This document shows, piece after piece, positions 1-49,180 of a DNA stretch of 49,180 bases. The position numbers and the translations under genes are program-made. Source of the DNA: a virus; IMG/VR virus record IMGVR_UViG_3300042459_000392, positions 1-49,180 of that record; one strand, written 5' to 3'. Every line of letters starts with the position of its first letter. Positions within the stretch are counted from its first letter, which is position 1. The notes beneath the pieces were generated by a model. The model ran no database searches, was not told the DNA's origin, and saw only the letters and a list, made by a program, of their open reading frames with translations.

Positions 1-75
1 TTCCATTAGCGAAGAATAGTTTCGGGGGAACTCTCTAGGGCGTGGGCGTTGTGGCTAGGGGGAGTTCTGCTCCCC

Positions 76-148
76 GCTCTGCTCTGCTCTGCTCGGGGGA
101 GGTCTAGTCTGTCTCGCCTGTCTGTCTGTCTAGTTCGTCTGTCTGTCT
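76..148. repeat. GCTCT and CTGT microsatellite-like tandem repeats
   Basis: Three perfect GCTCT units plus GCTC occupy 76-94. CTGT tetranucleotide units follow at 118-129 (three copies) and 139-146 (two copies), with degenerate units between. Such simple repeats are rare in compact phage genomes and could vary in length by slipped-strand replication. Confidence 0.75.
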
Positions 149-281
149 ATCTACTAGTATACAGAATATCCATAGGCGGGTATATATAGGGCGGGGTATA
201 TACATAGGGCGGAGGGGGGAGGGGAGTTCTAATAGAATAATATATATATAGGGGGTGGCTACATATCCCCTCACTAATACA

Positions 282-340
282 GGGCCTAGAGGGGTAGGGC
301 CTACGGGCCTATGGGCCTAGAGGTATGATAGGGCCTAGAG
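282..340. repeat. Cluster of GGGCCTA repeats
   Basis: The heptamer GGGCCTA starts at 282, 297, 305, 313 and 331. Three of the copies extend to GGGCCTAGAG (282-291, 313-322, 331-340). GGGCC(T)-type units are partly self-complementary, so they could pair with each other or serve as an iterated protein-binding site. Iterons near an origin are one possible reading, not established here. Confidence 0.65.
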
Positions 341-467
341 TACAGGGGCTGGAGGGTAGGGCGGGCCATAAACATAGGGGACCTAAGTAGCGGGGGACCA
401 ACAGGGGAGGTCCTAAGGAGGGGCGGACCTCGAGGACCTTATAGAGTAGGGACCAATAGGACCAAAA

Positions 468-509
468 GGGCGGGGGAGGGACAAAGTAGGGGCGGGAAAA
501 CGGGAGGGG
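468..509 (+). other. Predicted G-quadruplex-forming tract
   Basis: G runs lie at 468-470, 472-476, 478-480, 489-492, 494-496, 502-504 and 506-509. The last four, with loops of 1, 5 and 1 base, satisfy the standard G3+N1-7 rule. A further G-dense tract lies at 207-224. A folded quadruplex on the (+) strand could stall polymerases or mark a replication or packaging site; this is inference from sequence pattern only. Confidence 0.55.
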
Positions 510-532
510 TGCAGTTAGCAGTAGGAAAAAAA

Positions 533-544
533 GACAAATTTGTC
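533..544. promoter_or_regulatory. 12-bp perfect palindrome GACAAATTTGTC
   Basis: A perfect dyad sits at the boundary between the G-rich leader and normal AT-rich sequence. Its size and symmetry fit a dimeric regulator operator, but no repressor gene is recognised nearby and it lies over 300 bases upstream of the clear promoter at 861-890. Confidence 0.3.
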
Positions 545-560
545 CGAATATATTTATACA

Positions 561-860
561 ATATCTCATTAGAGGCGTTCTAAGCGATTATTTTCTGGCT
601 GGTGAGGGTAAAGGCTGGGTTATAGACCCTAAGCCTCCTATCCGCCCATTTAAGCCCATCTACATATCAATATCCTAGTAGCTTAGATATAGCAAAACTA
701 TCGTGTCTCTCTGAAACTCTTAACAAAGTTTAACAAGATAATCGGAGGTATTTAATTTAGAATGTTATATGAGGGGTTTCGTTAAATTGTGTTAAGAAAG
801 GGGTGATCTTTTAATTTACATTTATTAATATCTTTTTACAGTCTTTAACGTCTAGGGGGC
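561..860. other. AT-rich spacer without recognised gene
   Basis: This part of the leader has ordinary base composition. No open frame with phage-like features and no convincing structured RNA was found on either strand. It separates the G-rich block from the early promoter and may simply be upstream regulatory DNA. Confidence 0.5.
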
Positions 861-890
861 TTGACAAGTTCTATATATGTACTATCTTTG
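861..890 (+). promoter_or_regulatory. Bacteroidota-type promoter for the small-gene block
   Basis: TTG at 861-863, a 19-base spacer, then TATCTTTG at 883-890 match the Bacteroidota sigma consensus TTG-N19-TAnnTTTG exactly. Transcription should start near 895-897. The 5' end would carry a hairpin AGTAGC-GAA-GCTATT at 901-915, then an A-rich leader to the ATG at 972. It probably drives the long run of small genes. Confidence 0.85.
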
Positions 891-971
891 CATCATATTT
901 AGTAGCGAAGCTATTATATAGAATACACATAAAATTAACAAATATTAACAAATCTTAAAAAAAGTAAAAAA

Positions 972-1298
972 ATGACAAAGACACAAAAATTCCAGATGCT
1001 AAAAAGCGGACAAATTAAAGCTACAAATTCTCATTTGCAAGTAGTCTACAATTTACTACTTCAAGACTGCGAGACACTGAGAGAACTCAAAGCGCAACTA
1101 AGCGAGGAAAAGTATAAGAACCTTTGCTATCAAGAACAAATTGATAGAGGTAGTAGAGACCTATGGTATTTAGGGAAAAAGGTACAAAATAGTCCTAAAG
1201 CCGTATATTACACGTCTTTGTGGCTGGAGGCTTGTGACGATATAGCGGAGACTCTAGGCTACCGATTTGACAGACATTTTTTAATTTCATCAAAATAA
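972..1298 (+). CDS. Hypothetical early phage protein (108 aa)
   Basis: This is the first gene after the strong promoter at 861-890, with the ATG about 80 bases from the predicted transcription start and an AAAAAAAGTAAAAA-type leader instead of a Shine-Dalgarno site. The product is a charged, mostly helical-looking protein; residues about 30-60 could form a short coiled coil (ETLRELKAQLSEEKYKN). There is no signal peptide or membrane segment and no family is recognised. As the promoter-proximal gene it is expected to be strongly and early expressed; a host-takeover role is possible but not shown. Confidence 0.7.
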   Translation: MTKTQKFQMLKSGQIKATNSHLQVVYNLLLQDCETLRELKAQLSEEKYKNLCYQEQIDRGSRDLWYLGKKVQNSPKAVYYTSLWLEACDDIAETLGYRFDRHFLISSK

Positions 1299-1311
1299 AA
1301 ACATAAAAAAA

Positions 1312-1617
1312 ATGAAAATTTATTCAATTAGATTATCGGAAGACGGCTTATCACCTAATGTATACACAAACGCAAAAGCCTTGTTTAACGGAATAGAAAA
1401 ACTAGGAGACGGCTATATACCTATCACTATTGAGGTATACGACAGAAAGGCAAACGAAGGCAAAGGTGTTCATTTAGAGCTAAAATATAACTATGCCAAT
1501 GTAGTGAAAGCAATAAAAATATCTAACGAAGCGGATAGCCGTTATGCTTCATTTGACGTTGCTTGTCAAGGAGGAACACGGCTAAATATTACAGAACATA
1601 GAATCTTATCTAAATAA
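1312..1617 (+). CDS. Hypothetical phage protein (101 aa)
   Basis: The gene lies 13 bases after its upstream neighbour in the same transcript. The protein begins MKIYSIRLSEDGLSPNVYTN and looks like a small soluble alpha/beta protein, with alternating hydrophobic strands around residues 36-60. No catalytic motif, cysteine cluster or membrane segment is visible. Similar short proteins are common in Bacteroidota phage accessory regions, but no function can be named. Confidence 0.7.
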   Translation: MKIYSIRLSEDGLSPNVYTNAKALFNGIEKLGDGYIPITIEVYDRKANEGKGVHLELKYNYANVVKAIKISNEADSRYASFDVACQGGTRLNITEHRILSK

Positions 1618-1642
1618 TTAACTAACCAATAAAACACAAAAA

Positions 1643-1810
1643 ATGAACGCACAAAGAAGCACACAAAAAACACAAGTTGCAAAATTACCTCAAAATGTAG
1701 GCTATTCAATCAAAGAGGGCTACACTATGGAGAAGTCAGAATACTACAGACTTCTAGAGGCACAGGGTAAAACGATTGAATATACACCTAACGGAGTGAT
1801 AATTCACTAG
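1643..1810 (+). CDS. Truncated paralogue of the 5092-5670 protein (55 aa)
   Basis: ATG at 1643 and TAG at 1808-1810. From residue 11 on, the protein follows the N-terminus of the 192-aa protein at 5092: LPQNVGYS versus LPKNMGYS, the shared block GYTMEKSEYY, then LLEAQ versus LLEMQ and GVIIH versus GIIIH. It stops exactly where the longer protein continues with DIAEP. The stop codon is followed after one base by the hammerhead ribozyme at 1812. It may be a duplicated domain kept as a stand-alone small protein, or a gene cut short by insertion of the ribozyme-bearing segment. Function unknown. Confidence 0.7.
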   Translation: MNAQRSTQKTQVAKLPQNVGYSIKEGYTMEKSEYYRLLEAQGKTIEYTPNGVIIH

Positions 1811-1811
1811 A

Positions 1812-1861
1812 GGTTAACTGAAGAGACTTAAGTAGTCGAAACGCTGCAAAGCGTCTTAACC
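1812..1861 (+). ncRNA. Type I hammerhead self-cleaving ribozyme
   Basis: Every conserved hammerhead element is present in order. Stem I 5' strand GGUUAA is at 1812-1817 and core CUGAAGA (consensus CUGANGA) at 1818-1824. Stem II GACU/AGUC, with loop UAAGU, runs 1825-1837 and closes with the usual G-C pair. Core GAA is at 1838-1840. Stem III ACGCU/AGCGU carries a GNRA tetraloop GCAA (1841-1854), with the A-U pair next to the core. Cleavage-site C is 1855, and stem I 3' strand UUAACC (1856-1861) pairs perfectly with the 5' strand. The open stem is stem I, hence type I. Predicted cleavage after C1855 leaves a 23-base 5' leader before the ATG at 1879. Confidence 0.9.
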
Positions 1862-1878
1862 AATTAAAATTAAAAATT

Positions 1879-2121
1879 ATGACAAAATTTGCAAGAAAAT
1901 GTAGTGTAACTAATCAAGGGATGAATAAAGGATGGGTAATCAATGACGGAATAGATTATGTATCAAAGGAAGAGGATGCTATAGCTATTTGCTCTGATGC
2001 GGGATACTCTTCTATGGAAGAAGCATTCGAGGATGAATTCATATACTATACTGAATGGACAGATAAAGAAGATTATCAGTATAAATTGATAAACGGAGAA
2101 TTGATTGAAATTGAGGAATAA
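1879..2121 (+). CDS. Hypothetical acidic phage protein (80 aa)
   Basis: This is the first gene downstream of the hammerhead ribozyme; after self-cleavage its mRNA would begin with a 5'-hydroxyl 23 bases before this ATG. The protein is acidic and soluble, with a run of Glu/Asp in its second half (EEAFEDEF, WTDKEDYQY). There is no recognised domain, signal peptide or membrane segment. Its expression may depend on ribozyme processing, which is the only functional clue. Confidence 0.7.
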   Translation: MTKFARKCSVTNQGMNKGWVINDGIDYVSKEEDAIAICSDAGYSSMEEAFEDEFIYYTEWTDKEDYQYKLINGELIEIEE

Positions 2122-2163
2122 ACCTAAATATCTTATAAAAAATAACAATAAAAATTTAAACAA

Positions 2164-2496
2164 ATGAAAAAAATTAACTTTGAAGAAATTACATTAAGAC
2201 AAGAACTTTCGTCAAGAGGCGGAGGAATTGAAATTGACCTCACTACGTTAGGTTTCAAGGGCGAAAAAATGTCAGCCTATCAGAACTATCTAGGAGGGGG
2301 TATGCTGGGGGCTATAAGCGAGAATAACACAATAAACGCATATGGGAAAGAAATTACCTCAAAAAAGCAATTAAAGCTAGAAAAAATTGCAGAAGAATTG
2401 AAACGCTATTTTCATAGTTTAACAAATCCCGAAGAGGGAGAATGGGAAAGCCTTTCATACGAACAAAACCAAAATTTACCAACAAGAGCATACTAA
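2164..2496 (+). CDS. Conserved Bacteroidota phage protein (110 aa)
   Basis: The central block MSAYQNYLGGGMLG followed by a C-terminal part with LKRYFHSLTNPEEGEWESLS and NQNLP is a pattern I recall from uncharacterised proteins of Bacteroidota phages; no function is known to me. The protein is soluble with a Gly-rich middle. Its leader AATAAAAATTTAAACAAATG is identical to that of the gene at 3230, suggesting a shared translation-initiation context. Confidence 0.7.
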   Translation: MKKINFEEITLRQELSSRGGGIEIDLTTLGFKGEKMSAYQNYLGGGMLGAISENNTINAYGKEITSKKQLKLEKIAEELKRYFHSLTNPEEGEWESLSYEQNQNLPTRAY

Positions 2497-2514
2497 CCAA
2501 TTAAAATTAAACAG

Positions 2515-2718
2515 ATGATAGCTAAAATAATATTCTTTTTTTACCTGTGGACAGGAACTATAGAGCCACAGGGAGACAACGAGGGGAGACCTTTATATCA
2601 ACTACATACAGAGGGGGGTATTCCTTGTATAGAAGTTGCATATAAAGGGGAAATCCTAAATTGGATAGAACAGGGGAAGCCGAACACATTTACATACAAC
2701 GAACAATTGGAAGATTAA
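2515..2718 (+). CDS. Small hypothetical protein with hydrophobic N-terminus (67 aa)
   Basis: The first 15 residues (MIAKIIFFFYLWTGT) are strongly hydrophobic and could act as a membrane anchor or merely as the first strand of a small beta fold; the remainder is soluble and acidic. The gene is 18 bases downstream of its neighbour and ends 20 bases before the next start. Not recognised. Confidence 0.55.
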   Translation: MIAKIIFFFYLWTGTIEPQGDNEGRPLYQLHTEGGIPCIEVAYKGEILNWIEQGKPNTFTYNEQLED

Positions 2719-2738
2719 CCCATAAAATTAATAAAATT

Positions 2739-2939
2739 ATGACATTAGAACAAATTAAAAAAGCTATTTCAGAAGGAACTAAAGTATATTGGCAGAATAC
2801 AGGCTATGAGATTCAACAAGGCAAAGAGGGATTGATGGTTCAGAGTACAATAATAGACTGCTCATTTCCTTTGACAGACGAACACGGAGAATTTCTGTAT
2901 TTCAAAGAACTAGATTTTTTTACACTTATTAATAAATAA
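2739..2939 (+). CDS. Hypothetical phage protein (66 aa)
   Basis: I place the start at the ATG at 2739 (MTLEQIKKAISEG), not the upstream in-frame ATG at 2661, which would overlap the preceding gene by 58 bases and lacks the usual A-rich leader; 2739 is preceded by TTAATAAAATT. The protein begins with a short helix followed by beta-like segments (VYWQNTGYEIQQG), as in small phage SH3-like or regulatory proteins. No function can be assigned. Confidence 0.6.
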   Translation: MTLEQIKKAISEGTKVYWQNTGYEIQQGKEGLMVQSTIIDCSFPLTDEHGEFLYFKELDFFTLINK

Positions 2940-3028
2940 TTAAGAATTATTAACAATTCACTAAATAGATAAACCCTAATTTTACACCATTATTTTAAAT
3001 TAATTAATATCTTTAAAAATCATAAAAA

Positions 3029-3217
3029 ATGAAAAACGTCAAAGAATTAAACAAAAACGAATTAGACCAATTAAAATGGAATTACTTCTATGATGAAGTT
3101 ATAGACCATAAATATCAATATGACTATCCACACGAGATATCTGACGAGGTTATATTTGCTCATTATGAAGCTATAAGTTTTGTGGAGGAGGACTTTTTTT
3201 GCAATGTTAACCAATAA
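3029..3217 (+). CDS. Hypothetical acidic phage protein (62 aa)
   Basis: The small gene follows a 90-base gap that contains a weak -7-like TATCTTTA at about 3008. Its leader AAAATCATAAAAAATG is the same as that of the genes at 3412, 4110 and 5778. The product is acidic, rich in Tyr, Asp and Glu, with no membrane segment and no recognised motif. Confidence 0.6.
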   Translation: MKNVKELNKNELDQLKWNYFYDEVIDHKYQYDYPHEISDEVIFAHYEAISFVEEDFFCNVNQ

Positions 3218-3229
3218 AAATTTAAACAA

Positions 3230-3385
3230 ATGAGAATTCAAGCAATAAGAAAAAAACTAAAAAAGCACGGATATTATCTTACTCTAGGAATGAAGGGAAC
3301 GTATATAGCCGAGAAGAATTCAAGAACGTATACCGCAACAAGTTTGAATGCTATCTATAAGAAAATATTTGGCAAATTAAACTAA
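3230..3385 (+). CDS. Small basic hypothetical protein (51 aa)
   Basis: This short frame starts MRIQAIRKKLKKHGYYLTLG and ends KKIFGKLN. It is strongly basic with predicted helices, so nucleic-acid binding is conceivable. The leader is identical over 20 bases to that of the gene at 2164 (AATAAAAATTTAAACAAATG), which supports it as a real gene. It lies 12 bases after its neighbour. Family not recognised. Confidence 0.55.
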   Translation: MRIQAIRKKLKKHGYYLTLGMKGTYIAEKNSRTYTATSLNAIYKKIFGKLN

Positions 3386-3411
3386 TTTATAACAATTTAA
3401 AATCATAAAAA

Positions 3412-3666
3412 ATGACAGAGACACAATATAGTGAACTATTTAATATTTACCAATCATCTACCTATGATGATAAAGATGAAGATGAATTATTGTATAATTT
3501 AAAAGCAGATTTGAGAGACTATTTAGATAAAAATCCTCCCGAAGATGAAAAATTAGAACTATTAAAAGAAATACAAGAATACTATCAAAGAAAAGATAAC
3601 TGGAACGATATGCCGTTTTGGCTATCAGTAAGAATTGAAAAAGTAATTAATAACGCCACTAAATAA
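3412..3666 (+). CDS. Hypothetical acidic helical protein (84 aa)
   Basis: Very acidic first half (YDDKDEDELLYNLKADLRDYL) and predicted all-helical fold. There is no cysteine, signal peptide or membrane segment. Acidic small phage proteins sometimes mimic DNA and block host nucleases; this is only a possibility. It carries the recurrent leader AAAATCATAAAAAATG and is followed 6 bases later by the next gene. Confidence 0.6.
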   Translation: MTETQYSELFNIYQSSTYDDKDEDELLYNLKADLRDYLDKNPPEDEKLELLKEIQEYYQRKDNWNDMPFWLSVRIEKVINNATK

Positions 3667-3672
3667 ATAATT

Positions 3673-3858
3673 ATGTACAATGTAACAATCGGAGGTATTC
3701 AATCACACATAAAAGGAAACTATTTTGCAAACCAAACTCCAAACCAAGTCGAATTAATCTTAGATAAATATTTAGATTCGGACTTGCCTAGACCCAAGTT
3801 TGACGGCAACTATTACGACTTAAATAGCGACCAAGTTATTTCAATAGAAAAAATTTAA
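3673..3858 (+). CDS. Hypothetical phage protein (61 aa)
   Basis: Starts MYNVTIGGIQSHIKGNYFAN, six bases after the previous stop. It appears to be a small alpha/beta protein with no recognised motif or membrane segment. Part of the same tightly packed (+) strand transcript. Confidence 0.55.
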   Translation: MYNVTIGGIQSHIKGNYFANQTPNQVELILDKYLDSDLPRPKFDGNYYDLNSDQVISIEKI

Positions 3859-3881
3859 TCACAAAAAGAATAAATAATTAA

Positions 3882-4070
3882 ATGAAAGTAGGAAAAATCA
3901 AACCATTTGCCTATACAGAGCAAGAAAAAAAAGCTATTATAAAGGAGTATTGTAAATTTTCTAGTCATACGAGTAAAAAACTATTCTGTAGTATATCGGA
4001 GGAGTGGAAGATTAAAGATCTATTAGCAGAAAAAAAAGGGTACATATATAGCAAATTTAAAAAATCTTAA
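3882..4070 (+). CDS. Small basic hypothetical protein (62 aa)
   Basis: Lys-rich protein (begins MKVGKIKPFAYTEQEKKAII, ends YSKFKKS), probably helical at the N-terminus. No membrane segment and no known family. Its high basic charge would allow nucleic-acid contact, but nothing more specific is visible. Confidence 0.55.
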   Translation: MKVGKIKPFAYTEQEKKAIIKEYCKFSSHTSKKLFCSISEEWKIKDLLAEKKGYIYSKFKKS

Positions 4071-4109
4071 TTAAACAAGTAAAAATTTAAACAATTAAAA
4101 TCATAAAAA

Positions 4110-4517
4110 ATGACAAAAATAGAATTAAACGTAGGATTAAAAATAGGTACTTTAGGTATTCTAGACTTTGAAAAAACAAAGGCAAGAATTATAGAATTAT
4201 ATAGTAGCCTACAGGCTGATGATTCAGAGATTTATTGCCAATATCAAGAAGGAGTTTATACCTCCAATGGAATAACCCAAAAAGAGCCTACTATGGTGGT
4301 GGAGTTATTTGTAGCCTATAGAGAAGATATTGTAGAAGTATTGTACACAACAACAAAGATACTTTGCGAGGAGACTTTTCAAGAGTGCATAGCGGTATTT
4401 ATTACTTTCATACATTCAGAGCCTAAAGGGGTGCTTATATACAATGACAATTACAAAGGCACTATCCAAGAATTTGATAAGCAGTATTTTTTACCTTACA
4501 AAAATGATTATAACTAA
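4110..4517 (+). CDS. Hypothetical phage protein (135 aa)
   Basis: Soluble alpha/beta protein with alternating hydrophobic strands (TMVVELFVAY, CIAVFITFIH) and a single long helix near the middle. There is no recognised active-site motif. The leader is the recurrent AAAATCATAAAAAATG. The C-terminal 30 residues are hydrophilic. The gene is followed 12 bases later by the gene at 4530. Confidence 0.65.
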   Translation: MTKIELNVGLKIGTLGILDFEKTKARIIELYSSLQADDSEIYCQYQEGVYTSNGITQKEPTMVVELFVAYREDIVEVLYTTTKILCEETFQECIAVFITFIHSEPKGVLIYNDNYKGTIQEFDKQYFLPYKNDYN

Positions 4518-4529
4518 AATAACTTATAT

Positions 4530-5051
4530 ATGGATAAGATAGAATTTAAAAAAGCAGTGAAGAAATCTAAGCCTATGGTATGGATGAATATGTTTGACGA
4601 AAATTTCTATGAAATTGTCGGAGTGGATATAGATACCTTTGATAGAAAAAATTGGGATGAAAACCCTATCAATATTGTATTCTTAGATACTAAAGACAAC
4701 CAAGAAAAAGACGGAAACGCCCATCTTTGCGAGATAGAGTTAAGCGAAAATATGATTAACCCTCCTAAAAAGAAAAGATACGGGGGATCAAGAGCCAAGA
4801 CAGACGAAAGTATTGCCCCTAGTTCAAGTACAATTACTGACAATAAAAATTTTAAAAGTATTAAAAAAATTACATATACAGATTCAACAGATTGTGCGGT
4901 GGGAATAATAAACAGATTAAATGAAATAGGAGTTATATCCGATTATATTATGGAAGAAGATGATGAGACGTTTTTGGAAATATTAGGAATAATATCAGAA
5001 GAAATTGATCCCCTTTTTGGACTAGACTTTAGTAGTGAACTTTGTGATTAA
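4530..5051 (+). CDS. Hypothetical phage protein with two-part layout (173 aa)
   Basis: Residues 1-75 form an acidic alpha/beta-like part. Residues about 76-105 are a Lys/Ser/Thr-rich hydrophilic linker (PPKKKRYGGSRAKT). Residues 110-173 form an acidic helical part ending SSELCD. The linker suggests two small domains joined flexibly. Function unknown. Confidence 0.65.
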   Translation: MDKIEFKKAVKKSKPMVWMNMFDENFYEIVGVDIDTFDRKNWDENPINIVFLDTKDNQEKDGNAHLCEIELSENMINPPKKKRYGGSRAKTDESIAPSSSTITDNKNFKSIKKITYTDSTDCAVGIINRLNEIGVISDYIMEEDDETFLEILGIISEEIDPLFGLDFSSELCD

Positions 5052-5091
5052 AAATTAAAAATTAAAAATTAACAATTAAAAATAAAAAATT

Positions 5092-5670
5092 ATGCACAAA
5101 TTAGTAAAAAACGCAGATTATACCCTACAAGAAACAAATGTAGGACAATTACCCAAAAATATGGGGTACTCCAATAATGGAGGCTATACAATGGAAAAAT
5201 CAGAATATTATTATCTATTGGAAATGCAAAACAAGTTTGCCCAGCAGACCGAAAATGGGATTATTATCCACGATATAGCAGAGCCTGTAGCTACTAATCT
5301 TAGAGAATATTCTTCCTTGATTGAAACAAACCAAAAGAACATACAACTATTAGAAAAAATAATTGATGGGGTAGAAAAATACCCTTCTTTGGAAAGATGC
5401 AATACCATAGTGTATTATAAAGAAACAGGTATTTCTGTAGGAGTGGACAAAGATAAAAAAATATATCTAGGAATGGCTATAGAGCCTACACAATTTACTT
5501 CTGAAACAGCCGAAGAAATTTGTACAAAAGTTACAAACGGACACGGAGATCATCCTATAATGGGGGGCAAACTACAATATAGTGAGGATCGGTTGGCACT
5601 ATGTAAAAAAGACTTAAAAACATTTATTTTAATTAAAAAAGGACTTATAAACAATGTGGTATGTTATTAG
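5092..5670 (+). CDS. Hypothetical phage protein, full-length paralogue of 1643-1810 (192 aa)
   Basis: The first 60 residues match the 55-aa product at 1643 (shared GYTMEKSEYY and G-I/V-IIH). The remainder, absent from the shorter copy, contains a helical segment (residues 70-105) and a Gly-rich turn region near TNGHGDHPIMGG. Soluble; no known family. Comparing the copies marks residues 1-60 as a separable unit. The leader is a run of four AAATTAAAAATT-like repeats just before the ATG. Confidence 0.7.
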   Translation: MHKLVKNADYTLQETNVGQLPKNMGYSNNGGYTMEKSEYYYLLEMQNKFAQQTENGIIIHDIAEPVATNLREYSSLIETNQKNIQLLEKIIDGVEKYPSLERCNTIVYYKETGISVGVDKDKKIYLGMAIEPTQFTSETAEEICTKVTNGHGDHPIMGGKLQYSEDRLALCKKDLKTFILIKKGLINNVVCY

Positions 5671-5732
5671 GATTATGTATTATATTCATTATATTCTTGA
5701 TAGCCTATATATCCTCAAAGCTATCAAGATAG
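5661..5732 (+). CDS. Possible tiny membrane peptide (23 aa)
   Basis: This ORF overlaps the end of the preceding gene by 10 bases and encodes one almost complete hydrophobic helix ending in KLSR. Phages do encode such single-span peptides, but the same DNA holds a 9-bp perfect inverted repeat (5696-5704 / 5720-5728), so the region may instead function as RNA structure. The ORF has no clear A-rich leader. Confidence 0.35.
   Translation: MLLGLCIIFIIFLIAYISSKLSR
5696..5728 (+). repeat. 9-bp inverted repeat (hairpin)
   Basis: CTTGATAGC at 5696-5704 and GCTATCAAG at 5720-5728 are perfect complements around a 15-base loop. No U tract follows, so it is unlikely to be an intrinsic terminator; it may stabilise the 3' end of the 5092 mRNA or be an operator. 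Confidence 0.55.
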
Positions 5733-5777
5733 TGAGAAAAAATTTAAAAACAATTAAACAATTAAAAATCATAAAAA

Positions 5778-5999
5778 ATGAACACAATAGAAAGAAAAAA
5801 ACAATTATTTGAAACAGACTATGTAATATGGGATAAAGCCAACGACAATTTAGTTCGTTTTGGTAGTAACGATGATATAGTTATCTTTGGTAGCAAAGAA
5901 GAAGCAGAAATTGATTGCTATGGTAATGAATACGTTACTAAATGTACCGATTTGCCCCTACATCATCAAGAAGAATTACTTAATCAGATAAATAAATAA
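5778..5999 (+). CDS. Small conserved-looking phage protein (73 aa)
   Basis: Contains DYVIWDKANDNLV followed by VIFGSKEEAEIDC, a layout I recall from short uncharacterised proteins of Bacteroidota phages and hosts (a beta hairpin then a helix with a KEEAE motif). No catalytic residues are apparent. It has the recurrent leader AAAATCATAAAAAATG. The following gene starts 3 bases after its stop. Confidence 0.6.
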   Translation: MNTIERKKQLFETDYVIWDKANDNLVRFGSNDDIVIFGSKEEAEIDCYGNEYVTKCTDLPLHHQEELLNQINK

Positions 6000-6002
6000 G
6001 AA

Positions 6003-6317
6003 ATGACAACAATAGAAAATAATAAGTTAATAGCAGAGTTTATGGGAATTCCATTAGAGGAAGGACAGGAACAACTATTCATACAGGGACACGGAACCAA
6101 ATTAATAGAGGATACTTTTAACACTAGATGGGACTGGCTTATGGAAGTAGTGGGAAGAATAAACGACCTTAATAACGTGGTGCAGATACATGATAATCGT
6201 GTAAAAATAGTGAACAATACAAAAAGTGAGGTATTGGTAGAAGTTATTGAGGGAAGTATGTTTGAAGCGATTTATCAAGCAATAGTAGAATTTATTAAAA
6301 ATTATAAAAATAATTAA
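6003..6317 (+). CDS. Conserved Bacteroidota phage protein (104 aa)
   Basis: The layout NKLIAEFMGIPLEEG, then a RWDWLMEVVGRIND helix, and a C-terminal EAIYQAIVEFIKNY helix is a pattern I recall from many Bacteroidota phage and prophage proteins of unknown function. The Trp-Asp-Trp motif and the C-terminal helix look like its core. Soluble, no membrane segment. It is likely co-transcribed with 5778-5999. Confidence 0.65.
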   Translation: MTTIENNKLIAEFMGIPLEEGQEQLFIQGHGTKLIEDTFNTRWDWLMEVVGRINDLNNVVQIHDNRVKIVNNTKSEVLVEVIEGSMFEAIYQAIVEFIKNYKNN

Positions 6318-6328
6318 AAGCCATAAAA

Positions 6329-6571
6329 ATGACAAAAAAGATCTTAACAGACGGAAACACAAATGTAATACAACTAGGTAACTATGTATTTATTCAGAGC
6401 AAAAAACAAGTGGTGCATTGTGAACCCCTCAAAACATTTAACTTTAACGGATTCGTAGAGGTGCAAGGACTAGACACAGAAAGTTTCACCAATAAATGCC
6501 AAGCATACCTATTGAAATTTCAAGAAGAAGGAATTTATAATGAATTATTCGTAAATTGCAACAAAAATTAA
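6329..6571 (+). CDS. Hypothetical phage protein (80 aa)
   Basis: Starts MTKKILTDGNTNVIQLGNYV and looks like a small beta-rich N-terminus followed by a C-terminal helix with two cysteines. No recognised domain. It is the last gene before a short spacer with a -7-like element at 6616. Confidence 0.55.
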   Translation: MTKKILTDGNTNVIQLGNYVFIQSKKQVVHCEPLKTFNFNGFVEVQGLDTESFTNKCQAYLLKFQEEGIYNELFVNCNKN

Positions 6572-6615
6572 AGTAATTGCAACAAAATTGATAACACCCA
6601 CCCTTTCAATAAGCA

Positions 6616-6623
6616 TATATTTG
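6616..6623 (+). promoter_or_regulatory. Possible -7 promoter element TATATTTG
   Basis: TATATTTG followed by CA fits the Bacteroidota -7 consensus TAnnTTTG and lies 37 bases before the ATG at 6660. The nearest TTG is 25 bases upstream, longer than the ideal 19, so it is a weaker candidate than the promoter at 861. Confidence 0.5.
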
Positions 6624-6659
6624 CACCAAAATTAATAACAAATAAAATAAAATAAAAAA

Positions 6660-6890
6660 ATGGAAAAAAGTAAATTGCAAATCGGATCAGAATTAGTAGC
6701 CATTAACCCTTGTGTAATGAGAACCACAGGCGAAGAAGCTCTCGTTGTAGGTAAAGAATACAAAATTATTGATCTCACTAAAGATGAGGATGAGGATGAT
6801 GAAGATGAAGTTGTAATAATAGACGAACAAAATGAAGAACATTGGTTTCTAGTAGACGAATTACCTAAATGGTTTAAGACCTCTAATTAG
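6660..6890 (+). CDS. Hypothetical phage protein, shares N-terminus with 8564-8974 (76 aa)
   Basis: The first 25 residues (IGSELVAINPCVM) match the start of the protein at 8564 (IGKKLEAIDPCVM). The rest has an extremely acidic stretch (DEDEDDEDE, residues 43-51) followed by strands ending in WFLVDELPKWF. The pattern of short strands suggests a small barrel, but I cannot name the family. It is the first gene after a candidate promoter. Confidence 0.6.
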   Translation: MEKSKLQIGSELVAINPCVMRTTGEEALVVGKEYKIIDLTKDEDEDDEDEVVIIDEQNEEHWFLVDELPKWFKTSN

Positions 6891-6914
6891 TTTTATAAAT
6901 TAAAAATAAACAAT

Positions 6915-7082
6915 ATGGACTTTAAAGAATTTTTTGAAGATTTAGATGAGATAATAAATGGAGGTATGTTTGGTAATCTCGGTGAGCCATCTAAGGTATT
7001 TTTAGATGAAAATGGTGAAGAAGAAAAAACACATAGGATAAGTGATAATAATGACTCCCCTAATTCCTCCACTTACGAGTAA
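6915..7082 (+). CDS. Small acidic hypothetical protein (55 aa)
   Basis: ATG at 6915 after an AAAAATAAACAAT leader, stop at 7080-7082. The protein starts MDFKEFFEDLDEIING, is acidic and hydrophilic, and has a Ser/Asn-rich tail likely to be disordered. No homologue is recognised; position and leader support it as a gene. Confidence 0.5.
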   Translation: MDFKEFFEDLDEIINGGMFGNLGEPSKVFLDENGEEEKTHRISDNNDSPNSSTYE

Positions 7083-7121
7083 AAAAAATTATTATAATTA
7101 ATTAAATTAAAAATTAAAAAA

Positions 7122-7313
7122 ATGACATTAGATTACAAATTGATTAGAGACATTGAGTTTGATGGTATCGACCATGGTGACTACCCCGATTATTGTGATG
7201 CTTATATTGTTAGAGCAGAATATAACGGAGAAGAAATGACAGAGGATCAACTTAACGAATTAAATAATGATGGGGACTTTGTTTATGGAAAGTTAATGGA
7301 TTATCTTAATTAA
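7122..7313 (+). CDS. Small acidic hypothetical protein (63 aa)
   Basis: Very acidic (DGIDHGDYPDYCDAY) with a short amphipathic helix near the C-terminus. The repeated DY/DG pattern could bind a divalent ion, although there is no canonical EF-hand loop. Family not recognised. Confidence 0.5.
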   Translation: MTLDYKLIRDIEFDGIDHGDYPDYCDAYIVRAEYNGEEMTEDQLNELNNDGDFVYGKLMDYLN

Positions 7314-7343
7314 ACTTATATTATTAAAATTAAAATTATTAAC

Positions 7344-7577
7344 ATGAAAGTAACAAATATTTCCCTCAGCACCGCTGCATTTTTAATTATAATTTTAGCT
7401 ATTATGTTAGCTATGATTTTAGAAACTACAATTCATTCTCATTCAGAGCCAACTGATTGTAGCTTTAGAATATATGTAGTAGATTCTTCTGTAGAAGTAT
7501 TTGACAACAATACCTTTGTAGGAAGAGTAGAATTGCAAGGACAATTAGATAGTCTAATGACTGATTATTTACAATAA
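7344..7577 (+). CDS. Single-span membrane protein (77 aa)
   Basis: Residues about 7-27 form one transmembrane helix (FLIIILAIMLAMIL), followed by a small soluble domain with one Cys that would lie in the periplasm if the N-terminus is inside. No lipobox. Small inner-membrane phage proteins of this layout can block superinfection or modulate host envelope enzymes, but nothing specific is visible. Confidence 0.6.
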   Translation: MKVTNISLSTAAFLIIILAIMLAMILETTIHSHSEPTDCSFRIYVVDSSVEVFDNNTFVGRVELQGQLDSLMTDYLQ

Positions 7578-7621
7578 ATTTATAAAGACATTAAACTTAA
7601 CTATAAACCCTTTAATTGAAT

Positions 7622-7660
7622 TACATCTAATAATATATAATATCTGTTAGGTGTAGTTTT
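7622..7660 (+). terminator. Weak intrinsic terminator candidate
   Basis: TACATCTAA (7622-7630) pairs with TTAGGTGTA (7647-7655), nine pairs with one G-U, then G and five T (7656-7661). The stem is AT-rich and the loop is 16 bases, so efficiency is doubtful. It lies in the 126-base gap between the membrane protein gene and the gene at 7704. Confidence 0.35.
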
Positions 7661-7703
7661 TAAACTATTAACATTAAAATTATTAACATTAAAAATTTTT
7701 AAA

Positions 7704-7910
7704 ATGAAAGATCCAATTTTAACAAATCCAATTGACATTAAGTTAGCTGCTTTAGTGGCTCGTAAAAAAGCTAAAAGCGTAGATAACAACCCTGTTGACC
7801 TAAATAAACTCTGGTCGAGTACATTGTCTCCCAATACTAGAAGTGCGTTTACAAGTAGAGGGAATAACTATTCTCATATAGTAAAAGTAGATAGAAACTA
7901 TAATGGGTGA
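7704..7910 (+). CDS. Hypothetical phage protein (68 aa)
   Basis: Starts MKDPILTNPIDIKLAALVAR; a helix with Lys/Arg (ARKKAKSV) is followed by a Ser/Asn/Thr-rich hydrophilic tail. Basic overall. The gene follows a 126-base gap with a hairpin and a repeated ATTAACATTAAAA leader. Function unknown. Confidence 0.5.
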   Translation: MKDPILTNPIDIKLAALVARKKAKSVDNNPVDLNKLWSSTLSPNTRSAFTSRGNNYSHIVKVDRNYNG

Positions 7911-7960
7911 TTATTCCCCTTTAAAAAATAGTTAGTATTAACAATTTAAAAATAAACAAG

Positions 7961-8134
7961 ATGAAAGAAATATTATTCCAGTGGTTAGATAGACATGATT
8001 TAACTACAGAAGAGATAAATGACTCGGATTACCTAGATAGCTTAATAATTAATTTTGAAGAAAATATATGTGAAGAATTTAGTAAAGATGATGTAATTTA
8101 TTTTATTACAGAATATCAAAAATTAAAATTATAA
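7961..8134 (+). CDS. Small acidic helical protein (57 aa)
   Basis: ATG at 7961, stop at 8132-8134. Starts MKEILFQWLDRHDLTTEEIN; an all-helical acidic protein with one Cys. It is followed four bases later by the exported protein gene at 8139, suggesting co-translation. No family recognised. Confidence 0.5.
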   Translation: MKEILFQWLDRHDLTTEEINDSDYLDSLIINFEENICEEFSKDDVIYFITEYQKLKL

Positions 8135-8138
8135 TAAT

Positions 8139-8534
8139 ATGAAACGGATAATAACACTAATATTAATGATGATAACGCTGTGCTCTTATTCCCAAATGGT
8201 TAAGACAAACCATGGGTGGGATTATTATTCCAAAACATATTCATTTAAAGAATATGGGGAGAAGGCAATATATTTTTCAAGAGTATCAAAATTATCATAC
8301 AATGAAAATGATAATGGATTAATGATAATATACACAGATGGACAAACAGAAACCCTTCATTTAACACAGGTTGAGCCAATATTTACGTCAAATACTGACG
8401 CAGGACATAAGTATGATGTGCATGAAATGTTAAATTATACAACATTTACTGGGTTATATCTTCAAATTATATTTGCTGAAAAGGTAGTGATGAGGTTATT
8501 TTATCCAAATGGGTTTAGAGAATATTCTTATTAA
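8139..8534 (+). CDS. Exported hypothetical protein (131 aa)
   Basis: Residues 1-18 are a clear Sec signal peptide (basic start, LILMMITL core) with predicted cleavage after CSYS, leaving Gln at +1, the pattern seen in all the exported proteins of this window. The mature part is about 110 residues, beta-rich and Tyr-rich, ending NGFREYSY. The likely location is the periplasm or outer membrane. No known domain; secreted phage proteins of this type often act on the host envelope or against superinfecting phages. Confidence 0.65.
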   Translation: MKRIITLILMMITLCSYSQMVKTNHGWDYYSKTYSFKEYGEKAIYFSRVSKLSYNENDNGLMIIYTDGQTETLHLTQVEPIFTSNTDAGHKYDVHEMLNYTTFTGLYLQIIFAEKVVMRLFYPNGFREYSY

Positions 8535-8563
8535 CTTAACAAAAAATTAAACAAATAAAAGTT

Positions 8564-8974
8564 ATGATAAAAATTGGTAAAAAATTAGAAGCTATTGATC
8601 CTTGTGTAATGAAAAGTATGGGTAAAGAATCTCCCATTGTATGTAACATGAAGGGGGTAACAATAAATATTCCTTTAGACACTACAAACTTGAATGCTAC
8701 TGAGGTTTATGAAAAGTTAATTAATAACTCTAATTTTGATGTAAAAAGATTTACGGTTAAAAATAGTATATATAGAAATGTAAGGTCTGCTATTTTTGTT
8801 GCTGAAATTTCAGTGATAGATCCTAAATTTAATACTATCTTAGAGGATGTGCAGTCAGATTATATATTAGTAGCGGAAAGTGAAGAAGGATATTACAATT
8901 TGTCTTTAAATAAAGAAAAAGGTATTGATGCCTCAGATTGTGATGTAAATAAATTTTATTATTTATTAGATTAA
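8564..8974 (+). CDS. Hypothetical protein sharing its N-terminus with 6660-6890 (136 aa)
   Basis: Residues 1-25 (IGKKLEAIDPCVM) match the start of the 6660 product, after which the two diverge completely. The remaining 110 residues look alpha/beta with alternating strands (AIFVAEISVID, DYILVAES). The shared start suggests recombination that joined one N-terminal module to a new C-terminal part. Function unknown. Confidence 0.6.
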   Translation: MIKIGKKLEAIDPCVMKSMGKESPIVCNMKGVTINIPLDTTNLNATEVYEKLINNSNFDVKRFTVKNSIYRNVRSAIFVAEISVIDPKFNTILEDVQSDYILVAESEEGYYNLSLNKEKGIDASDCDVNKFYYLLD

Positions 8975-9025
8975 TCTATCATTTTCATTAATTTCAAATC
9001 TAAAAATATATTAAAACAGATAATT

Positions 9026-9241
9026 ATGAAAGAAGTCACAGCAGTACAATGGTTAATTCATCAACTTATAACTGAAAATGAAGTTACATTGAAAGGCGAG
9101 AATTATAAGCTATTTGAATTAGCAAAAGAAATTGAGAAGGAACAGATTGAAAGCGCATATAGAAAAGGACATACTGAATCTTCGTGGGGCAGACATTCTA
9201 ATTCTGAAAATTATTACAATGAAACTTATAAATCAGAATAA
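9026..9241 (+). CDS. Tandem paralogue 1 of TAVEWL/KEMEK family (71 aa)
   Basis: First of four adjacent paralogues. The family pattern is V-TAV-x-WL near the start, a central ELAKEIEKEQI helix, and a C-terminal SENYYNETYKSE motif. Such short helical proteins recur in Bacteroidota phages and prophages without known function. This copy lacks the Glu of VEW (it has VQW). It ends one base before the next copy begins. Confidence 0.65.
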   Translation: MKEVTAVQWLIHQLITENEVTLKGENYKLFELAKEIEKEQIESAYRKGHTESSWGRHSNSENYYNETYKSE

Positions 9242-9242
9242 A

Positions 9243-9494
9243 ATGAAAACAGCAGTAGAATGGTATAATGAAGAAATTAACAAGTTAAATGTAGGTAATG
9301 ATGCAAGAGTGTTCATTGCTAAGCTATTTGAACTAGCTAAAGAAATGGAGAAAGATCAGATGGTCAAATTTGCTGAATTTGTGGCAACATATTCTGATAA
9401 AAATAGAAATGTTTATGGTCAAATATTACATGCTAAATCAAAATACGATGGAGCAGAAAGAACCATTGATTTACTTGAAGAATATTACAAATAA
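9243..9494 (+). CDS. Tandem paralogue 2 of TAVEWL/KEMEK family (83 aa)
   Basis: I chose the ATG at 9243 (MKTAVEWYNEEINKL), which aligns with the other copies; the in-frame ATG at 9132 lies inside paralogue 1. It has TAVEW, a long insertion before ELAKEMEKDQM, and a diverged C-terminus (LLEEYYK) without the NETY motif, so it is the most altered copy. Confidence 0.6.
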   Translation: MKTAVEWYNEEINKLNVGNDARVFIAKLFELAKEMEKDQMVKFAEFVATYSDKNRNVYGQILHAKSKYDGAERTIDLLEEYYK

Positions 9495-9513
9495 ACTTAT
9501 AAATCAGAATACA

Positions 9514-9726
9514 ATGAAAAAAGTCACAGCAGTAGGATTATTAATCCAAAACATTGTAGAAGACCAAACAATAAAAGCAAAATCAATGTCTGAATGGATT
9601 ATGGTATTTGAAAAAGTCAAAGAAATGGAGAAAGAGCAGATAATCAAAGCATTCAATGAGGGAACGTTTGCCAATGATGAAAGGGTAAACGCAGAACAAT
9701 ACTTCAACGAAACATTTAAAAAATAA
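9514..9726 (+). CDS. Tandem paralogue 3 of TAVEWL/KEMEK family (70 aa)
   Basis: The start at 9514 (MKKVTAVGLLIQNIV) aligns with paralogue 4; the ATG at 9370 lies within paralogue 2. It carries KVKEMEKEQIIKAF and the terminal NAEQYFNETFKK. The leader ACTTATAAATCAGAATACA repeats the 3' end of paralogue 1 (the coding sequence for TYKSE), a sign of tandem duplication. Confidence 0.6.
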   Translation: MKKVTAVGLLIQNIVEDQTIKAKSMSEWIMVFEKVKEMEKEQIIKAFNEGTFANDERVNAEQYFNETFKK

Positions 9727-9730
9727 TAAA

Positions 9731-9919
9731 ATGAAAAAAGTCACAGCAGTAGAATGGTTATTAGATACTTTAGGTTACAACGAAAATATGGGAGGTGGTG
9801 TACAAGAAATAATTGAACAAGCCAAAGAAATGGAGAAGCAACAAATCATAAATGCTTTACTTGAACACCCAAGTATTAATTCAGAACAATACTACAACGA
9901 AACTTATAAATCAGAATAA
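9731..9919 (+). CDS. Tandem paralogue 4 of TAVEWL/KEMEK family (62 aa)
   Basis: Begins MKKVTAVEWLLDTLGY, then AKEMEKQQIINAL and the C-terminal NSEQYYNETYKSE, which matches paralogue 1 almost exactly. It is the most canonical copy. It starts four bases after paralogue 3 and ends two bases before the gene at 9922. Confidence 0.65.
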   Translation: MKKVTAVEWLLDTLGYNENMGGGVQEIIEQAKEMEKQQIINALLEHPSINSEQYYNETYKSE

Positions 9920-9921
9920 TC

Positions 9922-10095
9922 ATGAAAGGACAATATGTAATAATAGACCTACGAAACATGGAATTTATGAAAGATTATTGGGGGCATATAATACTCTACG
10001 ACACAGAGAAAGAGGCTCGTGAAACCTGCGGAATGTATGAGTTTGAAAATGCTTGGGTCATGCAATTAATTTATAATCACATAGAAAAAGATTAA
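9922..10095 (+). CDS. Small hypothetical protein (57 aa)
   Basis: ATG at 9922 and TAA at 10093-10095. Starts MKGQYVIIDLRNMEFMKDYW and contains YDTEKEARETCGMYEFENAW, a strand-helix-strand layout similar to small phage proteins such as the one at 5778 (VIWD... KEEAE). Function unknown. Confidence 0.55.
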   Translation: MKGQYVIIDLRNMEFMKDYWGHIILYDTEKEARETCGMYEFENAWVMQLIYNHIEKD

Positions 10096-10096
10096 T

Positions 10097-10771
10097 ATGA
10101 AAAATATACATTTAATATCAACAGATAAGCCAAGTAGGATAGTAAAAAACACTAATAACCAAATAAAATTGACAATACAAACATTACCTAAAGATTTAGA
10201 ACTAGGTTGTTATCCTCAATACATATACATCACTTCTGATAAAAAAATTAAAGAAGGAGATTGGCATTTTAATTTAGCTTTAAATTTAGTAGAAAAAACT
10301 ACATCTTTTCATAATGGGCTTTTATGTGAAAAAATCATCCTAACAACAGACCAAGACCTAATAAAAGATAGCGTACAAGCTATTGATGATGAGTTTTTAG
10401 AATGGTTTGTTAAGAATCCAAGTTGTGAGTATGTTAAGACTGATTTAGTTCCTGTTAATGAGTTTGGTTCAGAAATTACAGTTAATAGTTATGGATTTGA
10501 TAAGTTTAAATACAAAATCATCATTCCACAAGAAGAAACTAAACAAGAAAAACTTGAAGAGGCTGCTGAAAAGTATGTAGAAGAAGATAACAACAATAGG
10601 TACTATAATGATTTTATAGCAGGTGCTAAATGGCAATCTGAAAGAATGTATAGTGAGGAAGAAGTTGGTGAGTTAGTGTATAAGATTATGGGTGAGTATG
10701 CTAATAAAAAAAATATATTCTTTAAAGGTGATTTAATAAATAATTTGTTTGAACAATTTAAAAAGAAATAA
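10097..10771 (+). CDS. Hypothetical phage protein with FIAGAKW-SEEEV tail (224 aa)
   Basis: The N-terminal 140 residues look beta-rich (YIYITSDKKIKEGDWHFNLA). The C-terminal part has a Glu-rich helix, then FIAGAKWQSERMYSEEEVGEL, a tail I recall from diverse Bacteroidota phage proteins. The two parts are joined by EETKQEKLEEAAEKYVEED. Its tail belongs to the same general class of short helical phage modules as the four upstream paralogues. No catalytic motif is seen. Confidence 0.65.
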   Translation: MKNIHLISTDKPSRIVKNTNNQIKLTIQTLPKDLELGCYPQYIYITSDKKIKEGDWHFNLALNLVEKTTSFHNGLLCEKIILTTDQDLIKDSVQAIDDEFLEWFVKNPSCEYVKTDLVPVNEFGSEITVNSYGFDKFKYKIIIPQEETKQEKLEEAAEKYVEEDNNNRYYNDFIAGAKWQSERMYSEEEVGELVYKIMGEYANKKNIFFKGDLINNLFEQFKKK

Positions 10772-10772
10772 C

Positions 10773-11030
10773 ATGAGTACAACCTTTGGAATACCAAAAG
10801 AACCTATTGATATAGAGCTAGGAGATGCAGATGGAATATACTACTACATCAACCCAGATATATTTGAGAAAGTATTTTTTAGAACTATGAACAATAGTAG
10901 GTGGCTAAATGATTTAGCTAAATATTTACCTGACCAAACAAAAGTATATGCCTTAGATAATAGTCATCAGGGAGTTTATACAATTGGAGATATTAAACAA
11001 TTAATGAAATATGCCAAAAGTAACTATTGA
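10773..11030 (+). CDS. Hypothetical phage protein (85 aa)
   Basis: The start at 10773 (MSTTFGIPKEPIDIELGDAD) follows the previous stop by one base; the upstream in-frame ATG at 10749 would overlap and adds only a basic octapeptide. Acidic start, then an aromatic-rich alpha/beta part (YYYINPDIF, RWLNDLAKYL). The last 20 bases overlap the next gene. No family recognised. Confidence 0.6.
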   Translation: MSTTFGIPKEPIDIELGDADGIYYYINPDIFEKVFFRTMNNSRWLNDLAKYLPDQTKVYALDNSHQGVYTIGDIKQLMKYAKSNY

Positions 11031-11223
11031 ATGGTTAGAAGAAAAATTAAGTATAAAAGTATTATTGTCGGCCACATTGATAGTTTTACTGATGTATTTA
11101 CCCCCAATATTTTTTGAATATACCAAAGCAAAGAATAAGACGAAGGTAGTTGATGCTTATAAAGATAGTGGATCAGATACACAAAGCATAATTTACACTA
11201 CCCCTTCTGAACTAAAAAAATAA
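11011..11223 (+). CDS. Small single-span membrane protein (70 aa)
   Basis: The short N-terminal part (MPKVTIEWLEEKLS) is followed by one transmembrane segment at about residues 16-35 (VLLSATLIVLLMYLPPIFF) and a basic then polar tail. It overlaps the preceding gene by 20 bases, implying translational coupling. Function unknown; possible accessory lysis or membrane-modulating peptide. Confidence 0.6.
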   Translation: MPKVTIEWLEEKLSIKVLLSATLIVLLMYLPPIFFEYTKAKNKTKVVDAYKDSGSDTQSIIYTTPSELKK

Positions 11224-11266
11224 ATTCTTCCATAAAAAAAAATAACTCGTTTAAAAAAATAATTAT

Positions 11267-11274
11267 TAATTTTG
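11267..11274 (+). promoter_or_regulatory. Possible -7 promoter element TAATTTTG
   Basis: TAATTTTG followed by CA fits TAnnTTTG and lies 21 bases before the ATG at 11295, in a 71-base gap. No TTG is found at the ideal upstream distance. It may restart transcription for the 11295-18541 group. Confidence 0.5.
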
Positions 11275-11294
11275 CACTTAAATTTAATAGATAT

Positions 11295-11480
11295 ATGTTA
11301 CAAAGAATAATAAAAAAAGTATTTCCACAAACTCACACTAGAATTTTTGATGAAGGCTATCTAAAGGCAGAGAAAGATGCAAAGACCCTTGTACTCACTG
11401 ATGAGCAGAAAAATTGGTATTATTGGGAACAAGAAAAACAAAGAGAAAGAGCCATCAGAGATACCACTAGAAATTATTAA
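11295..11480 (+). CDS. Small basic helical protein (61 aa)
   Basis: Begins MLQRIIKKVFPQTHTRIFDE and is rich in Lys, Arg and Glu (WEQEKQRERAIRDTTRNY at the end), so probably a charged helix. No membrane segment or known family. It is the first gene after the candidate promoter at 11267. Confidence 0.55.
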   Translation: MLQRIIKKVFPQTHTRIFDEGYLKAEKDAKTLVLTDEQKNWYYWEQEKQRERAIRDTTRNY

Positions 11481-11504
11481 ACCTAGCAAATAAAATCAAA
11501 AAAT

Positions 11505-11978
11505 ATGAATATATTCTATCTGTCTACAGATCCCAAAAAAGCCGCTGAGTACATGTATAACAAACATGTAGTAAAGATGATACTAGAATCTGCACAATTA
11601 CTATGTACCGCTCATATCATTTCTGATGGAGATAAGGCTAATGTACCTTACAAAGTAACTCATAAAAATCACCCATCAGCGGTATGGGCAAGGGAGTCCA
11701 TCTCTAATTACAAGTGGTTGTATAAACACATGATTGCACTAGGGGAAGAGTATACAAGACGTTATGGTAAACAACATTTAACTATATTAAAATGTAGTGA
11801 TATGCTTAGGAATCCTCCTGTTAATGTAACCAAAACAGAATTAACCCCTATGCCACAATGTATGCCCGATAAATACAAAGTTCCAGGTAATAGCGTGGAA
11901 GCCTATTGGAATTATTACGAAGCGGAAAAAGTTAGTGTAAAAAATGCAAACGAATCTACAATAAAAAGACCTCAATAA
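11505..11978 (+). CDS. Conserved phage protein, MNIFYL-KHVVKM family (157 aa)
   Basis: The signature MNIFYLSTDPKKAAEYMYNK, HVVKMILESAQLLCTAH and NHPSAVWARES is one I recall from uncharacterised proteins of several unrelated tailed phages, including T4-like cyanophages. Invariant-looking His (HVVK, TAH, NHPSAVW) and the conserved Trp/Arg suggest an enzyme active site, but no reaction is established to my knowledge. Its C-terminus (MPDKYKVPGNSVEAYWNYY) also fits the family. The position, just before lysis and replication genes, gives no clear role. Confidence 0.7.
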   Translation: MNIFYLSTDPKKAAEYMYNKHVVKMILESAQLLCTAHIISDGDKANVPYKVTHKNHPSAVWARESISNYKWLYKHMIALGEEYTRRYGKQHLTILKCSDMLRNPPVNVTKTELTPMPQCMPDKYKVPGNSVEAYWNYYEAEKVSVKNANESTIKRPQ

Positions 11979-12011
11979 TATAGAACCAAACGAAATAAAG
12001 AAATTATAATT

Positions 12012-12161
12012 ATGATACATATAGTATTTAAACTTAACAAACAAGATTTATTCAGCAAAGGTAAAACATACGAAGGCGATGTTTGTGAAGCCTTTAATAA
12101 GTGGAGACAAGAATACCCCAGTGCAACATTTATGGGGCTATACCCCCATAATATAAATTAA
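12012..12161 (+). CDS. Small hypothetical protein (49 aa)
   Basis: ATG at 12012, stop at 12159-12161. Starts MIHIVFKLNKQDLFSKGKTY; small basic alpha/beta-like protein. It is preceded by an AAATTATAATT leader. No family recognised. Confidence 0.5.
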   Translation: MIHIVFKLNKQDLFSKGKTYEGDVCEAFNKWRQEYPSATFMGLYPHNIN

Positions 12162-12178
12162 CAATCAAAAACTAATTT

Positions 12179-12817
12179 ATGAAATTATCATTAAATAAAA
12201 CAAAATTGTACTATTATGATAGGGATTCACTCACCTTTAAAAAAGGCAAATGGATTAACGGACTATACCTATCTTTAATTTTAAATATGCTAATAATAGC
12301 AGGATTACTTTCTAATAATGTTTCAGTAAATTTGAAATATACAAATATGTTAAACATATTGAAGCAAAAAGAAAAAACTATTAAGCATTTAGAGGTAAAA
12401 AGCCAAGATAGTGCCACTGAATATACGGATTTCAGAAGAAGTTTGCCCCTTAAATTAACTCTAAAAGAAGAAAAAAGATTGAATTATTTGTATTTTACCC
12501 ACAAAAGTTTGATAGATAAGCATCATTGTCCTCATAATTTATTATGGTATATTGCATTTAAAGAGTCTAGGTTAAATTTAAACGCTAAAAACTCTAGTTC
12601 TTCTGCTAAAGGTATGTTCCAATTTATAGATGGTACCTGGACTGCTATGTGTAAAAGAGGTGGAATGGATATTTTAAATAGATATTCTGAAGAAAAACAA
12701 GTAAAAATTATGTGTATTTATTTAGATTTTTTATTCGAAAAGTATAAAGATTGGCAATTAGTACATAAAGAATACACAGGCGGAGTTATACATTATAGAC
12801 TACCTTATTACAAATAA
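12179..12817 (+). CDS. Membrane-anchored lytic transglycosylase (SLT-like, 212 aa)
   Basis: Cleaves the MurNAc-GlcNAc bond of peptidoglycan (glycosyl transfer, no water). A cytoplasmic start is followed by one transmembrane helix (about 26-44), a coiled-coil stalk (about 57-80) and a lysozyme-like domain from about 95. The catalytic Glu is E129 in IAFKESR, followed by the family motifs NSSSSAKGMFQF (138-149) and a TW segment. Typical SLT domains are of this length. The N-terminal anchor would hold it on the periplasmic face of the inner membrane. It could serve host lysis or local wall opening; there is no obvious holin next to it. Confidence 0.8.
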   Translation: MKLSLNKTKLYYYDRDSLTFKKGKWINGLYLSLILNMLIIAGLLSNNVSVNLKYTNMLNILKQKEKTIKHLEVKSQDSATEYTDFRRSLPLKLTLKEEKRLNYLYFTHKSLIDKHHCPHNLLWYIAFKESRLNLNAKNSSSSAKGMFQFIDGTWTAMCKRGGMDILNRYSEEKQVKIMCIYLDFLFEKYKDWQLVHKEYTGGVIHYRLPYYK

Positions 12818-12847
12818 ATAAATTATCACCCTTAAAATTAAATTAAA

Positions 12848-13087
12848 ATGACAAAAAAAATAGATAATTGCCCAGAGGGCGGAGACGGCATAGTAATTAT
12901 ACCCAAGCCTTCCTACTTGCTTCCAAAAGACTATTCAAGATGTATTTCTGTAGATTGCCCTGCTAGAGATTGTGCTAGGCTACAAAACTATCTTTATGAT
13001 AGGCAAAGTGAAGAGCCTATATTTGCATCTGATTTTAGTCAAGACAAAAAAATAGAAGTAAAAGAAGATTGTGAATTTTACCTATGA
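12848..13087 (+). CDS. Small Cys-rich protein (79 aa)
   Basis: Contains DNCPEGGDGIVIIP, then CISVDCPARDCARLQNYL and a C-terminal DCEFYL: five cysteines, four of them spaced C-x4-C-x4-C plus one near the end, which could bind a metal or an Fe-S cluster. It overlaps the helicase gene by 4 bases (ATGA), so the two are probably made together and may interact. No family recognised. Confidence 0.6.
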   Translation: MTKKIDNCPEGGDGIVIIPKPSYLLPKDYSRCISVDCPARDCARLQNYLYDRQSEEPIFASDFSQDKKIEVKEDCEFYL

Positions 13088-14145
13088 AAGCAGAAGTCCA
13101 GGAAAAAGCAGTGAACGCTTTCCTATCCTCTAAAGATAGAAGATCCACTATTGCTCTAGCAGTAGGAATGGGAAAGACAAAGTGTGCTATTGATATTATT
13201 AAACACTACAGAAGCACTAACCCTTATTGTAAAATTTTATTTAGTGGTGCAAGACAAATTTATATTAAAAACTTTAAAGATGAATTAACTAAATGGGGTT
13301 GTTTGGAAAATAACATTACCTTTATATGCAATAAATCTTTGAAAAATTACAACGAAAAGTACGATTTGATTATTATAGATGAAATGCACAAGGAAAAAGA
13401 TCTTATATTGGAAAATTGTTTGAGACTTATGAGAATAAACCCTGCGGTATCTATTCTAGGACTTACAGGTACTCCAAGCAATACTCATGAAATTCACAAA
13501 TACTTTCCTATTTGTTATTCCTACCTTATCAATAATGCTATTGATAATAATTTATTGAATAATTTTCAAATGGTAGTGGTTAAGTATAAGATGACTCCTG
13601 AAGAAAAAAGTGTTTATGATTATCATCACAAAAATTATTTAACATCTCCATATAATGAATCCTACCCTCCTGAATTAGGCAAACTGAAGCAGTTCTTAAA
13701 TACATTACCTAGCAAAGTGGCTCTAGCTAATAGACTAATTAATGAGAAATTTTCGGATAAAAAGTTATTAATATATGCAGGAAGTATTGAGCAAGGTGCT
13801 AGTTTTGGGTTTTCTCAGTTTAATTCTTCTATGGATAATAAAACTAAGAAGAAAAACTATGATGAGTTCTATCACTCTGAATCAGGTAGACTAGTAAATG
13901 TAGGAATCCTAAAAGAATCCGTTAGTATACCAAATTTAAAGTATGGATTTGTGCTAGGAATAGATAGCTCTCCTTCATCAAAAGAACAACTTATCGGAAG
14001 ATTTTGCAGGATAGCAGTACATGAGAAAAGTTTTATATATTTCTTAGTAGCTGAAGGAACTTTAGAAGAAAAGTGGGTGTTGAATGGTATGGATAAATTT
14101 AAAGATAAGATTGCAGTAGTTAACCTTAGTAAAAATAAAAAATAA
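13084..14145 (+). CDS. Superfamily 2 (SNF2/DEAD-like) helicase (353 aa)
   Basis: ATP-dependent DNA translocase. Walker A VGMGKT lies at about 27-32, motif II DEMH at about 99-102 (Walker B, DExH type), motif III TGTPS near 128, and motif VI QLIGRFCRI near 303-311 with its arginine finger. It is compact for the family, carrying just the two RecA-like lobes. Related SNF2-type helicases are part of the core replication set in crAss-like phages. It begins inside the end of the Cys-rich gene and is followed one base later by the 14147 gene. Likely used in replication fork or recombination work. Confidence 0.85.
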   Translation: MKAEVQEKAVNAFLSSKDRRSTIALAVGMGKTKCAIDIIKHYRSTNPYCKILFSGARQIYIKNFKDELTKWGCLENNITFICNKSLKNYNEKYDLIIIDEMHKEKDLILENCLRLMRINPAVSILGLTGTPSNTHEIHKYFPICYSYLINNAIDNNLLNNFQMVVVKYKMTPEEKSVYDYHHKNYLTSPYNESYPPELGKLKQFLNTLPSKVALANRLINEKFSDKKLLIYAGSIEQGASFGFSQFNSSMDNKTKKKNYDEFYHSESGRLVNVGILKESVSIPNLKYGFVLGIDSSPSSKEQLIGRFCRIAVHEKSFIYFLVAEGTLEEKWVLNGMDKFKDKIAVVNLSKNKK

Positions 14146-14146
14146 T

Positions 14147-14428
14147 ATGAGTAAAGTAGAAAAATTCACAGGTAATAAAAAAATAAATAGTCAAGAAGAC
14201 ATGAGTAAAGTATTGACAATAAAAACAATGAATGTTTTTATGGATATTGCAAAAGAAACTGAACTTCCTGAAAATGGATTAACTGCATATTTAGCAGAAG
14301 TAGGGTGCAATAATAAAGTATACGATGTAACTATATGTTTCACACCAAAAGGAGTTCTTGAGGAATTTGCTAATTCAATGAATGATTTTGAATCTGCAAA
14401 AAATATAAATGAATTATTTAAAAATTAA
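14147..14428 (+). CDS. Hypothetical phage protein (93 aa)
   Basis: Starts one base after the helicase stop. Soluble alpha/beta protein with a KEEFANSMNDFES-like acidic helix at the C-terminus (GVLEEFANSMNDFESAKN). No motif recognised. The tight linkage suggests it works with the helicase or is co-regulated with it. Confidence 0.55.
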   Translation: MSKVEKFTGNKKINSQEDMSKVLTIKTMNVFMDIAKETELPENGLTAYLAEVGCNNKVYDVTICFTPKGVLEEFANSMNDFESAKNINELFKN

Positions 14429-14462
14429 TTTCCAATAAATTAACCAACTAAAAACTAAAAGA

Positions 14463-14582
14463 ATGAAAAAGATGTTTATTAATACACATAGGAAAATAGA
14501 AGAAGTACTTTATCCGTTCGACCCAGTTGGATTTTACGTTCTAATACCTTTTATACTAATCCTATTGTACCTGTTTACATAA
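14463..14582 (+). CDS. Tiny membrane peptide (39 aa)
   Basis: ATG at 14463 after AACTAAAAGA, stop at 14580-14582. Residues 1-20 are basic and polar, followed by one transmembrane helix (YVLIPFILILLYLF). It ends five bases before the tRNA. Single-span peptides of this size are common among phage lysis and host-modulation genes; nothing more specific can be said. Confidence 0.5.
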   Translation: MKKMFINTHRKIEEVLYPFDPVGFYVLIPFILILLYLFT

Positions 14583-14587
14583 AAAAT

Positions 14588-14683
14588 AGTCAGGTGGCGG
14601 AATGGTAGACGCTATTCACTAATGAATGTGAATGATGTAATGTGCAAGCATACACAATACAGGTTCGAATCCTGTTCTGACTC
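14588..14683 (+). tRNA. Class II tRNA, tRNA-Leu-like, unusual anticodon arm
   Basis: The acceptor stem AGTCAGG (14588-14594) pairs with TCTGACT (14676-14682), G-U at the last pair. The D arm GCG-GAATGGTAGA-CGC closely resembles Bacteroidota tRNA-Leu. The T arm ACAGG-TTCGAAT-CCTGT (14659-14675) is perfect. A long variable arm (about 14634-14658) makes it class II. The anticodon arm pairs best as ATTCAC/GTGAAT around an 8-base loop TAATGAAT, or as 5 bp with a 10-base loop; no standard 7-base loop with U33 is found, so the anticodon is uncertain. The discriminator base appears to be C rather than the A expected for Leu. CCA is not encoded. It may be a degenerate or altered-decoding tRNA. Confidence 0.75.
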
Positions 14684-14711
14684 AATTTTTAACCCATTAA
14701 ATTATAAAAGA

Positions 14712-14978
14712 ATGAAAAAGCAATTAAATTCTACTTACTTAGTAGCAGAGTATTTAAAGGAAAACAAAAAAAGCTACATTCATGACATGAAAAAAAAATG
14801 TAAAGCAAACAACGTAGGAGCAAGGGTAATGGCACTAAGACGTTCATTTGAATGGAAAATAGATACTATTTTAGAGGGGTACAAAGATGGCGTTGCTATA
14901 TGGTATTATAAGTTAGTAAAGGCAAAAAAAATGCCAGAGCAGTACAATTTAAAGTCATTGAATAAAGCTAGTGCATAA
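14712..14978 (+). CDS. Probable winged-helix-like phage protein (88 aa)
   Basis: The start is set at the ATG 14712 (MKKQLNSTYLVAEYLKENKK), because the in-frame ATG at 14622 lies inside the tRNA. The layout, a helix with GARVMALRRSFEWKI and then a beta wing ending GVAIWYYKL, resembles small helix-turn-helix proteins of Bacteroidota phages (R-x-x-x-LRR followed by a Y-x-L strand). Basic, so probably DNA-binding; target unknown. Its last 8 bases overlap the next gene. Confidence 0.6.
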   Translation: MKKQLNSTYLVAEYLKENKKSYIHDMKKKCKANNVGARVMALRRSFEWKIDTILEGYKDGVAIWYYKLVKAKKMPEQYNLKSLNKASA

Positions 14979-15303
14979 CTGTTTGAATAGAAATATAAGC
15001 GAAAAACCTGAACGATGGGTTATATTAAAACTCCCAAACAACTACTATAAAGTTTTTGGAACTTGGTCTGGTGGCTATCTTGACGGTGACAGATGGAAAT
15101 TAAACTCTGGAATCAATAAAGTAGAGCAAGACGAGGACTTCTATTATTTTATTGGCTTTAGCGGAAGTTGTTATAAGTGCCATAAGAAGGGATATGGAAC
15201 AGCAACTTCTTATGGATTAGATATTTTAAATAAAATAATAGAACAAGGACAAGGAAAAATTGAAATAATGGAGGATATGGATGATTGGGAAAATGTGGTA
15301 TAA
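14971..15303 (+). CDS. Conserved hypothetical protein of Bacteroidota mobile elements (110 aa)
   Basis: Starts with GTG at 14971, overlapping the previous gene by 8 bases. The layout ISEKPERWVILKL, YKVFGTWSGGYLDGDRWKLN, FIGFSGSCYKCHK is familiar from short uncharacterised proteins in flavobacterial prophages. Function unknown; the Gly-Ser-Cys-Tyr segment and the conserved Trp pair suggest a small beta fold. Base use looks slightly less AT-rich than its neighbours. Confidence 0.6.
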   Translation: MHNCLNRNISEKPERWVILKLPNNYYKVFGTWSGGYLDGDRWKLNSGINKVEQDEDFYYFIGFSGSCYKCHKKGYGTATSYGLDILNKIIEQGQGKIEIMEDMDDWENVV

Positions 15304-15324
15304 CGGAACGCAAATAAACGCAGT

Positions 15325-15531
15325 ATGAAAGCAACAGAAACATATTTGATACTATGCCAGATGGATGATGGTGAGATAACACTTCAAGAAGCGCACGAAC
15401 TCATATTGCGTTTATTTGATGTTATGGAATCGGATTGCCAACACGATTGGCTTGTTGATATGTATGACCATTTCGGATTTCCTGCAAGTCGATATTGTGA
15501 TAAATGTGGCTCAAGGCAATCTGTTCCATAA
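15325..15531 (+). CDS. Small zinc-ribbon-like protein (68 aa)
   Basis: The C-terminal half contains DCQHDWLVDMYDHFGFPASR then YCDKCGSRQ. The His/Cys set (C-x-H ... C-x2-C) fits a one-ion zinc site, a layout seen in small Bacteroidota phage proteins. The N-terminal half is a helix. Both this gene and 14971-15303 have flanking sequence (for example TAACGGAACGCAAATAAACG) that looks more host-like than the A-rich leaders elsewhere. Confidence 0.6.
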   Translation: MKATETYLILCQMDDGEITLQEAHELILRLFDVMESDCQHDWLVDMYDHFGFPASRYCDKCGSRQSVP

Positions 15532-15634
15532 CTCGATGCTTTACGAAATTTTTGTAACACAAATTAAACTTAAATGCCAATAAATACTGAAATAATAAAT
15601 ATAAAAATTATTGTCCATTTAAAAAAAAATAAAC

Positions 15635-16510
15635 ATGTTTAATAAAGAAAAAGACAGATTAAGTTATAGTTCTCTCACTAGACTTATAAAAGAAGGAGTA
15701 CAAGGATTTTTAAACCCTGTATATAAAAGAAATAATGCTTTAGAGAAAGGGTCTATTATAGATAAGATAGTTTTTGATGAGCCTATCACTGAAACTATTA
15801 TAGATATTTCTATTCCAAAGCCTCAAATTAAGGCTATTATTGAAAATATTTTTACAGAGGAGTATAACTATGATCTTTCTATGGAAAACTTAGAAAAGGT
15901 TTGCGGTATATTAGATGTGAAATCTAAGAATTTTGAGAAAATAAAAGAATCCGTTCTGGAGTTTCCTGAATATATTGAATATGCAAAAAATCCAAAAGGT
16001 AAGTTTCTAAAACCTAATTTTGAATTAGGAACCTCTATTGCCAATAATGTGCTAAAAGATAGAGAAGCCACCTATTTATTCAGTAATGGTAAGGCTCAGT
16101 TTGAGTGGAGTTTTCAATACAGAGGATATAACTTTTTTATAAAGACAGATTATTTAAAAGTAGATCATGATAGACAAGAGATTATTATCACTGATTTGAA
16201 ATCCAGCAGCTACCCTCCGAAATTTCCTGATAGTGTGCAAAAATATTTGTATCACTTACAGGGGGCTTTGTATACAAAAGGGGTGGAAGACTGGATGGAG
16301 AAAAATGATTTGAACCATTATGTACTAAAAACTTTTCATTGGGTGGTATGCAATTCTACCAAAGTAGATAGTGTGCTAGTATACCCCCTATCTTATAAAG
16401 ACGAGATGGAAGGTAAACGTATTTTAGAAGAAACTTTGGATAAGATTGACAAGTACATTGAAAATGATTGGCAAGAAATCCCTGAAGAAGATACCTTAAC
16501 TTTTTTCTAA
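15635..16510 (+). CDS. PD-(D/E)XK family nuclease (RecB/Cas4-like, 291 aa)
   Basis: The middle of the protein holds the nuclease core: IKTDYLKV (Asp, about residue 170) and IIITDLKSSSYPP (Asp-Leu-Lys at about 186-188), followed by a conserved QKYLYHLQGALY helix with the Gln-x-x-x-Tyr typical of RecB-like exonucleases. The start SYSSLTRLIKEG...LEKGSIIDKIVF matches phage members. Expected to cut DNA ends using Mg2+, in recombination or host DNA breakdown. It lies directly upstream of the DNA polymerase with no gap. Confidence 0.75.
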   Translation: MFNKEKDRLSYSSLTRLIKEGVQGFLNPVYKRNNALEKGSIIDKIVFDEPITETIIDISIPKPQIKAIIENIFTEEYNYDLSMENLEKVCGILDVKSKNFEKIKESVLEFPEYIEYAKNPKGKFLKPNFELGTSIANNVLKDREATYLFSNGKAQFEWSFQYRGYNFFIKTDYLKVDHDRQEIIITDLKSSSYPPKFPDSVQKYLYHLQGALYTKGVEDWMEKNDLNHYVLKTFHWVVCNSTKVDSVLVYPLSYKDEMEGKRILEETLDKIDKYIENDWQEIPEEDTLTFF

Positions 16511-18541
16511 ATGACAAACCACATAATCACAAAAAACAAATCCTTTTTCCAAAAAATAGGGGAGTATAGTTACTGTAATCTTGAAGACATGGTGCTTCCT
16601 GAAATAATAGCGGTAGATACAGAGACTACTTCCCTCTCTGCTTTTGAAGGAGAAATTTTTGCCATTCAAATAGGAACAGGGACAAATAATTATCTAATTG
16701 ATTTGCAGACACATAAAGAGAATATAATTAATTTAGAGGAAGTTATGCCTTTTATATTGGATAAGGTTATGATATTTCATAATAGTGCCTTCGATTTGAG
16801 TTTCTTCTTTATCAAGAATTACTTCCCTAAAAAAGTGGGAGATACGATGTTGGCATCTATGATTCTACACAATGGAGAATTCGGAGTATCACATTCTTTT
16901 AAGAATTGTATGCAAAGAGAGCTAGGGGTTATATACGACAAAACAGAACAAGCTAATATTGCTAGAGTTCAGTTATCGCAGCCATCCACAATTCAATATT
17001 GCTTTAATGATGTTGATAGACTATTAGAGTTACACAATGATTTAGTGATTAAATTAAAAGATTATGAAGCCATAGATTCTTATAAATTGCATTGTAGACA
17101 TATCAGGGCACTTACATATATGGAGTTATGCGGACTTCCAATATCAAAGGATAGGTGGAAAGCAAAAATGGATAAAGATTATTCCCAATACAAAAAATGT
17201 GAGAGAGAAATAATTGATTATATTTTTGACACCCTGCCTAAATATAGAGTTTTACAGATGGATATGTTTAGCAACGAAAGGAAAGTAAATTGCCTATTAA
17301 GTTCTCCTAAACAAATGATAGAAGTGTTTAAAGATTTAGGTATAAATGTCACTTATAAAGAAAAAGGAGAGATAAAAGAAAGTTTAGAAAAAGGAGTTAT
17401 AGCTAAGTCAAATCATGAGTTTGTAAAAATGTGGCTTAAATATAAAGAAGTGGAGCATAATGTAACTACTTTTGGAGAGGGTATTTATTCTAAAATAAGG
17501 GATGGAAGAATATACACCCACTTCAAACCGATAGTAGACACTGCTAGACTATCTTCAAGAAAGGGAGAGATAAACTTTTTGAATTTCCCTTCCAATAAAG
17601 AAACAAGAGAATGTTTCGTGGCAAATGAAGGATTTGACATTATTGTAGCTGACTACGCAGGGCAAGAAACAGTTGTAGGGGCTGATATTACTGGAGACCA
17701 AGCCATGATTTCTTCTATAGTGGAAGGAAAGGACTTACACTGTGCCTTTGCTAGAGTTCTCTACCCTGAATTATTAGATCTTTCTGACGAAGAAATTATT
17801 AAAACCCATAAAGCCAAGCGAAATGCTTCTAAAGCACCTAGGTTTTGTTTCCAATTTGGAGGCACTGGATTTACTTTAGCAGAGAATGAAGGATTATCTA
17901 TAGAGGAAGGAGAACGTATTGAAAAATTATTCAAAGAATTACATAATGGAGTGTACTCTTATGGGGAAAATAAGCTAAAGGAAGCTTTAGAATTTGGGTA
18001 TATTCAATATGCAATGGGATTTAAATTAAAGCTACCAATGTTTGATATTTTCAAAGACCTTGATGAGAAGATTTCAAATATGGATAGAGATTTTTGGAAT
18101 AAATATAGAGTGGGTAAGCAAGAAAATCTGAAATTTGAGAAAGCTAAAGATAAAGGGAGTTCGTATGTAATATCAGATATGGGGGCTTACAATTGCTTTA
18201 ATGCAAATAAACTTATGATGAAGGATTATTTCAGTTTAAAATCTCAGTATATGAGACTATGCTTAAATGCTCCTACACAAGGCACTGCTGCCCATCAAAC
18301 TAAAATGGCTACAGTATTGTTATTTAATGAAATTGAAAAAAACAATGACTATTGGAAAGCGAGAATAGCTAATGTAATACATGATGAGATAGTTTTGGAA
18401 ACTGAGACTCTCCTATCAGAAAAATATGCTAGAATACTGGAAAAAAGTATGATAGAGGGGGGTAATATATTTCTCACCAACCCTACACTATTTATGAGTG
18501 CTGAAAGTAATATTGGAAAATCATGGTATGAAGCCAAATAA
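16511..18541 (+). CDS. polA: Family A DNA polymerase with 3'-5' exonuclease (676 aa)
   Basis: Replicates the phage genome. Exonuclease motifs: ExoI VDTETT (D36, E38), ExoII HNSAFDLSFF (near 103) and ExoIII YCFNDVDR (near 165). Polymerase motifs: A VADYAGQE (about 378-385), B on the fingers helix RNASKAPRFCFQFGGTG (about 437-453) and C VIHDEIV (HDE near 623). All catalytic acids are present. There is no 5' nuclease domain, as usual in phage family A polymerases. The ATG follows the nuclease stop directly; transcription probably continues from upstream. Confidence 0.92.
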   Translation: MTNHIITKNKSFFQKIGEYSYCNLEDMVLPEIIAVDTETTSLSAFEGEIFAIQIGTGTNNYLIDLQTHKENIINLEEVMPFILDKVMIFHNSAFDLSFFFIKNYFPKKVGDTMLASMILHNGEFGVSHSFKNCMQRELGVIYDKTEQANIARVQLSQPSTIQYCFNDVDRLLELHNDLVIKLKDYEAIDSYKLHCRHIRALTYMELCGLPISKDRWKAKMDKDYSQYKKCEREIIDYIFDTLPKYRVLQMDMFSNERKVNCLLSSPKQMIEVFKDLGINVTYKEKGEIKESLEKGVIAKSNHEFVKMWLKYKEVEHNVTTFGEGIYSKIRDGRIYTHFKPIVDTARLSSRKGEINFLNFPSNKETRECFVANEGFDIIVADYAGQETVVGADITGDQAMISSIVEGKDLHCAFARVLYPELLDLSDEEIIKTHKAKRNASKAPRFCFQFGGTGFTLAENEGLSIEEGERIEKLFKELHNGVYSYGENKLKEALEFGYIQYAMGFKLKLPMFDIFKDLDEKISNMDRDFWNKYRVGKQENLKFEKAKDKGSSYVISDMGAYNCFNANKLMMKDYFSLKSQYMRLCLNAPTQGTAAHQTKMATVLLFNEIEKNNDYWKARIANVIHDEIVLETETLLSEKYARILEKSMIEGGNIFLTNPTLFMSAESNIGKSWYEAK

Positions 18542-18556
18542 ATTAAATTTAAAGTT

Positions 18557-18979
18557 ATGAGAAGAAAGACAGTAAAAAAATCCAACACCACAACTCCTAG
18601 AAAAAAGAAAAAGGTAGTTAATCCTAGAGTAGTGAGAGAATATTGTGGAGGTACAATGACCAAATCAGCTTTTTTTGGTGCCATTAGAGCTTTTTTAAGA
18701 CAGAGGTGGTTATACTCTTGTCCTTTTAGAAAAGAGATACTTAAAAGGGCTTATTCTGCCTTGTTAAAAAAATGGCAATGCAATCATTGTAAAAAAATGT
18801 TCTTAAAAAAAGATGTAGAAGTAAATCACATTGAGCCCTGTGGTAGTTTAAGGGATTACTCCGAAATAAAACCATTCCACGATAGGTTATTCGTAGAGGA
18901 TCTAAACAAGCTAGAGGTGCTTTGTAAAGATTGTCACAAAAAATTTACAGAAAAAAGTAAAATAACGCTTGACATTTGA
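18557..18979 (+). CDS. HNH endonuclease (140 aa)
   Basis: A basic N-terminal region (residues 1-25) precedes a zinc-bound HNH core: WQCNHCKK (C-x2-C), VEVNHIEPCGS with the catalytic His, LNKLEVLCKDCHKKF with the Asn and second CxxC/His. It may be a free-standing homing-type nuclease or a phage DNA-processing enzyme; no intron is seen in the adjacent polymerase gene. It lies 15 bases after the polymerase stop and ends just before the promoter at 18969. Confidence 0.8.
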   Translation: MRRKTVKKSNTTTPRKKKKVVNPRVVREYCGGTMTKSAFFGAIRAFLRQRWLYSCPFRKEILKRAYSALLKKWQCNHCKKMFLKKDVEVNHIEPCGSLRDYSEIKPFHDRLFVEDLNKLEVLCKDCHKKFTEKSKITLDI

Positions 18980-18998
18980 AAAAAATATATTAATTTTG
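18969..18998 (+). promoter_or_regulatory. Bacteroidota-type promoter for the second replication operon
   Basis: TTG at 18969-18971, a 19-base spacer and TAATTTTG at 18991-18998 match the consensus TTG-N19-TAnnTTTG, with the same spacing as the promoter at 861-890. The TTG element overlaps the last codons of the HNH gene. Transcription would start near 19004, about 21 bases before the ATG at 19025. Confidence 0.8.
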
Positions 18999-19024
18999 CA
19001 GAAGTTTTTTAAAACAAAGGGAAT

Positions 19025-19519
19025 ATGAGTTACGAAGAAATGGGAAAATTAGCTATTAATCTTCCCCAATTAAACATTATCCAATACTTAATAAAGAAAG
19101 GGTTTATTAGAAATATACATCTTACAAAAATAAATACTAATAATCCTTTAGATTTTGAAATAACAGAGTTTGGTAAAGCTATTCTTAATGGAGAAAAATA
19201 TCAACCTCTTGTTTCTGAACAATTCTTAGATGAATATATGATATTATTTAGTAAACAAAATTTACAAGGAATAAATAAAAAAGCATTTAGTCCTAAAAAT
19301 AAAGTTATAACTAAGTTAGAATCATTTATGAAAAAGTATAAAGTTTCTAGTGAAGAAATCCTATACGCTGTTAACTATTATCATCAAAATGCTGACGATA
19401 TTCGTTATACATTGGATGCTCAATATTTTATTGAGAAAGAGGGAGGCAGCTTATTGTTAGATACTATTAATGAAATGAAAGAAGGAATATTTAGTGACCA
19501 AGATAAACTCGTATTTTAA
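19025..19519 (+). CDS. Replication-associated protein, possible helicase partner (164 aa)
   Basis: The first gene behind a strong promoter, overlapping the DnaB-like helicase gene by one base (TAATG). The N-terminal half looks like a winged-helix (LPQLNIIQYLIKKGFI ... FGKAILNGEKY). The C-terminal half has KVITKLESFMKKYKVSSEEI, then LDAQYFIEKEGGSLLLDTI, a layout I recall upstream of DnaB-type helicases in Bacteroidota phages. Helicase loader or initiator is a reasonable guess from position; no ATPase motif is present. Confidence 0.65.
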   Translation: MSYEEMGKLAINLPQLNIIQYLIKKGFIRNIHLTKINTNNPLDFEITEFGKAILNGEKYQPLVSEQFLDEYMILFSKQNLQGINKKAFSPKNKVITKLESFMKKYKVSSEEILYAVNYYHQNADDIRYTLDAQYFIEKEGGSLLLDTINEMKEGIFSDQDKLVF

Positions 19520-20643
19520 TGGATATTTTAAAAGTAATAGAAGAGAGCAGGGATTCATTAATACTAGGACATATTAATAGTATTCCTATGCCATTCAACG
19601 GAACAAGAAAATCCTTTAGTGGTATATTTCCAGGGGCACTTGTGTGTGTTACTGCTGAAACCTCTGTAGGCAAAACTTCTTTAGCCAAGTACTTATATTT
19701 ATTTAGTGTTGCTGATTATATTTTAGATGACCCTGCGTTTAAGTCTTTTAAATATAAATGTATATGGTTTGGATTAGAAGAGTCTGAGGAAGAATTTGAT
19801 ATTAGTATACTACAATATGCCATCTCTAAATATTTCAATAAACATTGTACACAAGATGAATTATTAAGCAGGATAGAGCCTATTTCGGAAGAAGTAATTG
19901 CTATGATAAAATCAGATCCTGTTCAAAGGTATTTCGACACTGTAAAATCTTTCACCAAATTTGACGACCAAACTGGCCATGCTACAGGTATTTATAAAAC
20001 TTGTCAAGAGTATTCAAAAGAAATTGGTGAGCACCATTATAAAGAAAAACAATTGGGTGGGGGGAAAGTGATTAATATTTACAGTCATTACACTCAAAAC
20101 GACCCTAATGAAATAGTGGCAGTAGTTATAGATAACGTAAACATTTTGGAATTAGAGAAAAATGAATTAGGAATGTCGCTTGATTTGTCAGGATGTATAG
20201 ATAGACTTGTGAATACTTATATGAGAAAGCAAGTTACAAAGCATTGGAAATGGCATGTATGTTGTGTACAACAGCAACAAATGGCAGCAGGGGACCTAAA
20301 CCACTATAAAGCAGGTAAGCTTGAGCCTGAGCCTCAGAAATTAGGAGATAATATAAAGGTAGCAAGATCTTACCAAGTTATCTTAGGATTATTTTCTCCT
20401 TATAAGCACAAAATGACAAATTACTATAAGTATCCGATTTTAGCTTCTGATAGAGTAGATGGCTTTGAAGAATGCTTTAGAACTATTCATATTTGTAAAA
20501 ACCGATTTGGTAGAACAGGAGTTGCAGAACCTTTGTTTTTCAACCCTAAAGGCTTTAGTTTTTTCAGTATGCCAAAAAATGATGACACCCAAAATTTAAA
20601 CCAATTATTAACCTATAAACAACAAATTTTAAAAGATGAGTAA
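19519..20643 (+). CDS. DnaB-like replicative helicase / RecA-fold ATPase (374 aa)
   Basis: Walker A AETSVGKTS is at 46-54 and Walker B-like AVVIDNVNIL near 200-209. A QQQ segment follows at CCVQQQQMAAG (sensor-like, as in DnaB-family HVSQ), and ARSYQVILGLF near 285-295 fits the region of the DnaB arginine finger. It is shorter than host DnaB because the N-terminal domain is missing. It probably unwinds the fork 5' to 3' with the primase at 22267. Its start overlaps the upstream gene by one base and its end overlaps the Sak4-like gene by 8 bases. Confidence 0.75.
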   Translation: MDILKVIEESRDSLILGHINSIPMPFNGTRKSFSGIFPGALVCVTAETSVGKTSLAKYLYLFSVADYILDDPAFKSFKYKCIWFGLEESEEEFDISILQYAISKYFNKHCTQDELLSRIEPISEEVIAMIKSDPVQRYFDTVKSFTKFDDQTGHATGIYKTCQEYSKEIGEHHYKEKQLGGGKVINIYSHYTQNDPNEIVAVVIDNVNILELEKNELGMSLDLSGCIDRLVNTYMRKQVTKHWKWHVCCVQQQQMAAGDLNHYKAGKLEPEPQKLGDNIKVARSYQVILGLFSPYKHKMTNYYKYPILASDRVDGFEECFRTIHICKNRFGRTGVAEPLFFNPKGFSFFSMPKNDDTQNLNQLLTYKQQILKDE

Positions 20644-21367
20644 TTTAACATTGCCAACAGGGAAGATTGCCCCTTCAGTAGTCAATCCAAGAACTATGGT
20701 TATTTTTAGCCAGAAAAAGACAGGGAAAACCCACGCACTCAGTGAGTTGGAGGATAACCTGATTATTAACTTCGAGCACGGAGCAGATTTCTATGAATCC
20801 ATGAGGATTAACATAGATTCCCTGCAACAGTTTGATGAATTAGCTAAACTTTTCCACAAAGAAACCCCTCATTACAAGTTTATTACCCTTGATACGGTGA
20901 CTTCTTTGAAAGAAAAACTATTAAATCAATTAGCAGTGAGAACCTATAACAAAGATACAGGTAAATCAGAAGCTGCTGACTTTGATATTGATAGACTAGA
21001 GTATGGAAAAGGTCAAGTCTATAAACGAGAAGCCTTATTCAAAATTATGGAATTCTTTACAAGATTCTGTGATACGTTGATTATTGTAGGACACGTTTCG
21101 GATAAAAGTATTTCTACTTCAGGACAAACAATTAAAGAGCTGAATCTTGAAGGTAAGTTGAAAGATTTACTTGCTCTAAGAGTAGATGCAATTGGGTATA
21201 TGTATAGAAATACAGAAAAACCAAATGTAAATATGCTTTCATTTATCCACTCTGAAGAAATTGTAGGTGGCACAAGATGTAAGCACCTTAGAAACAAGGA
21301 GTTTGAAATCTCAGAACTTATAAATGATGATAAGCTAGAGACTCATTGGGACAAGATTTTTATTTAA
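20636..21367 (+). CDS. Sak4-like AAA/RecA ATPase (243 aa)
   Basis: Walker A is SQKKTGKTH (25-33) and Walker B FITLDTVTS (about 82-90). The sensor-like LIIVGHVSDK lies near 149. Size and layout match Sak4/AAA_24 phage ATPases, single-domain Rad51-like proteins thought to drive single-strand annealing with an SSB. Here the next gene is an SSB-like protein, which supports the call. It overlaps the helicase gene by 8 bases. Confidence 0.8.
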   Translation: MSNLTLPTGKIAPSVVNPRTMVIFSQKKTGKTHALSELEDNLIINFEHGADFYESMRINIDSLQQFDELAKLFHKETPHYKFITLDTVTSLKEKLLNQLAVRTYNKDTGKSEAADFDIDRLEYGKGQVYKREALFKIMEFFTRFCDTLIIVGHVSDKSISTSGQTIKELNLEGKLKDLLALRVDAIGYMYRNTEKPNVNMLSFIHSEEIVGGTRCKHLRNKEFEISELINDDKLETHWDKIFI

Positions 21368-21408
21368 TAACACACAAACAATATTTTTAATTTTTAATTT
21401 TTTTAAAC

Positions 21409-22257
21409 ATGAACAACAATGTCAAAACGTCATCTGGTTCAGGAACCAGAAAACTATTCTACGGAGTATCTACTTTTATTCCTAGTATGATTAACCCTAA
21501 CAAAGCTGCCCTAGCCTCATTCTTAGGAAAAGATTTGGAAAAAGACCCTGAATATCTATCTACAAAAGATATAGATGGTAAGCAAGTGAGAATATTAAAG
21601 ATTGATATTTGGGGAACTCTTCCTCAAGCCGAAAACACAAAAACAAAGATTACATTTTGGCTTGAAGCTAGACCCGATATTTCAAGAAGTGGAAAGCAAA
21701 AATACATTAATGGACAAGGGCTTACTTCTTATAATGAAGACCCTGCTGTTATGAATAAAAACAAAGTGTGGTATTATGGAGACAACCAAAGAAAAGCAAT
21801 GGTGGGAGAAGATGCTTTAGTGGACTTTTTCATAACCTTGAAAAACTGGGAAACTGAGTTGTCAAAATACACTCTGAAAGATGGAGATGTTCCAAGTATT
21901 TTTCTTCCATTAGAGAAATTGTTTAAGCAAGATTATTCTGACATAAATCCGTTATTTGAAGAAGGAAGAGGAATCAAAGTTTATGTAGGTATTCGTTCAA
22001 GTGAAAGTAATGGCAAGACATATTATGATATGGATATTTATACCAAAGCTTTCATAAAAGACTATCCTGGGATTAAAAGCTTTGATAAAATTATCAATGC
22101 TCTAAAAGGAGAGTATTCTGCATTTAAAAAGAATATTGCCCCAATCACATCTAACTTCCAAGAATTTGACCCAAATGAATTGATGGCAGAAGGCACTGAA
22201 GAAACAATGGCTTCCTCGTCAAATAATATGGCATTTGATGATGCACTTCCTTTTTAA
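21409..22257 (+). CDS. ssb: Single-stranded DNA-binding protein-like (282 aa)
   Basis: The protein ends in an acidic tail, MAFDDALPF, closely matching the DDIPF tip by which bacterial SSBs recruit partner enzymes. The body (residues 1-240) is beta-rich with aromatic residues (ITFWLEARPD, VWYYGDNQRK) and conserved-looking basic patches. It is longer than bacterial SSB, as in related phages. It lies between the Sak4-like ATPase and primase genes, which supports a role in coating ssDNA during replication and annealing. Confidence 0.75.
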   Translation: MNNNVKTSSGSGTRKLFYGVSTFIPSMINPNKAALASFLGKDLEKDPEYLSTKDIDGKQVRILKIDIWGTLPQAENTKTKITFWLEARPDISRSGKQKYINGQGLTSYNEDPAVMNKNKVWYYGDNQRKAMVGEDALVDFFITLKNWETELSKYTLKDGDVPSIFLPLEKLFKQDYSDINPLFEEGRGIKVYVGIRSSESNGKTYYDMDIYTKAFIKDYPGIKSFDKIINALKGEYSAFKKNIAPITSNFQEFDPNELMAEGTEETMASSSNNMAFDDALPF

Positions 22258-22266
22258 TCAATAATT

Positions 22267-23271
22267 ATGTTCACTTTAGATCAACAGAGCGATATATGGA
22301 GAAATTACTTTGGAAGTTGGGAAAGTAAGGGTACTTATAGTAATCCGCTAAGGCATGATAAAAGCCCTAAATGCTATTTTAAAGTTATCAATGATAAGAT
22401 TTTATTTATAGATTGGGCACATCATCCTACACATTCTGACTGTATTTCTTTTGTATCGCAAAAGTATAACTTAACAAATAAAGAAGCTATTACAAAAATA
22501 AATTATGATTTAAAGTACACGGATAGAGTGAAGGGAGGTTTTTCAGGAGAAAACAAAGGGGTGGCAGTAACACCCCTTTCTTCTTCTGTAAATAAAGATA
22601 AATACACTCAACAAGTAGCCGAGAAGATAAATTATTCTGTAATAAAGAAAAACTTCTTTGCAAAGGAAGATATTGATTACTGGAAAAAATTTGGTATTAC
22701 AGAAGCTACATTAAAAAAATATGATGTATGCCCTGTAAAGTTTGTTTTACGAAACGGAGTACTAAACTATTCTAGTAGTGAATATAATCCTATATTCGGA
22801 TACTACCAAAATAATCAGCTTTTTAAAGTATATAATCCACTAGGTATTCCTATGCAAAAGTGGAGAACAATTAAAGCAGTGCTAGAGGGCTACCCACAAC
22901 TTGAATACAAAACAAATGTATGCTTTATCACTTCTTCTTTAAAGGACACTATGTGCTTAGATTCTTTAGGATATGATGCATTTAATCTTCCAAGTGAAAA
23001 TAGCTACAAAATACTACTTCCTATAATTGAAGAACTATTCAGCAAGTTTGACCATGTTTTCGTATATCTCAACAATGACGAAGCGGGCAAGAGATTTTCA
23101 AGACTATTAACCCTAGAGATTGATAATAGATTGAAATATATCAACAACCCTTCTTATTGGGCACAAACAGATCCTTCTGATGTTATCAAAGATTTAGGAG
23201 TAGAGCCTTTAAAGGAAGTTATAAAAGAAAAATTTTCAAGAGACAAGGTTATTTTAACAAATAAAAATTAA
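22267..23271 (+). CDS. DnaG-type DNA primase (TOPRIM, 334 aa)
   Basis: The N-terminal part (NPLRHDKSPKCYFKV ... IDWAHHPTHSDCISFVSQ) resembles the zinc-binding/CHC2-type start of phage primases, although the classic Cys spacing is altered. The TOPRIM domain follows: VCFITSSLKDTMCLDSLGYD (Glu of TOPRIM apparently replaced by Ser/Lys context) and VFVYLNNDEAGKRF near 268-279 with the Asp-x-Glu-like acidic motif, then QTDPSDVIKDLG near the end. Makes RNA primers for the polymerase. It sits between the SSB and dUTPase genes. Confidence 0.8.
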   Translation: MFTLDQQSDIWRNYFGSWESKGTYSNPLRHDKSPKCYFKVINDKILFIDWAHHPTHSDCISFVSQKYNLTNKEAITKINYDLKYTDRVKGGFSGENKGVAVTPLSSSVNKDKYTQQVAEKINYSVIKKNFFAKEDIDYWKKFGITEATLKKYDVCPVKFVLRNGVLNYSSSEYNPIFGYYQNNQLFKVYNPLGIPMQKWRTIKAVLEGYPQLEYKTNVCFITSSLKDTMCLDSLGYDAFNLPSENSYKILLPIIEELFSKFDHVFVYLNNDEAGKRFSRLLTLEIDNRLKYINNPSYWAQTDPSDVIKDLGVEPLKEVIKEKFSRDKVILTNKN

Positions 23272-23276
23272 TAAAA

Positions 23277-23723
23277 ATGATAGTAAAAATAAAAAAATTG
23301 AGTGAACTTGCGGTGACTCCCGCTTACGGAAAGCCAGGAGACGCAGGAATGGATTTAACCGCTACAAGCTTAACTATTGATGAGTTCGGAAATTACGAGT
23401 ATGGAACAGACTTAGCTATAAAAATCCCAGAAGGGCACGTTGGGCTTATATTCCCAAGAAGTAGTATTTGCAAGGTGACACAATCATTGACAAATTCCGT
23501 AGGAGTTATAGATTCGCAATACGTTGGAGAAATAAAATTCAAGTTCAAGCCTACTATGAAAATGCCTAATGGAAACGAAAAAGCAAAATCAATGTATGAG
23601 GTGGGAGAAAGAATAGGGCAATTGATAATCATGCCTTACCCTAAAATAGAATTTGAAGAAGTGGATGAATTACCTACAACTGAAAGAGGAGATGGGGGAT
23701 TTGGCAGCACAGGATTTTACTAA
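23277..23723 (+). CDS. dut: dUTP diphosphatase (trimeric dUTPase, 148 aa)
   Basis: Hydrolyses dUTP to dUMP and pyrophosphate, keeping uracil out of DNA and feeding dTMP synthesis. All five motifs are present: GDAGMDL (about 21-27), PRSS (about 62-65), GVIDSQYVGEI (about 75-85), GERIGQLI (about 110-117) and RGDGGFGSTG (about 137-146). Length is normal for the trimeric family. It is the last gene of the replication operon; its partner in dNTP supply here is the ribonucleotide reductase at 31381. Confidence 0.95.
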   Translation: MIVKIKKLSELAVTPAYGKPGDAGMDLTATSLTIDEFGNYEYGTDLAIKIPEGHVGLIFPRSSICKVTQSLTNSVGVIDSQYVGEIKFKFKPTMKMPNGNEKAKSMYEVGERIGQLIIMPYPKIEFEEVDELPTTERGDGGFGSTGFY

Positions 23724-23780
23724 ACTAAATAAAATTTCAAAGCTAAAAAAATTAATCACCATTTTTTATTAAAAAACCAG

Positions 23781-23788
23781 TATCTTTA
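23781..23788 (+). promoter_or_regulatory. Weak -7-like element TATCTTTA
   Basis: TATCTTTACA in the 87-base gap after the dUTPase gene differs from TAnnTTTG only in the last base and lies 23 bases before the ATG at 23811. No TTG at the ideal distance. It may give low-level transcription of the membrane genes. Confidence 0.35.
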
Positions 23789-23810
23789 CATAAAATTAAA
23801 ATTATTTATT

Positions 23811-24056
23811 ATGACCCCACTTGAATACACATTATTAGCCACTAACATACTAGGGATGGTGACAATTTACATTCTACAAAAAGAATATAAAAGGATTAAC
23901 AAAGAATACAAAGAATATCTACTAGAATCAGTTACATTTTTTGAAGACACCTTAAAAGATTTGGATAAACTTCAGACCGCTTTAGATGAGGTTAAAACAA
24001 AACCAGTGGTTAAACCAAAAACTCCTAAAAATGAGAAAAAAACAATCACTAAATAG
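23811..24056 (+). CDS. N-terminally anchored coiled-coil membrane protein (81 aa)
   Basis: One transmembrane helix (about 5-23, LLATNILGMVTIYIL) is followed by a long charged coiled coil (about 26-65) and a Lys/Pro tail. This is the layout of an inner-membrane spanin (Rz-like), and the next gene overlaps it by 26 bases in another frame as Rz1 often does. But the next product is a multi-span protein, not a lipoprotein, so the spanin reading is uncertain. Confidence 0.6.
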   Translation: MTPLEYTLLATNILGMVTIYILQKEYKRINKEYKEYLLESVTFFEDTLKDLDKLQTALDEVKTKPVVKPKTPKNEKKTITK

Positions 24057-24342
24057 GATTGTAAAAGAATACAAAGACGCTACAAGACAGGAAATATGGG
24101 AAGGAGTTAGAGATAACTTTATTTGGGGCTTTCTAGGGTCTATAATAATAGTATTTGTCTCTACTAAATCTGATATTGCTGTCTTGGGATCTTATATAGT
24201 TTATTATACATTTTTAAGCAAAATTATTAATAGGCCAAAATACGTTACAGATTTAGGCAAATTAGTGGTATTCCCCTATCCTTCAGCATTAGGAGCCTTT
24301 ACAGGATATAAAATATCTTCATACATTTTAACTCTTATTTAA
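24031..24342 (+). CDS. Small two-span membrane protein, possible holin (103 aa)
   Basis: I chose the ATG 24031 (MRKKQSLNRIVKEYKDATRQ); the upstream ATG at 23986 would deepen the overlap and adds a Gln/Lys stretch. A basic cytoplasmic start is followed by hydrophobic segments at about 30-45 (WGFLGSIIIVFV) and 50-65 (AVLGSYIVYYTFL), and a third weak one at the end. Size and layout fit a holin or other pore-forming lysis protein, but holins share little sequence, so this is a guess from context. Confidence 0.55.
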   Translation: MRKKQSLNRIVKEYKDATRQEIWEGVRDNFIWGFLGSIIIVFVSTKSDIAVLGSYIVYYTFLSKIINRPKYVTDLGKLVVFPYPSALGAFTGYKISSYILTLI

Positions 24343-24343
24343 C

Positions 24344-24913
24344 ATGAAAGACAATTTAAAAAAAATAATTCCTTTATTAGTATTTCAAAATAGTAGTTTT
24401 TATGAAATACTTGTCATACAAAACTCTAATAATAAAGTAATTAAGCATTACATGGTAGATAGTTTGCAAAATTTAATGGCTAATTACGATGAAATGAAAC
24501 GTATTGCTGATTATTTAGATGCTAGTGTATATATTAAACTAGGCTCTTATTCTAAAGAAAAACTAGGATATAAAATAATAGAAACCTTGTCTAAAAAATT
24601 AGAGAAGCAAGAATTAAACTACTCTTTATTAATTGAGGAATCTATCGGCAACTTAAAATCTAATTTTGAGCATTGGATAATAGATATAGATTTTAAAGAG
24701 GTATCTGATACTGATATTATTAAAATTCAAAAGGTAATTAATGATTGTGAACCTGGAGGTAAAAATATTATAGCAGAGATACCTACACCTAATGGGGCAC
24801 ATATTATTACAAGGCCCTTTAATACTAACCAATTCATACCCCACCAAGATGTCTTTTATAAATGCAAAGTGAATAAAGACAGTAGTACAATTTTATATAC
24901 TAATATTAAATAA
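24344..24913 (+). CDS. Conserved hypothetical protein with primase-like core pattern (189 aa)
   Basis: The second half reads HWIIDIDFKEVSDTD, then IAEIPTPNGAHIITRPFN and STILYTNIK. This sequence (an acidic strand DxD followed by a T/P-x-NGxH strand) recalls archaeo-eukaryotic primase folds and a family of short Bacteroidota phage and host proteins of unknown function. Only one acidic pair and one His are visible, and the protein is small, so activity as a primase or polymerase is unproven. Confidence 0.5.
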   Translation: MKDNLKKIIPLLVFQNSSFYEILVIQNSNNKVIKHYMVDSLQNLMANYDEMKRIADYLDASVYIKLGSYSKEKLGYKIIETLSKKLEKQELNYSLLIEESIGNLKSNFEHWIIDIDFKEVSDTDIIKIQKVINDCEPGGKNIIAEIPTPNGAHIITRPFNTNQFIPHQDVFYKCKVNKDSSTILYTNIK

Positions 24914-24919
24914 AAAATT

Positions 24920-25168
24920 ATGGCAAAAGCAAGAATAGATTACGATTTAAGTAATCCTGATGATTATAGGGAGTTTAAACAAGCTGTTGCAAGTTCTGCT
25001 ATGGCATCTGCTTTGTTTGAATTAATATATAACACTAAAAAAAAATTAGAGTTTGAACTTGATAGTAAAGAAGATATTGATAAATATGGGGCTTTAGAGA
25101 TTGTTTTTGAAAAAATACAATATATTTTATCTAAACATAATATTAACACAGAAGAACTCATTGATTAA
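24920..25168 (+). CDS. Hypothetical helical protein (82 aa)
   Basis: Acidic, all-helical-looking protein (SNPDDYREFKQAVASSAMAS ... LSKHNINTEELID) starting six bases after the previous stop. No known motif. Last gene before the promoter-like element for the exported-protein cluster. Confidence 0.55.
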   Translation: MAKARIDYDLSNPDDYREFKQAVASSAMASALFELIYNTKKKLEFELDSKEDIDKYGALEIVFEKIQYILSKHNINTEELID

Positions 25169-25199
25169 AATAATCTCAAATAAAATTAAAATTTTTTTA

Positions 25200-25207
25200 T
25201 ATTTTTG
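25200..25207 (+). promoter_or_regulatory. -7 promoter element TATTTTTG upstream of exported-protein cluster
   Basis: TATTTTTG fits TAnnTTTG exactly and lies 27 bases before the ATG at 25234, in a T-rich tract. No TTG lies at the ideal upstream distance. It is the best candidate for starting the 25234-30836 operon. Confidence 0.55.
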
Positions 25208-25233
25208 TAGTTACTAAATTACAAATCTATAAA

Positions 25234-27153
25234 ATGAAAACACTTAAATTATTGATTATAAGCTTGTTAGCTTGTATGAACATTTATGGACAGACAGGTC
25301 CAGCAGCACCTTCCAGCGGAATATGGGCATTAATTGACACCGCTTATAATGTAGGAACAACTACACAAGGATTTACAAAAGCAAGAGTTACATTAAAAAA
25401 TACCACCACTACAAAAGTAACAGGTGTGCAATTCAGAGTTTTTTATGACAAAGTTGCTTTTAAAAACTCAGTGGTTAGCTTAGTGGGAAGTACAACCAAT
25501 CTTGATTTACAATATGTAACAGATTCTATAAATGGATTTTCAACTATAACATTAATTTATACAGGTAATAGTAGTGCTTATTCCCTTGCTAATGGAGAGA
25601 CTTTTGAACTTACTCTTACACATGCTGCTCCATCTATTTTTAATAATTTAACTTTTATAGACTCTTTGAAATTTTCAGGAGTATCTACCTTTCCACAATA
25701 TGCTTCTACACAAGCAGGGATGGACACAACTTTAGGACTATACAGTTATAATGGAGAATTCAAAAGACCGAAACTTAGCTTCAAAGGTACATTCGCAAAT
25801 GTGAATGGAACTGGAGCTAAAAATTTAACTTTATCTTTAGAAAAGAAGCCTAAAGCAGGGTCATCTTGGACTCAAGTAAACTCTTATAAAACTAATACAT
25901 CAGGTAAATTCTCATTCTCAGAAATATTAGATACAACATTCTGGGATGTTAGATTGGCTGTTAAGGGAGATACAATGGGTGTAGGTAATGTAGTATCTAC
26001 AACAGACGCTCAATTGATTAACCAATGGGTGTTAGGAGTTGGTACTCCGAAAGATTTTGATTTCTATACAGCGGATGTAAATGGAAACTCTAATATTACA
26101 GTGGCGGATGCTTTTGGAGTATTTGGAAGAGTGGCAGGAAGAATAACAAGTTGGTCTAATAATGTAAAAGATATTAAATTCTTTACAGCAGCAGAATATG
26201 CTACAATTACAGGAACGCCTACAACAAACTATACATCAACTATTTCAGGTGTAACTAATTTTTACTTTGATATATTACCAGGACAACCTGACTCGGTTAC
26301 ATATTATGTAGTGGTTCCTGGAGATGCCAACTCTACGGGATACAATATGGCTAGAACAACTCCAACGGAAATACTTATAAATGGTCCGCAAGACTTAGAC
26401 CCACAAACTCATAGAGTTATTGACACTAGAGTGGAATATGACTTCCCAACAAATAATATTGAATTAACTATTCCTAAGTTAAATGTTAACGAAGGAAATA
26501 TGGTTAGCATTCCTGTAAGTTTAAAGTCAGATAGTGTTAGTGTATTAGCTTTGCAATTTGGATTGAAATATGATAGTAGCTTATTATCTTTCAAAGGAAT
26601 CTATTCAAGTGCAAATGCTCAAAAATGGATTACTTATGTGAACCCTAATGAAGGAGAAATATCTTGGGGAGGCTATGATCCTACCACTAATAACAATGCT
26701 TTAAAAAATGGAGATGAAATAATCACTTTCCAATTTATAGCTTTGAAACCACAAGCAGATTGGGGTGTGAGTCCTCTATTCACCTCTAATAAATTTGCAG
26801 GAAACTTTACCTCAAAAGATTTATCTATAACTCCTAGTCATAATATTATACAAGTTAGAAAAATGTCTCCCACTAATATTGGTAGAATTATAGATGCTAA
26901 CACTATGGAAGTTTATCCAAATCCTACAACGGGAATTATAGATATTGTTTTTAATGTAGAAGAAAGCACAAATGCCACATTGGCGGTATATGATATGTTG
27001 GGAAGTTTGCGTATTAAAGTGTTAGACGAACTTGTTGCTAAAGGGCAATTCACTTATAGAGCAGATTTAGGAAACTTATCAGCAGGAGTTTATACAGCAA
27101 AATTACTCCTAAATAATAAAGGAGTATTAGTATCAAAAATTATTAAGCAATAA
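25234..27153 (+). CDS. Exported cohesin/dockerin-like protein with type IX secretion signal (639 aa)
   Basis: Signal peptide 1-19 (cleavage after IYG, Gln at +1). Cohesin-like beta domain about 28-175. A CarboxypepD/Ig-like domain about 180-245. A dockerin-like calcium segment about 250-303, with the loop DVNGNSNITVAD at 281-292. A second cohesin-like domain about 405-540. The C-terminal 80 residues are a type A T9SS sorting domain: EVYPNPTTG (559-567), VYDMLG (585-590), DLGNLSAGVY (611-620) and terminal KIIKQ. Such domains target proteins through the Bacteroidota type IX pore to the cell surface, usually with cleavage and anchoring. A phage copy implies use of the host system to display this protein on the infected cell. 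Confidence 0.85.
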   Translation: MKTLKLLIISLLACMNIYGQTGPAAPSSGIWALIDTAYNVGTTTQGFTKARVTLKNTTTTKVTGVQFRVFYDKVAFKNSVVSLVGSTTNLDLQYVTDSINGFSTITLIYTGNSSAYSLANGETFELTLTHAAPSIFNNLTFIDSLKFSGVSTFPQYASTQAGMDTTLGLYSYNGEFKRPKLSFKGTFANVNGTGAKNLTLSLEKKPKAGSSWTQVNSYKTNTSGKFSFSEILDTTFWDVRLAVKGDTMGVGNVVSTTDAQLINQWVLGVGTPKDFDFYTADVNGNSNITVADAFGVFGRVAGRITSWSNNVKDIKFFTAAEYATITGTPTTNYTSTISGVTNFYFDILPGQPDSVTYYVVVPGDANSTGYNMARTTPTEILINGPQDLDPQTHRVIDTRVEYDFPTNNIELTIPKLNVNEGNMVSIPVSLKSDSVSVLALQFGLKYDSSLLSFKGIYSSANAQKWITYVNPNEGEISWGGYDPTTNNNALKNGDEIITFQFIALKPQADWGVSPLFTSNKFAGNFTSKDLSITPSHNIIQVRKMSPTNIGRIIDANTMEVYPNPTTGIIDIVFNVEESTNATLAVYDMLGSLRIKVLDELVAKGQFTYRADLGNLSAGVYTAKLLLNNKGVLVSKIIKQ

Positions 27154-27164
27154 AAATAAATATT

Positions 27165-27461
27165 ATGTCAGAAGAAATTCAAAATGATGGTTCTATGGAT
27201 AGTTTGAAAAAAACTATTATTGGAGCAATAGGTACATTAGTTACAGCAGCAGGTGTGTGGGCTTCTACACATTTGTTTGGGGGAGAAACTGAGCACAAGG
27301 AAGAAGCTAAAACTGAAACAGCAGCTCCTGCTCCTATTGTAGTGAATATTGAAAACACTAATCAACAAAAGCAAAGTGCAGCTCCTACTACAATCATTAA
27401 AGAAAGAGTTGTAGAGAAGCCTGCTAAAAAAGAAAAAGCTGAAGATGAAAGTCCTTGGTAG
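27165..27461 (+). CDS. Single-span membrane protein with Ala/Pro-rich tail (98 aa)
   Basis: A polar start is followed by one transmembrane helix (about 17-35, IIGAIGTLVTAAGVWAS) and a low-complexity Glu/Lys/Ala/Pro tail (residues 45-98, ending EDESPW). There is no signal-peptidase site, so it is likely anchored in the inner membrane with a long flexible arm that could span part of the periplasm. It overlaps the CsgG-like gene by 17 bases, tying it to that protein. Confidence 0.6.
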   Translation: MSEEIQNDGSMDSLKKTIIGAIGTLVTAAGVWASTHLFGGETEHKEEAKTETAAPAPIVVNIENTNQQKQSAAPTTIIKERVVEKPAKKEKAEDESPW

Positions 27462-28149
27462 TCTAATCTTTTTACCTCTTTTTGCTTTCTCTCAAATAGG
27501 TTCTATTAAAACAGAAGCTTATGTAGCTGATTTTGAAAAGAAACAGAGTTTGGCAGTTGTATCAGATTATGATGATACATTGCAAATTCCTATTTCTATT
27601 CTTAAAATAGGGTTTAATGAAGAATTATACGAATCTTATCCTGAACTTAAAGAAAAGAAAGTGGGGCTTGGTGTAACCAACATTGTCACTGAATATTTCT
27701 TAAATACAAACCGTTTTGTAATCACTGAAGATAAAGCAGAGATTAAAAATAAAATGATTTCTCAGGATAAAGCATCTAGAAAAGGAATCTCTTCAAATAA
27801 GATGGAAGTGTTTGGTAATGTATTATTAGCTAACTACTTTGTTTATATTGAAGTATATGATTTTTCTGTATCAGAAGATGAAGTGGTAAAAATGAATGGC
27901 AAAGCAGAGGCAACTCAAACAACTAGGTTGGGATTGCAATGTAAATTTGTAGATGCTACTACAGGAGAAATCATAGTGGGTTCAGGATTAGGAGAAGCTA
28001 ATACTGTTAAAAAATCTTCCATCCTTGCAGATGTTGATGATATTAAATTTAATCAATCCACTATAGGAATCACCACCAAGAAATCTCTTGAAACCGCAGC
28101 ATCTAGGGTTATAACGAGATTAATTAAAAAAGGTGTCTTTAAGAAATAA
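27445..28149 (+). CDS. CsgG-like exported protein (234 aa)
   Basis: Signal peptide about 1-16 (cleavage after AFS, Gln at +1; no lipobox Cys). The mature part follows the CsgG/HfaB pattern: GLGVTNIVTEYFLNTNRFVI (periplasmic helix and strand), an EDKAEIKNK segment, NVLLANYFVYIEVYDFS and TTRLGLQCKFVDATTGEII, with a final helical part. CsgG family proteins form outer-membrane-linked rings that export curli or stabilise envelope complexes. The Cys needed for CsgG lipidation is absent at +1, so a curli-type pore is less sure; a periplasmic CsgG-like domain is the safer call. Confidence 0.65.
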   Translation: MKVLGSLIFLPLFAFSQIGSIKTEAYVADFEKKQSLAVVSDYDDTLQIPISILKIGFNEELYESYPELKEKKVGLGVTNIVTEYFLNTNRFVITEDKAEIKNKMISQDKASRKGISSNKMEVFGNVLLANYFVYIEVYDFSVSEDEVVKMNGKAEATQTTRLGLQCKFVDATTGEIIVGSGLGEANTVKKSSILADVDDIKFNQSTIGITTKKSLETAASRVITRLIKKGVFKK

Positions 28150-29407
28150 ACTAATAGCTTTATTACTCTTATTAAATGTAAACACTTTTGTTTACTCTCA
28201 AACCTATTCCTATCAATATACTGACCCTTGTACACAAGTAGCTAAAACTATTAGTGTCCCCATTAATGGGAGTACAAAAGTTTCCTATTATGGAAACACA
28301 GAAAATTTCACATACTATGATTTTGTTTCAGGTGCGTTTCAAACATGGTCAGATAATTTATTCAATAAATTTAAAAACAGTTCACCTTGTGGAGAGGCTA
28401 TTGGTACTCCCACAGTTATGAATATTGGACAAGGACAAGTGCTTAACACTGTAGGAATTATAAACTCTATATCAAACATTGCAGAAACTGTTGGTTCAGC
28501 TACATCTAGTATGTCAGCAAATATAGCATCTTCTATAATGCCAAGCTCAAGTTCAATGGGAGAAGGACCTTCTGTATCTACAGAGTCAGGGGGTAACTTA
28601 GGGGGTGTAGGTTCTACAAGTAGTGGTGCACCTAGTGGAGGATCTTCATCTGAAGAAGCTTCTGGAGGTAGCACAAATATTTCAGCAGGAGGTACCAACT
28701 CTGTGAGAGGAGCAGGAGGGTCTAGTGGGGGAGGAGGAAAGGCCAATAAACCTGGAAGTAAAGAAGGGGGGAAACCCGCTATTGTAGCTTCATCTGATTT
28801 TGTAGGATTTAGCTTTAAAGACTCTGAGAAACCTTTAGGAGTTAAAGGGACAGGAGGTTACACTTCTATGAGATGGGATGGGGCGTGCTCATCAGGAATA
28901 TTATTTGATTACACATCTGCACAGGCGGGGCCAAATATAACAGGGTTCTATGCTTGGATAAATCCTTCTAATATAACAATAGCTTCTGGCACTGTAACAT
29001 TCTCTTTAGAGGGAGGAGGAAGTGCCTATTCCACTGTAGCTTTTGGCCAAATGAAAACATTTAAAAAGATTAAGAAGTTAAAACTTATCTATTTAGGAAC
29101 ATTATCTATGGGGAAAGTGTTTAAAGAGGGTTTTATAGGTACCGCTATTATAACAGGAGGGATGTATGATTTAAAGTTACATAAAAGACTAGATGTTAAG
29201 CTAACTAATCTAATTGTGTATTCTCCTTATGTAAGTTATTATAACGATGTACTTATGAAATCTCCCTTTGTAATGCTTCCTAGTGTGGGGGTAAATGTGG
29301 GAGTGACAAAAAGATTTAAAGTAAACATAAATATTGGAGGGGCTTGGCAAGTGGGGCAAAGTGCATTAAATAACACTATAACTTTCGGCACAAGATTATT
29401 ATTATGA
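28133..29407 (+). CDS. Predicted outer-membrane beta-barrel with Gly/Ser linker (424 aa)
   Basis: Starts with GTG at 28133, overlapping the CsgG-like gene by 17 bases; no better ATG exists. Signal peptide 1-22 (cleavage after VYS, Gln at +1). Residues about 23-100 are a soluble N-terminal domain. Residues about 130-215 are a striking Gly/Ser-rich low-complexity linker. The C-terminal 200 residues alternate polar and hydrophobic strands (KLKLIYLGTLSMGKV, FKVNINIGGAWQVG) and end TFGTRLLL, as in barrels inserted by the BAM complex, which carry a C-terminal hydrophobic strand. Likely location: host outer membrane. Confidence 0.65.
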   Translation: MSLRNKLIALLLLLNVNTFVYSQTYSYQYTDPCTQVAKTISVPINGSTKVSYYGNTENFTYYDFVSGAFQTWSDNLFNKFKNSSPCGEAIGTPTVMNIGQGQVLNTVGIINSISNIAETVGSATSSMSANIASSIMPSSSSMGEGPSVSTESGGNLGGVGSTSSGAPSGGSSSEEASGGSTNISAGGTNSVRGAGGSSGGGGKANKPGSKEGGKPAIVASSDFVGFSFKDSEKPLGVKGTGGYTSMRWDGACSSGILFDYTSAQAGPNITGFYAWINPSNITIASGTVTFSLEGGGSAYSTVAFGQMKTFKKIKKLKLIYLGTLSMGKVFKEGFIGTAIITGGMYDLKLHKRLDVKLTNLIVYSPYVSYYNDVLMKSPFVMLPSVGVNVGVTKRFKVNINIGGAWQVGQSALNNTITFGTRLLL

Positions 29408-30393
29408 GAATTATAATTATATTATTTTTTATTTGTAATATAGCTATAGGGCAAAACTTTACCTATTCAGGATTTATTTATAACTCTAATGGTACAGGAG
29501 CAATAAATGTTCCAATACAAATATATAAAAGAACCACTCCTACATTAACAGGATTTACATCTCAACAAAACTATAATGGACATTCTTATTATAGATCTAC
29601 AGGAAATGCGTTTTGGACAGATGCAAGACAAGCTTGTGCAAATATGGGGGGATATTTAGTAACAGTGACAAGTGCTGCTGAAAATAACTTTCTATTTGGA
29701 TTATGGCCTTCAGGATGGATAGGATTAACAGATGAAGTAGTAGAGGGACAATGGAGATGGGTTACAGGAGAACCCTACTCATATTCTTCTTGGAATCCTG
29801 GAGAACCTAATAACGCAGGGAATGAAGATTATGTTCAATTCGTTGGAGGAGGTAGATGGAACGACTTACCTAATGGTATAGCTCTTCCTTATGTAATTGA
29901 ATTTGATTATATTGTAACTTTTACTTCTTGGGTATTACATAAAACAATATACACAGATGCAACAGGTAGATACACTATTAATGAGACAAGTAACCCTGCT
30001 ACAGAATGGTATATTCAAATAAATGCCCCCACTCCTGTAACAACTTTATCTTTAACAGATATGCAAAATGTCTCAAATGTTATATTAGGTAGAACCGCTA
30101 GAAGAAGTTTACATTGGAATATGTATGATGTAAATGGAGATGGTAGGATAACTATATCTGACCAATACTATATTAATTTAAGAAGAACAGGAAGGGTTAA
30201 TAATTGGGTTACAATGACTGCTTCTAGGTTATTTACCACAACACAATATTCTTCTTTAAATACAGGAACTACAGATTTAAGAGCCACTATTCCTGGATTA
30301 AATTCTATTACAATTAATTCTCCTATATCAGGGACTACAAATGCAAACTATTATTTAATAGCCCCTGGATATAGAGGGCAAATAACTTATTAA
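29404..30393 (+). CDS. Exported C-type lectin with dockerin-like module (329 aa)
   Basis: ATGA overlap of 4 bases with the barrel gene. Signal peptide 1-16 (Gln at +1). A C-type lectin domain (about 55-168) carries WIGLTD (105-110), the EPN sugar-binding tripeptide (134-136) and WND (152-154); EPN predicts mannose-type calcium-dependent binding. The usual disulphide cysteines are almost absent (one Cys), so it is a cysteine-poor variant. The lectin sits inside a CarboxypepD-like domain (GTGAINVPIQIYK before it, DATGRYTINE after it). Residues 241-265 repeat the dockerin-like loop (DVNGDGRITISD) seen in the T9SS protein at 25234. Probably binds a glycan on a cell surface. Confidence 0.8.
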   Translation: MRIIIILFFICNIAIGQNFTYSGFIYNSNGTGAINVPIQIYKRTTPTLTGFTSQQNYNGHSYYRSTGNAFWTDARQACANMGGYLVTVTSAAENNFLFGLWPSGWIGLTDEVVEGQWRWVTGEPYSYSSWNPGEPNNAGNEDYVQFVGGGRWNDLPNGIALPYVIEFDYIVTFTSWVLHKTIYTDATGRYTINETSNPATEWYIQINAPTPVTTLSLTDMQNVSNVILGRTARRSLHWNMYDVNGDGRITISDQYYINLRRTGRVNNWVTMTASRLFTTTQYSSLNTGTTDLRATIPGLNSITINSPISGTTNANYYLIAPGYRGQITY

Positions 30394-30395
30394 CT

Positions 30396-30836
30396 ATGAG
30401 ATTTTTATTATTACTATTAGCAATTCCTTTTCTTTCCTACTCACAATGTGTAAAAATTCAAGAGATTAAGTCCTCTGTTGAGATAAAAGAATTAGGAAAT
30501 AGAGATGTAAAATTTGGGGTGAAACAAATGGCAGAAGATATGCTTTCTTCTAAGTTTTGTCTGTCAGATAGTGGAGAACAAATATTCATTGATATATTTT
30601 ATTTTGGTCTTCCTAAAAAAAGTTTAAGGATTATGGGTATAGAAGAATCTGTTCAAACGACAGAAATTGGCATTCAATTAAAATATAAAGGAAAGAAATA
30701 TGAAGAATATGGAGAGTCAGAGTCTGAGATTCATGCAGTTATGTTAGAACTTACAGATGGAATTCCTTTTTCTAAAATGACTGTCTCAACTTCTATAAAA
30801 AAAGCTCTAGAAAAAATTATAAAAAAGATGCCTTAA
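30396..30836 (+). CDS. Exported hypothetical protein of the surface cluster (146 aa)
   Basis: Signal peptide about 1-16 (cleavage after SYS, Gln at +1). The mature part is an alpha/beta protein with two long strands (IFIDIFYFGL, TEIGIQLKYKG) and a C-terminal basic helix. The layout is loosely like CsgG-type or LpoB-type periplasmic domains (compare the paralogous-looking 27445 product), but this is not certain. It is the last gene of the tightly overlapped run. Confidence 0.6.
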   Translation: MRFLLLLLAIPFLSYSQCVKIQEIKSSVEIKELGNRDVKFGVKQMAEDMLSSKFCLSDSGEQIFIDIFYFGLPKKSLRIMGIEESVQTTEIGIQLKYKGKKYEEYGESESEIHAVMLELTDGIPFSKMTVSTSIKKALEKIIKKMP

Positions 30837-30850
30837 TAAAAAAATTGTTG

Positions 30851-30858
30851 TATTTTTG
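30851..30858 (+). promoter_or_regulatory. -7 promoter element TATTTTTG
   Basis: TATTTTTGCA fits TAnnTTTG and lies only 4 bases before the ATG at 30863, so a transcript from here would be leaderless or nearly so. No TTG at the ideal distance. Confidence 0.4.
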
Positions 30859-30862
30859 CAAC

Positions 30863-31300
30863 ATGAAATTATTTATTTTCCTATTAATTTTTACTACATC
30901 TTCTTTTGGTCAAATAAAAATTGCTGATGTTGGTCCTAATTGGAAAAACAGAGTGGATTCTGCCTTAATCTTAATTAAGAAATACGATTCCCATAAATAC
31001 AATCTTTTATTAAAGCACTGTAAAAACATTGGATTTTCAAATCTAAAATTCTCCACCATAGAGGGAGATAACACTATTATACTTTCCACTTATGATGTAA
31101 GCGGAGGTAGCTTAAATAATATAGCATCAGCTATTGTTCACGAATCAGCACATTTATTTTTCTACAACTCTAATTTCTTTTCTACTGCATCCGAAGAAGA
31201 GAGAATTTGTTATAGATATGAGTTAGATTTTTTGCTTAAAATCCCTAATTGTGAAAAGTATTTAATCAACAATGCTTATAAAAATATATTTACCAATTAA
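30863..31300 (+). CDS. Secreted zincin-type metallopeptidase (145 aa)
   Basis: I chose ATG 30863, because it begins a clear signal peptide (MKLFIFLLIFTTSSFG, Gln at +1); the frame also opens at a TTG at 30845. The mature domain carries HESAH (HExxH zinc motif) in IVHESAHLFFYNS, with a downstream ASEEERICYRYELDFL helix that can give the third Glu ligand (gluzincin pattern). The compact size resembles minimal exported peptidases. It may trim a surface protein of the host or the phage's own exported proteins. Confidence 0.7.
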   Translation: MKLFIFLLIFTTSSFGQIKIADVGPNWKNRVDSALILIKKYDSHKYNLLLKHCKNIGFSNLKFSTIEGDNTIILSTYDVSGGSLNNIASAIVHESAHLFFYNSNFFSTASEEERICYRYELDFLLKIPNCEKYLINNAYKNIFTN

Positions 31301-31312
31301 AAAATTTATTTA

Positions 31313-31320
31313 TACTTTTG
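31313..31320 (+). promoter_or_regulatory. -7 promoter element TACTTTTG
   Basis: TACTTTTGCA fits TAnnTTTG and is 60 bases upstream of the reductase ATG at 31381. The -33 TTG is not evident. The leader between them contains TTATTAACTTTTAAAAAATTATC, an AT-rich A-tract leader typical of this genome. Confidence 0.5.
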
Positions 31321-31380
31321 CAACCCCTTTTTTACCCTGTAAAAAAATTATTATTAACTTTTAAAAAATTATCAAAAAAA

Positions 31381-33576
31381 ATGAATGGAAAAACAATAGC
31401 TAGTAAGCTGAAATTCAACGAGTCGTATGCAAAATTTATTAAGTCTGAGAATAGGCTTGAAACTTGGGAAGAGTCTGTAAGTGATGTAATGCAAATGCAC
31501 TACAATAAATTTTCAGGATTATTAAATTGGGCAGAAATAGAGCCTTATTTTAATATTGCTAAAAAAGCATATACAGCCCAAAGAATTTTAGCTTCTCAAA
31601 GAAATTTACAATTTAGAGAGAAAAGCATTATGAAGCATAATTGCAAATTGTACAATTGTTCAGTTACTTATGTAGATAGACAAGAGGTGTTTAAAGAAAT
31701 TATGTGGGTTCTACTAAATGGGGCAGGAGTTGGGTTTTCTGTTGAGTCAAGATTCATAAAAAAACTTCCACAAATTAGGAAGAGAGATAACAGTTCTCAC
31801 TTTGTACATGTAATTGAAGATTCTATTGAGGGATGGGCTATTGCAATAGATGTGCTGATGAACTCTTTTTTCATGGGTACCCAAAAAGTTTTATTTGACT
31901 TTTCAAACATTAGAGAAAAAGGAGCTCTTATAGCAGGAGAATTTATTGCTCCAGGCCCTGATGGTTTGAAAAAATCTTTGGAGTTAATAGAGAAACTATT
32001 AGAAGGCAAGACAATTAATAATGAGAGTGCATTGAGTTCCCTAGATTGTCATGATATTATTTGTATTTTATCAGATGCAGTTTTATCTGGAGGAGTTAGA
32101 AGAAGTGCTTTGATTTCTTTGTTTGACAAAGATGATGACTTAATGCTAAAATCTAAGACAGGTAGTTGGTGGATGGATACCCCTTGGAGAGCAAGAGCGA
32201 ATAACTCAGCTAAAATTCTTAAATCAGAACTTACAAAAGAAGAATTAGATGCTTATAAAGAATTTATTAAGCAATTCGGAGAGCCAGGAGTAGTATTAGT
32301 GGATGATATTGATATGATGGTGAATCCTTGTGTTGAAATTGGATTTAAACCAATAAATCCTTTTACAGGTAAATCTTGTTGGTCATTCTGCAATCTAAAT
32401 GAGATTATTGGATCACACTGCAAAACAGAGGAAGAATTCTACGATGCTTGTAAAGCTGCTGCTATCTTAGGAACATTTCAAGCTTCTTACACTGAGTTCG
32501 GATTCTTAGGAAAAGACACAGAAGAGATGGTTAGATGGGAAGCTTTATTAGGAGTTTCTATTACAGGAATTATGAACAATCCTGAAATATTATTAAATCC
32601 TGAAATCTTAACTAAAGGAGCAGGAATTGTTAAGGAAATAAATGCAGAGGTAGCTAAGTTGATAGGTATTAACCAAGCGGCAAGAACCACCTGCGTAAAA
32701 CCTTCTGGAAACGCTTCTGTATTAGCAAAAACCGCTAGTGGAATTCACCCTGCACATGCTCACAAGTATTTTAGAACTATTCAGCTAAACAAAGATACTC
32801 CTATGGCTAAGTTCTTAAACGAGTCTTACCCTGAGTTATTGGAAGAAGGTGTGTGGAGTCCTACTAATAGTGACTATGCTTGTTTTATTCCAATGGAAGA
32901 AACCCCAAACACTATTGTTAAGTCTCAAATAGATGAGATAGATTTCTTGAAGTCTGTGCAGCTAGTTTATAAATATTGGGTATTGCCTGGTACCAATAAA
33001 GAACTTGGATATAGTGAAACAATTACACATAACGTATCAAATACAGTGAGTGTATCAGATTGGGATAAAGCTTTTGATTACATCTTTGAGAATAAAGAAT
33101 ACTTCTGTGGCCTTTCTTTCCTCCCTAATTCAGGAGATAAAATATACAAGCAGGCACCATTTACAGAAGTTCTTACACAAGAGCAACTAATTAATAAATA
33201 TGGAGATGCTGCTTTGTTTGCCTCTGGATTAATTGTAGATGCATTGCATTGTTTTAATAATGATCTTTGGGATGTATGTTCTGCTGTAACTGACAAATCT
33301 TTTGCTTTGACAGGAGATAGAATCACTGTAATGGTGAAGAAAGACATTGTAAGCAGGATCAAAAAGTTTGCTAAAAACTATTTCAAAGGAGATTTATTTA
33401 AAGCTGCAGACTGTTTAAAAGACATTCACTTGTATCACAAATGGGTGAAAATAAATAGAATCCTAAAATATAAGCCTATCGACTTCTCTAAAATAGACTA
33501 CACAGAAAAATATCTCAATGCAGATGAATTAAGTGGGGCTGCTTGTAGTTCTGGACAATGTGAAATTAACTTTTAA
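31381..33576 (+). CDS. nrdJ: Adenosylcobalamin-dependent ribonucleotide reductase (class II, 731 aa)
   Basis: Reduces ribonucleotides to deoxyribonucleotides using a B12-derived radical, so it works with or without oxygen but needs cobalamin from the host. Start ATG 31381 (MNGKTIASKLKFNESYAKFI); the frame also opens at TTG 31318, but that would add 21 residues overlapping the promoter. N-terminal active-site Cys is C93 (YNCSVTYV) and GAGVGFS lies at 114-120. The thiyl Cys is C317 with E319 in NPCVEIG, and C337 lies in FCNL. The C-terminal redox pair is C722/C727 in ACSSGQCE. This is the monomeric RTPR type, close to the 739-residue Lactobacillus enzyme in length. Confidence 0.9.
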   Translation: MNGKTIASKLKFNESYAKFIKSENRLETWEESVSDVMQMHYNKFSGLLNWAEIEPYFNIAKKAYTAQRILASQRNLQFREKSIMKHNCKLYNCSVTYVDRQEVFKEIMWVLLNGAGVGFSVESRFIKKLPQIRKRDNSSHFVHVIEDSIEGWAIAIDVLMNSFFMGTQKVLFDFSNIREKGALIAGEFIAPGPDGLKKSLELIEKLLEGKTINNESALSSLDCHDIICILSDAVLSGGVRRSALISLFDKDDDLMLKSKTGSWWMDTPWRARANNSAKILKSELTKEELDAYKEFIKQFGEPGVVLVDDIDMMVNPCVEIGFKPINPFTGKSCWSFCNLNEIIGSHCKTEEEFYDACKAAAILGTFQASYTEFGFLGKDTEEMVRWEALLGVSITGIMNNPEILLNPEILTKGAGIVKEINAEVAKLIGINQAARTTCVKPSGNASVLAKTASGIHPAHAHKYFRTIQLNKDTPMAKFLNESYPELLEEGVWSPTNSDYACFIPMEETPNTIVKSQIDEIDFLKSVQLVYKYWVLPGTNKELGYSETITHNVSNTVSVSDWDKAFDYIFENKEYFCGLSFLPNSGDKIYKQAPFTEVLTQEQLINKYGDAALFASGLIVDALHCFNNDLWDVCSAVTDKSFALTGDRITVMVKKDIVSRIKKFAKNYFKGDLFKAADCLKDIHLYHKWVKINRILKYKPIDFSKIDYTEKYLNADELSGAACSSGQCEINF

Positions 33577-33587
33577 ATTTATAAAAT

Positions 33588-33821
33588 ATGAAAAATATAA
33601 TCCATGTAAATCAACATAATATAAAAGCTAACGCTAAAGGTGCCAATTTACCTGTTATTACTTGTAAAACCTATAAATCTAATAATTATGCTAATAATGT
33701 AAATATATTAGATAAAGAAGGTAATATTGTTGCTACAATAAAATATAGTAAGGATAAACCTTTATCTTGTGGGGCAAAAGTTTGGATTGAAACCCAAAAT
33801 GAAATACAAATTATTAGTTAA
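33588..33821 (+). CDS. Conserved small phage protein (77 aa)
   Basis: Begins MKNIIHVNQHNIKANAKGAN and ends KPLSCGAKVWIETQNEIQII. This layout (IHVNQH-x-IKANAK ... KPLSCGAKVWIET) is one I recall from several Bacteroidota phages, including crAss-like ones, but no function is established to my knowledge. It sits 11 bases after the reductase and is followed by a terminator. Confidence 0.65.
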   Translation: MKNIIHVNQHNIKANAKGANLPVITCKTYKSNNYANNVNILDKEGNIVATIKYSKDKPLSCGAKVWIETQNEIQIIS

Positions 33822-33842
33822 ACTATAATTATCTTATCTAAA

Positions 33843-33874
33843 ATAATCCTCACTACATTGTGAGGATTATTTTT
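33843..33874 (+). terminator. Strong intrinsic terminator
   Basis: ATAATCCTCAC (33843-33853) pairs perfectly with GTGAGGATTAT (33860-33870) around the 6-base loop TACATT, then four T. The 11-bp stem is among the clearest in the window and closes the reductase transcript. Confidence 0.85.
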
Positions 33875-33897
33875 ATGCTTTTAAAATAAAATATATA

Positions 33898-33905
33898 TAT
33901 CTTTG
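33898..33905 (+). promoter_or_regulatory. -7 promoter element TATCTTTG
   Basis: TATCTTTGCA fits TAnnTTTG exactly (identical to the element at 883-890) and lies 22 bases before the ATG at 33928, right after the terminator. The -33 TTG is imperfect. It probably restarts transcription for 33928-35190. Confidence 0.65.
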
Positions 33906-33927
33906 CATTAAATTAAGAAATTGTAAT

Positions 33928-34344
33928 ATGAAATTAACATTATTAGCTATAGTTGTTTTATTATTATTAAGTTTAATCTCAAAGGAAGATTGTCCTTGTA
34001 ATAGAGTGCATCACCCCAAAAGACTGGTAGTATTAGAATCATCTAAAACATTACAAGGTAGAGTTGAAAAAGTCGAGTCTGATATTGATGGTGACATACA
34101 TATAAGATTAAAGATAGGGGATGGCTCATTATTGGTAAAAAACAACTATAAAGATGAAAATGGATGTATGGTTGGGGAAATTGTATGTGCTGTACCATCA
34201 GTATTTCCAATCTGTTGGTTTTATAAAAATAAAATAACTATACCTAAAGAAGGTGATAGTATTGAAATAGAAGGACCTTATGTTTTTGATAAAACTCATG
34301 GTATTACAGAAATACACCCAATAATGAATTTAAAAATTAAATAA
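33928..34344 (+). CDS. Exported or membrane-anchored OB-fold-like protein (138 aa)
   Basis: A hydrophobic start (residues 1-18, LLAIVVLLLLSLI) may be a signal peptide or anchor, followed by CPC. The mature part has GRVEKVESDIDGDIHIRLKI ... GDSIEIEGPYVFDKTHGITEIHPI, an OB-fold-like five-strand pattern I recall from small secreted bacterial proteins (GxYVxDxxHGxxEIHP motif). Function unknown. Confidence 0.65.
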   Translation: MKLTLLAIVVLLLLSLISKEDCPCNRVHHPKRLVVLESSKTLQGRVEKVESDIDGDIHIRLKIGDGSLLVKNNYKDENGCMVGEIVCAVPSVFPICWFYKNKITIPKEGDSIEIEGPYVFDKTHGITEIHPIMNLKIK

Positions 34345-34354
34345 ATTAAACAAT

Positions 34355-34699
34355 ATGACATCACAAGAACAATTAGAATTATTAGAAAAATTAGACGCTA
34401 AAACTTTGAATATAATTAAGTTGAAAGCAAACGACTATGCATCAGAAGACGTACTTTCTAACTTTAAAATAGTGAGTAATGTTGTTAAAACTATGGGTGT
34501 AGATATTTCAGCCCCAGAAGGTTACGCTACACTAATGGTGGTATTAAAGTTTGTTAGAATTTGGAATCTAAAAAAAGAAGGAAAAAATATTATGAATGAA
34601 TCTCTATTAGATTCTTACGAAGACGCTATAAACTATCTTAAACTAGCATATTGCTGTGAAGTAGAAAACAATAACAGTAAGTATATTAAAGCTAATTAA
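34355..34699 (+). CDS. DUF1599 / nucleotide modification-associated domain protein (114 aa)
   Basis: Contains KANDYASEDVLSNFKIVSN, then RIWNLKKEGKNIMNESLLDSYEDAINYL, the pattern of DUF1599 (nucleotide modification-associated domain 1), a helical family often found in phages next to nucleotide-metabolism genes. The exact reaction is unknown to me. The position near the ribonucleotide reductase and dUTPase fits a role in the nucleotide pool. Confidence 0.75.
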   Translation: MTSQEQLELLEKLDAKTLNIIKLKANDYASEDVLSNFKIVSNVVKTMGVDISAPEGYATLMVVLKFVRIWNLKKEGKNIMNESLLDSYEDAINYLKLAYCCEVENNNSKYIKAN

Positions 34700-34700
34700 T

Positions 34701-34964
34701 TATGAGACTGATCCTAATAGTGTTAATGTAGGGTATGCGGAAGATTTAGACAGTAAGTGCTTTCATTTTATTGAACTAGATTGTGGTAACTTTTGTATCC
34801 AACCTAATAATTTACTAAGATGGCACAATGCAGACTTTATTAAGCCTTATGATAAAGAATCTCCTCCTAAGATTAAAATTAATAATCCAAGAATGTCTAG
34901 TGAGGATGTGGGTATGACTTATGCAAATAGTCCTTATTATATTTATAGGCCAGAAAATATTTAA
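34701..34964 (+). pseudogene. Start-less open frame, probable frameshifted gene remnant (about 87 aa)
   Basis: From 34701 a frame runs 87 codons to TAA 34962-34964 with normal-looking protein sequence (YETDPNSVNVGYAEDLDSKC ... YANSPYYIYRPENI). It has no ATG, GTG or TTG near its beginning; the ATG at 34702 is in the next frame and stops after nine codons. Shifting frame just after that ATG would fuse it to the long frame. A sequencing error, a recent frameshift, or a programmed shift could explain this. The region fills the only large gap between 34355 and 34969. Confidence 0.5.
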
Positions 34965-34968
34965 AATT

Positions 34969-35190
34969 ATGAAACAAGATTGGGTACAAGAGCTAGAGTC
35001 TCAAAGAATTTTTAAAGAAAAAACTAAATTACAAGCTGACGAATTTTATTGGAACGAAGGAAATTTGGTATTTACTGAACAATACCACCTTCGCAAGGGC
35101 AGATGCTGCAACAATTCATGCAAACATTGCCCTTTCAATGATCTATCTGAAGGAGATGAATATAGAGAAAGAAACTTTGATGAAGATTAA
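34969..35190 (+). CDS. DUF5522-like CC-C-HCP protein (73 aa)
   Basis: Start ATG 34969 (MKQDWVQELESQRIFKEKTK), which follows an A-rich leader; the frame also opens at 34921 inside the previous frame. Its second half, FTEQYHLRKGRCCNNSCKHC followed by PFNDL, matches the small DUF5522 family, with Cys spaced to bind a metal. Common in Bacteroidota hosts, so it may be a captured host gene. Last gene before the bidirectional terminator. Confidence 0.7.
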   Translation: MKQDWVQELESQRIFKEKTKLQADEFYWNEGNLVFTEQYHLRKGRCCNNSCKHCPFNDLSEGDEYRERNFDED

Positions 35191-35236
35191 ATTTATATAT
35201 ATGGAAATTATAATAGAAGATGAATTATGGTAAATA

Positions 35237-35266
35237 AAAAAGCCTCTCTTAACGGAGAGGCTTTTT
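35237..35266. terminator. Bidirectional intrinsic terminator
   Basis: AAAAAGCCTCTC (35237-35248) and GAGAGGCTTTTT (35255-35266) form a perfect 12-bp stem around TTAACG. T runs flank it on both strands (TTTTT forward, TTTTTT on the minus strand). It separates the converging (+) replication/nucleotide operon from the (-) giant genes and ends both. Confidence 0.9.
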
Positions 35267-35269
35267 ATA

Positions 35270-38200
35270 TTATTCTTGAGAAACTTTTATTTCTTCTTCT
35301 AAGTTTCTACCATAAGCTTTGTAGTAACCATTTCTCAACTTGTAAATCATATTTGCCAGTTCACCTTGAGGTATACCTAATTCATTATATTTATCTCTTC
35401 TTAATTCGCTACTTTGCATAGCGTCTCTAAGTCTATTTCCTATCAAGAAGTCTTTTACGGTTTCATCCAATACATTAACTTCCCTCGTAACATACCCCTC
35501 TTTATCATAGTAGTATTTTGTTTTCATCAAAGGAATTTCTCCCCCTGTTACATCCATTAATTTTTTACCATACTCTTGTGAAAATGGCACTACCCCTGTT
35601 AATTTATATAAGCCAACAGATCCAGACCAGTACATATTTTTAGCTAAATCATCTGCAGTACCTGCAATAGGGGAGGTTTTTCTTAAATCAAAGCCAATTG
35701 AGCCTTCGTTGGCTTTTATTCCCACTGGGTTAAAATTCCAAGAAAATCCAAGTCTTCCTTCTAAAAAAGGAACCCAAGTTCTCAAAAGTTCACTTGATAC
35801 AACTTCAGTTACAGAAGCCATGTATGTAGCAACTTCTTCCTCCTCTAGAGGCGGGTAGACAAATTTCAATGCAGCCTTTAAAAGAAGAAACATAGCTAAA
35901 ATGCTCGCCACTTTTTTATAGTTATCTGCTTCATATTGATTCAATCTCTGTTGCTTATTGGCTTCTATCAATAATTCTTTAAAGATTTCTTCTTTAGTTT
36001 TACCCTTAAATCCTGCATAATAAGCTGGGCCTTCTTTTCTCTCTCCCCCTTGAGCTACAATTGCATCTTGTTCTTCTGCAAATTTTATTGCTTTTTCTTG
36101 TGATTCTGCAGCTTCTAATAAAGATTGTGTAACTATATTTTTATTTTTTGAGAAATATAAAAATACATTTGATAATACTCCCAAGTCTTCTAACAATCCT
36201 TTTGTTTTAATATTATTTAGTCTCATAATATTATTGACACTATCAGGGGATAATTTATCTTTAAATCTATTGCCCACACCTCTTCCTAACACTTTAGCTA
36301 GTGTAATTATAAATCCTTCTTCACTACCTTCTAAGTTTGGATTATTTTTCTTTCTCCCGAGTGCTGTATATGCTCCAGGTAATACATAATTCTGATACAT
36401 AAACAAAGCGGTACCAATGGCAGTAGTGGATATTCTAGGTTTTAACAATATATTATAAACACCCTGAGACCTTTGTCTAAAATAATCTATGTTTTGGAGT
36501 AGGGTTCTATTAAGGTAGAAATCTATTTCTAAAGGCACTAAAGCCTCTTTCTGCAAATTTTTAGGTACAATTGCCCTTAGATTGATGTCTTTTACATACC
36601 CAGGATCTAATTGTAGGTCTTCTGCTTTTTGTATTTCATTAATATTATTGAAATATATTTTCTTAGCAACCTTGTCATCAAAGGAAAGCCTTCCATCTTT
36701 TATGGTTAGATGCTTAATAATGTCAATTTTTTTACCATTCTCATCTATTAGTTTTGTGTCTCTTAAAAATTTATATACAAGAACACTACTAATAAAAGAC
36801 TCTCCTAACTCACTTACTATTTTTCCGTTATTCAGCCTTAATTTTTGTACCAATGAAGAATCAGAATAATCAAAGTCAACAATGCCCCCAAAACTACTTG
36901 ATCTCAAATGTTTTTTAATCATTTGAATTTTATTTTGCTCAAGAGCTACCCGTGAATTCTTCCCTTTTGCTAATAAAAGCATATTAAGAGAGTATATTGT
37001 AGCATCTTTTATAGCAGGCATAGTGGCTAATAACCCACCATTTGCTGAAATCATACTAATACCTGTAAGAATATTCTTTACACCCGTATTAATATTACCA
37101 GTCAATTGGTTGAAACCTGTTTGAGCTGCCAGCACTCTAATAAATTTCATTGCAAAAGAATTTGGATATATTTTATTATACCAATATCTATCAATGTAAA
37201 TAGCCTCTAAATAATCGTCTCCAATAATATTTCCTTCTTTATCCTCTCTTTTTCTATATAAATCATTCATAGCTCTTATAGCTCCTTCATACATAGATTT
37301 ATTTTCATACTCTTTATTGGCGTATATGAAAGATTTAAAATTATCTAAGTATTGGGTGGAACGTAACGCTGGTTCAATATATTCTGTATATTTTCTAGGA
37401 ATAACGTCTATTTTGTTTTTCTTATTAGCTTGTTTTGCATCTACAGCACGAAAAATCTTATGAAACATATTCTTTAGCCAAAGGTCTACCCTTTTACTTA
37501 TCACAGATTCTGACTTTTCAGGGTCTCCTGTACTAATAATATTATCGTCTTTGTTCAGCTCAAACTGTAGAGCTTTGTTATAAACCCCTAATGACTTAGC
37601 TAAAGCAACTGCCATTCTCTTCAAACCTTTAACATCATTTATTCTACCACGAGTATCTACATATATTGATATAAATTTAACAACTTGATTTGCTATTCTA
37701 TTGTAGAAAAAATATGAAAAAATCATAGAAGATACTCCTAGTGTCAAAGGATTTACTAATCCTGCCGCTATTCCAAATAGCATTGGAGTGTTTGCCACTC
37801 CTGCAAAAGGAATTACTACTTGAGTAATTATTTTAGCTACATCAAAATTTACTCCAAAAATATTTATAAATCTTTTGTCACCAAACATTTGTAAATACTC
37901 AGAGTCTTTTTTAGACCCTTTAGGTAAAGAATTAGAAGGAAGGTTATTTTGTTTATTCCATTTTTTAATGTAGTTAACCATGTCCATCTTTGCCACAGCT
38001 AGAGCATCTCCTTTTGCAGCCTTCTCTTCTATGTCTAAGTACTCTTTGTTGGCGTATTCTTTAGCATCAGGGTGAGAGTCGGATAATTCAAACAAAAATT
38101 CATCCCCCCATACATCTATGTTTATCTTATCAGGATAAAAATTTCCATCAGTATCTGTAGCATACCCTATTTTATACTTATATTTATTTAGAAGTCCTTC

Positions 38201-41200
38201 TACAAAATCAAGTTCAGTTTTATAAATAGGGTTTAATTTTTCATTACCATTTTTGTCTAAGTCAGGAGTACCATCTGCTTTTAGCAGAACTCTTTTATCT
38301 TCATCTACAGTAAAATATTTTTCTTCTAATAATGCTCTTTTTTCGGATATTAACTCTTCCAGAGCAGATTCCAAATCCCCAAAGTCATCAGAAATAAGTT
38401 CTATTTCATCATTTGTCCAATCAAAGTTTGGATCATTTAATGCTTCTCTAACATTTACTATATTTCTGTCAATATAGTTTCTTAACGCATCTAAACTATT
38501 GTTACTTAGTGTAGTGGAAGTATAATTTGGAGTGGTATGCTCTAAATCATATAAAGCTTTTTCAGCCATTAAATAATTTTTTGCATGGTCAAATTCTTCT
38601 TGAGTTATTTTATTATCTTTTAATAATTCTCCAAGAGAATCAAATACTTGTTTAGGAGAGTTAAATGCTATTTTTTGTAAACCTTGGATTTGGGCATTAC
38701 TAGCAAAAGGTAGGTTACGCAATTTATCTTTTAGATTTTTTGCTGCTAAATTGGCGTATTTAGAGAAATTTAACTTAGTTATTAAGTTGCCTGTAGACCT
38801 CCCTTTATCATCTTTTTCTGAAAGCCAATCTTGATTCTGAGCGTTAGCCCCATTTTGATATAATCTATTTTCAATTTTTTGAACTTCCGCAACTTCCTTA
38901 GAAGCTCTTTCTTTTCCCATTTGCTCCATAGCCGATACAAATCTATCTACACTCTGTATAAATGTATCATTTTGCATGGTTACAGGAGTAATTCCTTTGC
39001 TAAATAAACTTTTTATATTGCTAAATATTCCTTTAGAATAGTCTATTATATTATTATTTTTATCTGCAATAGTTTTTGCATCTGTATTAGCAAAATCAAC
39101 TTCATTTTGATAATTTAAAAATCTTTTTTGGTCTTCTGTACTCAAAGCAGACATATAAATATCTAAAATTTGTTTTACATTTTTAAGATAAATGCTTTCT
39201 ATCTTTGCAGCCATAACCTTAACTCCCTCCCCATCTAATAAATCGAAAGCTTTTATAATTTCATCGTTCTCTGTTATTGATGGGTCTAAATCATAAATAA
39301 TTTTTTTAAATGCAATCATATCATTAGACTCTAACTTCATTAATTTGGAAGTGCTTTCTATTGATTTTGAAAGAGAGTATAAAGATTGTAAATAATTTAT
39401 ATAACTCGCTAATTTTGACAATGATTTATTATAGTCATCATAGCTTAACTTAATTAAATTATCTCTTTTAAAATCTGTTTCTAATGTTTTAGGTATATTT
39501 AACTTATCAAATTCATTGAAAGAATCTTGTAAACGTCTTATAGTAGCAACGGAAGAAACCACCATACTAGATAAAATCTTTGCTTTATCTGCATCTTGCT
39601 CAGTCTTTTTAGCCAATATATTTAATAAATAATTGGAGGAGTCTAAGGCTTTTTTCTGGTTTGACTCTATAGCTTGTTGTCTAATATTAGACAAGGTATT
39701 TTCTAAGTTTTCTATAAGGAGATTTGCACCTAAATCAAATTTCTCAGATCTTTCATTTAAAACAGCATCGTTTTCCTTTCCTGTAATCTCGAAATTTAAT
39801 TGGTATAGTTCGTCATAATTTATATTAGCAGCATCCAATCCTTCTGCTAAATTTTCACTGAAAAACATTTTCTTCAACTGATTTAAGGAATTTAAGTATT
39901 CCATTTTATCATCTGAAAATAAATCAGAAATATAGTTTATAATTCTTTTTACTACAGATTTAACTGATAAAGGCACCGTTTCTTCTTTATCTTGTAAAGC
40001 ATTTTTAAACACTTTACCCATTATCTCTTCCTCTGTCTTATCTACATCTCCGTCATACTGGGCCAAATACTTGTCATAAAACAATTCATATTCCCTTGTT
40101 CTTGAGATGTATTGCTTTAAGTTTTGGTAAAGCTCCCCATCTTTAGGCAACATAGCTATAATAAAGTGAGCCACCTCTTCGGTAAGAGCATCTGTATTTC
40201 CTTCAGAAACATAGATAACTTTTTCAAACAAATTAGCCACCCCATTAGCAGGTATAAATTTACCTGTCTTTTCAAAGTATTGTTTTTGAAAATCTTCAAT
40301 ATTGGCAATTGTGATACCAAATTTGTCAGCAAAGCTAAGTAATAATTTTTCTAAATTCTTTTCTCTAAAAGAAACAAAAGCTTTAGGTGTAGGGTCTGAC
40401 ATAACTTTCTCATACTGAGAAGGACTGTCAAACATATCAAACTTAGCTCTATAAACAGCTAAATCTAATTCTTCATCAGGAGTTAAATCTGTTCTATCTT
40501 TTAAGTTAGTATATTCAGCCCACTGTTGAGGGATAGATTTAGTAGGCTCAGGGGCTAAGGGTGCTACTCTCTCAGGGTGTGTCTCTGGAGTTGTAGGAGT
40601 GTATGCAGGTTCTTCAAAATCTGATAATGTTAAAAAAGAGTCGGGTAGCTCTTCTGAAGATTTAAATTCTTCTACATCTTCCAATGCAGGTGTTTGTTCT
40701 TTAGATAGTAGGGATTCTACTGCTTTTTGGTCAACCCTTATAAAGTCTGCATCGTTAAACAAAATGTAAGAAAATTTACTCCCTTTAGCAAACCTTCCTT
40801 CGTACTCATTAAAATATTGTAAGGCTTTGAAATCAGGATTAAATCCTTTTATTTTTGAATATAAATCTCTCGTATTCTGTATTCTGTCTTTTCTCGTATC
40901 ATACTCCCAATTTATATTATTTTCGTTAGCCAGCCCGTTTAAATACTTTTTAAAATCAGGAACAGTCCATAACTCTAAATCTTCAATGCCTTCAATATCC
41001 TTCGTATTTATAAACCCTTCATATATTACAGGTTCATACATTTCACCGTCTTCTGTTGACCTTTGACGGATTTCATCATTTCTTGCAAAGTCAGATGCGA
41101 TAGATTTATTTGGAGAGAAATGAAACCCTACATCGGTTGTTTTTTCAAACTTATCAAACTTCTGATTACTTTTAACTCCATGATAAACCTTTAGTGGTTC

Positions 41201-41710
41201 ACCTGTTTTTTTATCTAACAAAAGATTAGTAGCTTCTTGCCCCTTCTCCCAATCTCCGTATTTATCTTTAAACCCCTTTGACCTTACATATTTAGATTCC
41301 GATTCAGATAAATTACTTGGCTTACCATTAGGTGCAAGATGTTCCCCTTTATCATTGTATTGCAACTCCACATCTTTTAATTCAGGGTTAACTTGTCCTT
41401 CAATTTGAGAAACCGCTATCAGATCTTCTTCTGTCACTAAAGGAAGGACATCTACACTTACTTTATTTTCTAAAGCCTTTACTACTTCGGCACCTAAATC
41501 TGTATTTAATTTAGTGACAAAGTCATTCTGAGAGTTTCTTTCTTCAGTGCCTTCTTCGTTAAATACAAAATTACCCTCTTTTCTGTCAAATAGGGTTGAA
41601 TTAGAAATATCTTCAAATACCTTTAAGCCAATATCATTAAGCTTATCCGCTAATTGGGGGTTACTTTCTCTAAATCTTTTTTCTACGTTAGGTAATGAGC
41701 ACTTAGCCAT
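35270..41710 (-). CDS. Giant polyvalent-type phage protein A (2146 aa)
   Basis: Residues about 135-330 look like a polyvalent-protein ADP-ribosyltransferase: YVRSKGFKDKYGDWEKG (a GDWE lead-in typical of such phage proteins) then LKVYHGVKSNQKFDKFEKT and GFHFSPNKSIASDFA. Residues about 500-520 hold a metallopeptidase-like helix DALTEEVAHFIIAML (EExxH, not the canonical HExxH). The long middle is helical and coiled-coil, broken by a hydrophobic stretch about 1283-1345 that could span or disturb a membrane. Another lies near 1935. Such giants are thought to be carried in virions and injected. No RNA polymerase DxDxD motif was seen. Start ATG 41708-41710. Confidence 0.75.
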   Translation of the reverse strand: MAKCSLPNVEKRFRESNPQLADKLNDIGLKVFEDISNSTLFDRKEGNFVFNEEGTEERNSQNDFVTKLNTDLGAEVVKALENKVSVDVLPLVTEEDLIAVSQIEGQVNPELKDVELQYNDKGEHLAPNGKPSNLSESESKYVRSKGFKDKYGDWEKGQEATNLLLDKKTGEPLKVYHGVKSNQKFDKFEKTTDVGFHFSPNKSIASDFARNDEIRQRSTEDGEMYEPVIYEGFINTKDIEGIEDLELWTVPDFKKYLNGLANENNINWEYDTRKDRIQNTRDLYSKIKGFNPDFKALQYFNEYEGRFAKGSKFSYILFNDADFIRVDQKAVESLLSKEQTPALEDVEEFKSSEELPDSFLTLSDFEEPAYTPTTPETHPERVAPLAPEPTKSIPQQWAEYTNLKDRTDLTPDEELDLAVYRAKFDMFDSPSQYEKVMSDPTPKAFVSFREKNLEKLLLSFADKFGITIANIEDFQKQYFEKTGKFIPANGVANLFEKVIYVSEGNTDALTEEVAHFIIAMLPKDGELYQNLKQYISRTREYELFYDKYLAQYDGDVDKTEEEIMGKVFKNALQDKEETVPLSVKSVVKRIINYISDLFSDDKMEYLNSLNQLKKMFFSENLAEGLDAANINYDELYQLNFEITGKENDAVLNERSEKFDLGANLLIENLENTLSNIRQQAIESNQKKALDSSNYLLNILAKKTEQDADKAKILSSMVVSSVATIRRLQDSFNEFDKLNIPKTLETDFKRDNLIKLSYDDYNKSLSKLASYINYLQSLYSLSKSIESTSKLMKLESNDMIAFKKIIYDLDPSITENDEIIKAFDLLDGEGVKVMAAKIESIYLKNVKQILDIYMSALSTEDQKRFLNYQNEVDFANTDAKTIADKNNNIIDYSKGIFSNIKSLFSKGITPVTMQNDTFIQSVDRFVSAMEQMGKERASKEVAEVQKIENRLYQNGANAQNQDWLSEKDDKGRSTGNLITKLNFSKYANLAAKNLKDKLRNLPFASNAQIQGLQKIAFNSPKQVFDSLGELLKDNKITQEEFDHAKNYLMAEKALYDLEHTTPNYTSTTLSNNSLDALRNYIDRNIVNVREALNDPNFDWTNDEIELISDDFGDLESALEELISEKRALLEEKYFTVDEDKRVLLKADGTPDLDKNGNEKLNPIYKTELDFVEGLLNKYKYKIGYATDTDGNFYPDKINIDVWGDEFLFELSDSHPDAKEYANKEYLDIEEKAAKGDALAVAKMDMVNYIKKWNKQNNLPSNSLPKGSKKDSEYLQMFGDKRFINIFGVNFDVAKIITQVVIPFAGVANTPMLFGIAAGLVNPLTLGVSSMIFSYFFYNRIANQVVKFISIYVDTRGRINDVKGLKRMAVALAKSLGVYNKALQFELNKDDNIISTGDPEKSESVISKRVDLWLKNMFHKIFRAVDAKQANKKNKIDVIPRKYTEYIEPALRSTQYLDNFKSFIYANKEYENKSMYEGAIRAMNDLYRKREDKEGNIIGDDYLEAIYIDRYWYNKIYPNSFAMKFIRVLAAQTGFNQLTGNINTGVKNILTGISMISANGGLLATMPAIKDATIYSLNMLLLAKGKNSRVALEQNKIQMIKKHLRSSSFGGIVDFDYSDSSLVQKLRLNNGKIVSELGESFISSVLVYKFLRDTKLIDENGKKIDIIKHLTIKDGRLSFDDKVAKKIYFNNINEIQKAEDLQLDPGYVKDINLRAIVPKNLQKEALVPLEIDFYLNRTLLQNIDYFRQRSQGVYNILLKPRISTTAIGTALFMYQNYVLPGAYTALGRKKNNPNLEGSEEGFIITLAKVLGRGVGNRFKDKLSPDSVNNIMRLNNIKTKGLLEDLGVLSNVFLYFSKNKNIVTQSLLEAAESQEKAIKFAEEQDAIVAQGGERKEGPAYYAGFKGKTKEEIFKELLIEANKQQRLNQYEADNYKKVASILAMFLLLKAALKFVYPPLEEEEVATYMASVTEVVSSELLRTWVPFLEGRLGFSWNFNPVGIKANEGSIGFDLRKTSPIAGTADDLAKNMYWSGSVGLYKLTGVVPFSQEYGKKLMDVTGGEIPLMKTKYYYDKEGYVTREVNVLDETVKDFLIGNRLRDAMQSSELRRDKYNELGIPQGELANMIYKLRNGYYKAYGRNLEEEIKVSQE

Positions 41711-41734
41711 ATATTATACATTGTTTATAAAAAA

Positions 41735-41762
41735 TGTTTCCCTACCAAAAGGAGGGGAAACA
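41735..41762 (-). terminator. Terminator-like hairpin in the leader of giant gene A
   Basis: On the minus strand TGTTTCCC-CT-CC-TTTT-GG-TA-GGGAAACA forms an 8-bp plus 2-bp stem with a 2x2 internal loop, followed at once by six T (plus-strand A run at 41729-41734). It could end the transcript of giant gene B, or act as an attenuator for gene A. Confidence 0.65.
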
Positions 41763-41765
41763 ATA

Positions 41766-41773
41766 CAAAAGTA
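41766..41773 (-). promoter_or_regulatory. Possible -7 element TACTTTTG (minus strand)
   Basis: Plus-strand CAAAAGTA gives minus-strand TACTTTTG, fitting TAnnTTTG. A start from here would fall inside the following hairpin, so either the hairpin is a leader structure or the match is chance. No TTG at 19 bases. Confidence 0.35.
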
Positions 41774-41825
41774 AGTAATAATTTTTAATTTCCCTTTTTT
41801 AACAATTATTTTGGGTATTTAGTTC

Positions 41826-44800
41826 CTAGACACAGTCAGGAATTGTAGTAGTATCTTCAAGATTTTCTGAAGGAATCTTATAAGCCCATTCTGGCAATAT
41901 TCCTACTTTTTGGTCAGCAAATTTCATCATCTTATAGGCTTGGTCTGAAAGGACTTTAGCTTCGGCTAATTTACCCTCTTTTCTTAGCTTTCTTGCCTCG
42001 TCTCTTACTTTAAAGGCTTCATCATTTATTCCTGAGAAATTAACAAAAGAGTTTTGTCCTCTAGTTTCAGATGTTATAGCTTTTCTAGCAGTTGGGCTAT
42101 ACATTTGAACGTGAACTCTCCAAGCGTTTTCTTCCCCTACAGGTCCAAATCCATTACCAAGTTTTGCGTGACCAAAGAAATCATGTACAAATCTGAAAAC
42201 ATCATTTGCTAATAGAGGAACATTATTTGCATCTTTAAACTCTGTTACTTGTAGTAAAGGATTTTCCTTTCTTTGTTCTTCTGTAATAGGGGTGTCACCA
42301 AACCCAGCCTCTGTGGAGAAAATTTTCATTCTTTTATTCTCTCTCAAATCATCAATCATTTCTTGAGCATTATCGTATTCAGAAGTACTCATTTCTACTC
42401 TATACCCTTCTGCCAAAATGGCTCTATGTTGGGCAATCGTTTCTTCAACTAATGCTTTATAGGCCTCCTGAGTCTCTTCTTCAAAAGGGGTGGCTACCAT
42501 CTCATCATAAGTTTTTGAAAGTCTAGTGGCAAAAGGTTTGTCAATTTTAGTGATGGTGTTGTCTACCATTGGTGCCAAACCATTTTCTTCATTATATTTA
42601 TTTGCAATTGTTGTAGCCTCTAATAATGGATTATTAAATAATCTATTTCCTGGAGCTACTACTACAGATTTTTGTACTTGTTTATTTTCCTCAAATTTCA
42701 TTTCTGCATTTTCTTCTTCAATAACTTCATCTGCATCCTCTACTGCTTGCCCCTCTTCATTTTGACTAATAGTATAATCAAATTTATTTCCTGATTTTTT
42801 CCACTTATCATAGGTATAATTTGCGGCATCTTCATAACTAATTCCTTCTATTTTAGCTCTAACCCCTAAAGTTTTATAAAGATTTTTTTCAAAATACCAA
42901 AGAATAGCTTGTACATCTGCAATAGTTAAATCATAGCCTTGTTTATTTAATTTATTAACTGACTCAGATATTGTGTCATACATAAATTGACGGTCTTTTT
43001 TAGTAAAAGGAACGTCATTTAAATTTTCAAAAGCTGCTTTATATATAGAATTTGCTGCTTTTTCAATATCAGACCCGTTTCTATACCCTTTAGCTGCGTA
43101 TGAGTCTCTATAAGACTTGGCAGCAAGCAAAGCTTCTTCATTTGTCATTGCTGGAGTACCTAATAACTCTTTAAGTCTATCAAGCCCAATAGCTTCGCCT
43201 TTTTTAGTAAACCCACTATTTACTTCAGGAATTAAGGTACCACGGTACCTATTAAAAGTTCTAGACCACCATCTGTCTAGTGTAGGATAAGATTCATTCC
43301 CCGATAAATTTGCATAGAACATCCCAAGTTTAGGCCCAAAAACAGATGATGCAAATGGAGCTTTAAAGCTTGTAGGCCAATTTGTAGTTAAGGGATCTAG
43401 TCCTTCTGTCTTCCTTTTTTTATTAATTTCTTCAATAGAATTAACATTCATTAAGTCTTTCTTAATAGCTGCTATATCTCCATTGTATTCACTTAATAAA
43501 TCATTTATTCGTTTTAGATTGTTTTCAAAGGAAGCCATTCTTTGACCAGGAACCGTTTTAGGCATTACTCCATTTTTCTTGTAATAGTCATAGGCAAATG
43601 AAGCTAATTTAAAATTAGTCATAACTTTCTGTCCATCAGACATTATCGCAACAAGCATTGTAAATAAATCTCTAGCATTCTGATCAGTTTTCATTTCTGG
43701 AAATACTTTTTCCATTGTATCTAAAGATTTTTGATATAATTCACCATACCAATCTTTGCCACTTTTTTCACCCATTAAATTAACAAAATATTTTACTTCA
43801 TCTACCATCCAGTTTGATATTTTTTTTCTTGCTTCTGGTGAATTGTCTTTCTGGTCAATAGTACCGTATTTAGCTCTTTGTCTAGCTTGAAGTGCTTCTC
43901 CAACTTTTCTTGTTGCATTTTTACTATCAGTTAATCCAAACTTATTAAGGGATTCTTTTCCTTCTATTATGGCCACTGCTTGTCTCATTAATTCTTCATA
44001 TTGAATTACTTCGTCTTTGTTTATAGAAACTCCTGACAACAAATCAACTGCTACCGCTTTGGCATAATCATCTATAGTCATATCCATAATCTGATCGGCA
44101 GTAAATTGAGACAATCCAAGCATTTGGCCAATAGCATCCCATAATTCTTGTAACCAAGACTTAGTTTTAGTACTATTTTCTTCCACTAGTCTAGCTCCGT
44201 TATCTCCAATCGCTTGAGCCAATACCTCTTCTAAAAACGCATCACTGTCAACTTTTAGATCAGGTTGAGTTTCCATTACATATTGACGATATGGATCAGC
44301 CTCGGAAGACTTAGCTAATTCTAAACCTCTTGCATACGCTTCTCCAAGATTATTTTTAGCCCAAGATAACCATAAGTGACCGAACTCATGTATAGGGGTA
44401 TCAAGATTCATATTATCCATGTTCAAATAAACATCTCCATTATAAACAAATCCTGCAGTTGTAAAAGTAACATTATCGGCACCAAATTCAACTAATTTCT
44501 CTTCAATCTCTGCATTAGACATTTCAAAGACCTCGTTAGCCAACCCTGTTTCTTTTAATCTCCCAACTACCTCACTCATAGTAGCAGAAGCAACTTCACT
44601 ATTAGCAGAAGGAGTTTCTTCTACTTCATTAAGCATATTTACCAACTCTCTTGCTCTTTCTATATCACTATTCATGCTTTCAGGTAAACCCGCCACCATG
44701 GTGTCAAATTGAACATTTGAAGGAATTATTTTACCAACTCTCGTATTTTGTGCCATAAAATACCCTTCTTTATAATCTTGATTTGCGTTTCTTTCATTTT

Positions 44801-47800
44801 CAAATTTAGATACTATTGTTTTCAACTCATCCAGTGCTTGTATTCTTTCTTTCATTGGATGGTCAATTTGCTTTTCCGTAGCATTTCTATAAGTTATAGA
44901 TTGTGGAACTAAGGAAACAATAGCATCTGCCCTTAAAGCAGGTCCTGACATAGGATTTCCTGATGGATTAAAATACCACATACCTACAGCCATTAAATAT
45001 CCATCTTCTGCAGCCATTCTAACCATTTCCTTTTTAATGTTCTCCATTCTAAAAGGAGTGTTTTCAGGTACCATAGCTTCTGCCGCTGATTTATATCCAT
45101 TAGGGTCAGAATCCATTGGATATACTTTTTTCTTTGGAACTGATACTGTATAAGTTTCTCCCCCCACCATTCTTTCCCCATCTGTAGGTAATGTATAATA
45201 AGAAGCTACCCCATATTGAGTACCTTTCTCAGTACGAGAAGTTCTAAGAGAAGTAAACCTACGAGAGTCTATACCTCCAGCCAACTCTTCTGGAGTAGCA
45301 TTAGACTTATGGAAGAATACATAGTTTTTACCATCCTCAGACTCAGTCATGAAAGACTCATAATAAGTTTCTTTAACTAAATCAGTATTTTTATTTTTTG
45401 AAACTGTAGAAGATAATACTTGTTTTCTAGGTTTAGGTTTAGCTTTTATATTGTCTAATACTAAAGCATTATCAGCAAAAAGTATCTCAGGATTTACCTC
45501 TATTTTATGACTCCCTAAAGTCTCATCATTCATAGTGATAATTCTATCTAAAAGAAAGTTTATTAAAACACCTTCCTTATCTTCTTTATCTTTATAAGCA
45601 TAAATTGCATCTAATTTATCTATGTTCAATTGAGTTGAAGATGCTCTTAAAGTCAATTCTTGTCCACCTAAATCACTAGAAAGTAAAAATTGTAAATCTT
45701 TTAATTTAGGGTCTTTTAATTTGCCATCTCTAATAAGTGCATCTAACTGTCCTATAAAATTAGTATAAATACTTTCAGCATTAGCCTCATTTTTAGTAAG
45801 TTCATTTATATCAATTAAAGCAAGTAATGTTTTTAAGTCTTGTATGGTATATCCTAATTCCGCTAGTTTAGGAGTCCCCATTGGTATCATGATATTCTTA
45901 GTGGGGAAATTAGTTATAAAAAGATAAACAGACCCTAATTCTGGGTTCTTAGGAACTCTGCCAGGCACTACTACTCCATTTTGATTTTTAAATACAGGTG
46001 TCTTGTTTTCCACCCCAATATAAACCATTTCATACTCTCCTGGAACTAATACTCCAGAGGCTAGTGCCTTTTTCTCCCATTCAGAGAACAATTCATAAGG
46101 TTTTCTATTAAAGTTGTTAAATTTTATATCTTTTATTGTAGCAATTGTAGGCTCTAGTCTATTAAGTCCTTTTTTATTAGTTATTTTTAAATTCTCTCTT
46201 AAAGGAGAATTAGGTGGAACCATTGCAATTTTTTCACCATTTGCATTTACAATAGATAAAGAAGCTTTATTTTTAAAGTCTTTTTGTACCTCATCCTTAT
46301 CATTATTCCCATTTTCATTATTCTCCACTATTTCTACTTCTGTCCCAATAATATCCGCAGCCACTGCAACATCATTAATTACTTCGCTGAATCCATTAGG
46401 TTGCACAAATTCAACATAATTTTTAGATAGTACAGGGGTTAGTGTATCAGCGTATCTTAATTGATATACGCCTGTACCTTTAAAAGTTTTTGGAGCAAAC
46501 CAATTGTTAGCCTTGTATATATTTCTCACGTCTTCTAAAGACTTTCTTTTCTTTCCGATATTATTCGCAAGATCAGTATCCCCAAATATTGTTATCATAT
46601 AGAAGCCTCCATCAGTTTCTTTAACTTGGATATAGACACCTTTTCCTAAACCAGCAAATACTCCTTTAGGGGTTTCTCCCTCTATTACCTCTTTAGGAGT
46701 ATCTTTAGTGGCTTTATTTTTATCTTCTGCTTTCATGTTTTTTTCCGTAACAGTAACAGGAACCTCTGTTGTTGTAGGAGTTTCTGGTTCAAGTACTACC
46801 AAAGAATCTTCTTTCAATTTATCCGCAGGGGTTATAGGGGCATCTGCCTCATCTAAAGGAATTTCATCAAATGACTCTACCTCTTCTTGGGTTAACAGCC
46901 CTTCTTCTTTCAAAGTAGTTAATATTGGAGTGCTAGTTGCAAGCTGCAATAATGTTCTACTAATAGCATTATCATTATTAGGAATTGTATTAAAACTATT
47001 TTTACCAATACTTAAATTAGTTAACCCATTTTGAGTTGTAGAAGTATTATCCACTCTAATAGGCAAAACATTTATAGAAGCCACTGTTATTCCATTATCT
47101 TGGAAAATAGCTTGTATTTCAGTGAGGTTATTAGACCACCCTGAAGCTGACGCAGCATAGTTACCTGCTGAAAAAGATTTAAAATCAATTAAGTGTACAT
47201 TTCCTTCATTATCAACCACTGTTAATATAGGAGTGGTAGCTATGCCATCATAGCCTCTTACTTCATCTTCAGAAAGCTTTGAAATAACTACATCATCATT
47301 AAACTTATAAGCAAATCCTTTTGCATCTAAATCTGCTTTTAATGCTAATATTGTTTCTGCTATAAATTGTAAACTTCTATTATCAATACCTACTTCTGTA
47401 TCAAACCCAGATTCAATAATAACTTTATTTATTATCTGAGATACATTATAAGGCGTTAGTAATAATGAATTGTTAAATACTTGTTTAGCTATTTCACTAA
47501 TAACCGCATTTGTCAATACCGTATTTCTCTCTTCTTGAGTCATCATAGTAGGAGAAACACTATATCCAGCAGGTTTGTATAAAGCACCTTCAACCTCAAA
47601 CATAGGATTCCCATTCACTTGTCTAGGGGTTTTTTCAACAAAAACAGCAGAAACTCCCTCTAAACGTGTTTCATCTTGAGTAGATAGTTGTTTATTTAAA
47701 TAAGTTCTCACTGCTTTTTTGGTTTGAGCATAAGACTTTTTATTATTAAACCCTAATCTTTTTGCATACTCATATACTTGCTCCTTATCGTCTAAAATAG

Positions 47801-49180
47801 CTTTTATATCTTCCTTATTTCTAGGAGCAGTAACTTGTACTCTGTCTTTAGGTTGTTTTGTACCTGTAGTATATTCAAGACCTATCAATCTTTCTACATC
47901 ACCTAAAGTACCTTTATTTTCTGCTAATTTTTTAGAAAGTGCGTTTTTTTCTTTAATATTATTTTTTGAAGCTTGGAATTCTTCCAAACTTATAGGTGTA
48001 AATTTAGAGTCGAATACTTCCACTCCATATTCTTTTTTCAAGGTAGAGTTTGATTTTTTCAAAGCTTTATATGCATCTAAATAATCAGCATAAGCATCAT
48101 TGATTTCACTTTGCTCAATCTCTTCATCAGTGGCATCTACTCCTGCCATAGATTGTAACTTATCTTGTAATACTAAACTGGCAGTTCTAAACTCATTAAA
48201 CCTATTTATGGTCTCGTTTTGTGTATTAACTCTACCTGCTTTATATTGCTTTTTAAGGGTAGTTATAGTTTTATCACTAGCCTTAATAGCTTTCTCTAAA
48301 TTTTGCTTTTGTACTTGCAATTCTTTAGTGTCTGTTCCATCTATTACAGCAGTCTCTATTTCAGCGTTTGTTTTTTCCAATTGGCTCATAGCCATTTGTT
48401 TGTCCATAATAGCATTGCTTACTGCCTTATATGCATAATTACCTTCCTTACTATTTTTTGCATATATAAGGTCAGGAGCTTCAGAAGTAACTTGATTTAA
48501 CTCTTGTATATATTGCTTTTGTACAGGCTTAGTTTCTTTGTTAAAAGTATCTATAAAGGAAGTTAAATTGTTATTACTCAATTGAAGTTGCTCATACTCA
48601 CTAATTTGTTTACCTAATTCTTGGGAGAGAGGATTGCTACCAACTATTTTATAAGTACCTTCAGGGGAAACAGAGATATTTCCTTTAGCAGCTTCTTCAT
48701 CTAAAGCAATTTTCTTTTCAGCTAATTCTCTTTCATTTAAACTTTGTCTGATAATAGCATTATCAAAAGTTCTCCCGCTATTAATTTTGTCTAAACTTTG
48801 TTCTGTCTCTCCAATAGATTTTACAAATCCTTTTATTACAGGATTTGCAAAGTTTAAGGTAGCTAAAGCTTCATCATTAACTCCAAGTTCTGATTTTCTT
48901 GCATTATAAGAGGCTTTTAATGCGTTATAATCAGTCATCATTTTTGCTTGGTCTGCTTCAGAAAATTTATTATTACCACTCTGAGTCATAATATCCACCA
49001 TAGAAGTAAAAGTAGCTTCATTTTCAAAAGCTGTTTTTAAATAATCTTCTTTGGAAAAAGGACCTTTAGTTGACATAGATTTAACTAAATCCATTCCTGT
49101 AGATAATGTACCACCTGTTAAAAAAGAAGTTATTGCCACATCTGGATTTAAAAAATTCAAATCCTTTAAAGTTTCTTGGT
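41826..49180 (-). CDS. Giant polyvalent-type phage protein B, N-terminus beyond window (at least 2451 aa)
   Basis: The frame is open to the right edge (the sequence before LNFLNPDV reads QETLKD), so the start lies outside. Numbering from position 49160: about 1-420 coiled coil; about 540-690 a PD-(D/E)XK-like nuclease (RGYDGIATTPILTVV, then VHLIDFKSFS near 658); about 1280-1400 an ADP-ribosyltransferase-like part (YVFFHKSN, ASYYTLPTDGERMVGG, KKKVYPMDSDPNGY). Next, about 1575-1660, comes a true HExxH metallopeptidase (TPIHEFGHLWLSWA at about 1590, EEVLAQAIGDNG downstream). A Trp-rich helical region (RWWSRTFNRYRG) and a C-terminal conserved block (FVHDFFGHAKLGNGFGPVGE, SETRGQNSFVNF) complete it. 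Stop TAG 41826-41828. Probably packaged in the virion and delivered to the host. Confidence 0.75.
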   Translation of the reverse strand, partial: QETLKDLNFLNPDVAITSFLTGGTLSTGMDLVKSMSTKGPFSKEDYLKTAFENEATFTSMVDIMTQSGNNKFSEADQAKMMTDYNALKASYNARKSELGVNDEALATLNFANPVIKGFVKSIGETEQSLDKINSGRTFDNAIIRQSLNERELAEKKIALDEEAAKGNISVSPEGTYKIVGSNPLSQELGKQISEYEQLQLSNNNLTSFIDTFNKETKPVQKQYIQELNQVTSEAPDLIYAKNSKEGNYAYKAVSNAIMDKQMAMSQLEKTNAEIETAVIDGTDTKELQVQKQNLEKAIKASDKTITTLKKQYKAGRVNTQNETINRFNEFRTASLVLQDKLQSMAGVDATDEEIEQSEINDAYADYLDAYKALKKSNSTLKKEYGVEVFDSKFTPISLEEFQASKNNIKEKNALSKKLAENKGTLGDVERLIGLEYTTGTKQPKDRVQVTAPRNKEDIKAILDDKEQVYEYAKRLGFNNKKSYAQTKKAVRTYLNKQLSTQDETRLEGVSAVFVEKTPRQVNGNPMFEVEGALYKPAGYSVSPTMMTQEERNTVLTNAVISEIAKQVFNNSLLLTPYNVSQIINKVIIESGFDTEVGIDNRSLQFIAETILALKADLDAKGFAYKFNDDVVISKLSEDEVRGYDGIATTPILTVVDNEGNVHLIDFKSFSAGNYAASASGWSNNLTEIQAIFQDNGITVASINVLPIRVDNTSTTQNGLTNLSIGKNSFNTIPNNDNAISRTLLQLATSTPILTTLKEEGLLTQEEVESFDEIPLDEADAPITPADKLKEDSLVVLEPETPTTTEVPVTVTEKNMKAEDKNKATKDTPKEVIEGETPKGVFAGLGKGVYIQVKETDGGFYMITIFGDTDLANNIGKKRKSLEDVRNIYKANNWFAPKTFKGTGVYQLRYADTLTPVLSKNYVEFVQPNGFSEVINDVAVAADIIGTEVEIVENNENGNNDKDEVQKDFKNKASLSIVNANGEKIAMVPPNSPLRENLKITNKKGLNRLEPTIATIKDIKFNNFNRKPYELFSEWEKKALASGVLVPGEYEMVYIGVENKTPVFKNQNGVVVPGRVPKNPELGSVYLFITNFPTKNIMIPMGTPKLAELGYTIQDLKTLLALIDINELTKNEANAESIYTNFIGQLDALIRDGKLKDPKLKDLQFLLSSDLGGQELTLRASSTQLNIDKLDAIYAYKDKEDKEGVLINFLLDRIITMNDETLGSHKIEVNPEILFADNALVLDNIKAKPKPRKQVLSSTVSKNKNTDLVKETYYESFMTESEDGKNYVFFHKSNATPEELAGGIDSRRFTSLRTSRTEKGTQYGVASYYTLPTDGERMVGGETYTVSVPKKKVYPMDSDPNGYKSAAEAMVPENTPFRMENIKKEMVRMAAEDGYLMAVGMWYFNPSGNPMSGPALRADAIVSLVPQSITYRNATEKQIDHPMKERIQALDELKTIVSKFENERNANQDYKEGYFMAQNTRVGKIIPSNVQFDTMVAGLPESMNSDIERARELVNMLNEVEETPSANSEVASATMSEVVGRLKETGLANEVFEMSNAEIEEKLVEFGADNVTFTTAGFVYNGDVYLNMDNMNLDTPIHEFGHLWLSWAKNNLGEAYARGLELAKSSEADPYRQYVMETQPDLKVDSDAFLEEVLAQAIGDNGARLVEENSTKTKSWLQELWDAIGQMLGLSQFTADQIMDMTIDDYAKAVAVDLLSGVSINKDEVIQYEELMRQAVAIIEGKESLNKFGLTDSKNATRKVGEALQARQRAKYGTIDQKDNSPEARKKISNWMVDEVKYFVNLMGEKSGKDWYGELYQKSLDTMEKVFPEMKTDQNARDLFTMLVAIMSDGQKVMTNFKLASFAYDYYKKNGVMPKTVPGQRMASFENNLKRINDLLSEYNGDIAAIKKDLMNVNSIEEINKKRKTEGLDPLTTNWPTSFKAPFASSVFGPKLGMFYANLSGNESYPTLDRWWSRTFNRYRGTLIPEVNSGFTKKGEAIGLDRLKELLGTPAMTNEEALLAAKSYRDSYAAKGYRNGSDIEKAANSIYKAAFENLNDVPFTKKDRQFMYDTISESVNKLNKQGYDLTIADVQAILWYFEKNLYKTLGVRAKIEGISYEDAANYTYDKWKKSGNKFDYTISQNEEGQAVEDADEVIEEENAEMKFEENKQVQKSVVVAPGNRLFNNPLLEATTIANKYNEENGLAPMVDNTITKIDKPFATRLSKTYDEMVATPFEEETQEAYKALVEETIAQHRAILAEGYRVEMSTSEYDNAQEMIDDLRENKRMKIFSTEAGFGDTPITEEQRKENPLLQVTEFKDANNVPLLANDVFRFVHDFFGHAKLGNGFGPVGEENAWRVHVQMYSPTARKAITSETRGQNSFVNFSGINDEAFKVRDEARKLRKEGKLAEAKVLSDQAYKMMKFADQKVGILPEWAYKIPSENLEDTTTIPDCV

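Follow-up and report, generated by a model that had tools for sequence, protein, structure and literature searches.

What does a phage gain from a compact block of genes whose products are nearly all marked for export? The question is raised by the window, a 49,180-nucleotide stretch of viral DNA (IMG/VR record IMGVR_UViG_3300042459_000392), in which seven ORFs on a single strand (+) occupy positions 25234–31300. The window has an odd G-rich contig start, which occurs also inside relatives. The initial annotation had described adjacent, partly overlapping genes with exported products, and this description holds: all seven ORFs were confirmed, three junctions overlap (arm/csgG and csgG/barrel by 17 bp each, barrel/lect by 4 bp), the remaining intergenic gaps within the block are 2–11 bp, and six of the seven window proteins carry signal peptides. 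Four of the seven have no match to any curated family, and none matches an anti-phage defence system in PADLOC, which rules out a known defence system. Present in many large viruses of aquatic Bacteroidota, the block has the appearance of an undescribed system by which these viruses handle the host's outer surface as infection ends. The literature searched, covering phage T9SS substrates, cohesins and Bacteroidota spanins, contains no description of this module and no phage-encoded T9SS substrate; the main text of an RNA study of Bacteroidetes jumbo phages (PMC9723584) mentions neither cohesins nor secreted proteins.

Conservation and phage restriction of the block

Besides the examined IMG/VR loci, the block recurs in immuto, a cultured phage of Flavobacterium sp. 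LMO8, and relatives of the CsgG-like protein are encoded on at least 384 stretches in IMG/VR. In immuto the lectin is gp013, coh gp014–015, the arm gp016, the CsgG-like protein gp017 and the barrel gp018. Dereplication at 95% identity of the CsgG-like protein left 25 lineages: csgG has coh, arm, barrel and p146 as neighbours in all 25, the lectin in 24 and the zincin in 17, and the order coh-arm-csgG-barrel is kept in every one. Thus, the recurrence exceeds chance, and the gene order that the initial annotation had proposed to look for in metagenomic phage contigs is found there. Absence from relatives or a chimeric contig would have spoken against a real system; the block is instead a phage-borne, non-chimeric, conserved unit, and its recurrence in immuto and in many contigs rules out an assembly artefact. 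It is also essentially phage-only. A search of 84,980 genomes gave just two matches, each on a phage-like contig, which rules out a host-derived or prophage operon: the single match in 395 Bacteroidia genomes shares its MAG contig with endolysin and phage tail-collar-like genes, and the other lies on a MAG contig of 12.6 kb that carries a GH19 endolysin.

A predicted T9SS-sorted scaffold and an exchangeable candidate glycan binder

The first gene, coh (25234–27153, +), encodes a signal peptide, a CNA-B-like segment followed by dockerin-like and X segments, a cohesin domain and a C-terminal T9SS sorting domain; weak matches in relatives suggest that its N-terminal region is cohesin-like as well. 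The label "T9SS cohesin/dockerin protein" in the initial annotation is right for the first two terms. The cohesin domain (PF00963; 26458–26790, +) scores 39.6 bits against a cut-off of 24.1 (E 6e-11 to 7e-10), and the sorting domain (Por_Secre_tail, PF18962; 26911–27144, +) scores 42.7 bits against 27 (E 2e-13 to 7e-11), with a TIGR04183 T9SS tail match of 39.6 bits against 23 (E 4e-10), so that coh combines the signal peptide and above-cut-off sorting domain of a T9SS type A substrate. The dockerin part falls below its cut-off: the stretch at 25990–26112 (+), a partial PF00404 match that aligns with the C-termini of the lectin slot, reaches 16.5 bits against 22.9 for Dockerin_1 (E 0.01), its second F-hand loop conserved and its first degenerate. 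Cohesin matches across 20 records are confined to the single coh locus, usually as two domains. Docking of dockerin-tagged virion proteins on coh was considered and set aside; dockerin matches elsewhere are scattered and sub-threshold, for example 20 residues of an 843-aa immuto ORF.

The C-type lectin of the initial annotation, lect (29404–30393, +), is confirmed by a Lectin_C match of 59.7 bits against a cut-off of 22.6 (E 5e-16). Behind a signal peptide, the lectin domain is inserted in a CNA-B-like domain and followed by a dockerin-like and X C-terminus, which scores 19.8 bits for Dockerin_1 in the whole protein and 23.2 with neighbours in frame (cut-off 22.9); of the two F-hand repeats of a dockerin, only the second loop is conserved. 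Variants of this slot carry a C-type lectin, LamG (Laminin_G_3) or GEVED domain in front of a common C-terminus. The arrangement resembles the cohesin-dockerin pairs of cellulosomes, with a cohesin on a surface scaffold and a dockerin-like C-terminus on the partner, but the block is phage-borne and anchored through T9SS, has no enzymes, and keeps one F-hand loop in its dockerin-like part.

These features bring in a close rival to a role in lysis, namely receptor masking or superinfection exclusion. Here coh and the swappable lectin would coat the infected cell, hide its glycan receptor from rival phages and stop progeny from sticking to debris, with the arm, CsgG-like protein, p146 and barrel as the machine that exports and anchors them; we consider the whole of this reading possible but on the unlikely side. 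It accounts for the T9SS tail, of which 17 of 18 records have a single copy per phage, always on coh, and for the swapping of the glycan-binding domain. It also fits the slot's evolution, which is poorly coordinated with that of the core (identity-matrix r 0.26–0.33), as expected of a slot that follows host glycans. With a signal peptide but no T9SS tail, the slot protein must get out by some other route. In 5 of 25 lineages, immuto included, the block has an exported nuclease as a neighbour. The T5 lipoprotein Llp, which masks the FhuA receptor, would likewise work late in infection from the surface of the infected cell, but Llp is one small lipoprotein and the block a multi-gene envelope module. 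Receptor masking builds on a putative receptor and putative cohesin-dockerin binding, does not specifically predict linkage to lysis genes, and sits poorly with a lectin-less locus, L041, that retains the rest of the block together with lysis genes.

Decoration of the virion or tail by the block proteins appears far less probable still. Phage fibres are known to contain C-type lectin and LamG domains, LamG having been reported in jumbo-phage virion proteins (PMC7824862), and tail-collar-like genes neighbour the block in one locus (L049); against this, the six signal peptides and the T9SS tail of coh are features that virion assembly in the cytoplasm does not need.

The arm, the CsgG-fold protein, p146 and the barrel

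The arm (27165–27461, +) has an N-terminal hydrophobic segment, about 55 Pro-rich disordered residues, a conserved acidic tip and a C-terminal Trp that is present in every representative compared. It had been called an inner-membrane protein. The hydrophobic segment stands, and since it is single and moderately hydrophobic (maximum KD19 1.43), its insertion into the membrane is probable rather than certain. Spanins offer an evident comparison, as an inner-membrane-anchored periplasmic arm with a partner on the outer-membrane side, usually adjoining endolysin and holin genes. However, spanins have a periplasmic coiled coil behind the N-terminal transmembrane segment and a lipoprotein o-spanin, whereas the tail of the arm is Pro-rich and disordered-looking, and its partners in the block are a CsgG fold and a barrel, plus additional surface proteins. 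No significant spanin match was obtained for the arm (best PHROG match, Rz-like, 0.059).

The csgG product (27445–28149, +) is the most conserved in the block (median identity 69.9%); it has a signal peptide in the window and a lipobox-like signal in many relatives. The initial name "CsgG-like" is apt for its fold: Foldseek places the monomer model (pTM 0.64) closest to CsgG 4uv2 (E 1.7e-8), with FlgT and PelC also matched. It does not extend to the sequence family, which is ruled out by the lack of a Pfam CsgG (PF03783) match at E≤1 in the 8 records searched, where positive controls matched. Thus, the protein shares the fold and, in many relatives, the lipobox-like signal of the CsgG/PelC/FlgT family, but it is 11–15% identical to CsgG and phage-restricted. 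The "small partner" that follows lect, p146 (30396–30836, +), is small and exported, and proves to be a remote relative of the block's own CsgG-like protein (profile match, E 1.4e-5); its identity matrix is correlated with those of the barrel (r 0.88) and csgG (r 0.74).

The barrel protein (28133–29407, +) comprises an N-terminal domain with DPC..PC cysteines, a low-complexity linker and, from alignment and model, a C-terminal outer-membrane barrel. The model shows 12 consecutive strands at residues 216–423 (28778–29401, +; pLDDT mostly 65–85), and Foldseek matches solved outer-membrane barrels (NalP, FapF and OmpG, about 1e-6 to 1e-5), in support of the first assignment. Kinship with the Fap amyloid exporter FapF was dropped, and the likeness treated as generic, because the FapF match is no better than those to autotransporters and porins.

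The CsgG-like protein is a candidate pore-former, modelled here as a monomer. A curli-like pore for uptake or export of a substrate, unconnected to lysis, is quite improbable: the CsgG fold and the resemblance to FapF suggest it, but Pfam CsgG has no match, the barrel is equally like many unrelated barrels, and no substrate is seen. Among the window's neighbours, a general Pfam search recognised no CsgE, CsgF or CsgA/B. The block shares a phage-borne CsgG fold and a small conserved operon with the partial curli operons (CsgG/CsgF) of pelagimyophages and methylophage Melnitz, for which lysis and sibling capture have been proposed (PMC9004378, PMC7029224). It differs in having no Pfam CsgG match and no recognised CsgF gene, in its T9SS cohesin protein, arm, 12-strand barrel, lectin and p146, and in its Bacteroidota hosts. 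Sibling capture, put forward for the pelagimyophage operons (PMC7029224), would have infected cells turn adhesive and keep new hosts close. The adhesin-like coh and lectin agree with this idea, but without a recognised CsgA/B-like subunit, with lysis linkage unpredicted and with no clumping seen for CsgGF-bearing Melnitz (PMC9004378), we regard it as improbable.

Linkage to lysis genes

A GH19 endolysin lies within 7 kb of the block in 18 of 25 lineages, an endolysin touches the block or lies within 1.5 kb in 17, and a holin-like gene is located inside the block in 17 of 25. Of the records of 93–309 kb, 17 have a GH19 gene, and in 15 of these (about 10 lineages) it lies less than 5 kb from csgG, where chance would give roughly 3–12% each. 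In L041 the block encloses the endolysin, and arm and csgG are separated by two holin-like genes; L050 has the same two genes there, with the endolysin just downstream. A neighbouring holin-like gene, hol81, is supported by Phage_holin_4_1 (1.4e-5) and PHROG matches and the endolysin endo10 by a PHROG match (1.3e-12); hol7, hol8 and hol47 were called holin-like by size, topology and place only. The exceptions are the window's own lineage and immuto. In the former, the block lies between dUTPase-side genes and a ribonucleotide reductase gene 17 bp downstream, and a relative, G401, has GH19 62 kb away; in immuto, the GH19 match is about 29 kb from the block. A ribonucleotide reductase gene neighbours the block in 7 of 26, which could point to expression at an earlier stage. 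The initial annotation had listed help with lysis last among several roles and so under-called it: because the block adjoins or interleaves endolysin and holin-like genes in most relatives, lysis becomes a leading reading.

A candidate envelope complex

A fixed set, coh-arm-csgG-barrel-p146, usually with a lectin and often with a zincin, is thus kept in one order in phages that have diverged from each other, and in most cases endolysin and holin-like genes are packed in with it. Our preferred, still tentative, interpretation is an envelope complex that acts with lysis at the outer membrane, joined to a T9SS-displayed scaffold with a swappable glycan binder. The arm would sit in the inner membrane and reach outward by its disordered tail and Trp tip, and the CsgG-like protein and p146 would assemble with the 12-strand barrel into a ring associated with the outer membrane, so that arm, ring and barrel link the two membranes. 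When holin and endolysin fire, the complex would open or destabilise the outer membrane, the job of spanins in other phages. The host T9SS would carry coh to the cell surface, where coh may hold the dockerin-like, exchangeable lectin; the lectin could anchor the complex to surface glycans or cover these at cell burst.

The lysis reading is supported by the CsgG and 12-strand-barrel folds, the correlated core matrices and the near-absence from bacterial genomes, and a lysis role has been proposed for CsgGF of Melnitz (PMC9004378). Counting against it are the placements in the window lineage, G401 and immuto, an endolysin identity matrix that follows the block weakly (0.32–0.41), and the lectin and T9SS scaffold, neither of which a spanin-like act needs. 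The fuller proposal, a previously undescribed machine in which an arm/CsgG-fold/barrel trans-envelope complex replaces spanins and a hijacked host T9SS displays the cohesin scaffold with its exchangeable lectin, is conceivable, and we hold it with more reserve. Outer-membrane breach by Bacteroidota phages is poorly described, and this one module brings lysis genes together with exchangeable glycan-binding domains, a CsgG fold and a link to a host secretion system. Whichever of the two leading readings proved true, a novel path to outer-membrane lysis or a novel means of surface masking, it would be new phage biology. Since the block occurs in a cultured phage, immuto, a knock-out is feasible.

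The last gene (30845–31300, +; true start probably the ATG at 30863) encodes a putative exported zincin. Of the "secreted zincin" first proposed, the HESAH motif (31139–31153) stands; family matches are weak, with SprT-like sub-threshold in Pfam (E 0.14) and PHROG matches weak also. Its homologue, where present, is sometimes on the opposite strand.

Organization and distribution of the gene block

The block at window positions 25234–31300 (+) consists of seven ORFs on a single strand, with three overlaps (17, 17, and 4 bp) and remaining gaps of 2–11 bp, confirming the cluster described in the initial annotation. It codes for a cohesin/dockerin-like protein (Coh), a predicted inner-membrane protein (Arm), a CsgG-like protein, a barrel protein, a C-type lectin protein (Lect), a small partner (p146), and a putative zincin. 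In the window it is flanked by dUTPase-side genes on one side and by a ribonucleotide reductase (RNR) gene, starting 17 bp downstream, on the other. RNR genes flank the block in 7/26. The RNR in the window (31318–33576) is a B12-dependent-type single-chain enzyme; close relatives L008 and L010 carry nrdB and nrdA at the same place, an RNR swap.

A single-sequence search places relatives of the CsgG-like protein in 46 IMG/VR loci (47–100% identity), and a profile search finds them in at least 384 IMG/VR stretches, on contigs of up to 309 kb. Among annotated phages, searches with the CsgG-like protein and Coh match only four records, all of them Flavobacterium phage immuto (host Flavobacterium sp. 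LMO8), in which the block corresponds to gp013–gp019 and coh is divided between two genes. Only two MAG contigs match the block among bacterial genomes; both contain a GH19 endolysin, and one also contains tail-collar-like genes. The block is essentially restricted to phages. After dereplication at 95% CsgG-like identity, 25 lineages with at least 5.5 kb on both sides were counted. Coh, arm, barrel, and p146 are present in all 25, lect in 24, and the zincin family in 17. The coh-arm-csgG-barrel order is invariant. Lect and p146 swap places, lect stands ahead of coh in immuto, and p146 stands ahead of it in relative L041. The same gene order, which the initial annotation had proposed to seek, is therefore common to metagenomic phage contigs, and its recurrence across relatives rules out a chimeric contig.

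Predicted folds and comparison with known systems

Family profiles identify cohesin and T9SS sorting domains in Coh and a C-type lectin domain in Lect above cut-off, as originally assigned, with a weak dockerin match in each. The zincin has a sub-threshold SprT-like match as its sole family match, and profile searches with the CsgG-like protein, Arm, barrel, and p146 matched no curated family. AlphaFold models of the CsgG-like and barrel proteins, built with family alignments, reach mean pLDDT values of 70.5 and 62.4, a moderate confidence that supports claims about fold but not about detail. The best fold for the CsgG-like protein in a structure search is CsgG (4uv2, E 1.7e-8); the CsgG-like designation thus holds at the fold level, although the protein has no match to the Pfam CsgG profile. 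The barrel protein is modelled as a 12-strand outer-membrane barrel. A distant relationship links p146 to the CsgG-like protein (E 1.4e-5). Arm ends in a conserved acidic-Trp tip preceded by a Pro-rich, disordered-looking tail.

Many relatives of the CsgG-like protein have lipobox-like signals, as does CsgG itself. A curli-like pore is a less likely reading. The phage CsgGF operon of pelagimyophages and Melnitz is the nearest published parallel; the roles proposed for it are lysis regulation and sibling capture (PMC9004378, PMC7029224). Unlike that operon, the block lacks a CsgG profile match and a recognised CsgF. Sibling capture is a less probable role here. Of the spanin features tested, only the location beside endolysin and holin-like genes is seen, in most relatives but in neither the window's lineage nor immuto. 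The block is therefore filed under no known system; with caution, we regard it as new as a gene module.

Association with lysis genes

Clustering of the ORFs flanking the block reveals recurrent neighbours: a GH19 endolysin (PHROG endolysin, 4.7e-68), a second relative of PHROG endolysins (endo10, 1.3e-12), and hol81, a Phage_holin_4_1 protein. Three further recurrent families, hol7, hol8, and hol47, are small membrane proteins with one or two spans; they are called holin-like only on the basis of their size, topology, and position. Within 7 kb, a GH19 endolysin is found in 18/25 lineages, a holin-like gene in 20/25, and both in 17/25; holin-like genes lie within the block itself in 17/25. Of the 17 whole records (93–309 kb) that contain a GH19 gene, 15 have it less than 5 kb away from csgG, where chance placement would give roughly 3–12% per record; no p-value is attached because the records, representing about 10 lineages, are not independent. 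The exceptions are the window's lineage, in which GH19 lies 62 kb away (relative G401), and immuto (~29 kb). The spanin genes of T4 are located away from its endolysin and holin genes, and thus these two exceptions alone do not refute a role in lysis. The window also encodes an SLT transglycosylase (12179–12817) whose N-terminus has a hydrophobic segment and which may serve this lineage as a signal-anchor endolysin.

A DNA/RNA non-specific endonuclease with a signal peptide adjoins the block in several relatives (L037, 6178–6756; also L027, L040, L052–L054, L066, and L082), and possibly clears DNA at lysis or acts against incoming phage DNA. In L041 (8893–9525) and L050 (8905–9477), a holin-like protein carries EF-hand-like DxDGDG repeats and a Cys-rich motif in its C-terminal tail.

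A co-inherited core and an exchangeable binder

Within the core, the matrices of pairwise identity are well correlated (barrel-p146 0.88, csgG-p146 0.74, coh-barrel 0.71), and correlations of the core with lect (0.26–0.33) or the endolysin (0.32–0.41) are poor; shared ancestry inflates every such correlation, and only this contrast is used. The core is therefore co-inherited, whereas the lectin slot is exchanged. The slot holds a C-type lectin alone, a C-type lectin with a LamG domain, or GEVED, followed by a common dockerin-like C-terminus. Every cohesin match in a phage falls in Coh, and in 17/18 records each phage has a single T9SS tail, which is on Coh. It is plausible that the host T9SS places Coh on the cell surface, where its cohesin would bind the dockerin-like domain. 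Virion decoration is a less likely reading.

Arm, the CsgG-like protein, p146, and the barrel may form a single inner-to-outer-membrane assembly that would open the outer membrane at lysis. A close rival is receptor masking or superinfection exclusion, in which the surface part is the point and the remaining proteins export and anchor it. The best single clue comes from the lectin-less L041, which has an endolysin inside the block, holin-like genes between arm and csgG, and no T9SS match, and suggests that the invariant job of the block is tied to lysis, with the lectin as an add-on. In the variants where no T9SS tail is detected, coh is followed by a small lipoprotein-like gene whose product has a C-terminus resembling a sorting domain (L050, 8204–8575; L041, 8204–8569).

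Other features of the window

The window, an IMG/VR virus record of 49,180 bases, has a Bacteroidota-phage character, given by a family A DNA polymerase, a Sak4-like protein, a DNA primase, the ribonucleotide reductase, and two giant minus-strand proteins. Its start (1–520) is G-rich (55% GC vs ~31%), low-complexity, and apparently non-coding; parts of it and of the next 400 bases are also found within relatives G401, G414, and G416 at 75–89% identity, and it is therefore a phage feature, perhaps a regulatory stretch or origin. Of the two giant minus-strand proteins, one is of 2,146 aa (35270–41710) with an N-terminal ART-PolyVal ADP-ribosyltransferase match below the curated cut-off, and the other is of at least 2,450 aa (41826–49178).
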